Shown here in pieces: positions 1 through 64,000 of a stretch of DNA of 64,000 nucleotides. The position numbers and the translations under genes are program-made. The stretch comes from Thuidium tamariscinum (Eukaryota > Streptophyta > Bryopsida > Hypnales > Thuidiaceae). The notes beneath the pieces are model-generated. The model saw only the letters and a list, made by a program, of their open reading frames with translations, was not told the origin of the DNA and made no database searches. Within the stretch, counting starts at the first letter, position 1; each line of letters starts with the position of its first letter. The stretch spans positions 31,788,386 to 31,852,385 of the forward strand of contig OX344752.2 in NCBI GenBank assembly GCA_947034885.2, given 5' to 3'.

Positions 1-647
1 GAAACGTTTTCCTTCATACTGCATTGACCGACAACCATATCCACAACTCACGATCAGGTTAAAGAAAAGGTGATGGAGTGAACGGAACTTGCAAAAATTC
101 CCAGAGGATGAGAAAGATTAAAAGTACCGTCGAATGGTATCAGTTGCGCTTATAAACTTGTTGTAATTTTCGTAGACCAACATTTGCATATCACTGTCCA
201 GATTCTTTATTTCAGCTGCCATTTCCACATGACGTTGCAGCAAGCGATCCACCGGTGTCTTGCGCAGCTGTGAGCACGAGGGTAGGTCATTTTCGAGTGG
301 AAAAATGAACAATGAAATCGAAATGCGAGGGTCGAGACCCTTGAATAAGAGATTGCGACTTTTATCCACTATACAAATTCTTAGGACTTCTCCAATGCAT
401 TGCCAGCTCCTTAATCCAAAAGAAAACAATCTGTGCCCAAGAAAGCAGTCCTACGGCAACAAGAGGGATCGAGAGAACGTACAAGCGATGCAATGTAGTG
501 ATCGGAGTCAAAATTCGGGAGGTTGATGCCTTGCATAGTGTCGCGACGGACCAGACGCGACTCGGATTCCGGTGAGCCCGAGCCATAGAAGCTGCTCAGA
601 AGCTCCCGCAGCCTCTTGGATTTCTCGTCCTGCTCCTTAGTCGCCAT
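1..647 (-). CDS. VPS51: VPS51 (GARP/EARP vesicle-tethering subunit), 5' end only
   Basis: Partial gene that leaves the window at position 1. VPS51 links the VPS52/53/54 tethering complex that brings endosome-derived vesicles to the trans-Golgi network. Three exons are visible: 483-647, 128-267 and 1-18. Exon 1 starts at the ATG at 645-647 ([20 protein letters not shown]) and ends at a GTACGT donor. Exon 2 follows a CACAG acceptor in phase 0 and encodes [16 protein letters not shown], then [17 protein letters not shown]. Exon 3 completes the split Arg codon and begins MKENV. The N-terminal charged segment, the short variable linker and the heptad-like [16 protein letters not shown] block match plant VPS51 (UNHINGED) as I remember it. 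The coiled-coil body and C-terminal helical domain lie outside the window. The exon structure is seen directly; the function is from the family. Confidence 0.86.
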
Positions 648-1353
648 TCCTTCGTTTCTTACCTTGTGCCGTCACTTCACACCGACTGTAACACCACTAC
701 ACCATGGGATCCACCCTCGGGATCCTGGTTCGACACGGTGCGCCAGAACAACCTCTCTGTCTACTCCCGCGCAGAACTCAATCCTTCACAACACTGAAAA
801 ATGAAATCCACCAGCTCCTCAGAGTTACGCATAGTATACCAGAAAATGGCTTGCGATCCAGAAACCCTAGGAAAATTATCAATGATCCCCTTGGCCAGGT
901 CCCGATCTCAAGGCCTGCTTCGCAATCAGGGCTTGTTGGTCTTGCGTCTCTCTATCGGAGAAGCTCAGACGACGAGTCCACGACCGTCTCTGGATGATAA
1001 TCATCTATTAGTTGGATGTGGATCATCGTTGACGATCATCGTTGATGTTGCACTCACCACTCACCAGCGTATACTTTTGGACTTTTCCATATCGCCGATG
1101 TGGCGATCGACTGTAGCCTATTTTTATATTTTTAACTCTATCCGTCCCTATTGATTCATTTGAGTTATATAATTTACTATAATAAGAAAGATTTGGTGAA
1201 TTGTAAGTTCAAGCATTAATGGAATTGACAAAAAATTGCTTCATCATTTAAACTCAAATTTTTCTTAAATTTGTCACTAGCCTATAGATCAAATTTGATA
1301 TTTGGTGATAAATTGCCAAAAACAATTTGTGCCAACATTTACATGTTTTTAAT
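648..1353. promoter_or_regulatory. 5' flank and presumed promoter of VPS51
   Basis: Non-coding stretch upstream of the VPS51 start. About 650-1000 is clearly richer in GC than the AT-rich DNA beyond, as in the 5' flanks of the other genes here. Short open frames occur on the plus strand, but I see no protein-like composition or recognisable domain. No convincing TATA box was located. From about 1130 the sequence becomes AT-rich and repeat-like. Confidence 0.3.
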
Positions 1354-1361
1354 GTTTATTG

Positions 1362-1659
1362 CCCGGGGAGGACACTTCTTGTGTATTTGGGGGACCCACA
1401 TGCGGCGGTGGGGTATTTTTAGGGGGGCTATCAATTACTTGTAATCATTAATTGGCAACATTAAAAGAGCCCCTATTTTACCATAAAGCGGAAAAATCAG
1501 CCATATTATCATCCCTATTTTATTTTTAAAACACTTTGCTTTTCTAATGTCCCCTAATTTATATGTAAATTTTTTATAAATTTTACGTGACATTATTTAA
1601 ATGTACCCTAAATTCCGCCGCACGTAGGTTATTAAAAAACGGGAAGTGTCCTCCCCTAG
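1362..1659. mobile_element. 298-bp non-autonomous element, small relative of the 8.1-kb P-like transposon
   Basis: The left end begins CCCGGGGAGGACACTTC. The right end, read inverted, begins CTAGGGGAGGACACTTC. The element is flanked by a perfect 8-bp duplication GTTTATTG at 1354-1361 and 1660-1667. Inside the left end, the GC-rich block containing TGCGGCG and a TATTTTTNGGGGGGCTAT motif is nearly the same as that just inside the left end of the 47415-55559 element. The inverted partner CGCCGCACGT lies near the right end. It has no coding capacity. The shared ends and 8-bp duplication size indicate mobilisation by the same or a related transposase. Confidence 0.88.
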
Positions 1660-2599
1660 GTTTATTGTTAATGTCACATTTTCTAATATTACAACCCCTC
1701 TTCCCTTGATGATGAACAAGGACCTCATAAGCAAATCCAATCTAATATGCTTGACCATCTAAGAGTATTAGACATGATTGCATCTAAATAAACAATTGAT
1801 CATTACTCCTATTATTCAATTGTCTAACATTTTGTCGAAAATTGTTAAATTTCAATAAAGACTTGAGATTCTTTTTTTATGCATTTTTGAATTCCATATA
1901 AATAATCTATAAATTCTCAAAGTGTTGAAATATGTATACCTAAAAAGACCCTTAGGCTCTCATGAATGAGGTTGTATAGTCAAGTTCAATGATCTTATGA
2001 ATTTTTGGATCTTGACACTTTTCTTTGAGATTAGAATAATTTTTGGAGGCTTCTAAATTCAAACAAATGAATGAATTTTGAATTGCAAACTATGTTGGAA
2101 CTTCACCAGAGTCTACTTCATCATCATTACAAATGTATACATATGTGATTGAAAATCATACAATGACTTTACATTTAAGAACATTGCAAAGAGTTTTTGG
2201 AAGTTTCTGGATTTTTTTGCTAAATCTATGTATTTGGGAAAAAAAATTACAAGCTAACTTGACCTATTGTACAATAAAAAAAATACAAGTAGTATAGCAT
2301 AAGTATCTCATTAGTAATAGTAAAAACTCATTTAAAACATGGCCAATTGGATGCAAGTTGTAATTTCAATCAACAAACAATGTCAACTAATGTTTCTTTC
2401 AGCAAAATTTCACTCAAAAGTAAAAAAACTTTACTGTGGAAAATATTTGGCAAATTACTCTTGCTTTTTAGTAGATGAAATTACTACTTTGCTACCAAAT
2501 CAATGGAATTGCTTTATTTTGTATGCATGTACCGTCTATTCATTAGATGTATTTTTTGCCAATTAGAAGACTACAAGTCCCAATTGTCAAAATGCTAAA

Positions 2600-3090
2600 G
2601 GAACTTTGCCACATATGCAATCTTATGCGGCACAAAGAGTGCCAAGTCAAATAATATTTTTTATTTTATTTTTTTATTTAAAATAAAAACACATTTTATT
2701 ATTTTATTATTATTTTTTATTCTAATTGTTCACAGCATTGGGAATGGGCTTGAAACAGTCTTCTAATCCCTCAAAAAACATCTAATGTTGGATGAATACC
2801 TAAAACATTAGAAGAAATTTAGCCTCTCTAAAAGACTGTAAGTTCTTAGTAGTGAGGAACTCTCTGCAACACTGTAGCACTATTGTGGCAACGTTGCTGA
2901 TGTGGTCAGGCAAAGACCACGTCATTAAAGAAAATTTAATTAAAGAATTTTTTTATATTTAAAATTTAAAAAAAAAATTAATAGTAAATTAGACAACAAC
3001 CTCACTACTATGGGAACAAAATTCAGAACAGGCTTGAAACAGTCTCTTAGAAAGGCCAATTCTCCTCTAATGTTTCTTTCATAGAGTACA
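2600..3090. repeat. Diverged dispersed repeat (also near 20630-20960)
   Basis: Both regions contain an ATTGGGAATG-like segment, a block about avoiding-loss style short words such as TTGCTGATGTGGTC or TTGCTACATTAGC, a long poly-A/T stretch, and then GAAACAGTCTCTTAGA followed by GGCCAA and a CTCCT-TTAAT run. The order is the same but divergence is high. There is no coding capacity, so this is an old dispersed element. A related poly-A/T and CACATCAG-type segment also occurs near 24590-24740 inside the CACTA element. Confidence 0.45.
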
Positions 3091-3704
3091 AATTTCATCC
3101 ATTTTCATGGATGAAAATAGATTTTTCCTTTTAATGATTATCACTATTGGCACTACCTAAAATAAATATTAAAAAAATTGATAGTAGGACAAGATGGGAG
3201 ATAGTATAATGGAAATATCCAAATTGTTGTCTTGAGATTGTTGTATAAATTTGAATTTTGTATGTATATATTTGTTGTCATGATCAAATACTCTACTACA
3301 AATTCCAACACAATTTGCTAGTTTAAAATCATTCTATTTTTTAATACACTAAGGCACACACTAGGGAATCCTATAACGGAGGCAATCCATTCTTGATCAC
3401 CTTCCCATTTTTAGTAGGGTAGAGTGGTCTAATTGCAACCAGTTCTTACACATATTAATTAGGAATGGTTCTTACGTTTGATAAGGTGGCACATGGCAGT
3501 AAAGCACTTTGAATTGGTGTGTCAATTTTTCTAGCATAGTTAGGAAGCACTCTTGGTTTTACAACTTACTCTTGGTTGGAAATAGGATGACCTATAATAC
3601 TAGTATGGGATGAATAGAATCTTCACCTAAAAAATTCATGGTAATTTTGTTTTGGGAAATAAAATTTTGAAAAAATAGGGAATTTTTTTTAAATGTATTT
3701 CAGT

Positions 3705-4290
3705 ATATATAGGAGAGGGCTCTAAAATCACCCAGGCTTTTGCAATCATCCAGTAGGAGGCTGTGAAATGGAACTTGATTGTAGGTAAATGAATTTCCAA
3801 TTACATTGGAGCATGATAAGAATTTGTTTTTTCCTTCTTCAACAGATGGTTTCAAAGTCACAATGGCTTCATTCTCAACTAAGTGAATAAAATAAGACTT
3901 GATTGTTAAACTCCCTTTTTACAAGTGTTACAAAAATCTGAAATAATGATTAATTCAAGCATTTAGGAAGGAACGCAGTTAGAAACCACCTTGATTACTT
4001 TTTCCATGTTGCAATGCTAGTTCTTGAACAAAGCTAGATTTATTTCCAAATTGTGCATGTATGAGTTTGTGAGGCCTACTGATCACAAATAGGGCCTTAT
4101 GCCAAACTATGTTTGAAAATTCATAACTAATTTAGTAATGCTTCAAAAAATATGAAATAACTTGTGTTAGATTCCTAAAACATTTTTCTTTGACAAAAAA
4201 ATAAGTTCAAAATATTTTCATCAAAAGAAATACATGGAAAAGAGAGATCAGCTCTTAAATGAGCGGTTTCTGAGCCTCCTCCCTTAGAGA
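3705..4290 (+). repeat. Dispersed repeat copy 1 (partner at 37685-38300)
   Basis: Begins with a TATAGGAGAGGGCTCTAAAA motif followed by GGCTTTTGCAA and CATCCAGTAGG. It ends near TTCTGAGCCTCCTCCCTTA. The same landmarks occur in the same order and orientation at 37685-38300. The copies have diverged by substitutions and small indels. No coding frame is shared, so it is probably an old non-coding transposon family. Confidence 0.65.
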
Positions 4291-4620
4291 ATTTTTTCTC
4301 TTCAACATATCCATACTTTAGGTATGCTCAATTACTTATTTGATCAGAAATGGGTTGCCTCCCCTAGTTTATGGATATCTCTATTGCAATTTGATTGCAA
4401 AAAAAATTCATAAGATTATTAATACCATCTCTACATTTTAGGCAAGAATCTATAGAATCCAGTTTATGAAAGGGATCACAATTAGGTGCAAAGATCTTTA
4501 CAGTAACTACAGTTGGATACTAAAACCTTACAAACAACCTATTTAAGCCTTTCACTTTTTCTTGCAATGTGCAATATAATTGGTATATATCGGTAAGCAT
4601 AATTATCATTGCATCCCTAT

Positions 4621-5265
4621 ACAATTCCAATCATGTATACCAAATTTTAGTTTCAAAAAAACAAAATTTCATTTTTGGTGAATTTTTTTAGTCAATTTTC
4701 ATGTTTTTACATAATATTTTATTGAAAACAACTCTTGATGGATTTTTTTTAATCAATTGCGTAGCTATCTAGGGAACATCTATATGCACATCTTTTGTAT
4801 TTAAAAACACCCCACTATGTAACAAAGATATGACCTACGAAGAAATCAATGTGAGGTGTCATATGACCAAACTTTGTAAAATAGATATTTTATATCTTAA
4901 CTAGATTTTGGCAAAGTAATTGTACTATCATGTTGAAATGTAGAAAATTAGTGATAGTGTGAGGGTTAAATAGCAAAATCTAGTTAAAAGATAGAAATAT
5001 TTAGTTTACAAAGGTTGGTCATAAAATGCCTTACATTGAATTCTTTATTGGCCATATCTTTGTTACTTAAGGGATTGTTTCTTAATATGAAAGATGTGCA
5101 TATGGATGTTTCCTATGTATCCATTCAATCAAATCAAAAAAATTTGTCACCATTTTTTTTCAATAAAATATTATGTAAAACCTCAAAGATTGACTTAAGA
5201 AATTCACCAAAAATTATATTTTACTTTTTCTAAATTGAAATTTGGTATGCTTGAATTGGGATTAA
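4621..5265. repeat. Foldback element with two arms of about 300 bp
   Basis: The left arm (about 4621-4920) is the imperfect reverse complement of the right arm (about 4965-5265). Landmarks pair from the outside in: TACCAAATTT with AAATTTGGTA, TTTTTGGTGAATT with AATTCACCAAAAA, TTACATAATATTTTATTG with CAATAAAATATTATGTAA, and GTAACAAAGATATG with CATATCTTTGTTAC. The centre lies near 4940. The open frame at 5015-5233 is just arm sequence. This is a MITE-like or foldback transposon. The target duplication was not resolved. Confidence 0.75.
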
Positions 5266-5646
5266 GTAAAAATTGATTGCTATTTATTCAAGACAAAGAA
5301 AGCCAATTTTATTCTATATTATGTACAAATCTTTGAATGGATCCAAAAGGCAATTTGTAAACTTTTAGGCTCTGACTATACACCTCAATGTAGTTGAATG
5401 ACTTATATTTTAACATCTAGAATTGAATTCATTGTCTTCTTGTTTTATACTCTATACAAAATGGTATGATACAAGATGGTTTTGTTCCTACATGGTAAAT
5501 TTCTTCACTATACTTGATCTACCACATGTAATGCTACATGTCAACTTTTCATTGGGATCTCACCATATGACATGCCTTGAAATCTTAGTTTTCTTTCCAA
5601 TTTTTAGGAATAACTTCATAATTTGCATCCTATAGAATGAACATCT
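5266..5646. other. AT-rich spacer, nothing recognised
   Basis: AT-rich sequence between the foldback and the first TTAA element. The short open frame at 5423-5635 has no recognisable motif and an AT-driven composition. No gene or RNA is seen. Confidence 0.5.
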
Positions 5647-6571
5647 TTAACCCCTAAAGGACCATTGTCCCCTCGGGGGACAATTTGGAGTTCGGGCAGG
5701 TTCCGTAGACCTCAATTTTTAATGAATCTTTTTGAAACTTTTTCATAAGATAGGAAAACTGATTAGCTTCATGGGAATGTAATTTTTATTTCAATGGGTG
5801 ACCGGGAGCAAAAGTTATACCACAAAAAGCCCAAATTTTCATTCGGCGGGCAGAAATTTTTTTTTGCAAAAAGTCAAAATTTAATTTTTTAATTTTTTCT
5901 TCTAAAATAATATATTTTTGCCTACATGTGAAGCTTTGATTCACTCTATTTGGACTTATAATGAGAAAGTTATGGACAATCTTGTTTTTCGGGCAATCTA
6001 AACAATTTCTTGAAAAAATAACTTATAGGATTCATTTTTGAATGCAATTTTCACAATTTTTCAAAAAAAATTGTTGGACAAGGTTATGTTTACTTTCTAG
6101 AACAATCTCACCATTGGGATTATTGTATTTCAATCCCATCTTAGAGTTATTAACCATTTAGTTTTTCTTTCAATCTTGGACCTACATCTACTTAACAATT
6201 TAAAAAAGAATGAAAATCAAGTGTTTTTTGTGTGAAATTTTTTTCCTAGACTCTCAACTCAATTTCTTAACACAAAAAATTATAAATTCAAAGTCTATAG
6301 TGCAATTTCTTAATACAAATTCCAGTCAAAGTCATCTGAAATTGCAAACCACAGTTCAAAAAAACTTGTATTTCCAACTTTGAATGCTCATATCTTCCAA
6401 TCTGTACGGTCAAACTTCATGAAATTTTTACCACTTGATCTCAATCAAGTTAAGTACAAGATCCTACGGTTAGATTCTTAAAAAAAAATTGTTTTCTTGG
6501 ATGAATGCAACAGAAATGGCAGTTTTGAGAGGTTTTTGACAGAAAAAAGGCCTTGGTCCTTTAGGGGTTAA
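5647..6571. mobile_element. 925-bp non-autonomous element with TTAA ends, family A
   Basis: Starts TTAACCCCTAAAGGACCA. Its right end, read inverted, is TTAACCCCTAAAGGACCA followed by AGGCC, so at least 18 bp are inverted. TTAA at each border is the expected duplicated target of piggyBac- or Kolobok-type transposases. Just inside the left end is a short perfect hairpin, TTGTCCCC-TCG-GGGGACAA, at about 5667-5685. The interior is AT-rich with no coding frame. Assignment to piggyBac versus Kolobok is not possible without a transposase. Confidence 0.75.
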
Positions 6572-6911
6572 ATCAAATTCACATTCTACTTTCAATATTA
6601 CACTAGTTAGCTACAAAAAAAAATGCATACAAATGTAGTATTAAAGAATGTGTGACAAGGGTGCTTAAACTCCTTCATGACCCTTATGACACAATAGTTG
6701 CTTTAACATCACTTTGACATGTAGCTCCATTGTGTTCAACTCCTAAAGAACTTTCATCTTATTAATCACAATGGATTGATTCAAAGCTTCTCATATACAT
6801 ACAATTCTAAAGAATCAATTTCAATTTTTTATTTTTTCAAAAATTGAATTTTAAAGAAGTTTTTTGAGCTTCCCAAGCTACCTAAAAATCACATATTATG
6901 CAATAATTGTT
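6572..6911. other. AT-rich spacer between transposons
   Basis: No coding frame, no inverted ends and no RNA gene seen. It separates two TTAA-ended elements. Confidence 0.5.
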
Positions 6912-8067
6912 GAACCCCTAAAGCCTTGAACTATATTTTTTTTTTGGCAACATAGCGATTTTAGGTAGCTCACTATGAATGGAATTTGTATTTATTTTTA
7001 TTTGAAATTTTTACATAACATGTGCTTGAGGAGTAGCTTTAAGGCCCAACAATTTTCATAACTTTTGACTAAATGGTTAAAAAGTTATAGCATGATATGT
7101 TGTTTCCTTTGAATGGTGGGTAGCCATGGCAACAAAAAAAACTTCTTTAAAAATTGATTTTTGAAGAAATAAAAATTTGAAATTGGTTTATTAAATTTAT
7201 ATCTATGTAGAAAGCTTTGAATCATTCCTTTTCGATAAATAAGTAAAAAGTTATGAGGAATTTTAGTTTGGGGTAGTTTGTAGGTAGCTATAGAATCTCT
7301 ACTCTACAAAAAAAATTGAAATTCTTTATTTAATTCAATTATTAATATTTCTGAAAAAAATGAAAACATTAGTTGAATATTTTTTATCACAATATTTTTA
7401 ACCATTGGGATTGGCATTTTTTATTTTTATAAATTCCAATGGTTAAAATATTGTAATAAAAAATTTGAACCACTGGGATTGGTTACACAATTTAGTATTT
7501 TCAAGCATTTTCTACTTCTTTCTACTTACTATTTCTTTTCCTATATGTTGTACAATTCTAAATGATTTGAAATTTTTTGAGCGTATAGCCAACTTGAATT
7601 GTAAAATGAATTTAAAGAGTAACCATCATTTTAAGTATTTTTTCATACAAATGTGACCTTGTGAAGTGCAGCTGTCTGAATTTTTGTAGGGATAAAAAAA
7701 AGGATTTTTTTTACTTCATATGTTAATATCTTGCAATCTACGAGGTAAAAATTTCTGAAATTTTTCCTACATCTTTTCAGACCACCTAACTCCAAGATCC
7801 CATGGTTAAGTATGTCAAAAAATATTTCTTTTCAAAAATTTGCACTTGTACTAGAATTCAGTTTTGGAGTGATTTTGGTGGAAACATAGTCAATAACCTT
7901 TAGGGCTTTATTGTGTAGTAAAAAGTTATGAAAATTCTTGGGCCTTCAAGTTACTCCTTGGACGTATGTGTGAAAATTTCAAATAAAAAAATAAAAATTT
8001 CATTTATAATGAAGTGCCCAAAATTGCTATATTGCCAAAATAACACAACTCCATTTTTATGGGTTAA
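6912..8067. mobile_element. TTAA-type element, family B, with an inverted partial second copy
   Basis: The left part matches the copies at 57228-58763 and 61919-62736: AACCCCTAAAG, GGCAACATAG, a conserved TTTAAGGCCCAAC block and GGTTAAAAAGTTA. The family's right end appears at about 7893-7915 as ACATAGTCAATAACCTTTAGGG. From there to 8067 the sequence is the reverse complement of the first 150 bp or so of the element (GGGCCTTCAAG mirrors the GGCCCAAC block), finishing GGGTTAA. The result is either a long-inverted-end version or a second truncated copy joined tail to tail. Open frames inside are AT-rich and not protein-like. The left TTAA is mutated to TTGA. Confidence 0.6.
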
Positions 8068-8801
8068 CCCTTAAAGGACAAACCTATCACCACTGGTTTA
8101 AAGCCTCCTAACCTATTACTTAATTCGTTACCATTTTCAAAGCAGATATATCTGAAATTTTTTATTTTTATTTTTCAGAGATGAAAGAACATGTCTTCTA
8201 AACTCCACAGAAAATTTAGATTTTTTTGAGGAAAATTGATTTTTATGTGGATTTTTGAAGAAAAAGTGAAGAGAAAATCACATTAAAATAAAAAAGTCAT
8301 CCCAAAAAATCTGAAAATTTCACCAAGTTTGTTCATTATAGTGACAAACATCATGGTGGAAACTCAATTTCCGTGTACTTCTATATATAGGATGCAACGG
8401 AGATTAAAATTGCAGCCAGAGTTCAAAATGCAATAAAATAATCAATTTTACAAAAAAATTCCAAAATTTCAATTGGAGTAGAAACTAGAGTGGAGGACCT
8501 TCATTTCATTAGTTGGGCTCAAACTCAAAAAATGTCAGTTTCAAGGAGAAATTTCAGATTCAGTCAATTTCTCAAAATACACTAAAATGGCAAATTTTGC
8601 TATCCATTTTCTCTAAATACTTCTCAACTACATGAAAACAAATAGTAGTTAGACTAAAAACTCAATTGAAGACTCTTCACAACTCAACGTGAAAGGTCAT
8701 TAAAATAAAAGTGAATGAAAAAAATACTGTTCAGGTCTTCTTCTGCCCCTGCGAAGAAATCCGAACGTCAAAAAATGGCGCCGGCGTCGCTTAGGGGTTA
8801 A
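8064..8801. mobile_element. 738-bp element with TTAA ends, family C
   Basis: Left end TTAACCCTTAAAGGAC at 8064; inverted right end TTAACCCCTAAGCGAC at 8801. The first 16 bases match apart from three positions. It shares only the terminal motif with family A, and the interiors differ. Its left TTAA coincides with the right TTAA of the preceding element inside the palindrome GGGTTAACCC, so the two elements abut at a single target site. No coding frame. Confidence 0.6.
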
Positions 8802-9049
8802 AGCACTGAATTGAACTAAGCTTATAATCACGTGCATTTGGGGCACCGACGCAGTGATATCAAAGAGATTGGGTGTCAGTTAAGTCCTGTTGTCCACACA
8901 TGGCAAAAGTCATTCTGAGCAAGCCAAGCCTTTTCGCAGTGGAACTTTCTTCAAAGCAATGCATTGACGGCATGCCCAAAGCGCAAGAATAAAAAATGAA
9001 GTCATTACACTGAAAAACCTAAGTTTGAATGGAGTAAAGAGTACAAAAA
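8802..9049. other. 3' flank of the PGAP1-like gene
   Basis: Non-coding. It probably contains the 3' UTR of the minus-strand gene that ends at 9050, but no clear poly(A) signal was placed. GC content drops leftward into the transposon cluster. Confidence 0.4.
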
Positions 9050-12000
9050 TCATATGTTCTTATGCGTGTGGGAGTGCCGTCTCTTGCCGACTACATCTGG
9101 CTTCAATCCTCGAGCCTGTTTATCCATAAATCTAAGCCCTGCTGTTACTGCACCAATTAGAGCAAGTGCATAATATGACTTGTACGGGGTCAGCGCTAAC
9201 CCAGCAAAGTAACAATACAAGCCTGCGGCGCCATACATGACGCTGAAGCCCGCGTCAGCAGTTTTTGCGCCAAACAAAGGAGATAAAGGAATGAAACCCA
9301 CACTGGTGTCGGAAGCACTCAAATAGAGCCCGTGAAGAACAATGCCGAAGCAGAGAACGGAATCTAGCAATGATGGAAGAGTTCGGTCCAGTCCAGACCT
9401 CTGCAACAAACCCAACAAAAGAGGTTACGGTCTCAAATGAAGTGGGAGACGCCTCGCAGTTCTCTAGGAGCCAAGAATGTACTCTAGGAGCTGGAACGAT
9501 CATTTTCAAACAAAAATACAAAACATCGGGATGCAAGTCGCGTAATCAGGGCTGGTTTTACATAAGTGTTGAGGACAAGCAAATTGTTGAGACCAAGACA
9601 TCGATATTTGGAATTGCAGATGTGGGGTGAGATGGAACACAACACCTACCTGAACCCAAGCAGCAAGGGAAGGGAGCAGCATAACGGCAGTTAGAAGGTG
9701 GAGCAGCAAAAGTCCGTGACGGTAACGATAGGTCGCAAGGAAATCGTCTCCGTGAGTGAGTGCAGCAGACTTGTTCAGCTCGTCGATAGAAGCGTCAGCT
9801 TTCTCAAATTGGAGTCCAATACGATCGTCTTCTTTTTTGGCATTCCACATTAAAGTCTTGTGTAGCCGATGGCTGCATTAGGTCGCAGATTTTAGATAAC
9901 AATTTTAGTTCGAACTAAGGGATCACTATGATCAACCATTCCGAATTTTGCAGGCACTCATGGATCGAATTTCATGTAACCTTGAGCTACAAAAGAAGCA
10001 GTGAGTTGAGTTGATACCTGCAAAGCGCAGTGTGGCAGTTCCAGGAGTGGACCACCAACAGCACGGTGAGTCCTATACTGGGATGAAGAAAGACAAGAAG
10101 CACAGTGATTCCAGCTGCCAGCGCTAGTGATGGCCTTGCTCGTAACTGCTGAATCACCTGTTGAAATAAACGAAAAAGGTCAATACTTCGTACGAAATTC
10201 CAATGCACTCGACGTCTCCCATTCTAAACATAAACCTCGGTCCAGGAACACATAAAGGAAACCTTGTAACGGCAAAGTGCAGAGGTAGGGCGATTAATCA
10301 TGATAGGTAGTAGCAGTTGCAAGGCATATAGAATGAACCTTCGAATCAGACCCCCATGAACAGCAGCCACACAACGATTGGGACCCTCGGACACGAGATC
10401 GATCCTCCAATTCCTGGAACCTGCGGGGAAATATTGTTAAAATGGGTTTACATTCAATGCTACGTTTCATGCAGAGAGGGAATTCACCTTTCTAAAATGC
10501 ATCGAAGGTTTAGTGTTCAATAAAGACTTCTCCAAAGCAAGCAGCTAATTCAATTGTAGTGAACTGAGAACTCGAGAATAACCATGAAGTTGTGTCCTGT
10601 GTTAATGATGAAGAAACTACAAAACCTGGATATTTACCTTAGCTTGAAGAATACTTGGACGAAAGATGCACTCTCGAATATTACGCTGCTGACCACTGCC
10701 AGCGAAGCGACAACGCCATTTGCAAAGATGTAACAAACGAGAGAGACACCCAAGAAGCTGATCAAAGGTGGAGGAGTCTCTGTTACAAAGATCAAAAGGA
10801 AGTAGTAGACAACCGGAAGTCCAGGAGCCAAAACCAAGAATGGAAAAGGAAATCGTAGATTTGCCTCGATACATGAGACAACTGACGGAACAAGTAGGTC
10901 CAGCTCCCAAGCTCGTGCTTGGCGCGTAAGTGTAAACAAGACCACTGCCACTGCCAAACCTGTGATCTGTGGAACTGATAGTGAGTATATATTGCTGCTT
11001 GACAATCAAGCTCAGATAAACTATGCGTCATCCTCAAAATTGGGACGTTTGCCATCAGGATGTTTAGGTTCAGGTGATGGACAATCAAACGAATGCAGTA
11101 AAAGAGAGGACACAAATGACTCAAATTTAGACCTGCTGATGACCACTTCTTCCCACAGGACTCTTCAGGACCTGTCTTATACCCAATACATAATGGATAT
11201 CTGCTGCAGCATACTGCATGCCAACAAAAGATGACCAAGTGGGTGTGGCAAACTAGAGTACAGAGATCATGATAGAATGCACTATCTGCATGAAATAGAA
11301 TAAGCACCTGTAATCCATACACTAGAAGAAAGCGACTAGCAGCTGTTGGTATAGACACCTCAAGGCTTGCTACATAGGAACAGTGAGGGTCAACCTGCAA
11401 CCAAATACCACAAATTCGACAATATAGACAACAGATAAACAACCATCGCTGCTATCAGAATGAGAATCCTTCTATTGAAATAAAATAAAATCTTAGATTA
11501 ACCCCCCAAACGGAAGCGCGAAGAATAAGCAACACTTGAGAAATGGGTAGCTCATACCAAGAGAACTATTGTAGTGTGTTCAGATCCATAACTTGATCCC
11601 CATATTGCAGGGGCAGAATCAACCACTACGACTTCAGAATCGAGATTTGGAAGAACGTCCAGGCCGAAAGGTGGATCCCAGACAAGAGCAACTGGAGGAA
11701 AGCATCGGGCTTTGCAAATCTCTGATAAATCGAAATGAGGTTCTTAGGAATTACTCAAATCGACATGCCAAATAGTGGTACAGCAAGAAAGGATGCGAGA
11801 CCAATCGAAATTTTACCAGAAACTACACATGTACCAAAAGACAAGCAAAAGAAAGAAAGCACGGGATGAAAAAGACGAAAAAATACAATTTTCTCACTTA
11901 CAATAGATTAGTCTACATTTTCCCGTGCAATTACTGTGGGCAACACAGAAATTTACATCAAATTTTCCTAGTAACAAATTCTCAATACAGCAAGGACTAA

Positions 12001-15000
12001 ATCATACATGACTTTATACAAACCAATTTTGTTTTAAATAAGTTAGAAATGATACAATTATTTCGAACCTATAGCTAAAAGTATAAAAATAAATATAATT
12101 ACTTTGGCCCACAATAATTGCACGGAAAGAGTAGAGGGGACGAAAAAAGATGGTCCAATCAAATGTGCAAACAACTCGAATTGTGCAGGGAATAACACTT
12201 AACACGCCAAAAGGTGAAATGTGCAAGCACCGAGAAGCGAAAGGAAATAGATCACGCAAGAGGACAGAGATCTTACTGAGAATTTCTTCAGGTGATGGGT
12301 TCTCCTTGGCAAGCACCGTTGCTTGAATGCCACAACTTAAAGACTTCACAGTCAAATTTACTGGCAAAGTTCCAGCTGACACCGCGATTGACAAATTCCA
12401 AAGCATTGGGTGGTCCTCCCCGAAATGAACCTCCTGATCGCATGATTGGTAAGATTTGGAAATGTACCAAAACTAAGATGATGTGAAAACGTGCATTCTT
12501 AAGGTATATGACAGACTTTCACTTTTAGAATAAATTTAAAGATGAGGGCAAAAGTATCCAAAAGATAGTAACAGAGGCAACTTGGAGAACTATTACATAA
12601 GGGGATTTCGGCAGGCTACCTTTTTTCTATAAATAGTAGATAGTAGAGACAAGGGTGACATGGTCATCCTTCCCTCCTTGGGGTTGAAAAACTGTCCAAC
12701 AGCCATAGATGCTGTAGGAGGGGGTCTCCCGGAAACGCTCTGGACACAATACAAACACACCAGCGCTCAGTTCACGATGCTCCTCCTCCCAGAGTCCCAG
12801 TCATGTGGAACATGATCTGGTCTACTAAGAAACACGTCAAGTTTACATAGCTAATTGCAATGAAAACTCAATTGTCATAATCACTTCATCATCGCAAATT
12901 CTAGTCACCTAATAAACAGAAATATGAGTAATAGGGTTCGGAGAACAGATCGTATTTCAGCACTCTCAGTTTACTTACGATCTATATCCATCTTATACCA
13001 AGAGTTGCAGTCGGCTGACGCTGTTTCTTACAATAGACCACACAGACAACTCTAATGAATGCAGTGGTAATATACAAGAGGTCTGTGTTAAGAATCTTCG
13101 TATTCTCAGGCTGCAGAAAATAATATATATGAGTCCCTACCGGTCGCGGAGCAACAGAAACTGATATAAATGTGAAGTCACGTAAATCGCTCGGGCTCAG
13201 GCGTAGGATTCCTGAAGGAGGAGCTTGTTCTGTCTGACCTCCTGGTTCAATCTATATTGCACAACAATGAGAGGTAAGTAACAATGACTAAATTTCTTAC
13301 TAAAGCTTAGCAACCCCAGAAAAATCATAATAAAATCAGCCTACATGTTTGGTCAAACGGATAACCCTACTCAATATAGAATGAGAAGAGGGTAAACCTG
13401 AATCGGAGTGGGACCTGTTGGAATTTCGGCCATCTTCATGGTCACCTCCACTGCTTCCTCAAAATCAAGTAAGCCACCAGACTTGGCACTGGCAGGCCAT
13501 AAATGCACACGCACTCCAACACATGGTGCCAAGTTTGATGCCATAATAAACCAGTCTTCATCCTTTGCCTGAAATACAGTCGTCAAACTTCAAACAAGTT
13601 TCACACTCAACAAGCACTCACGTAAGAAGTGCAAGACCTAGTTACAAGTCCAAAAACTCCACCTCCTAAAATCGTAAAAGACTTGACCTTGCTGTAGAAA
13701 ATCAATCTTTTTGTTCAAGGCTGGATATGCGCAACCAGTTCTTGTCCCATTTCACAGCATTCAAAAACAAGACGCATCAAACATGGCTTGGGCTCTTACA
13801 AACTTCTCAATGTTCATCACTCTTCGTCTTCCATCCATTGCCAGGACAGTCATGATGTTGGACTTGATATAAAGATCTGTCCGCGGTATCTCCTTCAACC
13901 AGGGAACACTGGAAGGGCATGCAAACGGACTCTGGTTCAGCATTTTCTGCTGTTTCTTACTTAACTTTCTACCTCCCAATTTTGACTCATCAACTTTGAT
14001 CTCCTCCTCTGCCACGAAAGCTTGGATCCCTGCAACCTCAACCAATTTAGCGCTGACCATACAACCGAGAACTTCAAAGCGCTGCCTGATGCTTACCTTC
14101 CTCTCCTTGGAATTATTACTGTTGAAGGCATAACAGGGTGCCTAATCCCTCATAGATAATTCGTTTTATATTCAAAAGTAAACATCAAGCACATAGTTCT
14201 GAAACTTAAAGAGAACAATGGAATCAACCTCTTCCAGTGCTGGTTTTGAATAAAGATACTGGAATCCTTGAAGTGATGCTGGGTAACCAACCAAAAGCAT
14301 GTGGCAATGCACTACGCAAGTTGGACACAAAGACAGCCATTCTATCATGTGGATCTGTCATCTGCTGCCCTGTCTCCTTATCTATAAGCTGTAGTAGGGT
14401 GTGCGAGACCTGTGCATCAAATTTATTTGAATCAAGTCTGACAACATAGCTGAAGTAATGTTCAATCCTTAAAATGCATAAACGATAGCTCTCACATCCA
14501 ACTACCGCAAAACAGGATTTTTCACATCGATCTCTAATATAATGCAAGATTTGTACCTTACAGCCACGAGACAATTTGCTTACCTGCGTAACCAATTGGT
14601 TACACCATAAAATGCTTTGATGTTCCGTAGAGAGAAACACGTTCACCATGCCTGCTGCGCCAATAGTCAGACCATTAGTTGGAGGTACAATCCCATCCAA
14701 TGAAGCCATTCTAGAGCGCACCTGTTTTGCAGGAACATGTCACCATGAGAATGAACAGTAGATTATTACGAAGTGAAGTCCTCAATGAAAGAAACAGAAT
14801 CTCAGACAACTCATTACACTAGTATAAAAGTGTCATAGATTTCGTAGCAACAAGAAAATACACACACAGGCTTATTGTCTGCAATGAGGTCAGCACATAC
14901 CTGATAATCACGAGTGCCTCCAGCTATCGACACAACGACTACATCTGATAATGGAGGCTTCGACCAGTGACCCCCCCTGGACTGAACACTCTTGAAACCT

Positions 15001-17204
15001 TGTACCCAGGCATCATTGACTTTCGAAAAGAAACGTCCAAACGACGGTTGAACTTCCAGCGGAGGCGACCTGCCAAAATGACCCCCAAATGAGGGAAAAT
15101 GAGTAGGATATGCAACTGTGTTCACAAGCGAAGGTCATTGAACATGGGCAACAAGAACACTTCACATTGCACTAAGGACTAGAAAATCCCAGCAAACGAC
15201 ATGAGCTGGCCTATGCTCCAACCTGTGCAGGGACACAATATGTTGTTTGAAGAAGACATGCTACAATTTCAACGGATTTTGTCACGAAAATCATTACGAC
15301 GTTCTCAAATTCAGAACGCGTGTTCCTCCTTCCAAACTCTTGTGTATTGAAAACACATTACTGAAGTAGTGCAGAAGACGACAGAGGAAAGTGGATCGAC
15401 AAAATAAGACAGTCACTCCACAAAATCTGGCAACACACCTGTGGGGGCTAGATAGAGTAACAATAGTTCGAACGCTTTCATGTCGGAGTTCCGGATGTAC
15501 AACTGCGGCTCTCGCCACAAAGCCACCCATCGAGTGTCCGACCAAGATAACATTCGTCGGCAAAATCTCTCCTTTATCATCATTATGCTTAGACCTCGTT
15601 TCCAAAGAATCTCTGTACCGATTAAGAATCTAATGCAAAGAAAGCAAATACCAACGTATAAGCTCATGATGTATCAAAATTATGTCGACTAAGTAAAGCA
15701 CTGTGATCGCAAGAATTTGGTAAATTGAACTCTGGTGCTGAAGTACAATACAAGCCACTAAAAGGAACAACATAACACTAACTAGCACAGCAATGCTAGT
15801 TTCAGTCGTCAAGTATAAGACGGCATACTTAGCATCAAATGAGTAAAAGAGGCAATATGATCTCAGATGACATGATAACCTCGAAAGACATCTCCTTGAT
15901 AAATACGATTATTAAAAAGGAAACCCTGGATCTCGATAATGAAAAGCTGAGGCTCAATAGCAGATTTCAAATATTCATTGAGATTCCTTTCATACACAAG
16001 CAGCTGAGAATTAGGGATCACACATGCATCTCGCGGTGGAGGAGTGACGAGAGTCATACCCGGTGCACGGCTTGCACAACATATTCAGAATGCTCTTCAA
16101 GGATCCACCCGTCCATTGCTGATTGCTCCCCCTCCAAATCGACGGCAAACCAATCAAGGTGATTTGCATACTGCCCATTTACTCTGACTTTAGCCAGAAG
16201 CTCTGAAAAATTTAAGTCATCTTGAAGTGAGCCAGCTTCCAAAGGTGTGAAGGCAGACTGTTGATAGTGTTGGACGTCCTGGGGACCACCGTTGTAAGCT
16301 CTATCTGATTCAGCTGCTATGGATCGCACCTGTTGCAGAGTACAAATTCAACCCCTAATTTGTAAGACAACTTCGGTACCAAGCCATGAAATTCACATTG
16401 CCAGAAACTTAGAAAAGTCACACTAAGAAGTGCGTCAGTTATCTTAAGGTCTGAGAACAGACTGAAATAGACACCCGCATCTTTCAGCGATACAGACTTT
16501 GAATCCACACAGCACAGGGATGCAGCCCATTCTAATCATCCGTAAATTCAAACTGAAACAATGATTCAACGTTTTCCAAGGCCTTCTGGCTCGTGAGAAA
16601 TGAGGAATCCGGCAAAAGGATAGAGATGCACGTGACTACCGGCACATGTAGATCATGCAAGACCTGATAATAAAAAATTAACTATGTCCTGCCAATTCTA
16701 ACCACATAATCAGATCGATTGACTAAAAAAACTCTTGAAATTCAGAATCGACATTTAATCGTAGTGATCTTTAAGAGTGATCTGCTTTTAAAATACAAAC
16801 TCATCAGCATTTATCTCGAGAGTCCAGAACTTCTAAAGATGGAACTACAGGACAGCCCAACTTAAAAACATCTCAATCTGAAAATCAAATGAAAAACTCA
16901 CTTGCTTAAAAGAGCCTCCATTGCCAGGAATAAAAAGAACTGGAACGCCCGACAATTTGACAAGGTGAAGCTGGTAATCAATTTTCTTCCAACCTTCGTG
17001 ATAAAGGTAGAGAGAGTATCTGCTGCCGCTAGTTGCATTCGAAGGCAGCGGAACAGGGATGTAAGTGGGATACATGTAGGTCATGTTACATCCTTTCAGC
17101 AAAGGCTTATGAAAACCTAACAATCCTACTGCTGTTATGGACGCCGCAATCACGATTGCGAGAAAGGTCCTGTACTTGCACCATCCCACTCTCGGGGCCC
17201 CCAT
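9050..17204 (-). CDS. PGAP1: GPI inositol-deacylase, PGAP1-like, about 18 exons
   Basis: An ER membrane serine hydrolase that removes the acyl chain from the inositol of GPI anchors before the proteins leave the ER. It starts at the ATG at 17202-17204 (MGAPRVGWCKYRTFLAIVIA); the open frame extends upstream without another ATG. Exons inferred from splice sites and phase: 16902-17204, 16060-16329, 15439-15629, 14901-15069, 14584-14721, 14229-14409, 13800-14141, 13398-13568, 13141-13251, 12620-12739, 12277-12433, 11558-11721, 11308-11394, 10638-10966, 10263-10413, 10018-10157, 9650-9872, 9050-9400. The junction between 14229 and 14141 is uncertain because phases do not fit with the simplest splice choice. 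Total is about 1190 residues, usual for plants. Landmarks: an N-terminal signal anchor (residues 9-33), GNGGSFKQVRSIAAESDRAY, DWFAVDLEGE, and the lipase elbow GHSMGG with the nucleophile near Ser224. Next come SVSVAPR, ASMAVGQFFNP and VDPHCSY, then several membrane segments in the last five exons and a His/Lys-rich tail. Exon sequences are intact; no stops or frameshifts. Confidence 0.93.
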
Positions 17205-18010
17205 CCCCCTCGCACGAAAATCTCCTCCTCGGGTCCTCACTAAACGTCCAAGAACGTCAAAACCTCAATTTCCCATCAATACCTAATCAAGAACCTCGTC
17301 TCCAACTCTCTCCAAATCGCCTCCATCCAATCACCACAATGCCTGGTACCAAATCTCTTCGATCAAAAGTACGCAGCCACGTAATTCACAAGGCACATCC
17401 GACTACATTCCTTGACCTCAAAAATGTCGACATAGAAGCGCAAGTGCCATGACAACTCGATCCGATCACAAATATTTTTTGGTCCCATCCAAACCTAAAC
17501 TTTGCACAGAAAATCCTGCCAGAATCTCTCCTCGTACCAGCTACCGAAGGTGGTCCCGCTGTCGCAACTAGAAACAGATCTGATCTTGAAATGAGCTCAA
17601 TCGCGGCGATGGCGCATTACAGGGCCAATTCCAATCATTGCTATGGCGAAATTAATACAAGCAGCTGGAGAAAGAGCTGGGCGAAAACTTCAGCAGAAGC
17701 TCCGGGATGAAATTTGTTGGAAAAGAGAAAGAAGAGAGGGTCCCACTGCGAAAACCAAAGAACGATCTGGCTCGCAATCAGGCACTTGCATTCTGCGTTC
17801 AGTGCTCAGTGCCCTGGCGCTTCCGCACACGCTTCCAGCGCTGCTGCCTGCCATGGAAGCCACAGCTGCGAGAACCGCCGGGTCGCCTACGGCGCCCGAC
17901 CCGTCCCCGACTCCCCGGGCACTCATTCCTCTCTAATAACACTCTAATTACTCACTCTGTAATTTCGCTTTCTGTAATAGCACACTCAATTGTACGCCCG
18001 GTCAGTTTTG
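17205..18010. promoter_or_regulatory. GC-rich 5' flank and presumed promoter of the PGAP1-like gene
   Basis: The stretch 17205-17930 is much richer in GC than the DNA to its right (from about 18010). Open frames on both strands overlap one another with no recognisable protein, as expected of an unannotated 5' UTR and promoter. The boundary at about 17935-18010 is abrupt. No TATA box was identified. Confidence 0.4.
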
Positions 18011-19094
18011 GAGTAGTGTAACAAAAATATGACTTTTTTTCGGTTTTATAATCTCCACTTCTACCTACATGGAGAGATTTAGAAATGGTGAACAAAAGTT
18101 CAAAAAGTATATAGGCAGATGAAAGTAAAATATGTATTAAAAGTTATAGTGGTATGTTTTGGCCAATCATTTTTCAGAATTTATTTTTTATATTTAATAG
18201 AATTGTGATGTATACCTAGAGGTGCACTCCTCATTTTTTTATGTCAATGTGTGAACAAATGAAGGGTATTTGTAATTGCCTTGGATCTAAATGTTAGATA
18301 ATTATTCAAAGTAAACTAGCATTCATATGATGAGCTTTTAGACTTTATAAATAATGAAAGGGTATAAAGTAATACTAAATTTTATCAATTTTTTTTTCTA
18401 AAGTAGCATTGTCAAAATTTCCTTCTAAAAACTTGATCTTTTTAGTAGTATACTTAGTACAATATAAATTCCATGTACTATACAAATTGACAATGGTTTA
18501 AGAATTATAGTGGAATGATTGGAATCCCATGTGTTGTACAATTTTAAATTGTTGATGAAATAAGGTTGATGGATGATATTCTAGCCACTTCAGTAAATGA
18601 ATGGGCATTCAATGCAGTTTCCATGAACGTCAGGGTTGTAGGTTTAAAGTGGCAGAGGTTTTGTCTTTGTTTTCAAATTTGCTTGAGAGAATGGTTTAGG
18701 GTGATTTGGAATTTCTTGTTATGATCTAGGTTCCTTGTCTTAGAATTCTTGAAAATCTTAGGAACTCTCTTTGGCATTTAGTACAACGAAAGCTTTGTCT
18801 AGATCCATTTGTCCTTGTTGATGATTCCTTCCCTTTTTTGCTAATAGTTCTTTCAAGCATTTGTAATCAGTATGTCCTTATTTTTTTCTCCTTTCATGTG
18901 TGCCTTCCTCATGCAGATTCATTGATGTTGTAGTATACAAATATGCAAGTCACAAGCATCACTTTTTTTTCTGCACCCAAGTGTTGTAGACCTTAATTTG
19001 GAGTTGTTGAGTGTCTAAGATATATGTATCTCATTGAAGATTTACTTTACCATTGCATTTGAAAATTGAACCTTGGATATAGCATAGTACAGTA

Positions 19095-19415
19095 GGGTTG
19101 TTTTTTTGGTTTTCGGACAAATGGTGATATAGCCTTCCTTTCAAGAAGGTTTTAAGTTGATTGGCTCTTTAACTTAGAGGCTTTAATTGAAGGAGGCCAA
19201 ATTTTGAGTATACAATTTTGAATATGTCATTTTTGTATGCAATTTCAACTTTGCATGATAAATGAAATGAGGTTTTAGAAGCATGTTGTCAACGATAAAG
19301 AGGGCTATTATTTCTATCTGGCATTTTTTTCATATTTACCCTCATTTTTTTCTATAGGCTTAAAGTTGCCCCTTTTTGTTTTGAGGAAATTGGGCATTTA
19401 ATTGCCTAAAAAAAA
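19095..19415 (+). repeat. Dispersed repeat copy 1 (partner at 46790-47125)
   Basis: Shares with 46790-47125, in order: CGGACAAATGG, AAGGTTTTAAGTTG, AATTGAAGGAGG, TTTTGAGTATACAATTTTGA, ATGAAATGA-GTTTTAGAAG, TTTTTTTCTATAGGCTT and GAGGAAATTGGGCATTT. Overall similarity is high with small indels. Non-coding. Confidence 0.75.
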
Positions 19416-22115
19416 CACTTTGTAGTGAAATCTTCATTTTTTGAAACTTGTTGTTAATGGTGTGTATTATGTATTTATTAATACATACACCAAAGTTTTG
19501 TGCATTGCCTTGAGCCCTCAAGATTTGAACTTGTATGGTAATATGTGCATTGTTTTGTTCATGGTATTAGTTTTTGCTTCAAAGTTGTGATTGTTTCATT
19601 GCAATTGGTGTGATTTTGTGTTTGTAAACTATATTCATAGCAGAAATATCCTTCCTAAGCCTTTGAATTGTTTGTATGATATATTCTACTATTTTGTATT
19701 TATAATGAACATAGGGTATAAAAAATTGCCACCCCTAACAATTTCAACTATAAAATAGGATACATAAAATAAATTAACTTTAGAAATTTAGGTAAAATAA
19801 GCCCCCAATAAATTTTTAAAAAAACCCTATATAGCCTCCAAATAATAGGGGCTTGTTCGCGCATGATCAATGAACTTTCTAGGTAGTGCACTCCTTAGGG
19901 ATGTGTATATATTTAGGAGTAGCATTCTAAGATTGTCAAATAGAAATGTTTATAAAATAATAAAATGTAGAGATTTTTATCACAATAGAAATCAAACAGT
20001 GGAGTATACTACAAATCATATGAAAAAAGAGATACAAAAGCAATATGTATTTATTTTAGTAGAGATAGTTGGAATTAAGGTAGGAGGCTTAAAAACTGCT
20101 CAGGTTCAAAAATTGCCCACCTCTTCAAATGAACATTGCTTGTACATGTTGTTTTTTCATCTTTACAAGAATGTACAAATAATGCACATTTGAAGGGGTG
20201 GGTGGTTTCAGAGCAGTTGCCATTTTAGCTTAAAAAATTCCTAACTAATTCTACAAAGCTTCCAAACATATGAAACAACTTGAGATGGATGTGAGTTTGA
20301 ATTGTTTTTCAGGAAAACTTGCAAAAAAAAAATCAAGAAATTTCACCTTCCCAAATTGAATTTTAACTCTTAGATGGGCACTTTATAGAACTCTTACTTG
20401 ACTTCCTTATTTATCCTACTTTTGAAGTTCCTTGACTACATTTTCATCAAAAACATTCTAAAATTGCACTTTTAGTGCAAATATCAAACTTTGTATAAAA
20501 TAAAATTTGGGCAAATGTAAATACAAGATCTTGTAGTACATTGATATGAAAAGATGTAGAAAAGATTTCACAAATTTCTGCCATGTTGATTGCAAGAAAT
20601 TAGCCATTTGGAGAGCTTTGAACCTTTGGAAGACTACAAATTCTTGAACATTGGGAATGTTGCTACATTAGCAATGTAATGTCATTGAATGATTGCCACA
20701 TCAAATGATACTAATTAATCAAATTAATTGTTAAATGTTTTTTGAAAAAAAGTTTTATTTTATATTTATTTTTCTTTCTTATACATTCTGAAATTTTTGA
20801 ATTAAATTTTTTTTTATTAAATTCAAAATTCAAACCAGCAATAGCTAGTCTACAACATTGGAAATAGTTTCAAAGAGTGGTTGTGAAATAGTCTCTTAGA
20901 GGCCAAAAACTCCTTTAATAATTTGAATTGATAGAAATCTTTTCTTTCATCCTACAAAATCTAGACAATTGCTCTTGTTGAAGAAGGATGATGACCGAAT
21001 TAGAAACTACCCTCTCAGTATAATAAGTTCGTTCCAAGGGAGACGATCAAGTAGGAAATCTACGCTAATAGGTTCAATTCCTAAACTAGGCAACATAATC
21101 CCACACACACAATGTTTCATTCATAAAATTTCAATTAGGCTCATACTTTTTCTTCCAAATCAACACACTAGTTTAATTTATGCATACAATTTCAACCACA
21201 CACTCACAATTACAACATACCAATTTGATTTAGAAGAGATTTTCATTAATCCAAATTGGTGATTAAATCACCATTACACATTGTTCACTATTTATAACAC
21301 ATCTAATTAATTTTCACTTCCTACAGACAAAATTTCAAGTTACACACAAACATTTTCAATCACATTGATTCTTCTCCAATTTAATTCTCACTCAAAAACA
21401 AAAATAAAACACAACCTACCTAGCTAGAAGTCTGGGACGCACACTAGCATTCTTTCAACAGTGGGTGAAAATGAAATAAAAAACTAGGACCAAATAAGCA
21501 ATAGAAGAGACGGCCACCAACCGCCACCAATTTAGACATCTAATAGAATCTTCCAATTTGGTACTCACCAATTAGATTTTACCACTATCTAGTATTGAAT
21601 TCAATTAGGCTATCAAGAAAGAAATACTCCAAATTAAGATGAAAATACCTTGACAAAATGACCACATAGGACATAAGACTAACAAACAACCAATCAAAAA
21701 TAATTAAAACATACATAAATTCCCACAAAAAATTTACAAAACCAAAAGCCTAATCAATAATCTACATAGCCCTACTTTTAGTTGCTTGCATCCTCGCAAA
21801 CTAAGTAGCTTTCCTCATCAATCTTGTAACTAGTACCAACTTGAGTTTTAGATTGTCTTTTTCCACAAGTAGCTTCTCAGCGAACTTGTTTTGCTATATA
21901 GTAACCAACTTTTGTTTATCATTCAACGCCTTGACTGAACCACAACCAAAATCAATATCCTTGCATACTTCTTCAACTATAATTCAATGAGCACCAAGAA
22001 AAAAATAGTACACATTAGCTCCAAAGTTCTCATAGTTTTTACTCAATAGAAGTGAGTCTTCTTGAAAGTTATCACACTGAAATTAAAGTTGGATTTGGTT
22101 GAGTATTAAGTTTTA

Positions 22116-22116
<1 letters not shown>

Positions 22117-22178
<62 letters not shown>
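22117..22178. repeat. TA dinucleotide microsatellite, about 30 units
   Basis: Uninterrupted alternating T and A over roughly 60 bases, followed by AT-rich sequence. Direct observation; likely polymorphic in length. Confidence 0.95.
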
Positions 22179-22182
<4 letters not shown>

Positions 22183-22884
22183 TAAAAATAATAGATAAAA
22201 CTTTTATTAGTTAATAAAGAGCAAATAAAACAAGGACTTTGTATTCCAAGATCCCAAATAAGCTAATTTGATTCAAAGTTCAAAGTATAGAAATTGTCAT
22301 AATATTCAATAGAAATGACAAATTGATGAGAATATTTAATTCTATTTATAAACTAAATTATATATAATACATCATTAAAAATCCAATTTTTTTAATTCCT
22401 TGAATATTTAAATGCATCGGATTTTCAAACATAGCATTCTTGTAATTAAAGATCCATAGTTTCAAATCTATAAATTGATATCTTCCAAATTTATTAACTT
22501 TGTATTTATTAATCTTTAGGATATTTTAGAATAAATATGAATAGTAATATGTTTAAAATTATGCAACAATTCTAGCAGGTGAACTTGCACTACAAAAAAA
22601 CAGGGCTACACGTGATTGCAAAAAATGACTTGATGTCCGGAACAACTAAAGAATGACTGCAAATTCTGTAATTGCACCAAGGCTGCACTGTCTAAATGTT
22701 TAAGTCATTTTTCAGTCATTTTTCACGACTTGCGGATGAAGCAGTGATGAAATGTGACATTTACTACAACTATTCATTTAAGATAACATTGACAATACTA
22801 GGGGGGAATAGGGGTATCCAACGTGGATGTTTAAGTCATTAACAACTACTTGACCATCATTAACAATGACTGCACATTACTATT

Positions 22885-23700
22885 GTGTAACTCTAAAATG
22901 ACTCAAATGTTTTTTTTGAGCCAAATTAAGATTTTGTATATAAAAAATGGGCAGGGCAGCTTGCTAATGCAATTGTCTATAACTAGCGTGCGACTCCAAA
23001 ATGACTTAAATAACCCTTTTAAAGCCAAATCAAGATTTTTTGTAAAAAGATGGATAGGGCAATTTGCTGATGTGGACTTTAGTCATTTTTGTGTAACTAC
23101 AACGCCATTGCGCATGACTATTGTATGACTTTAAAATGACTTAAGTGTCTTTTCTAAAGCCAAATCAAGATTTTTGTAAAAAATATAAGTAGTGCAATTT
23201 GTTGACATGGACTTTAGTCATTTTTGTGTGACTATAATGCTATTGTGCATCACTATTGTGTGACTCCAAAATGACTTAAGTGTCCTTTTTAAACCCGAGT
23301 CAAGATTTTTTGTAGAAAAAAATTGGATAAGGCAATTTGCTAACATGGACTTTAGTCATTTTTATGTGACTACAAAGCCACTGTGCGTCACTATTGTGTC
23401 TCCAAAATGACTTAGGTGTCCCTTCTAAAGCCAAATCATGATTTTTTTGTAGTAAATGTTGGTAGGGCAATTTGTTCACGTGGACTTTAGTCATTTTTGT
23501 GTGACTACAATGCAACTATGCATCACTATTGTGTGACTCTAAAATGACTTAAGTGTCCTTTCTAAAACCAAATCGAGATTTTTTGTAGAAAAAATGGATA
23601 GGGCAATTTGTTGACAATTTGACATAGATTGTAGTCACCTTAGGGTGATTGTGATACAATTACATATGCCTACTACATGACTCCAAAATGACCTAAAAGT
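22885..23700. repeat. Subterminal tandem array of the CACTA element, unit about 137 bp
   Basis: The motif AAAATGACTTAAGTG recurs at about 23131, 23266, 23404 and 23541, with diverged copies before and after: a spacing of 135-139 bp. Each unit also contains AAGCCAAATCAAGATTTTT, a GGGCAATTTG block and GACTTTAGTCATTTTTGTG. A shorter, diverged set of the same motifs lies near the right end (26160-26640). Open frames here (22850-23128 and, on the minus strand, 23300-23515) are repeat translations. Confidence 0.85.
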
Positions 23701-25732
23701 TTGAAAAAAGTGTTTAATTCTAGAATGCTTTAAAAAATGCACTATGTTTCTTGCAAGTACCCTTTAGGATTTTTCAACACTCACATTTTAATATTCTTCC
23801 TAAGCTTATAAGTTATCTTCTTGGATATGCAACTCCTATAGTATATGGCCCTAATTACAATCACTTATAAATAAATTCACTTTAGTCCAATCTCAAGGGA
23901 TATTATTTATTTAAATGTAGAAAATTCTTGTAGCCCATTTAACAAGCAATTCAAAAATGTAATTACATACATAAAATTAGTATTCTTTGAGGACTATAAA
24001 ATCATTCAAAAACTAATTATATTAATTTTTCTAATACATGTGTTATAGAAAAAGCTATCCAACATTTTGGATTTTTTAATAAAAATTTAATTTTAATTAG
24101 AGGAGGTTTTTTGTATGGAATTTTTAAAGCTATTTATAGGTGTTTCAACTCTTCATATACATTGTGGATTTTTTAAAATATGTACACAACCCAAAATTAC
24201 CTACATTTAATTTTTTATAATTTGGTCTTTTCATAACTTCTTGTTCTTTTTAATTTCATATAGTTTTTGCAATAGTAGTTGTTTTAACTCCAATAACCCT
24301 TGCATATATACAATACAAGAATTTTGTACCTAAGGTTATCCTTTATTCTTTCAAGTTTTTATTCCTAATTTATCTCTTAAGAGGATCACTCTATGGAGAT
24401 TTTGTATATCATATGCAATTAAGTGATTTTTTAACCCTTTATTAATTTTTTAATAAATTCATTAAGAAAAATTTCAACCCTAGAAGAAGCTATTAAGAAT
24501 TCATTTTGGCCCTCCCCCCTCCAATGTAATTATAGGTAAAAAATTTGAAAACTTAAAAAAATATTTAATATTTAAAAAATATTTAAAAATTGTCAATCTC
24601 ATGTGGTGCTGACATGGTACTAGTAGTACCACATCAGATTCCAAATTTCAAAAAATTAAAAATAATTTTTTATTTTGATTTTTTTCTTTAATTGCACCAT
24701 AGAAGTACAAAACTTGCAGTCTTTTGAAGGACTAAAGTTTTTCCCAATGATAAATTCAACCTAGAATTTTAAACTTTGATTGATAATAACTATAGATTTC
24801 TACTACTAAAAATTTCTACCTCAGATAATATATAATATGAATTTCAAAAAGATTGAGAAATGAATTGAAATGACTCATATTGACATGTATTCCAACTCAA
24901 ATACTTATTGAAAATACATTTTGATGACCATTGCATCAATAGTCAAGAAAGAGAGGGTCCAAAATCTTTACTTCATGTGGTTTGCTAACAATATAAATAC
25001 ATGGAGTGCCCCCCTTAGGTTTTTCATTTTCATTTTTTTTTAAACATTTTTTTCTAATACAATACTTCTTTTGTCTTTTTATTTTGAGATGATGCATTGT
25101 TGGTGGCTTTTGTCTTTGTTCGTGTATACTATTTTCTTTTTTAGAGCTCAAATGTATGATTTATTTAAATTCCTATTGATATGCCACCAATACTTCTAGA
25201 AATGTGTGCCATTGTCATTGCACTAGTTTTGAACACTTCATATGATTTACATTTGAACTAGTAGGGATTTCAATAAACATTCACTAAGGTATTTAGAAAG
25301 GACCCAATAGCAATTGTTAAGTCCCATTTCCCCCTCATGCAAATGACAACATCACCATTCTAATTCTACTCTAGAATGACTTCCTGTGACTGCCAAACAA
25401 CTACTTAAAAGTCTAGTTTTCTTCCTATGTCAATCCTTTTCAAATCTTTTAGCAAATTTTTCTGTAACTTTTGATTTGAGGCCAAAATCTAAAATAGATT
25501 TTTGGAGGTGATAGTAACACTGATTTTTCAACTTTCATTAGTTCAAATTTTTTGAAAAAAGTTAATATACTATACCTCAATGAGGTTTAAAGTATTATTT
25601 GTAATACAATTTTCTGCGTTTTACATATCCCACAAGCTTTGTCTTGCCAACTATCATCCTACTTCTATAAAAGGCTTGCCATTTTTTCTATTCATACTCA
25701 CACACTAAGTTTCTTTGGAATGATGCTTGGTT

Positions 25733-25850
25733 TATGGTGTATGGTGTATGGTGAATTGTGTATGGCATATGGTGTAAATTGTATATGATGAATTGTGTAT
25801 GGTGTATTGTATGTGGTATATTGTCCATTACATAATTATTGTGAATGGTG
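25733..25850. repeat. Degenerate GTATGGTGT-type minisatellite
   Basis: Short imperfect units of GTATGGTGT, GTGAATTGT and GTATATGAT follow one another inside the CACTA element. Non-coding. Confidence 0.7.
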
Positions 25851-26645
25851 TATTATTGTGAAATTTTGAATGTATTCATATATAATTGTAGAATGACTAC
25901 TTCCCATATAATTGTTAATATATTTCTTTTGCGTACATTGCTACAAAATAAAAATGCATTTAACATCTTTAGACAATGATCTCAATCCTAACTCCAAGTT
26001 ACTTTTAAATGATTATGGAATGACTTACTATATGGTAGTCCATCTGGACAATCTAAAAACTTCATTGCAACTTCTAAATGACTATATAAATATTTCACAA
26101 TGACTTCTATGTGACTCTGATGTGGATGTCCATGCAGCTACACTCACACTATATTACAACTGCAAAATGACTAAATAATGACTTCACAATGACTTCTTCA
26201 TGACTCTGACATCTGCAACGTACGGATTATATCATAATTGCAAAATGACTACATAATGACTTCACAGTGACTTCTACGTGACTTTGACGTGGATGTCCAT
26301 GTCAGCAATGCCTAGACTATATTGTGACTGTAAAATGATTGCATAATTGGATGATATGGACATCCACATCAGCAAAATTCCTTTAAAAAAGGGCAGCTAC
26401 CCTACCTTTTCTGAAAATTTACTTGTCCACATCATTGGCCATGTAGATCTTCTCATCCATTTTTCATCTAAGTTTAAAATGGATGGTGATAATAAAATTG
26501 TAGTCATTTGACCTCGTGACTTGTCCACAATGACTTTAGGGCCCCAGAGTTGATTTGTAGTCATTTATGTCTAAAATGACTGCAAAATAGTCGTTCTACA
26601 GTCATTTATCGCAGTCACGTGTAGCCTTGTTTTTTTGTAGTGTTG

Positions 26646-27989
26646 GAGCGGCAAGTCTATGAGCTGTGAGGGTGAAGTTGTGAGCCTAGAGCCTCCAACA
26701 CAAATATTTTTGGATAGTTTGGCCTCAGAAAAAATTTTGCTTCATTTTTTTGCACAAAATATTAAAAAAAACTTACTACTTCTACTGGTTTTCTAGACCT
26801 ATGATCATGTCCCCTATAACTGTAGATGGTGTTAAATTTTACATTTTCATGTCTTCAAATTTTTTGGAACCATGCACTTACAACTTTTAATGTTTGAGAG
26901 AAATTTGCATATTTTAGGTCCAAGTTGTAGAATAAATTAGATTAAACACTTGAAGTATAGTAGATTCTAATCATGTTGGCAGACTTGTTTAGGATTTTAG
27001 GAATAATCTCAGCTCAATGCCAAGTTTCATAAATTGTAATATTCCTTAGCAATTGAAATTTCAAACATTCAATAGTATAAAAGGACCTCTATTGACAATA
27101 AAGGAATTTGAAGGTTAGGCTGACATGGATGCTAATGATGAAAGAGGTTGACATGTCACTTGAATCTTCAAGTATTTTATTTCATACAATTAGTTATTCG
27201 AGTAAAAAATAAATTTTGAGTGCATTAGTTCACAGTAATAGAGTGTTACATGCTACATGTGATTAATGAGACATAATTCCTAGCTTAGTGAATACTAAGC
27301 CATTTTGAATTCCCTACGTGTGAAATCATTTCAATTATAACGATAGAAATGAATACATTACTGATGGTAGACAAGCTTTTGGAAATGCCTATATGCCTAC
27401 TTTGGAAGTGTAATGATTCTTGCTCAGACTTGAAGTAGCTTCAACTCATTGAAGCTATAACTAGGTGCATAAATGAATTTGTCTTTATGGACATCCATCT
27501 TGCAAAAATACCTATAGAGGTAATATAAGTGTTTGCAATTTACGTATTGCTACCGACCTCCAATAGTAGAAATTGCCATATTGATAAAATCTGGACATGT
27601 ACAACTGGAGAACAAATCCACTATCACTTGATAAGTATTTTTGTTTGGGTCTATCCTTGTCTCTAGAGTCACTATTGCATCAAGTCCTAGAAAGGGGAGT
27701 AGGGTCACTCCTAGAATTTGGCTTGTAATATTTCGTGTACTCTCCCATTTATTCTGATGTTCAGCTGTTGGTGCATTTGTAATCCTACAGATGGGTCTAA
27801 ATTGTTCCTAATCGTTAGATATTCATCTAGATTCTTGGGTGTTGGTCGATCATACAAAATAGTCTTGAAAATGTTAGACATAGTAAAGAGTCTATATAGT
27901 GAAAGTGTTGGTTGATCTTAGAGTCGGAAGCTCGCATGATGCAACATCAGTGTTTCCTCTCAATTCAGGTTCATCCCTATCAAAATCGG
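26646..27989. other. Intergenic sequence right of the CACTA element, nothing recognised
   Basis: No protein-like frame and no paired ends were found. GC content rises near 27650, where the degraded transposase-like region begins; weak coding traces on the minus strand may extend into 27700-27989. Confidence 0.4.
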
Positions 27990-28720
27990 CCAAACCTCTA
28001 AGACTTGGGGCCAATCAATGACCCACGCTCACTTTCTCCCTTTGAAACATTGCTCAATGTTGTCCCAGCAAAACTAGAAATCTACAACAACCTCTCTTTT
28101 AGTCTCATAGTCTTGCTTCTTCCCTTGATAGGTGGAAGTTGGTGTCCCTTTGCTTCCTCTGGCAGTTCTGGCAATCCTTTTGATATTCGTACTTTGTTAT
28201 TGAGCTTGGCATCTTATGTTGGATTTGTGGCTGATCCTTGCAATGTAGCACTTAGATATGTCGTAGTCACTTTCACATGCGACCGTAATGTGTCGAATAG
28301 TGAGAGCCTCAGATTGTTGACTTGGTCCCTACAAAGACAGTAAAGAAGTAGTAGTTGATCTAGTCATTACTTTGGCTGGGAGATGTTGATCTTGTCCGGT
28401 CTATGTGAGTCCCCAGCATCACCAATGGATACGTCGAGCTTCCTCTTGGTGCTCCCAAAAATTTATTGTCCTTCTAAATGCGGTACCCTTGTTTTGACCC
28501 CCTCCACCCTAAGCAACATGTTCAATGCTTCCGCAATTTTTTTGAAGTCTTTGGTGTGCTTTGCAACTCTCAACTTGAGCTTGCCTTTATATGGACCACT
28601 ACTACATGCATGACCTTTGAGGTACGCATGGTAGTTAGTCATTTGCATCCAAGCACATATACTATCATCACAAGTGGCATCGAAGAGATTATTTCCTTGC
28701 TTACCGGACATTTGCAATCA
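27990..28720 (-). pseudogene. Degraded protein-coding fragment, probably transposon-derived
   Basis: Minus-strand frames retain protein-like stretches such as FKKIAEALNMLLRVEGVKT, KGLPELPEEAKGHQLPPIKG and LSLFDTLRSHVKVTTTYLSA, interrupted by stops and frame changes. GC content is higher than the surroundings. The longest remnant (28463-28717) has no family I can name. Its position beside the transposase-like pseudogene suggests they belong to the same decayed element, but this is inference. The plus-strand open frames 28005-28343 and 28383-28613 are shadows. Confidence 0.45.
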
Positions 28721-29052
28721 CTTGTTATGAACTATTTCAGATAGATTGTATGACAAAAGATCAAACATTTCCTCCAAATTCAATTTCTACGAATTCATGA
28801 AAGTAAGGCAATAAGTTAGTATTGTTGTTTCTACACCCAATACACTACTAGGTCTCCGAGTTCAATTGAAGCCAACAAATGCTATGAGATTAAACGGTTC
28901 TTACATACATTTTGATCTTTTAAACAAGATAACCCAAGCACTCTAGAAACAAATAATTTTACAATTTTTAAGAACCTTTGTGTAGTATTATAGTCTCTTA
29001 AAAGAATTTCCGATTTTAAAAATCACTAAGTTTCAGTAATAGGCCCATAAAG

Positions 29053-29128
29053 AGGAGTCACTATAGACACCATAGAATCCTTAGTCGGCTCCGACTAGGC
29101 CTTAATTAGTGTTTGTAGTGACTCCTCA
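29053..29128. repeat. 76-bp two-step inverted repeat (hairpin)
   Basis: The outer arms GAGGAGTCACTA and TAGTGACTCCTC pair, continuing to AGACAC/GTGTTT-like sequence. An inner palindrome TAGTCGG-CT-CCGACTA sits at the centre. It lies in an AT-rich gap within the degraded transposon region. It could be the end of an element or a terminator-like structure. No function can be assigned. Confidence 0.6.
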
Positions 29129-29364
29129 ATTACGGTCCCTCTTCGTAAACCACATGAAAATTTGGTACCAAAACTATAAAGCTACAAGACTAAAAAATAT
29201 ATCCATTTCCTAATTTTATGCATGAATAAATAAAAATAGGTGGATCAATGTACCTATGAACACTCATAAAGAAAATAAAACAAGGTTTCATGGTTATTTA
29301 TAACAAAGAAGTTCACTATGTTCATAAAACCTCCCCATTGCTTGAATCGAAAATGCCAGAATGC

Positions 29365-31575
29365 CAATCAGTGGTCTAAATAATGAAGTGCATCTTCAAA
29401 GGCTGCTCTGATACACAACCACCATGACTGAATTGCGAGATAACGTGTCTCCGCTTCATCCATATTCTTGGAATCCTTGTATTGTTTGCAAAGAGAAATG
29501 TGTTGTTTTTGGAATGTCTCCTTGATGTGTTTTTGTGTATGTTTATGAAGAGAACTACTCCAATTCAACAAGCATGTTGTTTCTTGTTCCTCCATTTTTC
29601 ACTAGCGATACCACTGCCATAGACAATGCAAAGCCCACTCCAATTGGCTATAGTGTTGTCTACCATGAACCCCTTGAAATTTGTTTGTTCCAATCCATGT
29701 TGTGCCATGACTGCGTTTAGGCTCCTCCAAAATTGTACTTGAACCTTGGTATCTTCAGATTTTTATATTAGACATTGCAATGATCATGACCTTTTTGTAC
29801 ACGCGGTAGGCCATAGTACTCTACTCTTGGATGCGCTTGACATAGTCAAACATGACCTATGCATTCTCCAAGTCCTCACCAAGTTACATTCATTTCATTA
29901 GGTCCACTAGGTGATTGCAAGAAAGGGCATTTGGTGTCACAATGGAAGTGACTTTCATGCCATTGGTTATAACTTTAGGGGCATTAGGACAATTTACTTG
30001 AAATTTTTTTGAAGGTGGGCAACTTGATAGCAATAAAATTTCTTATTTTTCAAAAATTTCCAAAAAACAGTGTCTATTTCAATTCTATTTTAGCTAATTT
30101 GTCACACTTTGTAGTTTAGGGGGTTTTAGTACTATTGAATATCCAAAATTAATGATGTAGATTTGAAAATTATGTAGTCTATTCCTACATTAGAGAGTCA
30201 TGTTTTCACCAAAAATAATTTTAAAAAACATTATTTTATGTCCTCCACATAGATGCAAATAGGGACCCCTTGCACATGCAATTGTGAACATTGAAAATGG
30301 TTTCAAAATTATTCTTTTGGTGAAATCTCATCACCATCAATCCTTCCCAAATTGACAATTTTTATTTTTTTTAAAACTCCTTTTCCTATTTTTTACAAAT
30401 TAAAATGTAAAAGTACTCATTTTCATGAGATTTTGCACTTTTTTAGTTCTCCTAGTTAGAGAATTTTCTAGAATTTTTCCTTCTTAGGGTACCTTCTTCT
30501 TAAAGGTGTATTCATTAAACTTATTTTTTATATTTTAAAAAAAATATTTTTCTAATTAAATAGTACTCCTGAAAAAATTATGAATACTATTCAAAACAAG
30601 ACAAAAATTGGGAGGCCTTTCTTGCAATCACCCCACTCCACTACCGGGTCCCTCTGTGAACATCTTGAAAATGTAAACCTTTTCATTTCCTTGTCCAAGA
30701 AAGATATTGTTGTGTATGAATTCGAACTTGGAGCGCTTCTTCATTATCATGATGTTGTCAATGACTCTAGCCCGATTGTTTGTATTGAACCAAGATATGA
30801 CATTCCTAATGTTGGGGCTACTTAGAATTTGGAATCTATCCATGACTCCTTCTAGTTCCTCTTGGTTCAACATCTCTTTCTCTCCCTCTCTGGTGTAAAA
30901 GAGATAGTTAGTGAGGAAGTCTTTACTAGTAGAGAGGGCTATAGTTGAGTTGGTGGCCTTGGGTGTCTTTACCACCTACTCCGCTATGAGCCCACTAATT
31001 TTCTCTGCAAAATCTTTGTATATTCTCTTTGCTACAAGATGGATATAGACTCCTAGATGAATGGCGGCCCTACTCATTTTTGGATCGACACTATATGAGT
31101 AGTACATCTTGGTTTGGCACAAGCTAAGACACATGGATGTTGTCCTACAAACCTTATAAGCTAGAATAGAATCTTTGGGAGGATTATCTCCGACCACAAA
31201 ATGATACATGGTATATCCAATTCATTCCGATTCATTTTTCTTGCCAACTTTGTTAAGGAAATCACAATCAAGATTCTCACAAGTAAGGTGACTAGCGTAG
31301 TATACCTTACAAAATTTGACGATGTCAGAGTTGTAGATGTTCATTGTGACTAGCTTGCACCACGGATATCCGTCGTATCACTTGTCCATTTCCTCCAAAT
31401 TCCGCGCAACTAAAGAGGTGGAAGATGATCTATAAGGAGGCAATTCAAAGACGACGTCACCATTGAAGAGAGGTGGTTAAAATTGGACCCGATGGTGTTT
31501 CACGGATGTCAAATCTATAGAAGACAGTTCGTTTCTAGAGTGGTGCATAGAGGCTAGTCTCTTTAAGCAGTCCAT
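29365..31575 (-). pseudogene. Transposase-like pseudogene riddled with transition stops and split by an insertion
   Basis: One reading frame can be followed from an ATG at 31573-31575 to about 29365. Recognisable segments are YDGYPWCKLVTMN, a Cys/His cluster ending CENLDCDFLNKVGKKNESE, GDNPPKDSILAYKVCRTTSM, MKKRSKFEFIH, GFMVDNTIANWS and TCLLNWSSSLHKHT, then ETRYLAIQSWW. The last three resemble, from memory, a multi-copy transposase-like family in bryophytes and ferns with a D-x-A-x-x-NW motif and a C-x(3)HW-x-QSL motif, similar to MULE-type DDE enzymes. The family is not firmly named. In-frame stops lie at 31477, 31378, 31222, 30976, 29890, 29884, 29857 and 29821. Each is one transition from CAA, CGA, CAG or TGG. 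At least one frameshift lies nearer the C-terminus. A 724-bp element interrupts it at 29909-30632. Clearly not functional. Confidence 0.75.
29909..30632. mobile_element. 724-bp element with GGTGATTGCAAGAAA ends, inserted in the pseudogene
   Basis: Inverted ends GGTGATTGCAAGAAAGG face each other at 29910 and 30632. A 5-bp duplication CCACT lies at 29904-29908 and 30633-30637. Removing the element plus one CCACT copy makes the interrupted pseudogene read TEGPGSGVDLMK continuously, which confirms both borders. A relative of similar size is at 55629-56383; both share an internal ACTTGAAATTT block. No coding frame. The superfamily is undetermined: a short duplication with 15-bp ends and no transposase. 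Confidence 0.8.
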
Positions 31576-34500
31576 GATGCTCACTCTCTCTACAAAAGTT
31601 TTAAAAAATAGCTAAAATGATATAGAAGTTAGTACAATTTAAAGATTATTTGTCGACCAATCAAATGTTAAGTTTTATAGCTTAAATCAAAGTTTTCTTT
31701 AATCCTATCTCTAAATTTTATTTTTAGGTTTTTAAAATGATAAAATAAGTTGAATTTGGATTTTGTCTTCAAAAATTATTGAAGGATGAAAATCAACTCC
31801 AAAAAAGCCTTTAAAACTTTATTTGTTGTTTGAAAAATAGCAAATTAGGTATTTTTTGTATTTCATTGTTGACTCCCTAATGAATTTTAGTTTTAGGTTT
31901 AATTTAATTGTTTATTTTGAATTATTTTTGAAAAAAATTCATCTAAATTGATTTTCAAATTGCATCCACTAATTTCTCACTCAAAATTTAAAAATGAATT
32001 ATTTTTGAAAAGGAAAATGGTTATAGAAACCTATTTAGATTCTCTAAGAGATTCTTGAACGGAATATCCTTTGAGTATTTTTTCAAAGAATCTTACTTAA
32101 GGGGTTGTTTGTTCTATTCTAAAGATGGATTTTGATCTAAATTACTATTTTTAGTATTTTAGGGATTTTAAGTAAAAAACAAGAAATTATCTTCCTAACA
32201 AGGTAAAATATGAAAATTCTAACTTCCCAATGGGAAAGTTATTAATGAATGAAGTTTTGGTTAAAGTTTAGCAAATAAATTTTCATTCACAAATTCCTTG
32301 TAATCTAAGTGAGCATTCTAAATTCTTAATTGATCTAAAAGTTCTAAATTTTACCGAGATTCTTAAATTCATTTATTTGATGCTTTTGGATGAAAATATC
32401 AATTTTTCATCTAAATTCCAAACAAAATTTATCCAACTCAAGGATTTAATTTTGATCAAGTTTTTGCATTTGAAAGTTTGATTGTTGATTATTTTATGGT
32501 TATTATTCTATCTCTTCTAATTTTGAACATTATTTTTAAGGGTTCATTTTAAATAAAAATTTCTAGACTAAAATTCAAACAAAATTGAAAATTGAATAAT
32601 TTAAAAGGTTTTAATGATACCTCTCCCACGATGAACTCCATTGTGCCTTCGTCAAAAACATCAAGCGAATTTTCTCCCTATAGATTTTTCCCTCCATTTG
32701 GCTAAATCATCACAAATTGGAATTAATTTGTGGTTTTTATGTTATTTTTTGGTTTTTTGTTGGTTCTACTTTTATTTTTTATTTTTTGGATATGAAATTT
32801 TTATTTCTTTTGGTTGATTTTTGATAATTCTTAATTAATAAGAACTATTTAAATGCCCCAAAATAATTAAATTAACTAAATTTAATCAAATTTAATAGAT
32901 TTTAATTAATTTTTTAATTCCCTTAATTAATTTGAAAGTTTTAGTTGGCAATTTGTTTTATTTCTTGGCTTATTAGGCCTAATAAAACAAAATCAAACTA
33001 CAATTCAAATTTCCTAAATTCCCTAGAGAATATATTAACTAACTAACTAATGAAGAATGAATAACAAAAGAATGTCAATGCAATAGTAGGATTCATTTTA
33101 AATGTGTTTTTTAATCCTAAATTCCTACATGTGTAATTTTCCTATATTTTATTATTCTTTAAGCCTTTTCTCTTTGCAAATTCTTCTCATTAACATTAGA
33201 GATTTATGGAAGTTGTGGGGTTAGAATTTAGTATCAAGAAAATGAGTGGAGAATTGATAGAGAGTTAGCATAGCATGTAGAAAAACAATTTTTGTTTTTG
33301 GAAATCAAAGATGTGGGTGTGGCAAGCAACGGCTAACTTTAAAGGTTTTATCAATAAAATTCCAATTTTTAGTTTCTATAATTCTTTAAGTTTATAAATG
33401 TTTGAATGGCTTACTAGATTTGGTTCTCTATATGTATTGTTCGTTGGACCTTGGTTATATTTACAAAGCCTTGATACTAAAATGGCCTAGTTGGGCTTCT
33501 ATTTGTAGCCCTCCTTCCTTTCTAAAGGTGCGCCATATGTCAACAGTTGATTGGTCACATACGCTTCCATTTTGTCTGCCAAAGGTTGGCTCTATCCAAT
33601 CCATTGGAAAACTGGCTTTATTTGAATGACGGGATGGACCTTTGTTTTGTTGCAATTCATTGAAAAATCCAACTAATTGATACTAAGAAGTTCTTGATTT
33701 TTACGGAAGATAAAAAAACTAATGAAAGCTAATTTTTTTGATTTGGGGGCAATAAAATAAAAGAAGGAGAAAGTACTAAGAGCACTAATGTCTATGGTTT
33801 TTTAGAGGATAAAGAAATTAGTGTTCGAAGGAGTGTTTGAGCATATGGTGGCAAGGTTGAAATGTGAAAGCTTTCCTATGTAACACCAAAGAGAATTGAT
33901 TGATGGAAAGTAAGCCATCAAAGAAATATTTTGTGTCAATTGGAGGTCAAAGCTTTGTTGTATAGGGGCAACCCTAAGTTCTTAATTATGATTTTTCTTA
34001 AATTTGAAGTTTGTAGGGTCAAAACTTGACCTCACCGTGTAGAAGCACCCCCAAGCTTCCATGGGCAATTTTAGGAAAATTTAAGAAGTTAAAGAACTAT
34101 AACACTGCCATACAGTAGCGACTCCAGGTGTCGCCTATGTTAAGGGACAAAAATAGTACTTTAAGAATTTTTTTATTGTTGTAGGAGGTACAAATGAGAG
34201 TGTTTAGATTGAACTTCAACTTAAATCTCCCAAAATGTCAAAGGAAGTAGCCAATTAAACACCAAAGAAAGTACACACGATAATATTAAATAAACTTTGG
34301 TATTTAAAACTCAAGTGTTTGTTATACAATGAACCTCGAGCTAGAAAATTAGTTTAAAATGCTTTAAAATTAAGTCAAGCCCAATCACTTTAAATGTAAT
34401 AGTACTAGATGTTGTTTTAAATACCACGAGATGCTAGTTTTGAAAATCTTGAAGCAAATTGGAGGCTTGGAGGTCTATCCCTTTCAAACTCTATCAAAAC

Positions 34501-37500
34501 AAAGGCTTAGCTTCTAACAAAAAAACAAATAGAAATGCTTTGAAGGGACCGTCCAATCCTTCAAAGTAGACAAATAACAAATAGATGGTATTCTGGCTTA
34601 ACCAATAACAAAAAACCAAGAGAAATGGTGCTCATAACACAATGAAAATGAAAGCAGAATATTGTTGCATAAGAATCAAGGTTTTGACAACCTCGAGGAA
34701 GGGCCTTTTATACTCGTGCTAGACTGCTTGCCCCCCCAATAAGTCATCGATGAATTACATTTTGCTTTTAATTTTAGATATTTGCTAAACTATTCTAATG
34801 TATTTACAAAATAATCTTTGTTTAATAGGAGAAAACTCTAGAAGCCTCTCCGTTTAACTAATAGATCTTAGCCAAATCAAATTCAAGATCTTTTTCCAGA
34901 GATATTTTGAAATGAACCCTAATTAACCTAGATATTTATTATTTTAATCCAAAATCATTTCTAAATTATTCTTTTTTTCAACCAAAGATGGTTTAGTACG
35001 CAAGAAAAGAGATCTTAACCAAATCTAATCTTTGATTTTTCAAAAGATATTTGTGAAATTGACCTAGCATTACCACTAATTACGATAAAAAGTCAAACTA
35101 ATAGTTGACCTTCTCTATCTTCTAGGGATCAACTCAAATTTAAGAATTGTTTGCGACTTTGTGCCATCATGTTAAAAAGACCCCGATTAGCCATTGGGAC
35201 TCGTAACCCCTATTTCTTAGGCCATTTGCAAGCATAAAATCCACTCCTAGTAACTGCAAAAAAAAGTCAAAACTTTATCTTTTGGGATCAACATTTTTCA
35301 AAGAATCTATCAAGACCAAGTCATTAGGAATGTTCATTAAAGTTGGAAATGTCTCCTCATTTTCCCTGTTCAAACACCGTTAGCTCTTGATAAGTTAGTC
35401 AACCCTTTGCCAATTTATAAATTCTTTTGGAATTCAATGTTAGTATTGATTCTGGTAGTTGGAAATGGCCAAATGTCTTCAAATTTATGAGGGCACTTTA
35501 TAAGCAGACCAAACTATTTTTAAATTTTAGTGAGATTTTATCGCAACATATATAATTTCTGGGAATTTGCAAAGATATTAATAAGCAGTTAACTTCCTAT
35601 GGAGTCAACGTGGAATTTCTAGAGAAATCCAAAATAAATTAGGTAAGCTTTTGACACTCCTTCTACCATTTTAGAGGTATTGCTCACTACTTTGGTAGGG
35701 ACTTTTACCAAAACTCTTCACAACACTCTTTTTATGTCTTTTTAGCATAAAACAAACCTATTTTTTTTTTAAACTGGCAAAAAATGTATTCAAAGTTCCA
35801 AATGCCATCTTGAGAACTCACATGTGGTATTTAATATGTGATTATGTAGTAAAATTTTCATGCAATTCGACTATAGATTAAAAGATATGAACTTTTAAAG
35901 TTGAAAAAAAAATCCTTGAATTGTATTTATAATTTTAGGTGACTTTAATTACCACTTGTGAAAAAAATTTGTACTATAAATTTTGATTTAAATTTTTTTT
36001 AGGTTAAGGGATTGAATTAGGTACCTAGAAAAAACTCACAAAAAAACACTTGATTTTCATTCTTTAAAAATTATTCAGGGAAATAGATTCTAAATTGAAA
36101 GGAAAACTAAATGGTTAATAGCTTTAAGTTGAAATTGAAACACAATATTTTTAACAATAAGATTGTTTCAACCTTTGAACATAACTTTATTCAACAATTT
36201 TTTTGAAAAATTATAAAATTTACAGAATCCTATAATTTATTTTTTCAATTAAATGTTTAAATCGTCCAAAAAATAAGATTGTCTAAAACTTTCTCAATAT
36301 TAGTCCAAATAGAATGAAAAAATCCTCACATATATATATATGATTATTTTTTCTATCTTGTCAAAAAAAATTTTAAAATTTCATAAAAAATTGACGTCAT
36401 AAGAACCTACCTAAAATCTATTTTGTCTTTTAAGGGTACAATGAGACTTTTGAATTTAGAAGAACAATCATGCATTTGAGTATACCTAGCCACCTAAATC
36501 TTTGATTATGAAGTTTAGTTCTTGAACTTTAAATACTTATAGTCTACAATATATTAAGCCAAATGAAGTGAACTTTTTCAACAAATTCTTTAAAGTAAAA
36601 TTTTTAAAAATTCTTTAAGTTGAATCCTTAAGAAAGTTTTTTTTCTTCCAAATTTCAACAATGGGATTTGTTCAAGTATTTGTCTACTCAAACCTACACA
36701 AAGTGCTTAAAATATGCTTACAAACCCTTCTAAATTGGCAATTGTGGAAGTTGGATACAATCACATGTCTAGCTATGACTCAAGGCTTGCGTGTTACCTA
36801 CACAAAATAGTGAAATGAAGTTGTTTCTTACTAATTTCTTGACATTCCACACTATATAAATATTTATTGTTACCAAATATGAATGCACTACTTTTGGATT
36901 AGTTATTTATGTAATTAGAACTTATGAACCTCCATGTATATAGATGGAAATATTTGTAGAAATATTTGTTGACTTTGATGCCTTATAGAGTAACATTCTT
37001 AAGATAAGGTGACCTCATTGTAAAAGCAGCCTGATTTCAATATTTAGTATAGCTAGCTACACACATATTATCAATTTTGAATTTTCTTTTGTGGTAGAAT
37101 AGTGGGTACACCCAAAATCACTCAATGGCTTAAACTACCACCTAAAAAAAGATGTGGAATGGTTTTTAGTTGTAGTAGAAATTGTCAGTGACTAGTATAT
37201 GGCGGTTAGTGCTTACAACACAATGTTTACAGATTCAAGGCAATTGTTAATGAGGTACTTAATGAAGATTGTTATAATGATAGTGGAATGATTATGGGAA
37301 AAAGAGCTAAAATGAATATGTGTCATAGAGAACCATCCTAGTAGTTTATACTGAATATTAAATAGAAATGGCACAATTTTCTTCATATTTTGGAGCAATT
37401 TCCAACTTCTTTGTCACTTCTGCCATCTTGGGTGTGCAACTTCTTCAATGCTACAACTCTATTTTAGTGCAACCTACAAATGCTTTGAGACACTCTACTG

Positions 37501-40500
37501 CCAAAACTTTGTACCCCTACTGTTGTGTTATATTTTGGAAAATTAAAAAATTGACTATAGTTCCATTCCCTATTTGCAATTCTCTTCTTTTTCTTCAATT
37601 CAATCTTCACCATTACATCTTGAAAATACCCACAGCCCAATTCATGGCGCTTTTGGATGCACCTACCTTAACGCCAACAACAGATTATAGGAGAGGGTTC
37701 TAAAACCAAGCGGGCTTTTGCAACCATCCAGTAGGGGCTCTGAAATGGACATGTGAACTTTGGAAAAATGAACTTTGGATTACAATGGAGCTTGATGAGA
37801 TTTGTTTTTACTTCTTCAATGGACAATTTAAGAACCAAACTTGATTCATTCCTAACTAATTGGCTAGGTGTCTACTAATTGAATTCAAAATTAGAATTTG
37901 TTGTTCAACTACCTTCTTACAAGTATTGAAAAATCTGAAATAATGATTAAATCAAGCATTCATTTCAGATTTTGAAAGGGACACTTTTAGAAACCATTTC
38001 AATTACTTTACACATGTAGCAATGCTAGTTTTTGAACAAGCCCTCATTTTTTTTCAAAATATGCATGGATGGGTTTCCATTTTCCAAGGGCCTATAATCA
38101 CAAATAGGGACCTACACCAGATTGTGTTTGAAAATTCATAACTAATTCAATAATGCTTCAAAAAATATGAAACCACTTGTGTTGGATTCCTCATCTATTT
38201 CTCTTTCACTGAAAATTGAACTAAAAATATTTTCATCTCAGGAGATACATGAAAAAGGCGGACCAGCCCTTAGATGAGTGGATTCTGAGCCTCCTCCCTT
38301 ACTGGACAAAAATTTCATTCAACCCAAAGATTGTAGATTCTGTGAAACTAGCATTAGATTATTTAGTTAATTTCAAACTAACGTGGGTACACCTAAAATG
38401 GCCACTTATTCTTATTGTGCCTAGTTCCTGTCATCATGCTGTTTAGATTTTTATATAGTCTTGTTGGAAAGTAAAAACATGTTCCAATGCACTAAAGAAC
38501 ATAGGATTTCGATACTGTATGCAAAAGTTATTAATGGTCAAAGTTTGTTTCTGAAATGGCCATCTACAGTGTGGTTACATGACTGATTTCGAAAATGTAT
38601 GCACATTGTAGATGGCGCTTTAAGGTTAGGTGCCATTTTGGGTGTAAGGACAAAACACCCATTTCCACACCTATTCTTTGCAGTGGACTGTAGATTCAAC
38701 CAAATGCGTCAGTAGACTTTCCTTAATGTGTTCGCCACATGTATGATTGTAATTTGCTAACACAACTGAAGGATTTATAGGGAAATTTGGTTGGTTGAGT
38801 GTTGATTTTTGCAGGGTTCAGTTTTTGGGGCACCTACAGGACGGTTCCACATGTTTAGGGTGTCAACACTTTGAAAATTTACAGAAATTACATACTGTAT
38901 CCGAAAATTTTAATTTTTTTTTAATATTCATGATTTTCACTCACTAATACTAAAAAAATATCATTTTTAGAAAACGTTGCCTCCAACTATGTTGAATTCC
39001 TTATTTGGATGGTTTTAGATGTTTCCATTGTACCTACCTTACAATTGTTGCAAAATTTCTGTGATGGTGTCCAACAATAAGTATTGCAAATCTAGAATAT
39101 GTTTTAAAATTTACAATTCATGTTATGGTTTCGAATTAATTCTCCTGTAATTTTTTAAACAATATGATTGAATTTTGCACAGGCTATTGATCTAACAGTT
39201 GAGTATGTGTATTTGGTTGGCTTTTTGAAAAATTTGTAGAATGATGTGTTCACACTACTGTGAACCCCTAAAACAATGACAAAGCAAGGGGTGAGTGGAA
39301 ATAGTTACAAAGGACAAAACTTCGGGTCAACTTTGCTACTAGCCATAGTTCATTTTCAATGAGAAGTGACACAATTCTTGAGCTCCAAAAAAATCATGAT
39401 GAGGTTCATTTTAGTGTCAACTTGGTGTTTTGCTTCTAAGTAGTAGAAGAAAATAGACATAAGTTATTCTTGAATTAGAGGGGAAGATGACAAATGTATT
39501 GCTTACAATTTACATGAGCTTGTTTGAGTTTTATTGATACTTTGATTGATATCTCTCTTGATCATACATTGGTTTACATTCATCTAATGTCAAAAGAAGC
39601 TTTTTTTTGTGGCATTAGATTGCCAAATTGCACCACAAAAAAAATAATTTGATTTAAATTGGCAACAAACCATGAAGGGTTTTCTTGCTTGAAAACTTCA
39701 AATTATAAAAGAATCTTGAATGAAATTGCTTGATTATCAATGAAAATAGAATTATGGATATTTCATATGTACTAATGTGACACTTTGTATTTTCTATCCA
39801 ATATGTGAAAGAATGTCGAAATTTTGAAGACCATAGTAAGATTTTATATTCAGAATTTGGCACTTCATAAAAAATGAAAAAAAGAATAGCCCTCATGTCA
39901 TGGTTGAGTTTTGAGGCAACTATGACTTTGAATGTGAGAGTGTAAGACTCTTTGAATTGTTGGTCATGCAAAGGCTTATAAGGTAGGATGCTCTAAAAGT
40001 AAGCTCTTAAGAGTTGATTGCATTTTGGGGAAGCTAAACTTCATGAAACAATTTCCAATAAATTTTTTAGAGGAAGAGAAATGGAATTCCAATCCAAATT
40101 GCTTAATTTTTTTTACCTTTGTGGAATTTATTACAAATTATTTAAATTAAAACCTCTATGCTAGAAGTTGTTTTTTGAGTTGGATTGCTTTTAGGACACC
40201 CTACCTTAATCCATTTACTTCTTTTGCTCAACTACTTTGTAAGCCCTTTGATCAAATGACAATCCCATCTTGAAGATTATAAGTCTTTGTTGTAATTATG
40301 AACTCGTTTAGATCATCTGTTGAGAATTGTGGGTCTTATGAAGATTATAGGACTTAATGCCAAGTCATTCCTTTGAATCTTAAATGTTTGAACCCTCACC
40401 TATTTCATATTATTACTTGATTCAACATTGAAGTGCAACTATTGAATTTAAGAGATTCAATGGAGGTCATAATAATTTTACATTTATATCTCTTTGAAGA

Positions 40501-41060
40501 TCATATTTTACAATATCACCTTTGAAAAATGGACACATATAATATACATGTCTAAATATAGATATTTTGGATAAACTATTTTTCTGAAAAATTATTGTTT
40601 GGAAAGTAAACAAATTTTGAAAAATATTTTGAAGCATCTCTTGAACCACTTTCCCCAACTTCAATTGGTTATTTGACATAGAAATTCCAACCCTGAGGTA
40701 GAATAGAATCTCAATGTTATCCCTGGGAAACAATATCGAACTTCGGATGTCTTGAGGCGCAAGAGATTCCTTTCCCTCCTTCCCGAATTTCCGAGAATTT
40801 CCGAGTATGTAGACGTTGCCTTGCGCCGCAATACAACGCCAGCGGTGGCCGCGCGGCCGATGTGCCCGCGCGGCGTTCATCCACGGCACCCGCTTCACCC
40901 AAATCTTTCTAGAACAATTCCATAGCCAGAATTCTAGGCGCATCGGCAGTTTGAGGATGCGGTGCGGATGTGGTGACTGCAAGTACTTTCGATCGATTAA
41001 TTGGACACCGCATTCTCGCCCCAATCGTTTGTCAATTCAGAGCTTCCACTGAAACTGCCC
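31576..41060. other. About 9.5 kb of AT-rich intergenic DNA, no gene supported
   Basis: No convincing coding frame on either strand. Recognised content is the dispersed repeat at 37685-38300. A motif at about 34115-34140 (AGTAGCGACTCCAGGTGTCG) resembles a sequence common in plant Ty3/gypsy long terminal repeats, but paired repeats were not found. Around 40720-41060 the DNA becomes GC-rich where the promoter of the TraB-domain gene begins; the long minus-strand open frame there (40467-41024) has no recognisable domain. Confidence 0.5.
37685..38300 (+). repeat. Dispersed repeat copy 2 (partner at 3705-4290)
   Basis: Opens TATAGGAGAGGGTTCTAAAA, then GGCTTTTGCAACCATCCAG, and closes near TTCTGAGCCTCCTCCCTTA, matching 3705-4290 in order and orientation. 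Non-coding. Confidence 0.65.
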
Positions 41061-41094
41061 CCGAAACGTGACGCTCCACCGCTCCTCGTGACGG

Positions 41095-41100
41095 TATAAA
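41095..41100 (+). promoter_or_regulatory. TATA box of the TraB-domain gene
   Basis: TATAAA in the context ACGGTATAAATTGC, 263 bases upstream of the start codon, at the edge of the GC-rich 5' flank. Transcription would be expected to begin near 41125-41135, giving a 5' UTR of about 235 bases. An ACGTGACG motif (bZIP-type core) lies about 30 bases upstream. Inferred from position and sequence only. Confidence 0.55.
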
Positions 41101-41142
41101 TTGCAACCTGGATTGACTTCTTGAATTCAGGCTGTCTCAGTT

Positions 41143-41251
41143 CAAGCTACACCCAATTTGTGGAAGAGGTCACAGCTTGTTAGCTTCATTTCACGAGTTT
41201 CTCGATTTGAGCTGCACCCAATTTGTGGGAGAGATCGAGTTTCACAGCTTG
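41143..41251 (+). repeat. Imperfect direct repeat in the 5' UTR of the TraB-domain gene
   Basis: Copy 1 (41143-41179) and copy 2 (41209-41251) share AGCT-CACCCAATTTGTGG followed by AGAG and then CACAGCTTG. Copy 2 has a 6-base insertion. A weaker third echo (TCTAATTTGGTTGTGAGA and TTTCACTACGAGCT) follows at about 41279-41313. Possible effects on translation or RNA stability are unknown. Confidence 0.75.
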
Positions 41252-41362
41252 CAGAGTGGGCATCCGAGTGTTTCGCTGTATCTAATTTGGTTGTGAGAAT
41301 TTCACTACGAGCTACATTTTGACTAGTGATTTTGGACTTGCGAATTTTTGTATAGTTCAGGC

Positions 41363-42928
41363 ATGGCGACCACTGCAGTAGCTTTGGGCAGCACAGCCTC
41401 GCTTGCGATGGCCAATTTACAGATTTCTTCTTCTTTCCAGAAGCCCACGGAGTCTATGAGCTTCGGTTCCTCTTTGTTTCGGCCACGAGCTAACAGCTCG
41501 TTTTTCGGGGAGAGAGTGGCATGTCCTCCCTCGGCCGGCGTCGACAATGGCGCTCGCGTGCGATGCTTCATGCGGATGAGGCAGCGTGGTGCCTCGGGAC
41601 GCATCATCTTCACGCCGTTCGGGCCCATGTTCACTCCCGATTCCGGTCGTCGAGGGAGCAATGGTGGGAGGGACGGGGAAAAGCGGAATCCGTCTCAGGA
41701 GGAGAGGGTTCGAGGTCGAAGGGAGATGATGCAAAGAGCCCGCGACAGGGCCTTGCTGAATGAGTTGGAGCGGAGGTTGAGAGCCGAGGGCGCAACTTCG
41801 CAAGCAGACATTGAGGAGCTGATGCAGCAGCTGGAGAAGAAACTTCGGTCAGAGCAGCAGCCCAACGAAAACCCTACAGCAGAGCAGCAGGTGCAGCAGG
41901 AGCAGAAAGAGCAGGAGCAGGAGCAGCAGCCTGAGCACTCAACCATGTATGACTTTTTGAACGCATGGCTGAAGGAGCAGGATCAAGCTATGCGGGAGGA
42001 ACGGGAGAGGCTTAAAAAACTTTGGGAGAAATCCACCACGACACCGCAGCAGTCAAACCGAGGTTCCAAGCCTGTGGAGGAGCGCGATGAAGTGTACAGT
42101 CCAGAGGAGCTTCAGCGAGCTGAAGAAGAAGAAGCAAAGAGAACTCCCGAGGTGGACATCAAGAACGCCCCGAGTGATGGCACGGTGGTGTACTTGAAGA
42201 ACGAGTCGAACGGGGCTGAATTATACTTGATCGGCACGAGCCACATCTCCAAGCAGAGCGTCGCGGAAGTGCGCGACGTCATTCAAAAAGTGCAACCCGA
42301 TTACGTGATGGTGGAGCTCGACAGGAAGCGCTACAACTCCATAGTGAATCGAGGCAGCGAGAGCCCCTTTGATTTCGTTTACCAGATGGTACAGACCCTT
42401 GCGAATGGCAACATCGGTTCAGTGGGGAAGCTCATGGGCTTGGGGCTGTCCGGATTCTATCGCTTGTTAGCCACGCGGGGTTTACAGCCCGGGCAAGAGA
42501 TTCGCGTGGCGATCGAGGAGGGGAAGAAAGTCGGGGCGAAGATCGTGCTCGGCGATCAGGACATCGACATCACCATGAAGCACTTCGGAGAGCAGATGTC
42601 CATGAGCGACGCGCTGCAGTTCTTCGCTCGACCGATGCCCAGCGACCTCGCCCAGAAGATGAGCGACGCCTACAACGCTGGTGGTTCCGACCCTGCACAA
42701 ATGTTTGAGCAGCTGCGAGACCGGAAAATCGTGCGCGAGCTTAACGCGGTGATGGAGCGCGAAGCGCCGGCGTTCAGCAGAGTGCTGTTGCGCGAGCGCA
42801 ACGAAGCCATGACGAAAGCGCTGCGCAATCTGAGCGGCAAGGTGGTGGCCGTGGTTGGACTGGCGCACTTGGACGGCATCGAGAATCTATGGCGCGAGGC
42901 CAACGAGCAGCACCTCAATGAGAGTTGA
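41363..42928 (+). CDS. TraB/PrgY (Tiki-like) domain protein with probable plastid transit peptide
   Basis: Intronless, 521 residues, starting at the ATG at 41363-41365; the frame is open five codons further up but has no ATG there. Residues 1-70 are Ser/Ala/Arg-rich with few acidic residues, like a chloroplast transit peptide. Residues 105-265 form a charged linker with a Gln/Glu tract (about 162-191) and predicted coiled-coil character. The TraB domain covers about 272-513: GTSH at 291-294, VELDRKR at 317-322, GDQDI at 397-401, RERN at 477-480 and GLAH at 499-502. The two G-x-x-H motifs and the glutamate of VELD are the residues proposed to bind metal in the TraB/Tiki family. Plant members are organelle proteins of poorly defined biochemistry; plastid location is inferred. 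Codon use is GC-rich, the frame is intact, and it looks like a functional gene. Confidence 0.9.
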   Translation: MATTAVALGSTASLAMANLQISSSFQKPTESMSFGSSLFRPRANSSFFGERVACPPSAGVDNGARVRCFMRMRQRGASGRIIFTPFGPMFTPDSGRRGSNGGRDGEKRNPSQEERVRGRREMMQRARDRALLNELERRLRAEGATSQADIEELMQQLEKKLRSEQQPNENPTAEQQVQQEQKEQEQEQQPEHSTMYDFLNAWLKEQDQAMREERERLKKLWEKSTTTPQQSNRGSKPVEERDEVYSPEELQRAEEEEAKRTPEVDIKNAPSDGTVVYLKNESNGAELYLIGTSHISKQSVAEVRDVIQKVQPDYVMVELDRKRYNSIVNRGSESPFDFVYQMVQTLANGNIGSVGKLMGLGLSGFYRLLATRGLQPGQEIRVAIEEGKKVGAKIVLGDQDIDITMKHFGEQMSMSDALQFFARPMPSDLAQKMSDAYNAGGSDPAQMFEQLRDRKIVRELNAVMEREAPAFSRVLLRERNEAMTKALRNLSGKVVAVVGLAHLDGIENLWREANEQHLNES

Positions 42929-43505
42929 TCTGTAGTATTTGGTTGTGTATCTCTTTTGTAAATTTTAATGGCTTTGGTTGTGTCTTGCTAACAGTTTCTG
43001 CTCAAGATTGGGGGTCAGTATCTGAGACTTGTGCTCCGAGAGTTGATCTGTAGCTCTTGTGTTGCACATTTTGTAATATAGTATCTTGTTCTGTACTTTC
43101 CAGAGGCTTCACCTGCATTTACAATGAGTTCGATAATTGATCCTCAGGTCGACTTTTTAAGTCTTGCCAGTTTCATTGTGGTGGTTGCTGGCACATCTCC
43201 TCGTAAAATCTTTTGGCACTAGTGGCGCCTGGTAACCAGTTTCCAATCTTTGGGGTCAAAGTTTGAGACTTTGTGCTCCGAGACTTGCTCTGTAGTTTTC
43301 TGTTGCGTGTTTTGTAAAGTACTGCCTTGATCTGTACTTTGCAGCTGAAAGATCGATAATTGATCCTCACGTCGGGTCTTTTGAGTCTCGCCAGGTTGAA
43401 TGCGGTGGTTGCTGGAACAGCTATTTCTGAATCTAAAGGCGTTGGTTGCGCCTTGCAACCAGTTCTACTTGGGGTCAACGTTTGAGACTTGTGCTCCGAG
43501 AATGG
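42912..43505 (+). repeat. Tandem repeat of the 3' end of the TraB-domain gene
   Basis: The motif GAGACTTGTGCTCCGAGA recurs at about 43024, 43264 (one extra T) and 43482. TCGATAATTGATCCTCA occurs at about 43130 and 43352. The segment around the stop codon, GAGAGTTGATCTGTAG (42921 onward), is repeated at about 43036 and, diverged, at about 43279. So roughly two and a half units of 220-240 bp begin with the stop-codon region and continue through the 3' UTR. Units differ by several per cent. Alternative poly(A) sites could fall in each unit. Confidence 0.85.
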
Positions 43506-44288
43506 CGGATGGTGTATTTGGGGGCGTCACTCGAAAATTGTGCATTACTTAGAGGATGGAGGCGTTTTGAGCTACAAAATTTGAAGTTTTTATATAGGTT
43601 AGTATTTTAAAATCATGAGATTCCTGGACTTAGTACGGGATGGTCAGAATTGGAGACAAGCTTGGAAACAAACGACGAAGTCTAGTGGCTGAAATTTTGT
43701 ACTGCGATACCCCCTACTGTTCAGTACACTTCGCAAATTTGCAATGTTTTTTGTGTTGCTTCAACTTTCTTAAATCAATTTTTCATGTGTCTCAGGAAAG
43801 TCCATAAACTAATTTTCATATCAGAACCACTGCAACAATTACAATTTAAGAACTAATAGAAATGGCACATTCCCTCTTGTACTCTCTTCTGTCCACCTAG
43901 AAGTGTGGGCTGTGAAATAAGGTGGGTGTTGTTCTGGTCACTGAAGCAAAATGGGAATAGTGCTGCTATCGAGCCTTTAGATTCTAAGTAGATGAATGCA
44001 AGACGATAGTCGCAGTGAAAGAGTTGCTTAAAGTGGATTACACTAATACCCTCCAGAGTATAAGTTAGTGATCAACAGCTAGTGAAGCACGTGAAGACCA
44101 CATTGACAAAAGCATGAGGATGCATTCAATGAAAACAACACCGTGAGCACGAAATGGTGAGGACGAAAACAAGAGTAATAAATAGGAAACAGTTAGGGTT
44201 TCCTCTTTCCGGAACCTAAATGGTAGACATCGTAAATCTTGCGGAGTAATTATAATTTATGTGCAGGGTACGATCTGTGCATTGTTGG
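43506..44288. other. Spacer between two convergent genes
   Basis: Holds the likely 3' UTRs of the plus-strand TraB-domain gene and the minus-strand membrane-protein gene. No other gene, RNA or element recognised. Confidence 0.5.
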
Positions 44289-45404
44289 TCATCGAACTCC
44301 AAAAGACGATCCTCGTGATAAGGGTGTTCGCACCTCCGTCATCAATTCATTGCGGGACTCATTGGCATCAGCGAGATGCATCTCTCCGCCAAGTCGACTC
44401 TCCGGCACTGCGGACGCTTTGCACATGAAGTACAAGACACTGACCATAATGGCATCAAAGAGATGCACAAACGCGTGCATCCCCACCAGCAACGGCGCTT
44501 CCCAATACTTGTCATACACGACCTCCGCATTTCCGTTCCGTAGCACATGAAACTCAAACAAAACGTCCAGCAGCGTCCCATTTACGTTCGTCACCAGGAA
44601 CAGCAAGAGCGCCAATTCCAGCTTCCCGTTGAGCAGCCTCACGCTCTCCATCAGCGCTCGCCTTCCGTGAGCTTCTTCCAGTACCGACACCACGTACGCC
44701 AGGTTGCACGTCACGTTCGCGACCGCCATCCCCGCCGCAAGCGCCACGCCCACCACCGACACCATTACGAGACTAACTGTGTCGATCTCGGACCCATTTG
44801 CAAATCCCAAGAGCGCCGTGAAGGCCGAGGCGAAGGCCAAGTACACCGCGCACGTCCACAGAAACGTCTGCACAATCGCTAACGCGTGTGTCCGCGATGC
44901 CTTGAGTATCGACGTCTCCGAGAATTTGGGCTTCTTCCGAGCGTACGTCGACGCCACGATGGAGCCCACGCTGGCCTTGAGCAGTGGGGAGAATAACGCC
45001 GCGAACGGCACGTCCATCACGCTCGACATCACGGTTTCCGCCAACCGTCTGGAGCTCGCCGCGTGCAACTGGCGCCCAAATTGTGCATGTGCTTTCAGTT
45101 GTAGCGAAACCACCATCTGGTCCATGACCGGAAGGCGAAGCAGGATGTGCGAGAGCAGGAAACTCGAAACGGGGACTGTGAGAAGAAGCGCCAGCGGCAG
45201 CAGCGTGCTGCTGTGTTTCCGGAGAATGGTGGTGGATTCTTGCAGAATGTCGAGCAGTTGCGCTCCGGGATGCGGTTCTGAGTACCCTGACCAGCGCGTG
45301 CTGTCGAATTGCTTCAATTGCAATTCTACGACCGCGGCTTCCTCGTCGTCGGCCGGTTCCGCCATTGCTGCGAGGCTTGCACCCGCAGGATACCGATGAT
45401 CCAT
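44289..45404 (-). CDS. Multi-pass membrane protein, plant family of unknown function
   Basis: Intronless, 371 residues, from the ATG at 45402-45404 (MDHRYPAGASLAAMAEP); a second in-frame ATG at residue 14 is also possible. The acidic N-terminus (residues 15-27) is followed by a segment LDILQESTTILRKHSSTLLP just before the first hydrophobic stretch, and about six membrane segments: roughly 68-90, 132-152, 174-202, 208-242, 262-284 and 303-329. A conserved-looking charged loop EEAHGRRALMES (243-254) sits between segments 4 and 5. The C-terminus is polar and Ser/Arg-rich. The layout (LLDILQES-x(3)LR then paired hydrophobic helices) resembles unnamed plant transmembrane proteins, from memory; no function can be given. 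Strongly GC-rich at third codon positions, frame intact. The plus-strand frame at 44704-45399 is a shadow. Confidence 0.8.
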   Translation of the reverse strand: MDHRYPAGASLAAMAEPADDEEAAVVELQLKQFDSTRWSGYSEPHPGAQLLDILQESTTILRKHSSTLLPLALLLTVPVSSFLLSHILLRLPVMDQMVVSLQLKAHAQFGRQLHAASSRRLAETVMSSVMDVPFAALFSPLLKASVGSIVASTYARKKPKFSETSILKASRTHALAIVQTFLWTCAVYLAFASAFTALLGFANGSEIDTVSLVMVSVVGVALAAGMAVANVTCNLAYVVSVLEEAHGRRALMESVRLLNGKLELALLLFLVTNVNGTLLDVLFEFHVLRNGNAEVVYDKYWEAPLLVGMHAFVHLFDAIMVSVLYFMCKASAVPESRLGGEMHLADANESRNELMTEVRTPLSRGSSFGVR

Positions 45405-46789
45405 CTCTCTGGATCTCCTCCTTATCAGTAACAAAATTCAACCCAATCTCACCTCCAGTACGGGATCCATCACCAGCGACACGTCGATCGCTGCAGGATT
45501 TCGTACTCGTGATTGTCAAAGCCTCGATTGGATCACTAGCTAGTAGAATAAAAATACCCGAACCAACACGTTGCCCAAGTTCGAATGGACTCAAATGTCC
45601 GAATCAGCAAAGAAAATGTCAATTCAGACGCGTGGATTTGAACAATGTTTGCTGATTCGGACACTGCTTTCTACTTATTGGAGATCATCTCGTTAGGTCG
45701 AAATGTATATATGGTAGTTCTCGGAAATCTGCAAGCATCCCAAACAATCGCCGTCTCCCACGAACGCGTACCACTCCAGCAGGGCTATCACCACAGCATG
45801 CTCAACAGCTCGGACACTAAGCTCCTGCAAATCCAGCAACCACTCCACACTTCGCTGTTCTAATTCGAAGAGTATCATAGTTGCCACCACCAACACCACC
45901 CCTCCTCGATCAATCACCCACGGAATGTATACCGCCGGTCGGCAAAGCGTAAGATCTGAGCATGAGCATGCACCGACACTGAACTCTTTACAAAACTACG
46001 TTAAACTCTCGAATGATCACTACACTCCCCATTCGAATTCGAGAACGCAATCAGATTGATCACTACAAACAGTTTGCATACAGATCATTCATCTCAACCG
46101 CGCATGGTCGATCGATCTCTTCCTGATTTGAATGCTCCTCGATCTCCAAGCTGAGATGAGGCTGGCTATGGACTCCAAGAAACTAGATGAATTCATAGCA
46201 AGGACGAAGACGACGACGACGAAATCAGGCGAAAATGGCAGGGTGGGTTTCACAGCTGCAACTGAACAGGGTGGCGTACTGTATGATTGGGGCAAGGAAT
46301 CAATAATGAAGCTCAAGATGTATGAGATCGATCAGAGACCAGCAGGCAACAAAGCTGATTGCCTTTGACGTTTTGGCTTGCATGGGATACGCGATGCCCA
46401 CTTGCCCTGAATGATCTCGAGTCTCTGACTAAATTTCACCATATCGCTGAAACACGAGTGAAATCTCGGAAGTTTAAGCACATTTTGCACACTTTCTAGC
46501 CGTCTGAGATGAATGTTCCAAGTTCCAAATAAAGCGGACTGTTTGGACTTTGGACCTTTTCTTCTCCAGTCTACAAGGGTCAGATTTGATACAGTAGAGT
46601 AGTCAGAGCTGTGTCTCCAACAAGGTACTCTTGTGATGGTCTCTTCCCAACAGGATGTATTATTACTGCTGTTTCCAACACCCAACAGCGAGCTTCATAA
46701 TGATTGCACTTTATCACTGCTTCTCTCTGCAATCCTACAGTAATCCTGTCTTAACTACTCCCTTGGTCCCAAAATGATCTTCCTGTTCC
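45405..46789. promoter_or_regulatory. 5' flank of the membrane-protein gene, no other gene supported
   Basis: GC content is intermediate and falls after about 46700. Small open frames (45645-45863 plus, 46089-46316 minus, 46132-46368 plus) have no recognisable domains. A short peptide frame at 46132-46368 has balanced composition but no support beyond being open. Confidence 0.35.
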
Positions 46790-47125
46790 AGGGTTTGGTT
46801 TGGTTTGTTCGGACAAATGGGTATATGAAAATTCCTTTCCAGAAGGTTTTAAGTTGTCTGGCTCGTTAATTTGTGGGGCTGTAATTGAAGGAGGACAATT
46901 TTGAGTATACAATTTTGAATATGTAAATTTTGTATGCAATTTTCAAATATATCGGCATTGCATGACAAATGAAATGACGTTTTAGAAGTATTTTGGCAAT
47001 GGCGTAAAGGGCTTTAATAATAGTCACTCATTTTTTAACTCATTTATACTCATTTTTTTCTATAGGCTTGAAGTTGCCCATTTTCTTTTGAGGAAATTGG
47101 GCATTTCATTGCCTAAAAAAACAAT
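46790..47125 (+). repeat. Dispersed repeat copy 2 (partner at 19095-19415)
   Basis: Same landmarks in the same order as the copy at 19095-19415, including TTTTGAGTATACAATTTTGA and GAGGAAATTGGGCATTT. Its right side is interrupted by the poly(A)-tailed insertion at 47147 and, further right, by the P-like transposon at 47415. Confidence 0.75.
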
Positions 47126-47146
47126 ATGTCATGTTCCCCTTAATTT

Positions 47147-47226
47147 TTTTTTTTTTTTTTTTTTGGCACAAATATGCCATTGCAAAGGAAAAGTACAAAT
47201 CCACCATAAAGTGGCCCGTCAAGGTT
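47147..47226 (-). mobile_element. Short poly(A)-tailed retroposed fragment with 14-bp target duplication
   Basis: GTTCCCCTTAATTT occurs at 47133-47146 and again at 47227-47240. Between them are about 19 T residues and then some 60 bases of unique sequence. Read on the minus strand, this is a short body ending in TATTTGTGCC followed by a long A tract. Target duplication plus poly(A) is the hallmark of LINE-driven retroposition, so this is a 5'-truncated SINE, LINE tail or RNA copy. Too short to name. Confidence 0.75.
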
Positions 47227-47406
47227 GTTCCCCTTAATTTAAATACAATAAGCTTAATACTACATTGTAAAAAAGGGCTCTGAAACTCAAAGTTTCACAG
47301 CAATATGAGAGGCTGAGAGCACTAAACTCTAATCTTACTTGCAGGTCAAGATTTATTGAAATAAAGTTTTCTTAAAAAAGATCCTATATATTATGTATTC
47401 AGTTGT

Positions 47407-47414
47407 AAGGTCGT
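47407..47414. repeat. Left 8-bp target duplication of the P-like transposon
   Basis: AAGGTCGT, repeated exactly at 55560-55567 directly outside the other end. Confidence 0.85.
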
Positions 47415-48340
47415 CCCGGGTAGATCACTCTTTGTATATTTCATACCCCCCCGTGCGGCGAGGGGGTATTTTTTGGGGGGCTATTTACCTCAAAAGCCCC
47501 AATAAATGGTCCCCTATAATTATATAATTTGAAAATATATCCTATATTATAACATCCTATATTACTTATATTATGTAGGTGAGAGCTTTTTTTTCTAGGG
47601 TATTTTCTTTATAAGGAAAAAAAGTGAATTGGGGAGAAAGTTAAAAGGAAGAAGGTAAGAGAGAGGACCAAGAAAATTTCCAAAAAAAGTCAAGATATTT
47701 CCTTGGCTCAATATTCTTTTCCATTGTCACACCTTTTTTTGGTATACACAATTTTGTCAAGTAAACCAAAACTAATGGCAATGTTACCACTTACAAGACA
47801 CAAAAATCCAAGAACTGAATGTACAAGAACTGCAATGCATGAAAACACATTTTGACAATGCAAGAGAAGCAAACAATACATTGACAAAAATTGCAATGCA
47901 TTGAAAAAAATGAGAATGTAATCCATGTGTTCAAAACAAGAATGAATCCACTAAAATGAACAAAAGGCACTGTCTTTCACATGCCATAGAAGAATGGTGC
48001 ACAAATACTATTCAATGTCATGAAAAAAAAGAAAACCTAAAACAAAAACATGTGCTCAGAATAGGTCATTCACAAATGCAAATGCTCAAAAAATGTTGAG
48101 ATACACTATAGCCTCATCAAAAATTGTTCATGCATTCATATGCATTGAATTGCCCCAAAACTAGCCTCCTATCTCAGTAATGGTGTGATCCAAACACTAG
48201 AATTGCCCGTGCTACCAACCAACACGGGAAACTACAAACTCTGTTGACCACCCTGATTTGAGGCACCTCTGTAGCTCAATGAGCTCTTCTATGCCCAACT
48301 CAGCAAATGAAGAAGAACTCAGGTGAGGTGCCATCTCCAC

Positions 48341-48675
48341 CTACAAAACCCAAGACCGAGAAAACAAAGCCAAATTCTCGTCCACGCTTTGAATCTTCAC
48401 GGGCTTCTGATGAGGTGCTCCGTGAACATGGTGTTGGGCCAGCTTGCAAGCTGCAAACTCTGGAGTCTTTACCACCGCATCTCGAATTCTGTGGATTACA
48501 CCTGCACATCGTAAGAACACATCTAGTGTTGCCACTCGTACATCTGTGATTTGGAGGGCTTCCCAACCACGTGCAAGCTGAAATCTTAGCCCCGACCATA
48601 GCACAAGACACTCTAGCGCTTGGAGTGTAGTTTCAAGGGTGTCTTTCATCTGCTTTGCCATTTCAAACCTAAAGC
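48341..48675 (-). pseudogene. Gene-like exon inside the transposon, possibly captured host sequence
   Basis: After a TTCACAG acceptor-like site, the minus-strand frame reads EMAKQMKDTLETTLQALE, LVLWSGLRFQLARGWEALQ and DVFLRCAGVIHRIRDAVVKT: helical, charged and clearly protein-like. No stop interrupts it for about 110 codons. I do not recognise the family. It lies downstream of a promoter-like, GC-rich stretch at 49340-49700. It may be a captured piece of a host gene, or a second gene of the element. Splice phase to the candidate first exon at 49341-49394 does not fit simply, so the gene model is unresolved. Confidence 0.4.
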
Positions 48676-49340
48676 CTGTGAATGGCAGCACGAAAGTTAG
48701 GTTAGCATATACGAGACTTCAAAACACAATTCTGGACAACTGGGCAAAAGGCAGTAGGTAGCAAGTCTTTTCTATCATTTCAATGATAAACAAAAACAGC
48801 ATCGGCATTCTTCTAGCACCTGATCTCTAGCAACCCTAAGAAAATTTGTAGTCAGGATACACATTCGACAATGCAGGTTGTAAAGTTCTTCAACCTATTG
48901 AAATGGACTGAAAAAGCAAAGTTCCAAAATGAAAAAACCAGCCTACTAGCACTGAGGTTTAGGTCGTCTCCAAATCAATCCCACAAGATAAACAAAAGCA
49001 CATACAAACCAATTCATCAAATCTTACTTGGGCAAGAAGATGGGAAACGAGGCACCGAAGGAGCTTATTCGCCAACGCAGCCACAAGCAGCGTCTACAGA
49101 ATACCTGCTCGGCCACTACATATGCAAGAAAAAAGAATCAGAAATTACGGAATTCCTGCATCCTACTTCAACAAGAACAATAGCATTGTCAAATTCGAAA
49201 GTGATCACACGCCCTGCTGCAGATCTACGCACCCAAAACGGAGAACGAATACAATAAAATCCAAAAGTACAGCAACCTACAGCAACGCGCACATAGAAAG
49301 CAAATGACGTACCAAAGTGTGATTCCAAGCATACATGTAC

Positions 49341-49700
49341 GTGAGACGATCCCAGGCGGCCCAAATTTGTGCGCGCAACCTGCAGCTGCGACATCAATGC
49401 GACACAATTCTCAATTTGCGAGTTCCGAGTCCGCGGAATGCATAGAAGGTTTAGGGTTTGGTCAACACGAAACGAACACAAGAATGGAAACCCACAACGA
49501 GAAAGAGTACGCCAAAACTCAAATTTTCAAACCTGGTACGCGGTCGAGGCGCTCCAACGAAGAATCGCGATGTCACCGAGCAAGCGAGGTGCACCACTGC
49601 GCCTTCCGCTGATACACAATTCACACAGATCCAGGCAGCCGAGCGTGATGGCGGACTGACGCGCAAAGAAAAATGAAGCCGAGCTCGATCACTTGGCGCC
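49341..49700 (-). promoter_or_regulatory. Promoter and leader-like segment inside the transposon
   Basis: GC-rich minus-strand sequence with an AAACCCTAAACC telo-box at about 49447-49459, common in promoters and leaders of plant housekeeping genes. Next is a possible short first coding exon (ATG at 49392-49394, MSQLQVARTNLGRLGSSH) ending at a GTACAT donor at 49340. It supports the idea that a host gene's 5' end sits inside the element. Inferred from motif and composition only. Confidence 0.35.
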
Positions 49701-50387
49701 CATTTGAAGGAAACAAGAGAACTTCAATCTCTTGCAAAATCCTAAGCTCACAGGGTCATTTCGAATTCAGCCAACGCGAGGTGACAAGGCAGTGATTTGG
49801 AGACGACAACCTACAAAACTTTTCGGATGAGAATCTCACAGAATCCTCATAATATCACTTCCAACAGCCATTCCAGATATAAAAAACGCTCACTTTTCAA
49901 ATCAGAATCTTACCAACAGTTTTCGGGATTCACCTAATGGATTTGTGACATTATCCTATTACAGCAACTCATATCAACAACGAGGGAATTCATTAAGCAA
50001 GTAATAAGACTGAAAACCAAGTGAGGATTTGCATGAATTACAGTGACAAAAAAAAATCTTTAGTGCGCTAAGGAGGTCTCCATCGTCCAATCCATTCGAA
50101 GTCAAACCAGAACTATTCCCTCTGTTGTGATCCTTCGAGGAGAATTTGACATTTGAGCTTAGTGCACTCACTTTACAGATGTGTATACCAAGGCCACGTT
50201 GCACTCTAGAACATTTGATTCAAAGAAATACTCCAGTAGTTTGAAATTTGCATAAGCAATGAGAGAAGCATCCAATCAAGAATTAGTACATAATTCTTGG
50301 GAAAAAAATTTCAAGAGCAAAACACAACTTCTCAAGAGCAAAACAGAAATTTTCAAGAGCAAACCTTCACGTCCTTTGCAGTTGGAT

Positions 50388-53300
50388 TCAAGCCTTTTGA
50401 CTGTTGACAAAGTCATTCAACTCTCGAGAATCATTGCTGTCCAGAGAATAAACTTCATTGACAGGGTTGTATGTCATGGTAACTATACAAATGATGCAGT
50501 CTATATCAATCCACTTGCTGTCCGTGTGGTCATATTTGAATTTGTCTCTCCCAACATGTTTACGGTAGTATTGCAGGAGGACTTCAATGTGTGGATTCTG
50601 CGGCTTGGATTTCCCATTTTCTTCCATTCTTGCTAGAAGGTCCACAAGCTGTCTCAGTATGCCAAATTGTCGTCCATTGCGACACCTCATTGCTTGAACC
50701 CTACCCAACCACCATGCACCCTCATCTACGGCATTCAAAACATTAGTAGCCCTGCCATCCCTACTAGCACTAGTTGCACGTCCCCTTTTCCTCTTAGCAG
50801 CAGATCTTACCGTTGAAGATAAGCGCGTCGTGCTCCTCTGAATGAAGTGTACGCCACAGTCTGATCCAAGACACAGCAGACCTGTACCAGATGACAAGCC
50901 AGCTCGGACACAATTGTCGTGGTTGTTGAATTTAATGCTTTGCTTGATTCTAGCAAGGCGTTCTTTGGAGAGGAAGCTATTCCCATTCAACTCAGAAACA
51001 ATTGTGGATTTATACACACAATGGCCCTCTGTTTGCACAGTTGGTTCAATTTTAACATTGGATCCGCTCTCACTGGAAGTTACTTGTGCCTCAGTGCAAT
51101 TTAGCAAATCTGTGATTGCATCACGAGTTTCTTCTTGTACGACTGCCAAATGATTTTCAACATCATCTAGACTAGCATCTTCAACAGTATCCCTCATTTG
51201 GGGAGTACTTGAGCCGCTTAAGTCATTTGGTCCTTGCACTTGCAGTCTGTCATGCAATACTTCGGAGTCTCCATCCTCTCCAGACACAGCTCTTCCGCTT
51301 GGGCTGTAAGCAAAACTCTTTGGATCAGATCTCTCTACGATCCAGGGCTTATCATACCAAATCCGCTTTTTTGCTTGGCATTGAATAGATGGTGCCATAT
51401 TGAGGACTCGCATCATCTACTGCGCTTCCTTCAGTCCCTCCTGTAACGCCCCTACTACCGAATCATTATCTGGAATCAAGTTGTAGTCACCCAAATTGCA
51501 TTGCACCTCATCCGGTTGCAGCGGGTGAAGGGCTTCCCAGACATTGTCCATCTTGTTGTGTTGCTTTTTAAAAGCCAAACCATTTTGTCCATACTCAATT
51601 GCTGACATGAGGTTCAAGGTATTTGCCGTATTCAGCAACTCATGGAAATCATAAGCACGCTCATGGCCGTTCATGCCACCAATTCGTGAGAAAAAAATTT
51701 CGCATGAATCACTCCCAGTCAAATGGAGAGGAACCGCTAAATCTGGAAACCTGTCTCTGAAATGGCAGATCAAGAGAACAACAAAATGGCACGAGATTTG
51801 GATATCAAGAAAACATTGCAAACTTACAAAATGTTTGGCCTCCACCAGTTTCTGAGAGTTCCCCAGTACACCATGATCTCCATGGTGCAGCCAAAGTCTC
51901 CAAATTCGAAAAAAGAAAGACACCTTGCCACACAAGACAATTCTAGAACGAAGGTCCAATTGAGCTGAACAGAAAATATCAATGTAGTCAGAGCATATCT
52001 GCAAATAAAACTCTGTTCCAAGCGTTCTCTCCCGATGTGAGTAATCCACTTCTCGCATGCGGGCCAAACAGGAACGAACTTGAGTTTGACACAACCTTTG
52101 TGCTGCTGCCCAGTTCTGGCGGTCTTTTCTTTCAACGTCTTCCATTTTTAAGCCATGCTCCTTGGCTGTGAATTGCTGAAACACCTGCTCAATGTGATTG
52201 TGCAAACACAAATCTCCTCCTAGTTGTAAAGTTCTAGCAGTTGAGAGCAAAGGGTTAATTAATTTTTTCCCGTTGTGAATATAATCTTGATCATGCAGCC
52301 CACTAGCATTCCCGTGTTCATCTAAGGACGCACTGAACATCCACCCATTCCACCCTAAGTCAAGACGGATCCCAGCGTCACTCTTGTAATCTTGTAGCAT
52401 TAACTACCTCCTACGGGAATCTCCATCACTTGCATGACCAATGATTGGCCCAACCGCATTCAAACAATCCATTGTCCAATGCTTATCAATCGTTCCCCAC
52501 TGATGTCGAACCCAAGCTGAGTTGAAACAATTGCATGTACAGCAAGCAACAAGTACAAGACGTGGCAATTTATCATGAAGAGGATTGACAACAATTATGC
52601 GCGCAAAACTGCCAGCTCTGTTCTTTGAAAAAGAATCTAACAATCGCTGGTATCCTTCCTCTCTACTCCCGACAATTGGCCTGAAACCCAAAACACAAAC
52701 ATGGTTCTCAAATGGACCACAGAACCCAGCTAACGTATCTGACCTCGGTTCCCATGCAACTCTACCCTTTACTTTAGTTTCGTCTTCAGCTAGTATTACA
52801 GGCACAGGACCTGCAATGTTGTGTGCGACCTTTGCAGCACGGTAAATCTCTGCCACTGATGCAAAAATTTCGGAGTGCTCACCAGCTATAAACTGCACTC
52901 CTTTGCTAACATCGCGTTTTACGTCACTATAGCTAGCGCCTCCAAAATTCAAAGAAAATAAATCAACCATGCGACGACCACCATAAACCTTCATTACTTG
53001 CCCTAGACATTTTGTATTCTTGCTGTAGCGGTTCCCTGTGGAAGCTCGGTTTATATTTTGTGCAACATCCCGAAGGAAATCCCACAAAGTAGGCTTCCCA
53101 CCGAAAGCCCCTAATCTATGAGCACTGATGATACTATGGCAGAATTTCATGACATTATTTGAATTCGAAGCTTCCCTAGCCAATTCACGCAGACTTGGCC
53201 ACTTAACTTTCAGTTGAACAATCCTAGCACGATCTGAAAGGTGCATCAATTTCTCAGCTTTCAATTTCCTACGCATTTCACGACCATACTGTGCTAGTTC

Positions 53301-54902
53301 TGAAACGGTCAAGTAACCGAGTCTCCTTCCTGCCCCGGTGCTACGAGTCCCCCTTTTCTCTACATTGTGTTCTTCCCTTACAACCCTCTTTCGAAAATCA
53401 TTTTGCAATGGAATTTCGGAGCACATGGAGGATGCCAAATTAGGAAAACCAGACCCGGAATTATCCACCCTAAAATAAGACTTGTGCCTAAATGTTCCAT
53501 CGATCTCGACTGCTTCACCATTCTTAGTGAAGCTTGCGCTAACATGTGGTTCCGGATACCAAACCCCTCCCAAATGTGGATCATGAAGAATTTCATGGAC
53601 AAAATAAGAACCCCCCCCCCCATAAATGGTAGTCGGACCCCTGAACCCCCAACACAAGAATGCCAAACTTGAATTTCTATCCAAGGAAGAAGATTCACCC
53701 AGATGAGTTTGATCTTGAACAGAATCTGCCTTCCACCATCTCCCAAGACTTGGCTGGTTCGAGTGGACACTAACTGCAAATGAGAAAGTAGGCTGCCCTC
53801 TTCTTCCGCTTAGAAGTGCACTGTTCTGCTTCGGTGGTTGATTTGCTTCTTCCACAGCTTGTAAATGCTTTGATGATGCTAAGTGATTTCGCAAATTTGA
53901 CTCCAAATTCTTCTTCAGCGGGCACAAACAAAGCAAATCTCGACAATAAAAGCATCGCACCTTCACCCAAAAACTCTTTGGAGCAGAGTCCTTGAACGAC
54001 TGCAAAACACTGAAAGGCTTTCGTGATTCCCCTGCACTGCCATTCACTTCTTCCATAATGGCAAGTCCTTCGTCTATGAGTTTCTTGTGCATCTCCGGAG
54101 TCAATGGAATGATCTTCCCCTTCGAAGCAGCAGACTGAGGGTGGTCAACGTACTGAACGTCGTTGTGAGCACACCAGTTCTTCACGTGGTTTGTACTCAA
54201 GAGGTGCTTGGATTTGAAATTGTTGAACAAATTCTGAATGCTTGTTTTGTCGTGTTTGCCACTGTCCCCACCAATCTCCTTCTGGCACTCAACACAAAAG
54301 ATCTTCACGACTCCATTTCCGTTCAAATCAGAGGTCTTCAGCAACCATCGATTGTCTTCCTGTGATGAGCATCTCAAATCCCTCTTCATTTTCTCTGACT
54401 GCTCAAGGTATCGCTCCCATACCTCTGTGGAAATCAACATAGAATGCAGCTGGTGGTCACTGGAATTTGTAACAAGGGATGATCCAGTAATTCTAGAGCT
54501 TCCAACAGGATCTGTGAGTTGCACATCCGGTTCTCCATCTCCACCACAAGAAACCCCATCTGCAGCTCTTGTCGTGAGACCAACATTTCCATCCTCCACA
54601 CGCCTACGTTTGCAGGCTTCTGGATCTTCAATACACACTGGCAATACATAAACATCCGAAACCACATCGTTCAATGCCTCCATCTTCAGCTTTAAGCGGC
54701 ACCGGTCTTCGTAGTCCCAGAACTCGAAAGGCCAATCCATTGCACCTTTTTCCTCCAAACGCACCCTTAGCGAGGCATACGTTTCATCTTGGAGTACCTT
54801 CACCTTACTGAAAAAGATAAGGGTCGCATTATCAGTCTCCATCGTCCAAATCTTGACTTGATTTGCCATAGTTGCTAACTGCGAACCGTATCCGAAGCCC
54901 AA
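50388..54902 (-). pseudogene. P-element-like transposase, 1504 codons, interrupted by two in-frame TAG codons
   Basis: A single frame from the ATG at 54900-54902 to a stop at 50388-50390, with no introns or frameshifts. The only breaks are TAG codons at 52404-52406 (codon 833) and 51417-51419 (codon 1162). Residues 1-90 look like a compact globular domain. There are two zinc-finger-like modules: CVEC at 203-206 with H233/H239, and CFYC at 317-320 with H340/H346 (BED/C2H2 type). Then comes a basic segment (500-560) and an RNase H-like core: VILAEDETKVKGRVAWEP with an AGFCG turn (703-729), GHASDGDSRR (822-831), DQDYIHNGKKL (from about 871) and GSDSCEIFFSRIGG (E at about 1068). This order of DE, SDG, D-x(4)H-x-GKK and an E-x-FFS-x-IGG block resembles P-element/THAP9 transposases. 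The C-terminal part (from 1163) ends in a WWLGRVQAMR domain of unknown role. A run of G codons (G428-431) comes from a C homopolymer at about 53610-53621. Confidence 0.82.
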
Positions 54903-55250
54903 TGCTCTGAATAAGAAATCAAGAAGAAATCAGGAAGAAACCCTAAATTGCACAGTCCAAATGAAACCCTAAACACCTAGCAGAACTGCTTGGAATGATA
55001 ATGAATTCCTGAAATTTTGCTCACGATGTTGAACAAGTAAAGCTCCATGCACTCCTAAACGCTGGAACCCTAACATTCACCTCCGGCAAACAATGCAAAC
55101 CTCCAAAATTGAGAGTAACGTAGGGAGACTCAAGTCGCAACACAGGGAGACTCACAGATCGCAACGGCAATATTGTGGACCTAACTCCGTCGAAGCTTGA
55201 ACGGGATCTCTCATCTCTGTCTGTTTCTTCTATTTTCATCCATCGAAGCA
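54903..55250 (-). promoter_or_regulatory. 5' flank of the transposase gene with telo-box-like motifs
   Basis: AACCCTAA motifs occur at about 54937, 54965 and 55066, in the sense direction of the plus strand and so inverted relative to the gene. The stretch is richer in GC than the element's outer 300 bp. The open frame at 55021-55239 has no recognisable content. It is the likely promoter and leader of the transposase. Confidence 0.4.
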
Positions 55251-55559
55251 GTAGTCTAGTATAGCATAGTTGTACTCATTATTTTGTACTAATTATTTTG
55301 TACTCTACAGCCAACTCTAATACAACTGACCCTAATAAAAGCAATTTTGAGGATCCTAATCTTTAGTCTTTAAATTATATGTAAAAAATTTTAATACTTT
55401 ACATTTTTTAGCTACCTATTTTACTTATAATGCATCTTTCACTTTGAAAGTGCCCTATTTTATTTGTAAGTCCCTTATAAATTTTACCTTCAAACAATAA
55501 AACCCACGCTATATTATGCCGCACGTGGTTTTTAAAACGCGGGAAGTGATCTACCCTAG

Positions 55560-55567
55560 AAGGTCGT
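55560..55567. repeat. Right 8-bp target duplication of the P-like transposon
   Basis: AAGGTCGT, identical to 47407-47414. Confidence 0.85.
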
Positions 55568-55628
55568 TTTGGGAAGGATGGTATATATATTAAGTATATA
55601 GTCATTCCTTAGACATCATTACCTAGTG

Positions 55629-56383
55629 GGGTGATTGCAAGAAACACTTGTCCTATTTTTTGTCCCCTTGACCTTCAATAGGTAGTTTTTTGCTCATAAC
55701 TTTTGCATCGTTTGCCCTATCAACTTGAAATTTGGAATGAAGGTGCAAACAAAAGTTTTATATGTTTTGTAATTTTTTCAATTTTTTAAAAATTAGTTTA
55801 TTATTTTTAAACTGCCCCCGATTGGCTATCTACCTTGGCCATTTTGGGGGTTTTGGGTCCTATTTTTGACTCCAAAATTCGAATTTGAAGCCACAAATTG
55901 GACAAGTTGGAGTTCTACTAACATTTCAAGGATTGACAGTGAGTTTTTATAAAAATAGTAAAATGTCTATTGTCCACATGGGGTCAAAGTGACCTTCTTT
56001 TGCACAAACTCTACGAAGAGGGAAAAACTTTTTTAGAGGAATTTTTTCTTGCAATGTGTGCACAATTTTGTTTAGAAAAATGGTTTTTTTAAAAATAATT
56101 TTTTGATTTTTTTTAATTATTAAAAATAAAAAGATCCACAAACCCTTTTACTACTATTTTTTGCTCCTTGTGGCCTGTGAAGTACTTGTAGTAGTTCATA
56201 GTACTACATAATATTGCATAGTACTACACTAACAGACCAAATTTGCAAGTGCTCGAAATTATCGGTTGAGATTTACAGGCGCGTGTCAGACGCGTTATAT
56301 TGTCAGGATCGCGAAGAACTACCAGTACTATGCCAAAAAACAGCATTTTGAGCCAAAAACGTGAAGTGTTTGTTGCAGTCACC
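55629..56383. mobile_element. 755-bp element with GGTGATTGCAAGAAA-type ends
   Basis: Left end GGGTGATTGCAAGAAACACTT; inverted right end GGTGACTGCAACAAACACTT. A 5-bp duplication TAGTG flanks it at 55624-55628 and 56384-56388. Size, ends and an internal ACTTGAAATTTGGAATGAAGG block relate it to the copy at 29909-30632. No coding frame. Confidence 0.75.
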
Positions 56384-56388
56384 TAGTG

Positions 56389-57227
56389 ATAAAAACTCAT
56401 ATAAACAAGCAAACAACGTCAATGTATGTAACAATAACAAAAATAATCCATAGAAATAGCATCATTTATAGTATCAACAAGGCTAATACCATACCACATG
56501 TGAAGGTCTAATTAAATACCTTATTGCCAAAAACTTTACTTTTGGTATACAAAGGGTTTCGGCTATTTAAACTCTTTGTTTTAGGATTTTAGCAATGCAA
56601 TATTTTCATTTCTTCCTATTTGACAACTTCTATGTTCCCTTTTTTTCAGAGACTCCTGAATATTCTTCTTTTTGGTAACTTATAGGTTCTTGCGTTTTAG
56701 GGGCTCCTCACTATATCTACATTTTCGGCAATTTATGAGTTTTTTGTCTTTTCGCAACTTGCATATTAACCTATTTTCAATTGTGCTATTTTCACTTGTC
56801 TTCAATCCATTCTCTTTTTTCAAATTATCTTATTTCTTATGACTTTAAAGCTACTGCATAATCTTGTACTATGGAATTTTTTATCTATTTTCAAGTATAT
56901 AATATTGTTGTTGTGGAACTTTTAGATGCTTATACTTGTAGGGAGTGTGTCAGTTTTGTAAGATAGTATATGTATGTTTTGAAAACTTACAGAGCATTGT
57001 CACTTATTGATTCTATTAGAGAGTGAACAAGAAAGTGTAGATGTAAACAAAAATGTAAATTGTTGAATTTTTGTTCTTGTGGAAAAGAAAAAAAAGTGAT
57101 TGAGGAGTAAGACAACATTGGTGATGAAGAAAGTAATAGCCGTGATTGAAATTGATGCTTAGACATTTTGTTTCAATTCATTCATTGAGTGAATTTAGGA
57201 GGTTAGTTATCATATCTTTCTTACAAC
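56389..57227. other. AT-rich spacer, nothing recognised
   Basis: No gene, RNA or paired ends seen between two transposons. Confidence 0.5.
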
Positions 57228-58763
57228 TTTTTGTAACAAAGTTTATGCATTTTTTGACAACATTTTAGGCAACTCATTACAAATGAAGTTTTTATTATTT
57301 TTCTTTAAAACTTCCACAAAATATTTCTCCAAAGAGCAGATTTAAGGCCCAAGAGTTTTTATAACTTTTGACTACATGGTTAAAAAGTTAAGGCATGATA
57401 TGTTGTTTTCTTTACTTGGCGGGCAACTTGGAAGCTAAAATAACTTCAAAAATTATTATTTTTAAAATAAAAATTTCAAATTGGTTTTTTTAATTTATAT
57501 ATATGTGGAAAGCTTTTAATCATTCTATTTTAATCAATGAGTCAAAGTCATGAGGAGTTTTAGTTTGGGTAGTTTGTGGATAGTTGTAGAATGTCTATTT
57601 CCAAAAAAAATTGAATTTTTTTGATTAATTCAATTTTTGGTATATTTTTGAAAAAAATTGAAACATTAGGTGAAGATTATTTATTACAGTATTACAACTA
57701 TTGGAATTGGCATTTTTCATTTTCATAAATAAATTGTTAACAACTTAGTATTTTGAATCATTTTCTACTTCTTCCTATTTTTTTTTTTTGTATATCAATG
57801 TTGTGCAATTCCAAATGATTTGAAATTTTTTGATTATATAGCCAACTTGCATTGAAGAATGAATTCAAATAATAACCACCATGATTTTGAACATTTTCTA
57901 TACAAACAAATGTGACCTTGTGAAGTGCAGTTGTTCGGGTTTTTGTATAGATAAAAAAAAGGATTTTTGTCAATTCAAATGTTAACATAGATGTTAATAT
58001 CTTGCAATCTATATGGTAGAAATATTTGAATTTTTTTGCACATCTTTTCAAATTACCTTAGTACAAGATTCTACGGTGACATTTGTCAAGGAAAAAAAAA
58101 TTAATTTTGCACCTCGGGGAGATCACTTAGAGTAACCTTTAGACACCACGTGTGTTAAAAATTTTGGACCCCCTATTTTTTTTCTAAAATTTAAATTAAA
58201 AAAAAAATATGAGAGTATTTTCTTACATTGAAAGTTTATAACTTGAATTATTGATATTTTTATATATTGATTATAATTAGTTACAAATTTTTGAAGTAAA
58301 AAAATACACTGTAAAGCTAGAAATAACTTTCACACCCCTATTTTATATAAGAAAAAATTGTCTAAAAAATGAACAAAAAATTGCTAAAAATAGTTTTCAT
58401 TGAAATTTTATTTTTCTTGAATATTGATGCCATGGTCATTTAAATGCATTCTCTATAAATGTTTGAGTTGAAAAACATGCTAGTATAGTTCATTTTTCAA
58501 CCTACTCTAGAAATCATTTCATATGTTATTTGATTTCAAAATTTTTGGCAATAGAAACTTATAGTCATTATTAAGCACATCTCAAAATTATAGGTTGAAA
58601 TCATAGTTTATAAAAAAAGTATATAGGGGTGCAAAAAATCACTTTAACACACGTAGTTTGTTTTTGATACACTAAGTGATCTCCCTGAGTTTTGCACTTG
58701 TATTAAGTATTGCAATTTTGAAGCATTTTTGGTGAAGACATAGTAAAAAACCTTTAGGATTAA
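57228..58763. mobile_element. TTAA-type element, family B, interrupted by a younger insertion
   Basis: Matches 61919-62736 and 6912-7915 throughout: TTTAAGGCCCAA, GACTACATGGTTAAAAAGTTA, CCAAATGATTTGAAATTTTTTG, ATGTGACCTTGTGAAGTGCAG and CATAGT-AAAAACCTTTAGG. The right border TTAA is at 58760-58763; the left border is degraded. The 577-bp P-like relative at 58113-58689 splits it. Confidence 0.7.
58113..58689. mobile_element. 577-bp non-autonomous element with P-like ends, nested
   Basis: Left end CTCGGGGAGATCACTTAG; inverted right end CTCAGGGAGATCACTTAG. A perfect 8-bp duplication TTTTGCAC lies at 58105-58112 and 58690-58697. A second inverted block ACGTGTGTTAAA lies about 40 bases in from each end. 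The terminal pattern C-Y-x-R-GGG-K-AG-R-x-CACT is shared with the 8145-bp and 298-bp elements. The interior is AT-rich with no coding frame. Confidence 0.88.
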
Positions 58764-59041
58764 AGTTGGAAAAGTTGTCATAGCATCTTGTCCAAGAAGC
58801 TCTATAAGAGAGGCTCTAATTGAGCTTGTTAGCAATTCTCCATAAAATTAGTATACCTCATAAATTCCCTTGATCATCTATAGCACTTCTCAACTTGCTA
58901 GTGTCTTCAACCTCAAGTACTCCATCACTTGTCACTACCAAAAAAGCACTGAAAATAAGAGGACTATACACAAATTGGTTTGATGTAGACAAATGGCCCT
59001 TGATTGAAGCAATAATAAAACAACAATGAAGCGCATCTACA

Positions 59042-59060
59042 CACTACTAAAAAGGGGCCT
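59042..59060 (+). repeat. Possible lone CACTA-type terminus
   Basis: CACTACTAAAAAGGGGCC has the form of a CACTA left end, but no matching right end ending in TAGTAGTG was found before 64000. Either the partner lies outside the window or this is a chance match. A weaker CACTACCAAAAAAGC stands at about 58934. Confidence 0.3.
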
Positions 59061-59319
59061 ATTTTGCATAAATTAAGTTGATTATTGTTGGTTTCAACAA
59101 TTATTTCTGTTAAAACAACCACGTTTGTTTTAATCAATATAGATTGCCTAAAATTACTGATTTGCATTGATTTGAAATGTATAATAATCAAATTATTAAA
59201 AATCCATCCAATTTCAAGTATTTTTTCAAAAACTTTTGGAGCTTTTTGGAAATTTCCTATAAATATATTGAAATCTTTTGTATTCTTCATAATTCTATCA
59301 AATTTTTTTGAATTTTTTC

Positions 59320-59760
59320 TTGAGATCTATAAGAATCTATTTGAATCTATAGGAATCTATGAAAGTGTATAAAAATCTTTTGAAAATCTATGAAAATCTA
59401 TTGCAAATCCATAAGTATCTTTTAGAAATCTATAAGAATCTATTAGGAATCTATGAAAATCTTTTAGGAGTCTACAAGGATCTATGAGAATCTATTAAAA
59501 TCTTTTAGAATTATTTGGGAATCTTTTAGGAACCTATGAAAATCTGTAAAAATCTATTAAAAAATAAATTTGAATCCATTAGAATTTTCTAAAAAAATAA
59601 TTTAGAAATCTATTGGAAAAAACTTAGAATCCATTAGAATCTTCTAAAAAAACCTTTAGGAATCTATTTGAAAAAAATTTAGAGTTGATTAGAATCTTGT
59701 GAAAAATACTTTAGAAAGCTATTGGAAATAATTTAAAATCTTTTAAGAAAGTTTTGAAAT
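59320..59760. repeat. Degenerate short-period array of AATCTAT/TTAGGAATC words
   Basis: Words AATCTAT, AATCTTTTAG and GAATCTATTAG follow one another about every 11-22 bases for some 440 bases. A decayed minisatellite with no coding content. Confidence 0.7.
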
Positions 59761-60020
59761 CTATCATAATCATTTGGAATTTTTTATTAAATATTAATCT
59801 AGAGTTTAAATTTTGATTAGTTGAAATTTTTAACGAATAAAAGTTGATTTTGAATTCCAATGACATTCAATAACTATGAAGTTAATCTAGAATTTGATCA
59901 AAATTTAATAAAATTCAACACTATTTCAAAGTTTGATTCAAAAACTTAGGGAATCCCTACAAATTGATTCACTTTTAGTAGATAAAAGAAAATTTTGAAC
60001 CACCTTAAATTGCCTTGAAA

Positions 60021-60111
60021 TCTCTTCCCTTGCTTTGAACTCTCTTTCCTTGTTTTGAACTCTCTTTTCTTGCTTTGAATTCTCTTTCCTCACTTTGAAC
60101 TCTCTTCCCTT
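60021..60111 (+). repeat. 20-bp minisatellite, 4.5 units
   Basis: Units begin exactly at 60021, 60041, 60061, 60081 and 60101 with consensus TCTCTTTCCTTGCTTTGAAC. Each differs at one to three positions. Direct observation. Confidence 0.93.
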
Positions 60112-60159
60112 AAACTACTCAAAGTGAACAGTTTAATTTCGGGTTTTGGCCAAACTACG

Positions 60160-60740
60160 TTTAGATAAAGGCTTGTCAAATTTTCAAAGCATATTAGACA
60201 ATGAAATTAAAAAATTTACCATTGAAACTAGACCTCAATGTAAATTGTTTCGAAGAAGTTTCATCAAAAAAAGACTTACTATGAAAGAAATATGGGCATC
60301 TAAATTCCATTGAATTTACAAAATAGAAATGAATAATGAAAAAATACAACTAAACCACCCTAAAAAAACATTGCAAATTTCCAAAACACATTAGATGAAA
60401 TTGATAATTTTATTACTAAAACTAGACTTTAATATGAATTGTTTCCAACAAATTTTGCCAAAAAAAGACTTATCATGAAAGAGATATAGGCCTTCAAAGT
60501 CCACTAACTTTATACATTAGAATTGAAAAAATAAATACAACTAAAATACCTCTAAAAAATGCTTGTTAGATTTTCAAAATATAATAGAAGAAATTAAAAA
60601 ATTTACGACTGAAACTAGACTTCAATGTAAATCATTTCCAACAAAATATTTGAAAAGCAAACTAACAATGAGCAATGAGTGATATTTGGGCTTTCAAAGT
60701 CTATTGATTTTATAAAATAAAACCAAAAAAACCAATAAAT
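60160..60740 (+). repeat. Tandem satellite of about 194 bp, three units
   Basis: GAAACTAGAC-TCAATGT (or near variants) recurs at about 60223, 60418 and 60612. Each is followed by a TTTCCAACAA-like block, AAAAAAAGACTTA, ATGAAAGA and an AAAGTC(T/C)A(T/C)T block in the same order. Divergence between units is moderate. Non-coding. Confidence 0.8.
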
Positions 60741-60959
60741 GCGAATGACTCTCCATTTCTAGATATAGGTCTCTAATTAGAAATGGATTTGGCAGTTTCT
60801 ACCTCTTTTCAGGACATTGTATGGCAATGTCTTGAAAAGTTGCAAAAAATTGCCAAAAAAATTTAAGATTTTTCATTTCCCCCTCCCTCCCCCCTTTCCT
60901 TTCTTGTAATTTTTAGAAACAATTCTAAGTGACAAACAATATGGGACAATTCATCCTAT

Positions 60960-61165
60960 TTCTATATCCATATTTTGGTATTGTATCCATATGCTTATCC
61001 ATACCCATATCCCAATATTATATCCGTACTCATATTCCAATATTGTATCCATATCCGTACCCAAATCCATATTCATATTCATATCTTGATACTATATTTG
61101 TACCCATATTCAAATTCATATCCAATATTCCAATCTATACCCATATCTGTATCCAATATTCATAT
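60960..61165 (+). repeat. Hexamer-rich CATATC/CCATAT array
   Basis: Short words TATCCATA, CATATTC and CCAATATTGTATCC repeat about 15-20 times. The open frames here translate to Ile/Tyr/Pro-rich peptides and are a by-product of the array. Confidence 0.8.
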
Positions 61166-61329
61166 ATAGTATAGTATTTGTCAAATTCAATCCCACAAGA
61201 TTAACAGCTTGTGATTTTTTGGGAAATCAATGGTGATTTCAAAGGTAAGCATTTTTTTAAAACAATTAATGGCTTGTAAATTTTTTGAGAGAGGGAGAGA
61301 CTAATCAATTGACCACAGGTGTACAACCA

Positions 61330-61445
61330 CTTTTCAAGACATTGTAGTGCAATAGTTGGCGATCGTGGATACTAGTGGAGAGGTCTTGGGTTTGAACTTT
61401 GTCTGGGCTGCCCATTGCCCACATTGGTGGCAATTGTTTTGGAAA
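61330..61445 (+). repeat. Possible tRNA-derived SINE head
   Basis: GGTTTGAACTTTGTC at about 61389 resembles a pol III B box (GGTTCGAATCC type). A plausible A-box-like TAGTGCAATAGTTGG starts about 40 bases upstream. The order and spacing resemble the 5' end of tRNA-related SINEs. No target duplication or tail was established and only one copy was noticed. Confidence 0.3.
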
Positions 61446-61918
61446 AAATTTCCTTTGCTGCCCAAAGAATTTTAGGTAGAAGAAAAAATTTCCAAAGCCC
61501 TAAATTTGTAGGCTATAAAGGATTTTTGTTTAGGGGAATGATTAAATTTTTGTTTTGTATCAATAAAGCTATACAAAATCTATGTTGAAACAAACACAAT
61601 TTTTTCTAGTATTGGCAACTTTATATTACCTGGAAGTGGCTCACAAATACTAAGGTAAGAGGTTCAAAAATGAAGCATTTAACAAAAAATGAAGGTTTAT
61701 ACAAAAATGTGAGGAGTGGAAAAATACGGGAATTATTTTTAAAGGAAGGCAAATTAGAAATTGTAGGAAGCCTTATTTTCTAGAAATTTTTACCTTGGTT
61801 TCAATTACTTACGATAATCTATAGTGAAGGTGCAATACAGAGGTAATGCTACTTACACAATGCATTAGTAATGGCGCCTGACGAGGCTATGAACCAACCA
61901 AGTCAGTCTAAGACTTAT

Positions 61919-62736
61919 TTAACTCCTAAAGCTTTAAATTGCGTTTTTTTGGTAACATAGAGAATTTAGGCAGCTCATTACAAATGGAGTTTTAGTTTTT
62001 TTTCTTTGAAATTTTCACACAACATTTTTCTAAAGAGTAGATTTAAGGCCCAACAATTTTCATTACATTTGACTACATGGTTAAAAAGTTATGGCATGAG
62101 ATATGGTATTCTTTACTCGGTGGGCAGCTTGGGTAGCTAATATAACTTCTTCAAAAATCACTTCTTTAAGAAATAAAAATTTGAAATTGGTTTGTTAAAT
62201 TTATATCTACGTGGAAAGCCTTGAATCATTCTATTTTGATCTATTTATTACATTATTACAGCCATTGCCCATTGGGATTGGAATTTTTCATTTTCATAAA
62301 TAAATTGTTAACAATTTAGTATTTTGAATCATTTTCTACTTCTTCCTACTTCCTATTTTTTTTCCTATATGTTGTACAATTCCAAATGATTTGAAATTTT
62401 TTGAACATATAGCCAACTTGCATTGAAGAATGAATTCAAAGAATAACCACCATTTTTAACATTTTTTTCATACAAATGTGACCTTATAAAGTGCAATTGC
62501 TCAAGTTTTCCCATAGATAAATTTTTTTTTTTATCAATTCAGATGTTGATATCTTGCAACCTATATGGTGGAAATATTTGAGATTTTTTGCACATCTTTT
62601 CAAACCACCTTAGTACAAGATTCCACAGTTACATATGGCAAAAATAATTTTTTTCAAAAAATATTGCACTTGTATTAGAAATTGCACTTCTAGAACATTT
62701 TTAGTAAAAACATAGTCAAAAACCTTTAGGGGTTAA
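61919..62736. mobile_element. 818-bp TTAA-type element, family B, best-preserved copy
   Basis: Left TTAACTCCTAAAG at 61919; inverted right end TTAACCCCTAAAG at 62736. TTAA stands at both borders. Collinear with 57228-58763 and 6912-7915. A conserved TTTAAGGCCCAACAATTTTC block follows the left end by about 120 bp. No coding frame. Confidence 0.78.
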
Positions 62737-63081
62737 CAAACATGCTAGAAATGGTGGAATTCATAGCAAATGAGCATGCACATGAATTAAAAATCGACCC
62801 ATGCACATGGCCAACAAAGAGCACCGCTTTCCTAGAAAGGAGCTATAGAAAAGTGTGCATTCATTGGCTACTCCTAAAAAAACTTTAATGTGTTCTTTAT
62901 AGTGCATTCATTCTATCTTATAATAACTCAAAAAATTACTTAGGATATAAGATGGAATGTCACACCGTCATATTTCACTTCCTCGGTATTCTTGAACTAT
63001 GCATATATAACCCTCATTGACCATCATTTATAGATTGCTCTATATTGAGAACAATGAGGACAATTTAAAATGCTTCTCTAG

Positions 63082-63253
63082 CACTACAAGAGAATGGGGT
63101 CTTTTAAGTAGTGTCATAAACATCATGTCTTTTAAGTAATGTCTTTTAATGCATCTTTTAAGTAAAATTTTACTTAAAAGATGCATTAAAAGACATTACT
63201 TAAAAGACATGATGTCTATGACACTACTTAAAAGACCCCATTCTCTTGTAGTG
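63082..63253. mobile_element. 172-bp almost perfect hairpin with CACTA ends
   Basis: Two 86-base arms are exact reverse complements except for one mismatch (CATAAACATC versus CATAGACATC) and have essentially no loop. Outer ends are CACTACAAGAGAATGGGGTC and its inverse. Each arm contains three related words, TCTTTTAAGTARTGTC-like. Flanks TAG and TAA differ at one base, so a 3-bp duplication is probable but not perfect. The near identity of the arms implies recent origin or continuing gene conversion. Confidence 0.85.
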
Positions 63254-63453
63254 TAAAGATTATTCTTAATGCTTGAATTGTTTTCAAACCTTTTCCTATA
63301 CTTCAAGCTTTCATTTATGAACTTAAATTCTTTTTTTCTTGAAACATTGGGGTTTAGGAAACTTTCAGACTTTATGAAATTGTAAGATTTAGGGTAGTAT
63401 AAGCAAACCTTTATTTGAAATAACTAATTATGAGATACAGATTTTAATTACTC

Positions 63454-63654
63454 ATAACATTCAGTAACAGCCTGTCACACTGCCTCCCAGCGGATGAAAT
63501 GGTGTGGAATATCCCGCACCATTCCATCCAGCACCAATGGTATTCCACCTCATTCAGTAACTAAAGTTGCAACTCCAAGAGATGTCAGATGAAATTAGGT
63601 GATGGGGACTTTATCAAGGGGAAGGCAGTCCTTCCATGGGCTACTGAATGTTAT
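63454..63654. mobile_element. 201-bp MITE-like element with ATAACATTCAGTA ends
   Basis: ATAACATTCAGTA at 63454 is inverted as TACTGAATGTTAT at 63642-63654. Both are followed inward by GCC-like and GGCAGT/ACTGCC blocks. The interior holds a further inverted pair around AATGGTGTGGAATATCCCGC. The target duplication is unclear (TA or none). No coding frame. Confidence 0.55.
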
Positions 63655-63660
63655 GCTATA

Positions 63661-64000
63661 ATCAAAATTTTATTTCATAATCAATTTAAGACAACTTGCA
63701 TTTCATTATCAATTGGTCTCACCTTGTTAAACAATCTAGATTTCATAATCAAATTAGTATAATCAAACTTCTATTTTATAATGAATTTCAGATAACTTGT
63801 ATTTCATGATCAATTGATCAAATCTCAACTTGTTAGACAACTTGAATTTTGTAACTAAATGATAAAACTCAATTGTTAAACAATTTATATTTCATAATGA
63901 TTCTCAAAATTCATTAAATCTCAACATGTGTTTTTCAATCAATTCTACAAAGTTGTGAGGTTAATAACAAAATATTAGTCATTGTTAGATTGCTTGGGCT
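63661..64000. repeat. Degenerate repeats at the right edge
   Basis: TTTCATAATCAATT, GACAACTTG and CTCAACTTGTTA recur several times in varied order. A loose tandem structure that continues past the window edge. No gene seen. Confidence 0.4.

Follow-up and report, generated by a model that had tools for sequence, protein, structure and literature searches.

The window analysed here, a 64,000-nucleotide stretch of contig OX344752.2 of the moss Thuidium tamariscinum, contains a large element that is bounded by short terminal inverted repeats (TIRs), flanked by an 8-bp target-site duplication (TSD), and carries a transposase gene (Table 1). A preliminary description had reported matching terminal repeats and an exact 8-bp duplication at 47415/55559, and both were confirmed: the two TIRs, CCCGGGTAGATCACT and the reversed CTAGGGTAGATCACT, are identical at 13 of 15 bp, and AAGGTCGT stands on both sides. 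The protein blocks quoted there were likewise found in the window sequence. The borders were examined with a script that ordered identical 8-mers of the window, paired at spacings of 200-20,000 bp (46,429 pairs), by the inverted-repeat match just inside them. The AAGGTCGT pair of the large element (13/15) was among the five best; the top pair reached 14/15, and three further pairs also reached 13/15. The pairs at 58105/58690 and 1354/1660, comprising the top pair and one of the 13/15 pairs, have ends of the type CYYGGGKRGNNCACT or near it and belong to small elements, while the remaining two 13/15 pairs are without such ends. When the joined flanks were used to search the genome for an empty site, none of the 42 rows returned (the best 40 of 2,253 candidates scored) spanned the junction, and the matches were the locus's own two halves and a repeat in the right flank. 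This repeat is a short dispersed sequence of about 70 bp at 55629-55699, present in many genomic places.

Table 1. Features of the large element and of two small relatives in the window
Feature	Position	Strand	Remark
298-bp non-autonomous derivative (1362-1659) with TSD GTTTATTG	1354..1667	.	ends align to large element
Left TSD AAGGTCGT	47407..47414	+	exact 8 bp
Whole element	47415..55559		8,145 bp; transposase gene on (-) strand
Left TIR CCCGGGTAGATCACT	47415..47429	+	same border in sibling copies
Region 3' of transposase gene, about 3 kb	47430..50387	.	no listed frame >128 aa
Transposase gene	50388..54869	-	single exon, 1493 codons + stop, two internal TAGs
C-terminal BAH-like barrel, holds WWLGRVQ	50424..50888	-	predicted model
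Premature TAG	51417..51419	-	
P-element-like core: helical DNA-binding part, split RNase H, helical insertion domain	51585..53099	-	model compared with 6p5a
D1074-S-C-E1077, putative third catalytic acid and Asp three residues upstream	51699..51710	-	E 25/25, D 24/25
[C/D](2)H motif, D882-Y-I-H885	52275..52286	-	D 27/28, C 1/28, H 28/28
Premature TAG	52404..52406	-	
Putative second catalytic Asp, D835 or D837 (SDGDSRRR)	52419..52427	-	29/30 and 30/30
Putative first catalytic Asp, D716 (EDET)	52782..52784	-	30/30
Cysteine cluster before core	53421..53654	-	Cys 485 and 500 lost in window copy
Second C2H2 finger, C-x2-C-x19-H-x5-H	53865..53954	-	Cys/His in 12-14/14 relatives with letters
First C2H2 (BED-like) finger, C-x2-C-x26-H-x5-H	54186..54296	-	Cys/His in 12-13/13 relatives with letters
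Right TIR CTAGGGTAGATCACT	55545..55559	-	
Right TSD AAGGTCGT	55560..55567	+	exact 8 bp
577-bp non-autonomous element (58113-58689) with TSD TTTTGCAC	58105..58697	.	related ends

The element has many siblings in the 363-Mb assembly (19 contigs). Its protein gave at least 69 matches (best 54 of 260 candidates scored) and its first 500 bp at least 42 (best 40 of 604). For the analysis of TSDs, 20 of the 69 matches were fetched long, with upstream pieces for nine, making 21 copies together with that of the window. Exact 8-bp TSDs, all different, flank 12 of the 21, namely the window copy, L009, L011, L013, L014, L015, L017, L021, L022, L023 (after a one-base shift of its right border), L025 and L026. 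Both ends but no duplication were seen in L010, L020 and L027, and the second end was not convincing in L012, L016, L018, L019, L024 and L028. When TSDs of 6-10 bp were permitted, ten of the 12 pairs were recovered and the longest was 8 bp. The borders at 47415 and 55559 thus recur in sibling copies that have their own duplications; L009 aligns with the window copy end to end (bases 1-8145), with 96.8% identity over the whole element, and is flanked by its own TSD. L013 and L015 have a total length of about 7.0 kb each, compared with the 8,145 bp of the window copy.

The transposase gene starts with the ATG at 54869 and reaches its stop at 50388, and the open 1504-codon frame described previously does not hold, as two in-frame TAGs lie between these limits. 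At neither position does any of the 29 relatives carry a stop, 5/29 being gapped at the second (51417-51419), and both of the lost cysteines are kept in all 25 relatives with letters there. Because of the two stops and the loss of two invariant cysteines, we regard the window copy as a decayed or dead member of its family, which can no longer make the full transposase; its ends look usable if acted on by intact relatives. "Nearly intact", as the 8.1-kb element had been called, therefore applies to the structure of the element but not to its gene. Open frames of 1513 and 1519 codons from the first Met were found in L025 and L026 (2/20 fetched siblings). An in-frame intron at about 51757-51830 was considered and ruled out, since the aligned residues there are conserved coding sequence. 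Between L009 and the window copy, the gene has a dS of 0.045 and a dN/dS of 0.51. The five closest of ten gene pairs showed dS of 0.016-0.09 with dN/dS of 0.36-0.57, four more diverged pairs had dN/dS of 0.09-0.20 (one with a saturated dS of 2.2), and for the tenth pair dS was not estimable. Such values are usual for a family that is kept by transposition and whose copies decay after insertion. A long conserved frame would also be expected of a domesticated host gene surrounded by repeats by chance, but this explanation is refuted by the number of genomic matches, the differing TSDs and the stops in the window copy, and we give it practically no weight.

Two small elements in the window have ends related to those of the large one. 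At both termini the 298-bp derivative can be aligned with the two termini of the large element, at 72-76%, and a genome search with it gave at least 41 matches (best 40 of 1,567 candidates scored). Of these, 38 are full length and, apart from the window's own match, 96-97% identical to the query. Among 20 copies fetched, 16 have an exact 8-bp TSD, three have TSDs off by one base, and one (L040) is without a TSD; with the window copy included, the mean pairwise identity is 97.8%. These miniature elements (MITEs) are young, the product of a recent burst. The 577-bp element has inverted termini of its own, about 80 bp long and 73% alike, and gave no match to the large element by blastn at E 1e-3.

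The acidic blocks of the protein had been likened, together with the 8-bp duplication, to those of the P superfamily, and this comparison was borne out. The predicted structure contains an RNase H fold like that of P transposases: residues 202-706 of the model matched the Drosophila P transposase (PDB 6p5a) over 412 of 442 residues, which is a very strong fold match and includes the insertion domain that interrupts the RNase H fold. The model excludes the N-terminal third of the protein. The fold search was a re-alignment of Foldseek's own top 1000, so the lack of any particular fold in this comparison means little. A D, D, E triad and the [C/D](2)H signature of the superfamily are both present, their equivalence to those of the P element being set by order, motif and spacing rather than by coordinate superposition. 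The insertion domain agrees with that of P in length and fold, and a weak Pfam match to it was found in the relative P0015; D1074 is kept in 24/25 proteins. The domain may use GTP. For the coiled coil expected of the superfamily, the model shows a long helix at residues 133-167.

In the profile searches, which had been proposed as a check, the relative P0051, and only this one, passed the Pfam cut-off for the P-type HTH; the window protein itself yielded nothing useful against Pfam or PDB sequences. The Pfam model of the P RNase H had no match in the moss genome, and this is uninformative because the model was also silent in 14/14 control genomes. Pfam matches to models such as thioredoxin, clusterin and HIGH_NTase were weak and were taken as chance. 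Duplications of 8 bp also occur in the KDZ, Merlin and Novosib families, and in TSD length alone an element of one of these types (KDZ in the Zisupton form) would fit; the P fold match is far ahead, however, and no such Pfam model was among the matches listed (for KDZ, no match in 30 proteins, nor among those listed for 38), so that this origin is highly improbable. Zisupton and Kyakuja are known from green algae, according to the part of the source available (PMC8226300). Equally improbable is a hAT element, a type common in plants: the TSD length and short TIRs fit it, as far as the accessible text of PMC10741241 describes the group, but fold and signature are unlike those of plant hAT transposons.

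We therefore read the element as a P-type DNA transposon that moves by cut and paste (probability roughly 0.87), as the preliminary description had proposed; the 8-bp TSDs, the acidic residues and the predicted transposase fold all support this reading. We have good confidence that it works in the manner of a P element. The transposase would be laid out as two C2H2 patterns, a long helix, a helical DNA-binding part, a split RNase H (D716, D835/D837, E1077) interrupted by the helical insertion domain, and, at its C-terminus, a BAH-like barrel. Judged from the Drosophila enzyme, it would pair the two ends, excise the element and join it to the target at positions separated by 8 bp, the repair of which would leave the 8-bp duplications. 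Enzymes of the P superfamily cut the donor DNA with a 17-nt stagger. Catalysis would probably be by the P-type triad, the fingers may recognise the element ends, and the BAH-like domain may choose or tolerate insertion sites.

The two termini of the protein set it apart from classical P elements. At the N-terminus, the BED-like fingers proposed earlier are present as two conserved C2H2 patterns, but Pfam BED had no match to the region. THAP, the N-terminal domain of classical P elements, gave no match at E<=1 in the window protein and 29 relatives, many of which are short at the N-terminus, and the C2H2 pattern is found in its place. The C-terminal domain with WWLGRVQ, noted before as unusual, is predicted to be a BAH-like barrel, similar to that of BAH-domain proteins such as EBS, SHL, AIPP3 and ZMET2. 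In a fold comparison of the barrel, 45 of 50 rows are what we take to be BAH-containing proteins (BAH is named in 10 titles; for the others, the identity and the matched part are presumed), and a Pfam BAH match was obtained in the relative P0026. Both observations argue against a chromo-barrel or Tudor-type reader, which we consider unlikely but would give perhaps one chance in a few. With a BAH-like barrel as the preferred assignment, the protein looks in its predicted model as if it ends in a chromatin-reading domain, which may bind histones, possibly at methylated tails as BAH domains do.

Because the P catalytic core is present and THAP was not found, we file the family as P-type but outside the classical P elements. 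With the Drosophila P element (PDB 6p5a, 6pe2) it has in common the predicted core fold, the acidic triad, the [C/D](2)H motif, the insertion-domain length, the 8-bp TSD and non-autonomous derivatives; short TIRs are also usual for the superfamily. Unlike it, the moss element has two C2H2 patterns and no detected THAP, TIRs of 15 bp versus 31, a length of 8.1 kb, a protein of about 1,500 aa, a land-plant host and a BAH-like rather than an acidic C-terminal domain. Zebrafish THAP9/P-like elements are alike in their short TIR (13 bp), 8-bp TSD and internally deleted copies, as described in the available part of PMC7776569, but they bear THAP and reside in an animal. In the accessible portion of PMC1562414, the Anopheles P subfamilies and P-MITEs have an 8-bp TSD common to full and MITE copies, the MITEs retain the element ends, the TIRs differ from ours in being 27-31 bp long, and THAP is ascribed to all P proteins known at that time.

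A search with the core gave 29 relatives and a distant-relative profile gave 32 proteins, 28 of them new (best 8,000 candidates scored in each case), making a family set of 58 proteins with the window's own. The EDET, SDGDSRRR and CG-H-C blocks are family-wide. The hosts known by name are a liverwort, Calypogeia fissa (P0015), and a brittle star, Amphiura filiformis (P0036). In a tree of 63 rows (the 58 proteins and five further copies from the moss genome), the window copy, the five other copies and Calypogeia fissa fall into a 27-row clade with support 100/100. A 26-row clade (93/88) includes the brittle star, and a divergent clade of eight rows includes P0051; the names plant-type and animal for the first two clades are based on few named rows. 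Two relatives, P0027 and P0028, have a PTM/DIR17-like Tudor domain above the Pfam cut-off in their last 60 residues.

The family is possibly a separate superfamily that is sister to P, with a common catalytic core, its own DNA-binding and chromatin domains, and much the same mechanism under another name. The lack of a detected THAP, the family-wide blocks, the C-terminal BAH-like domain, the failure of Pfam on the window protein, the separation of the plant-type, animal and divergent clades, and the silence of the P RNase H model in the genome (shared by the controls) are in favor of this, but the strength of the fold match to 6p5a, the passage of P0051 over the P-type HTH cut-off, and the identity with P in TSD length and [C/D](2)H motif speak for P itself, and we consider a separate superfamily the less probable of two reasonable choices.

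In an older classification table, P is reportedly entered for plants, probably on the basis of green algae. The plant terminal-repeat DNA transposons are divided into six superfamilies in the available text of one review (PMC9033089) and into seven in that of another (PMC10741241), P being unnamed in these portions of both. In the open-access literature, as far as its texts were available and with Repbase, Dfam and most subscription papers outside this scope, we found neither P-type elements of land plants nor a P-type transposase with a BAH domain described. On this basis the type may be new to land plants; the preliminary description had called such elements rarely reported from them and this one possibly undescribed. 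Land plants would gain a superfamily with a P-type lineage that has open-frame copies and a young burst of small derivatives, and P-type transposition could then be studied in a moss. With a transposase fused to a histone-reader-like domain, chromatin-guided insertion by cut and paste would become directly testable. The small elements suggest that moss MITEs with 8-bp duplications could have been misfiled as hAT. We tentatively speculate, at rather less than even odds, that the family is a deep THAP-less sister lineage of P in bryophytes and marine animals, with a built-in BAH-like, sometimes additionally Tudor, histone reader that guides insertion, and that it is in mosses a major source of short non-autonomous elements which would be annotated as hAT or unclassified.

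The window also contains host sequence. A frame at 14224-14739 has a PGAP1-like domain match (E 2.1e-10) and is probably a host-gene exon. A TraB-family gene lies at 41330-42928, and among the named species mosses are nearest, so that by this gene the host is most likely a moss distinct from the two moss species listed: in the 17 proteins listed, its product is 66% identical to that of Ceratodon purpureus, 50% to Physcomitrium patens, 41% to Calypogeia fissa and, over half its length, 48% to Chara braunii, the best listed matches reaching up to 91%.
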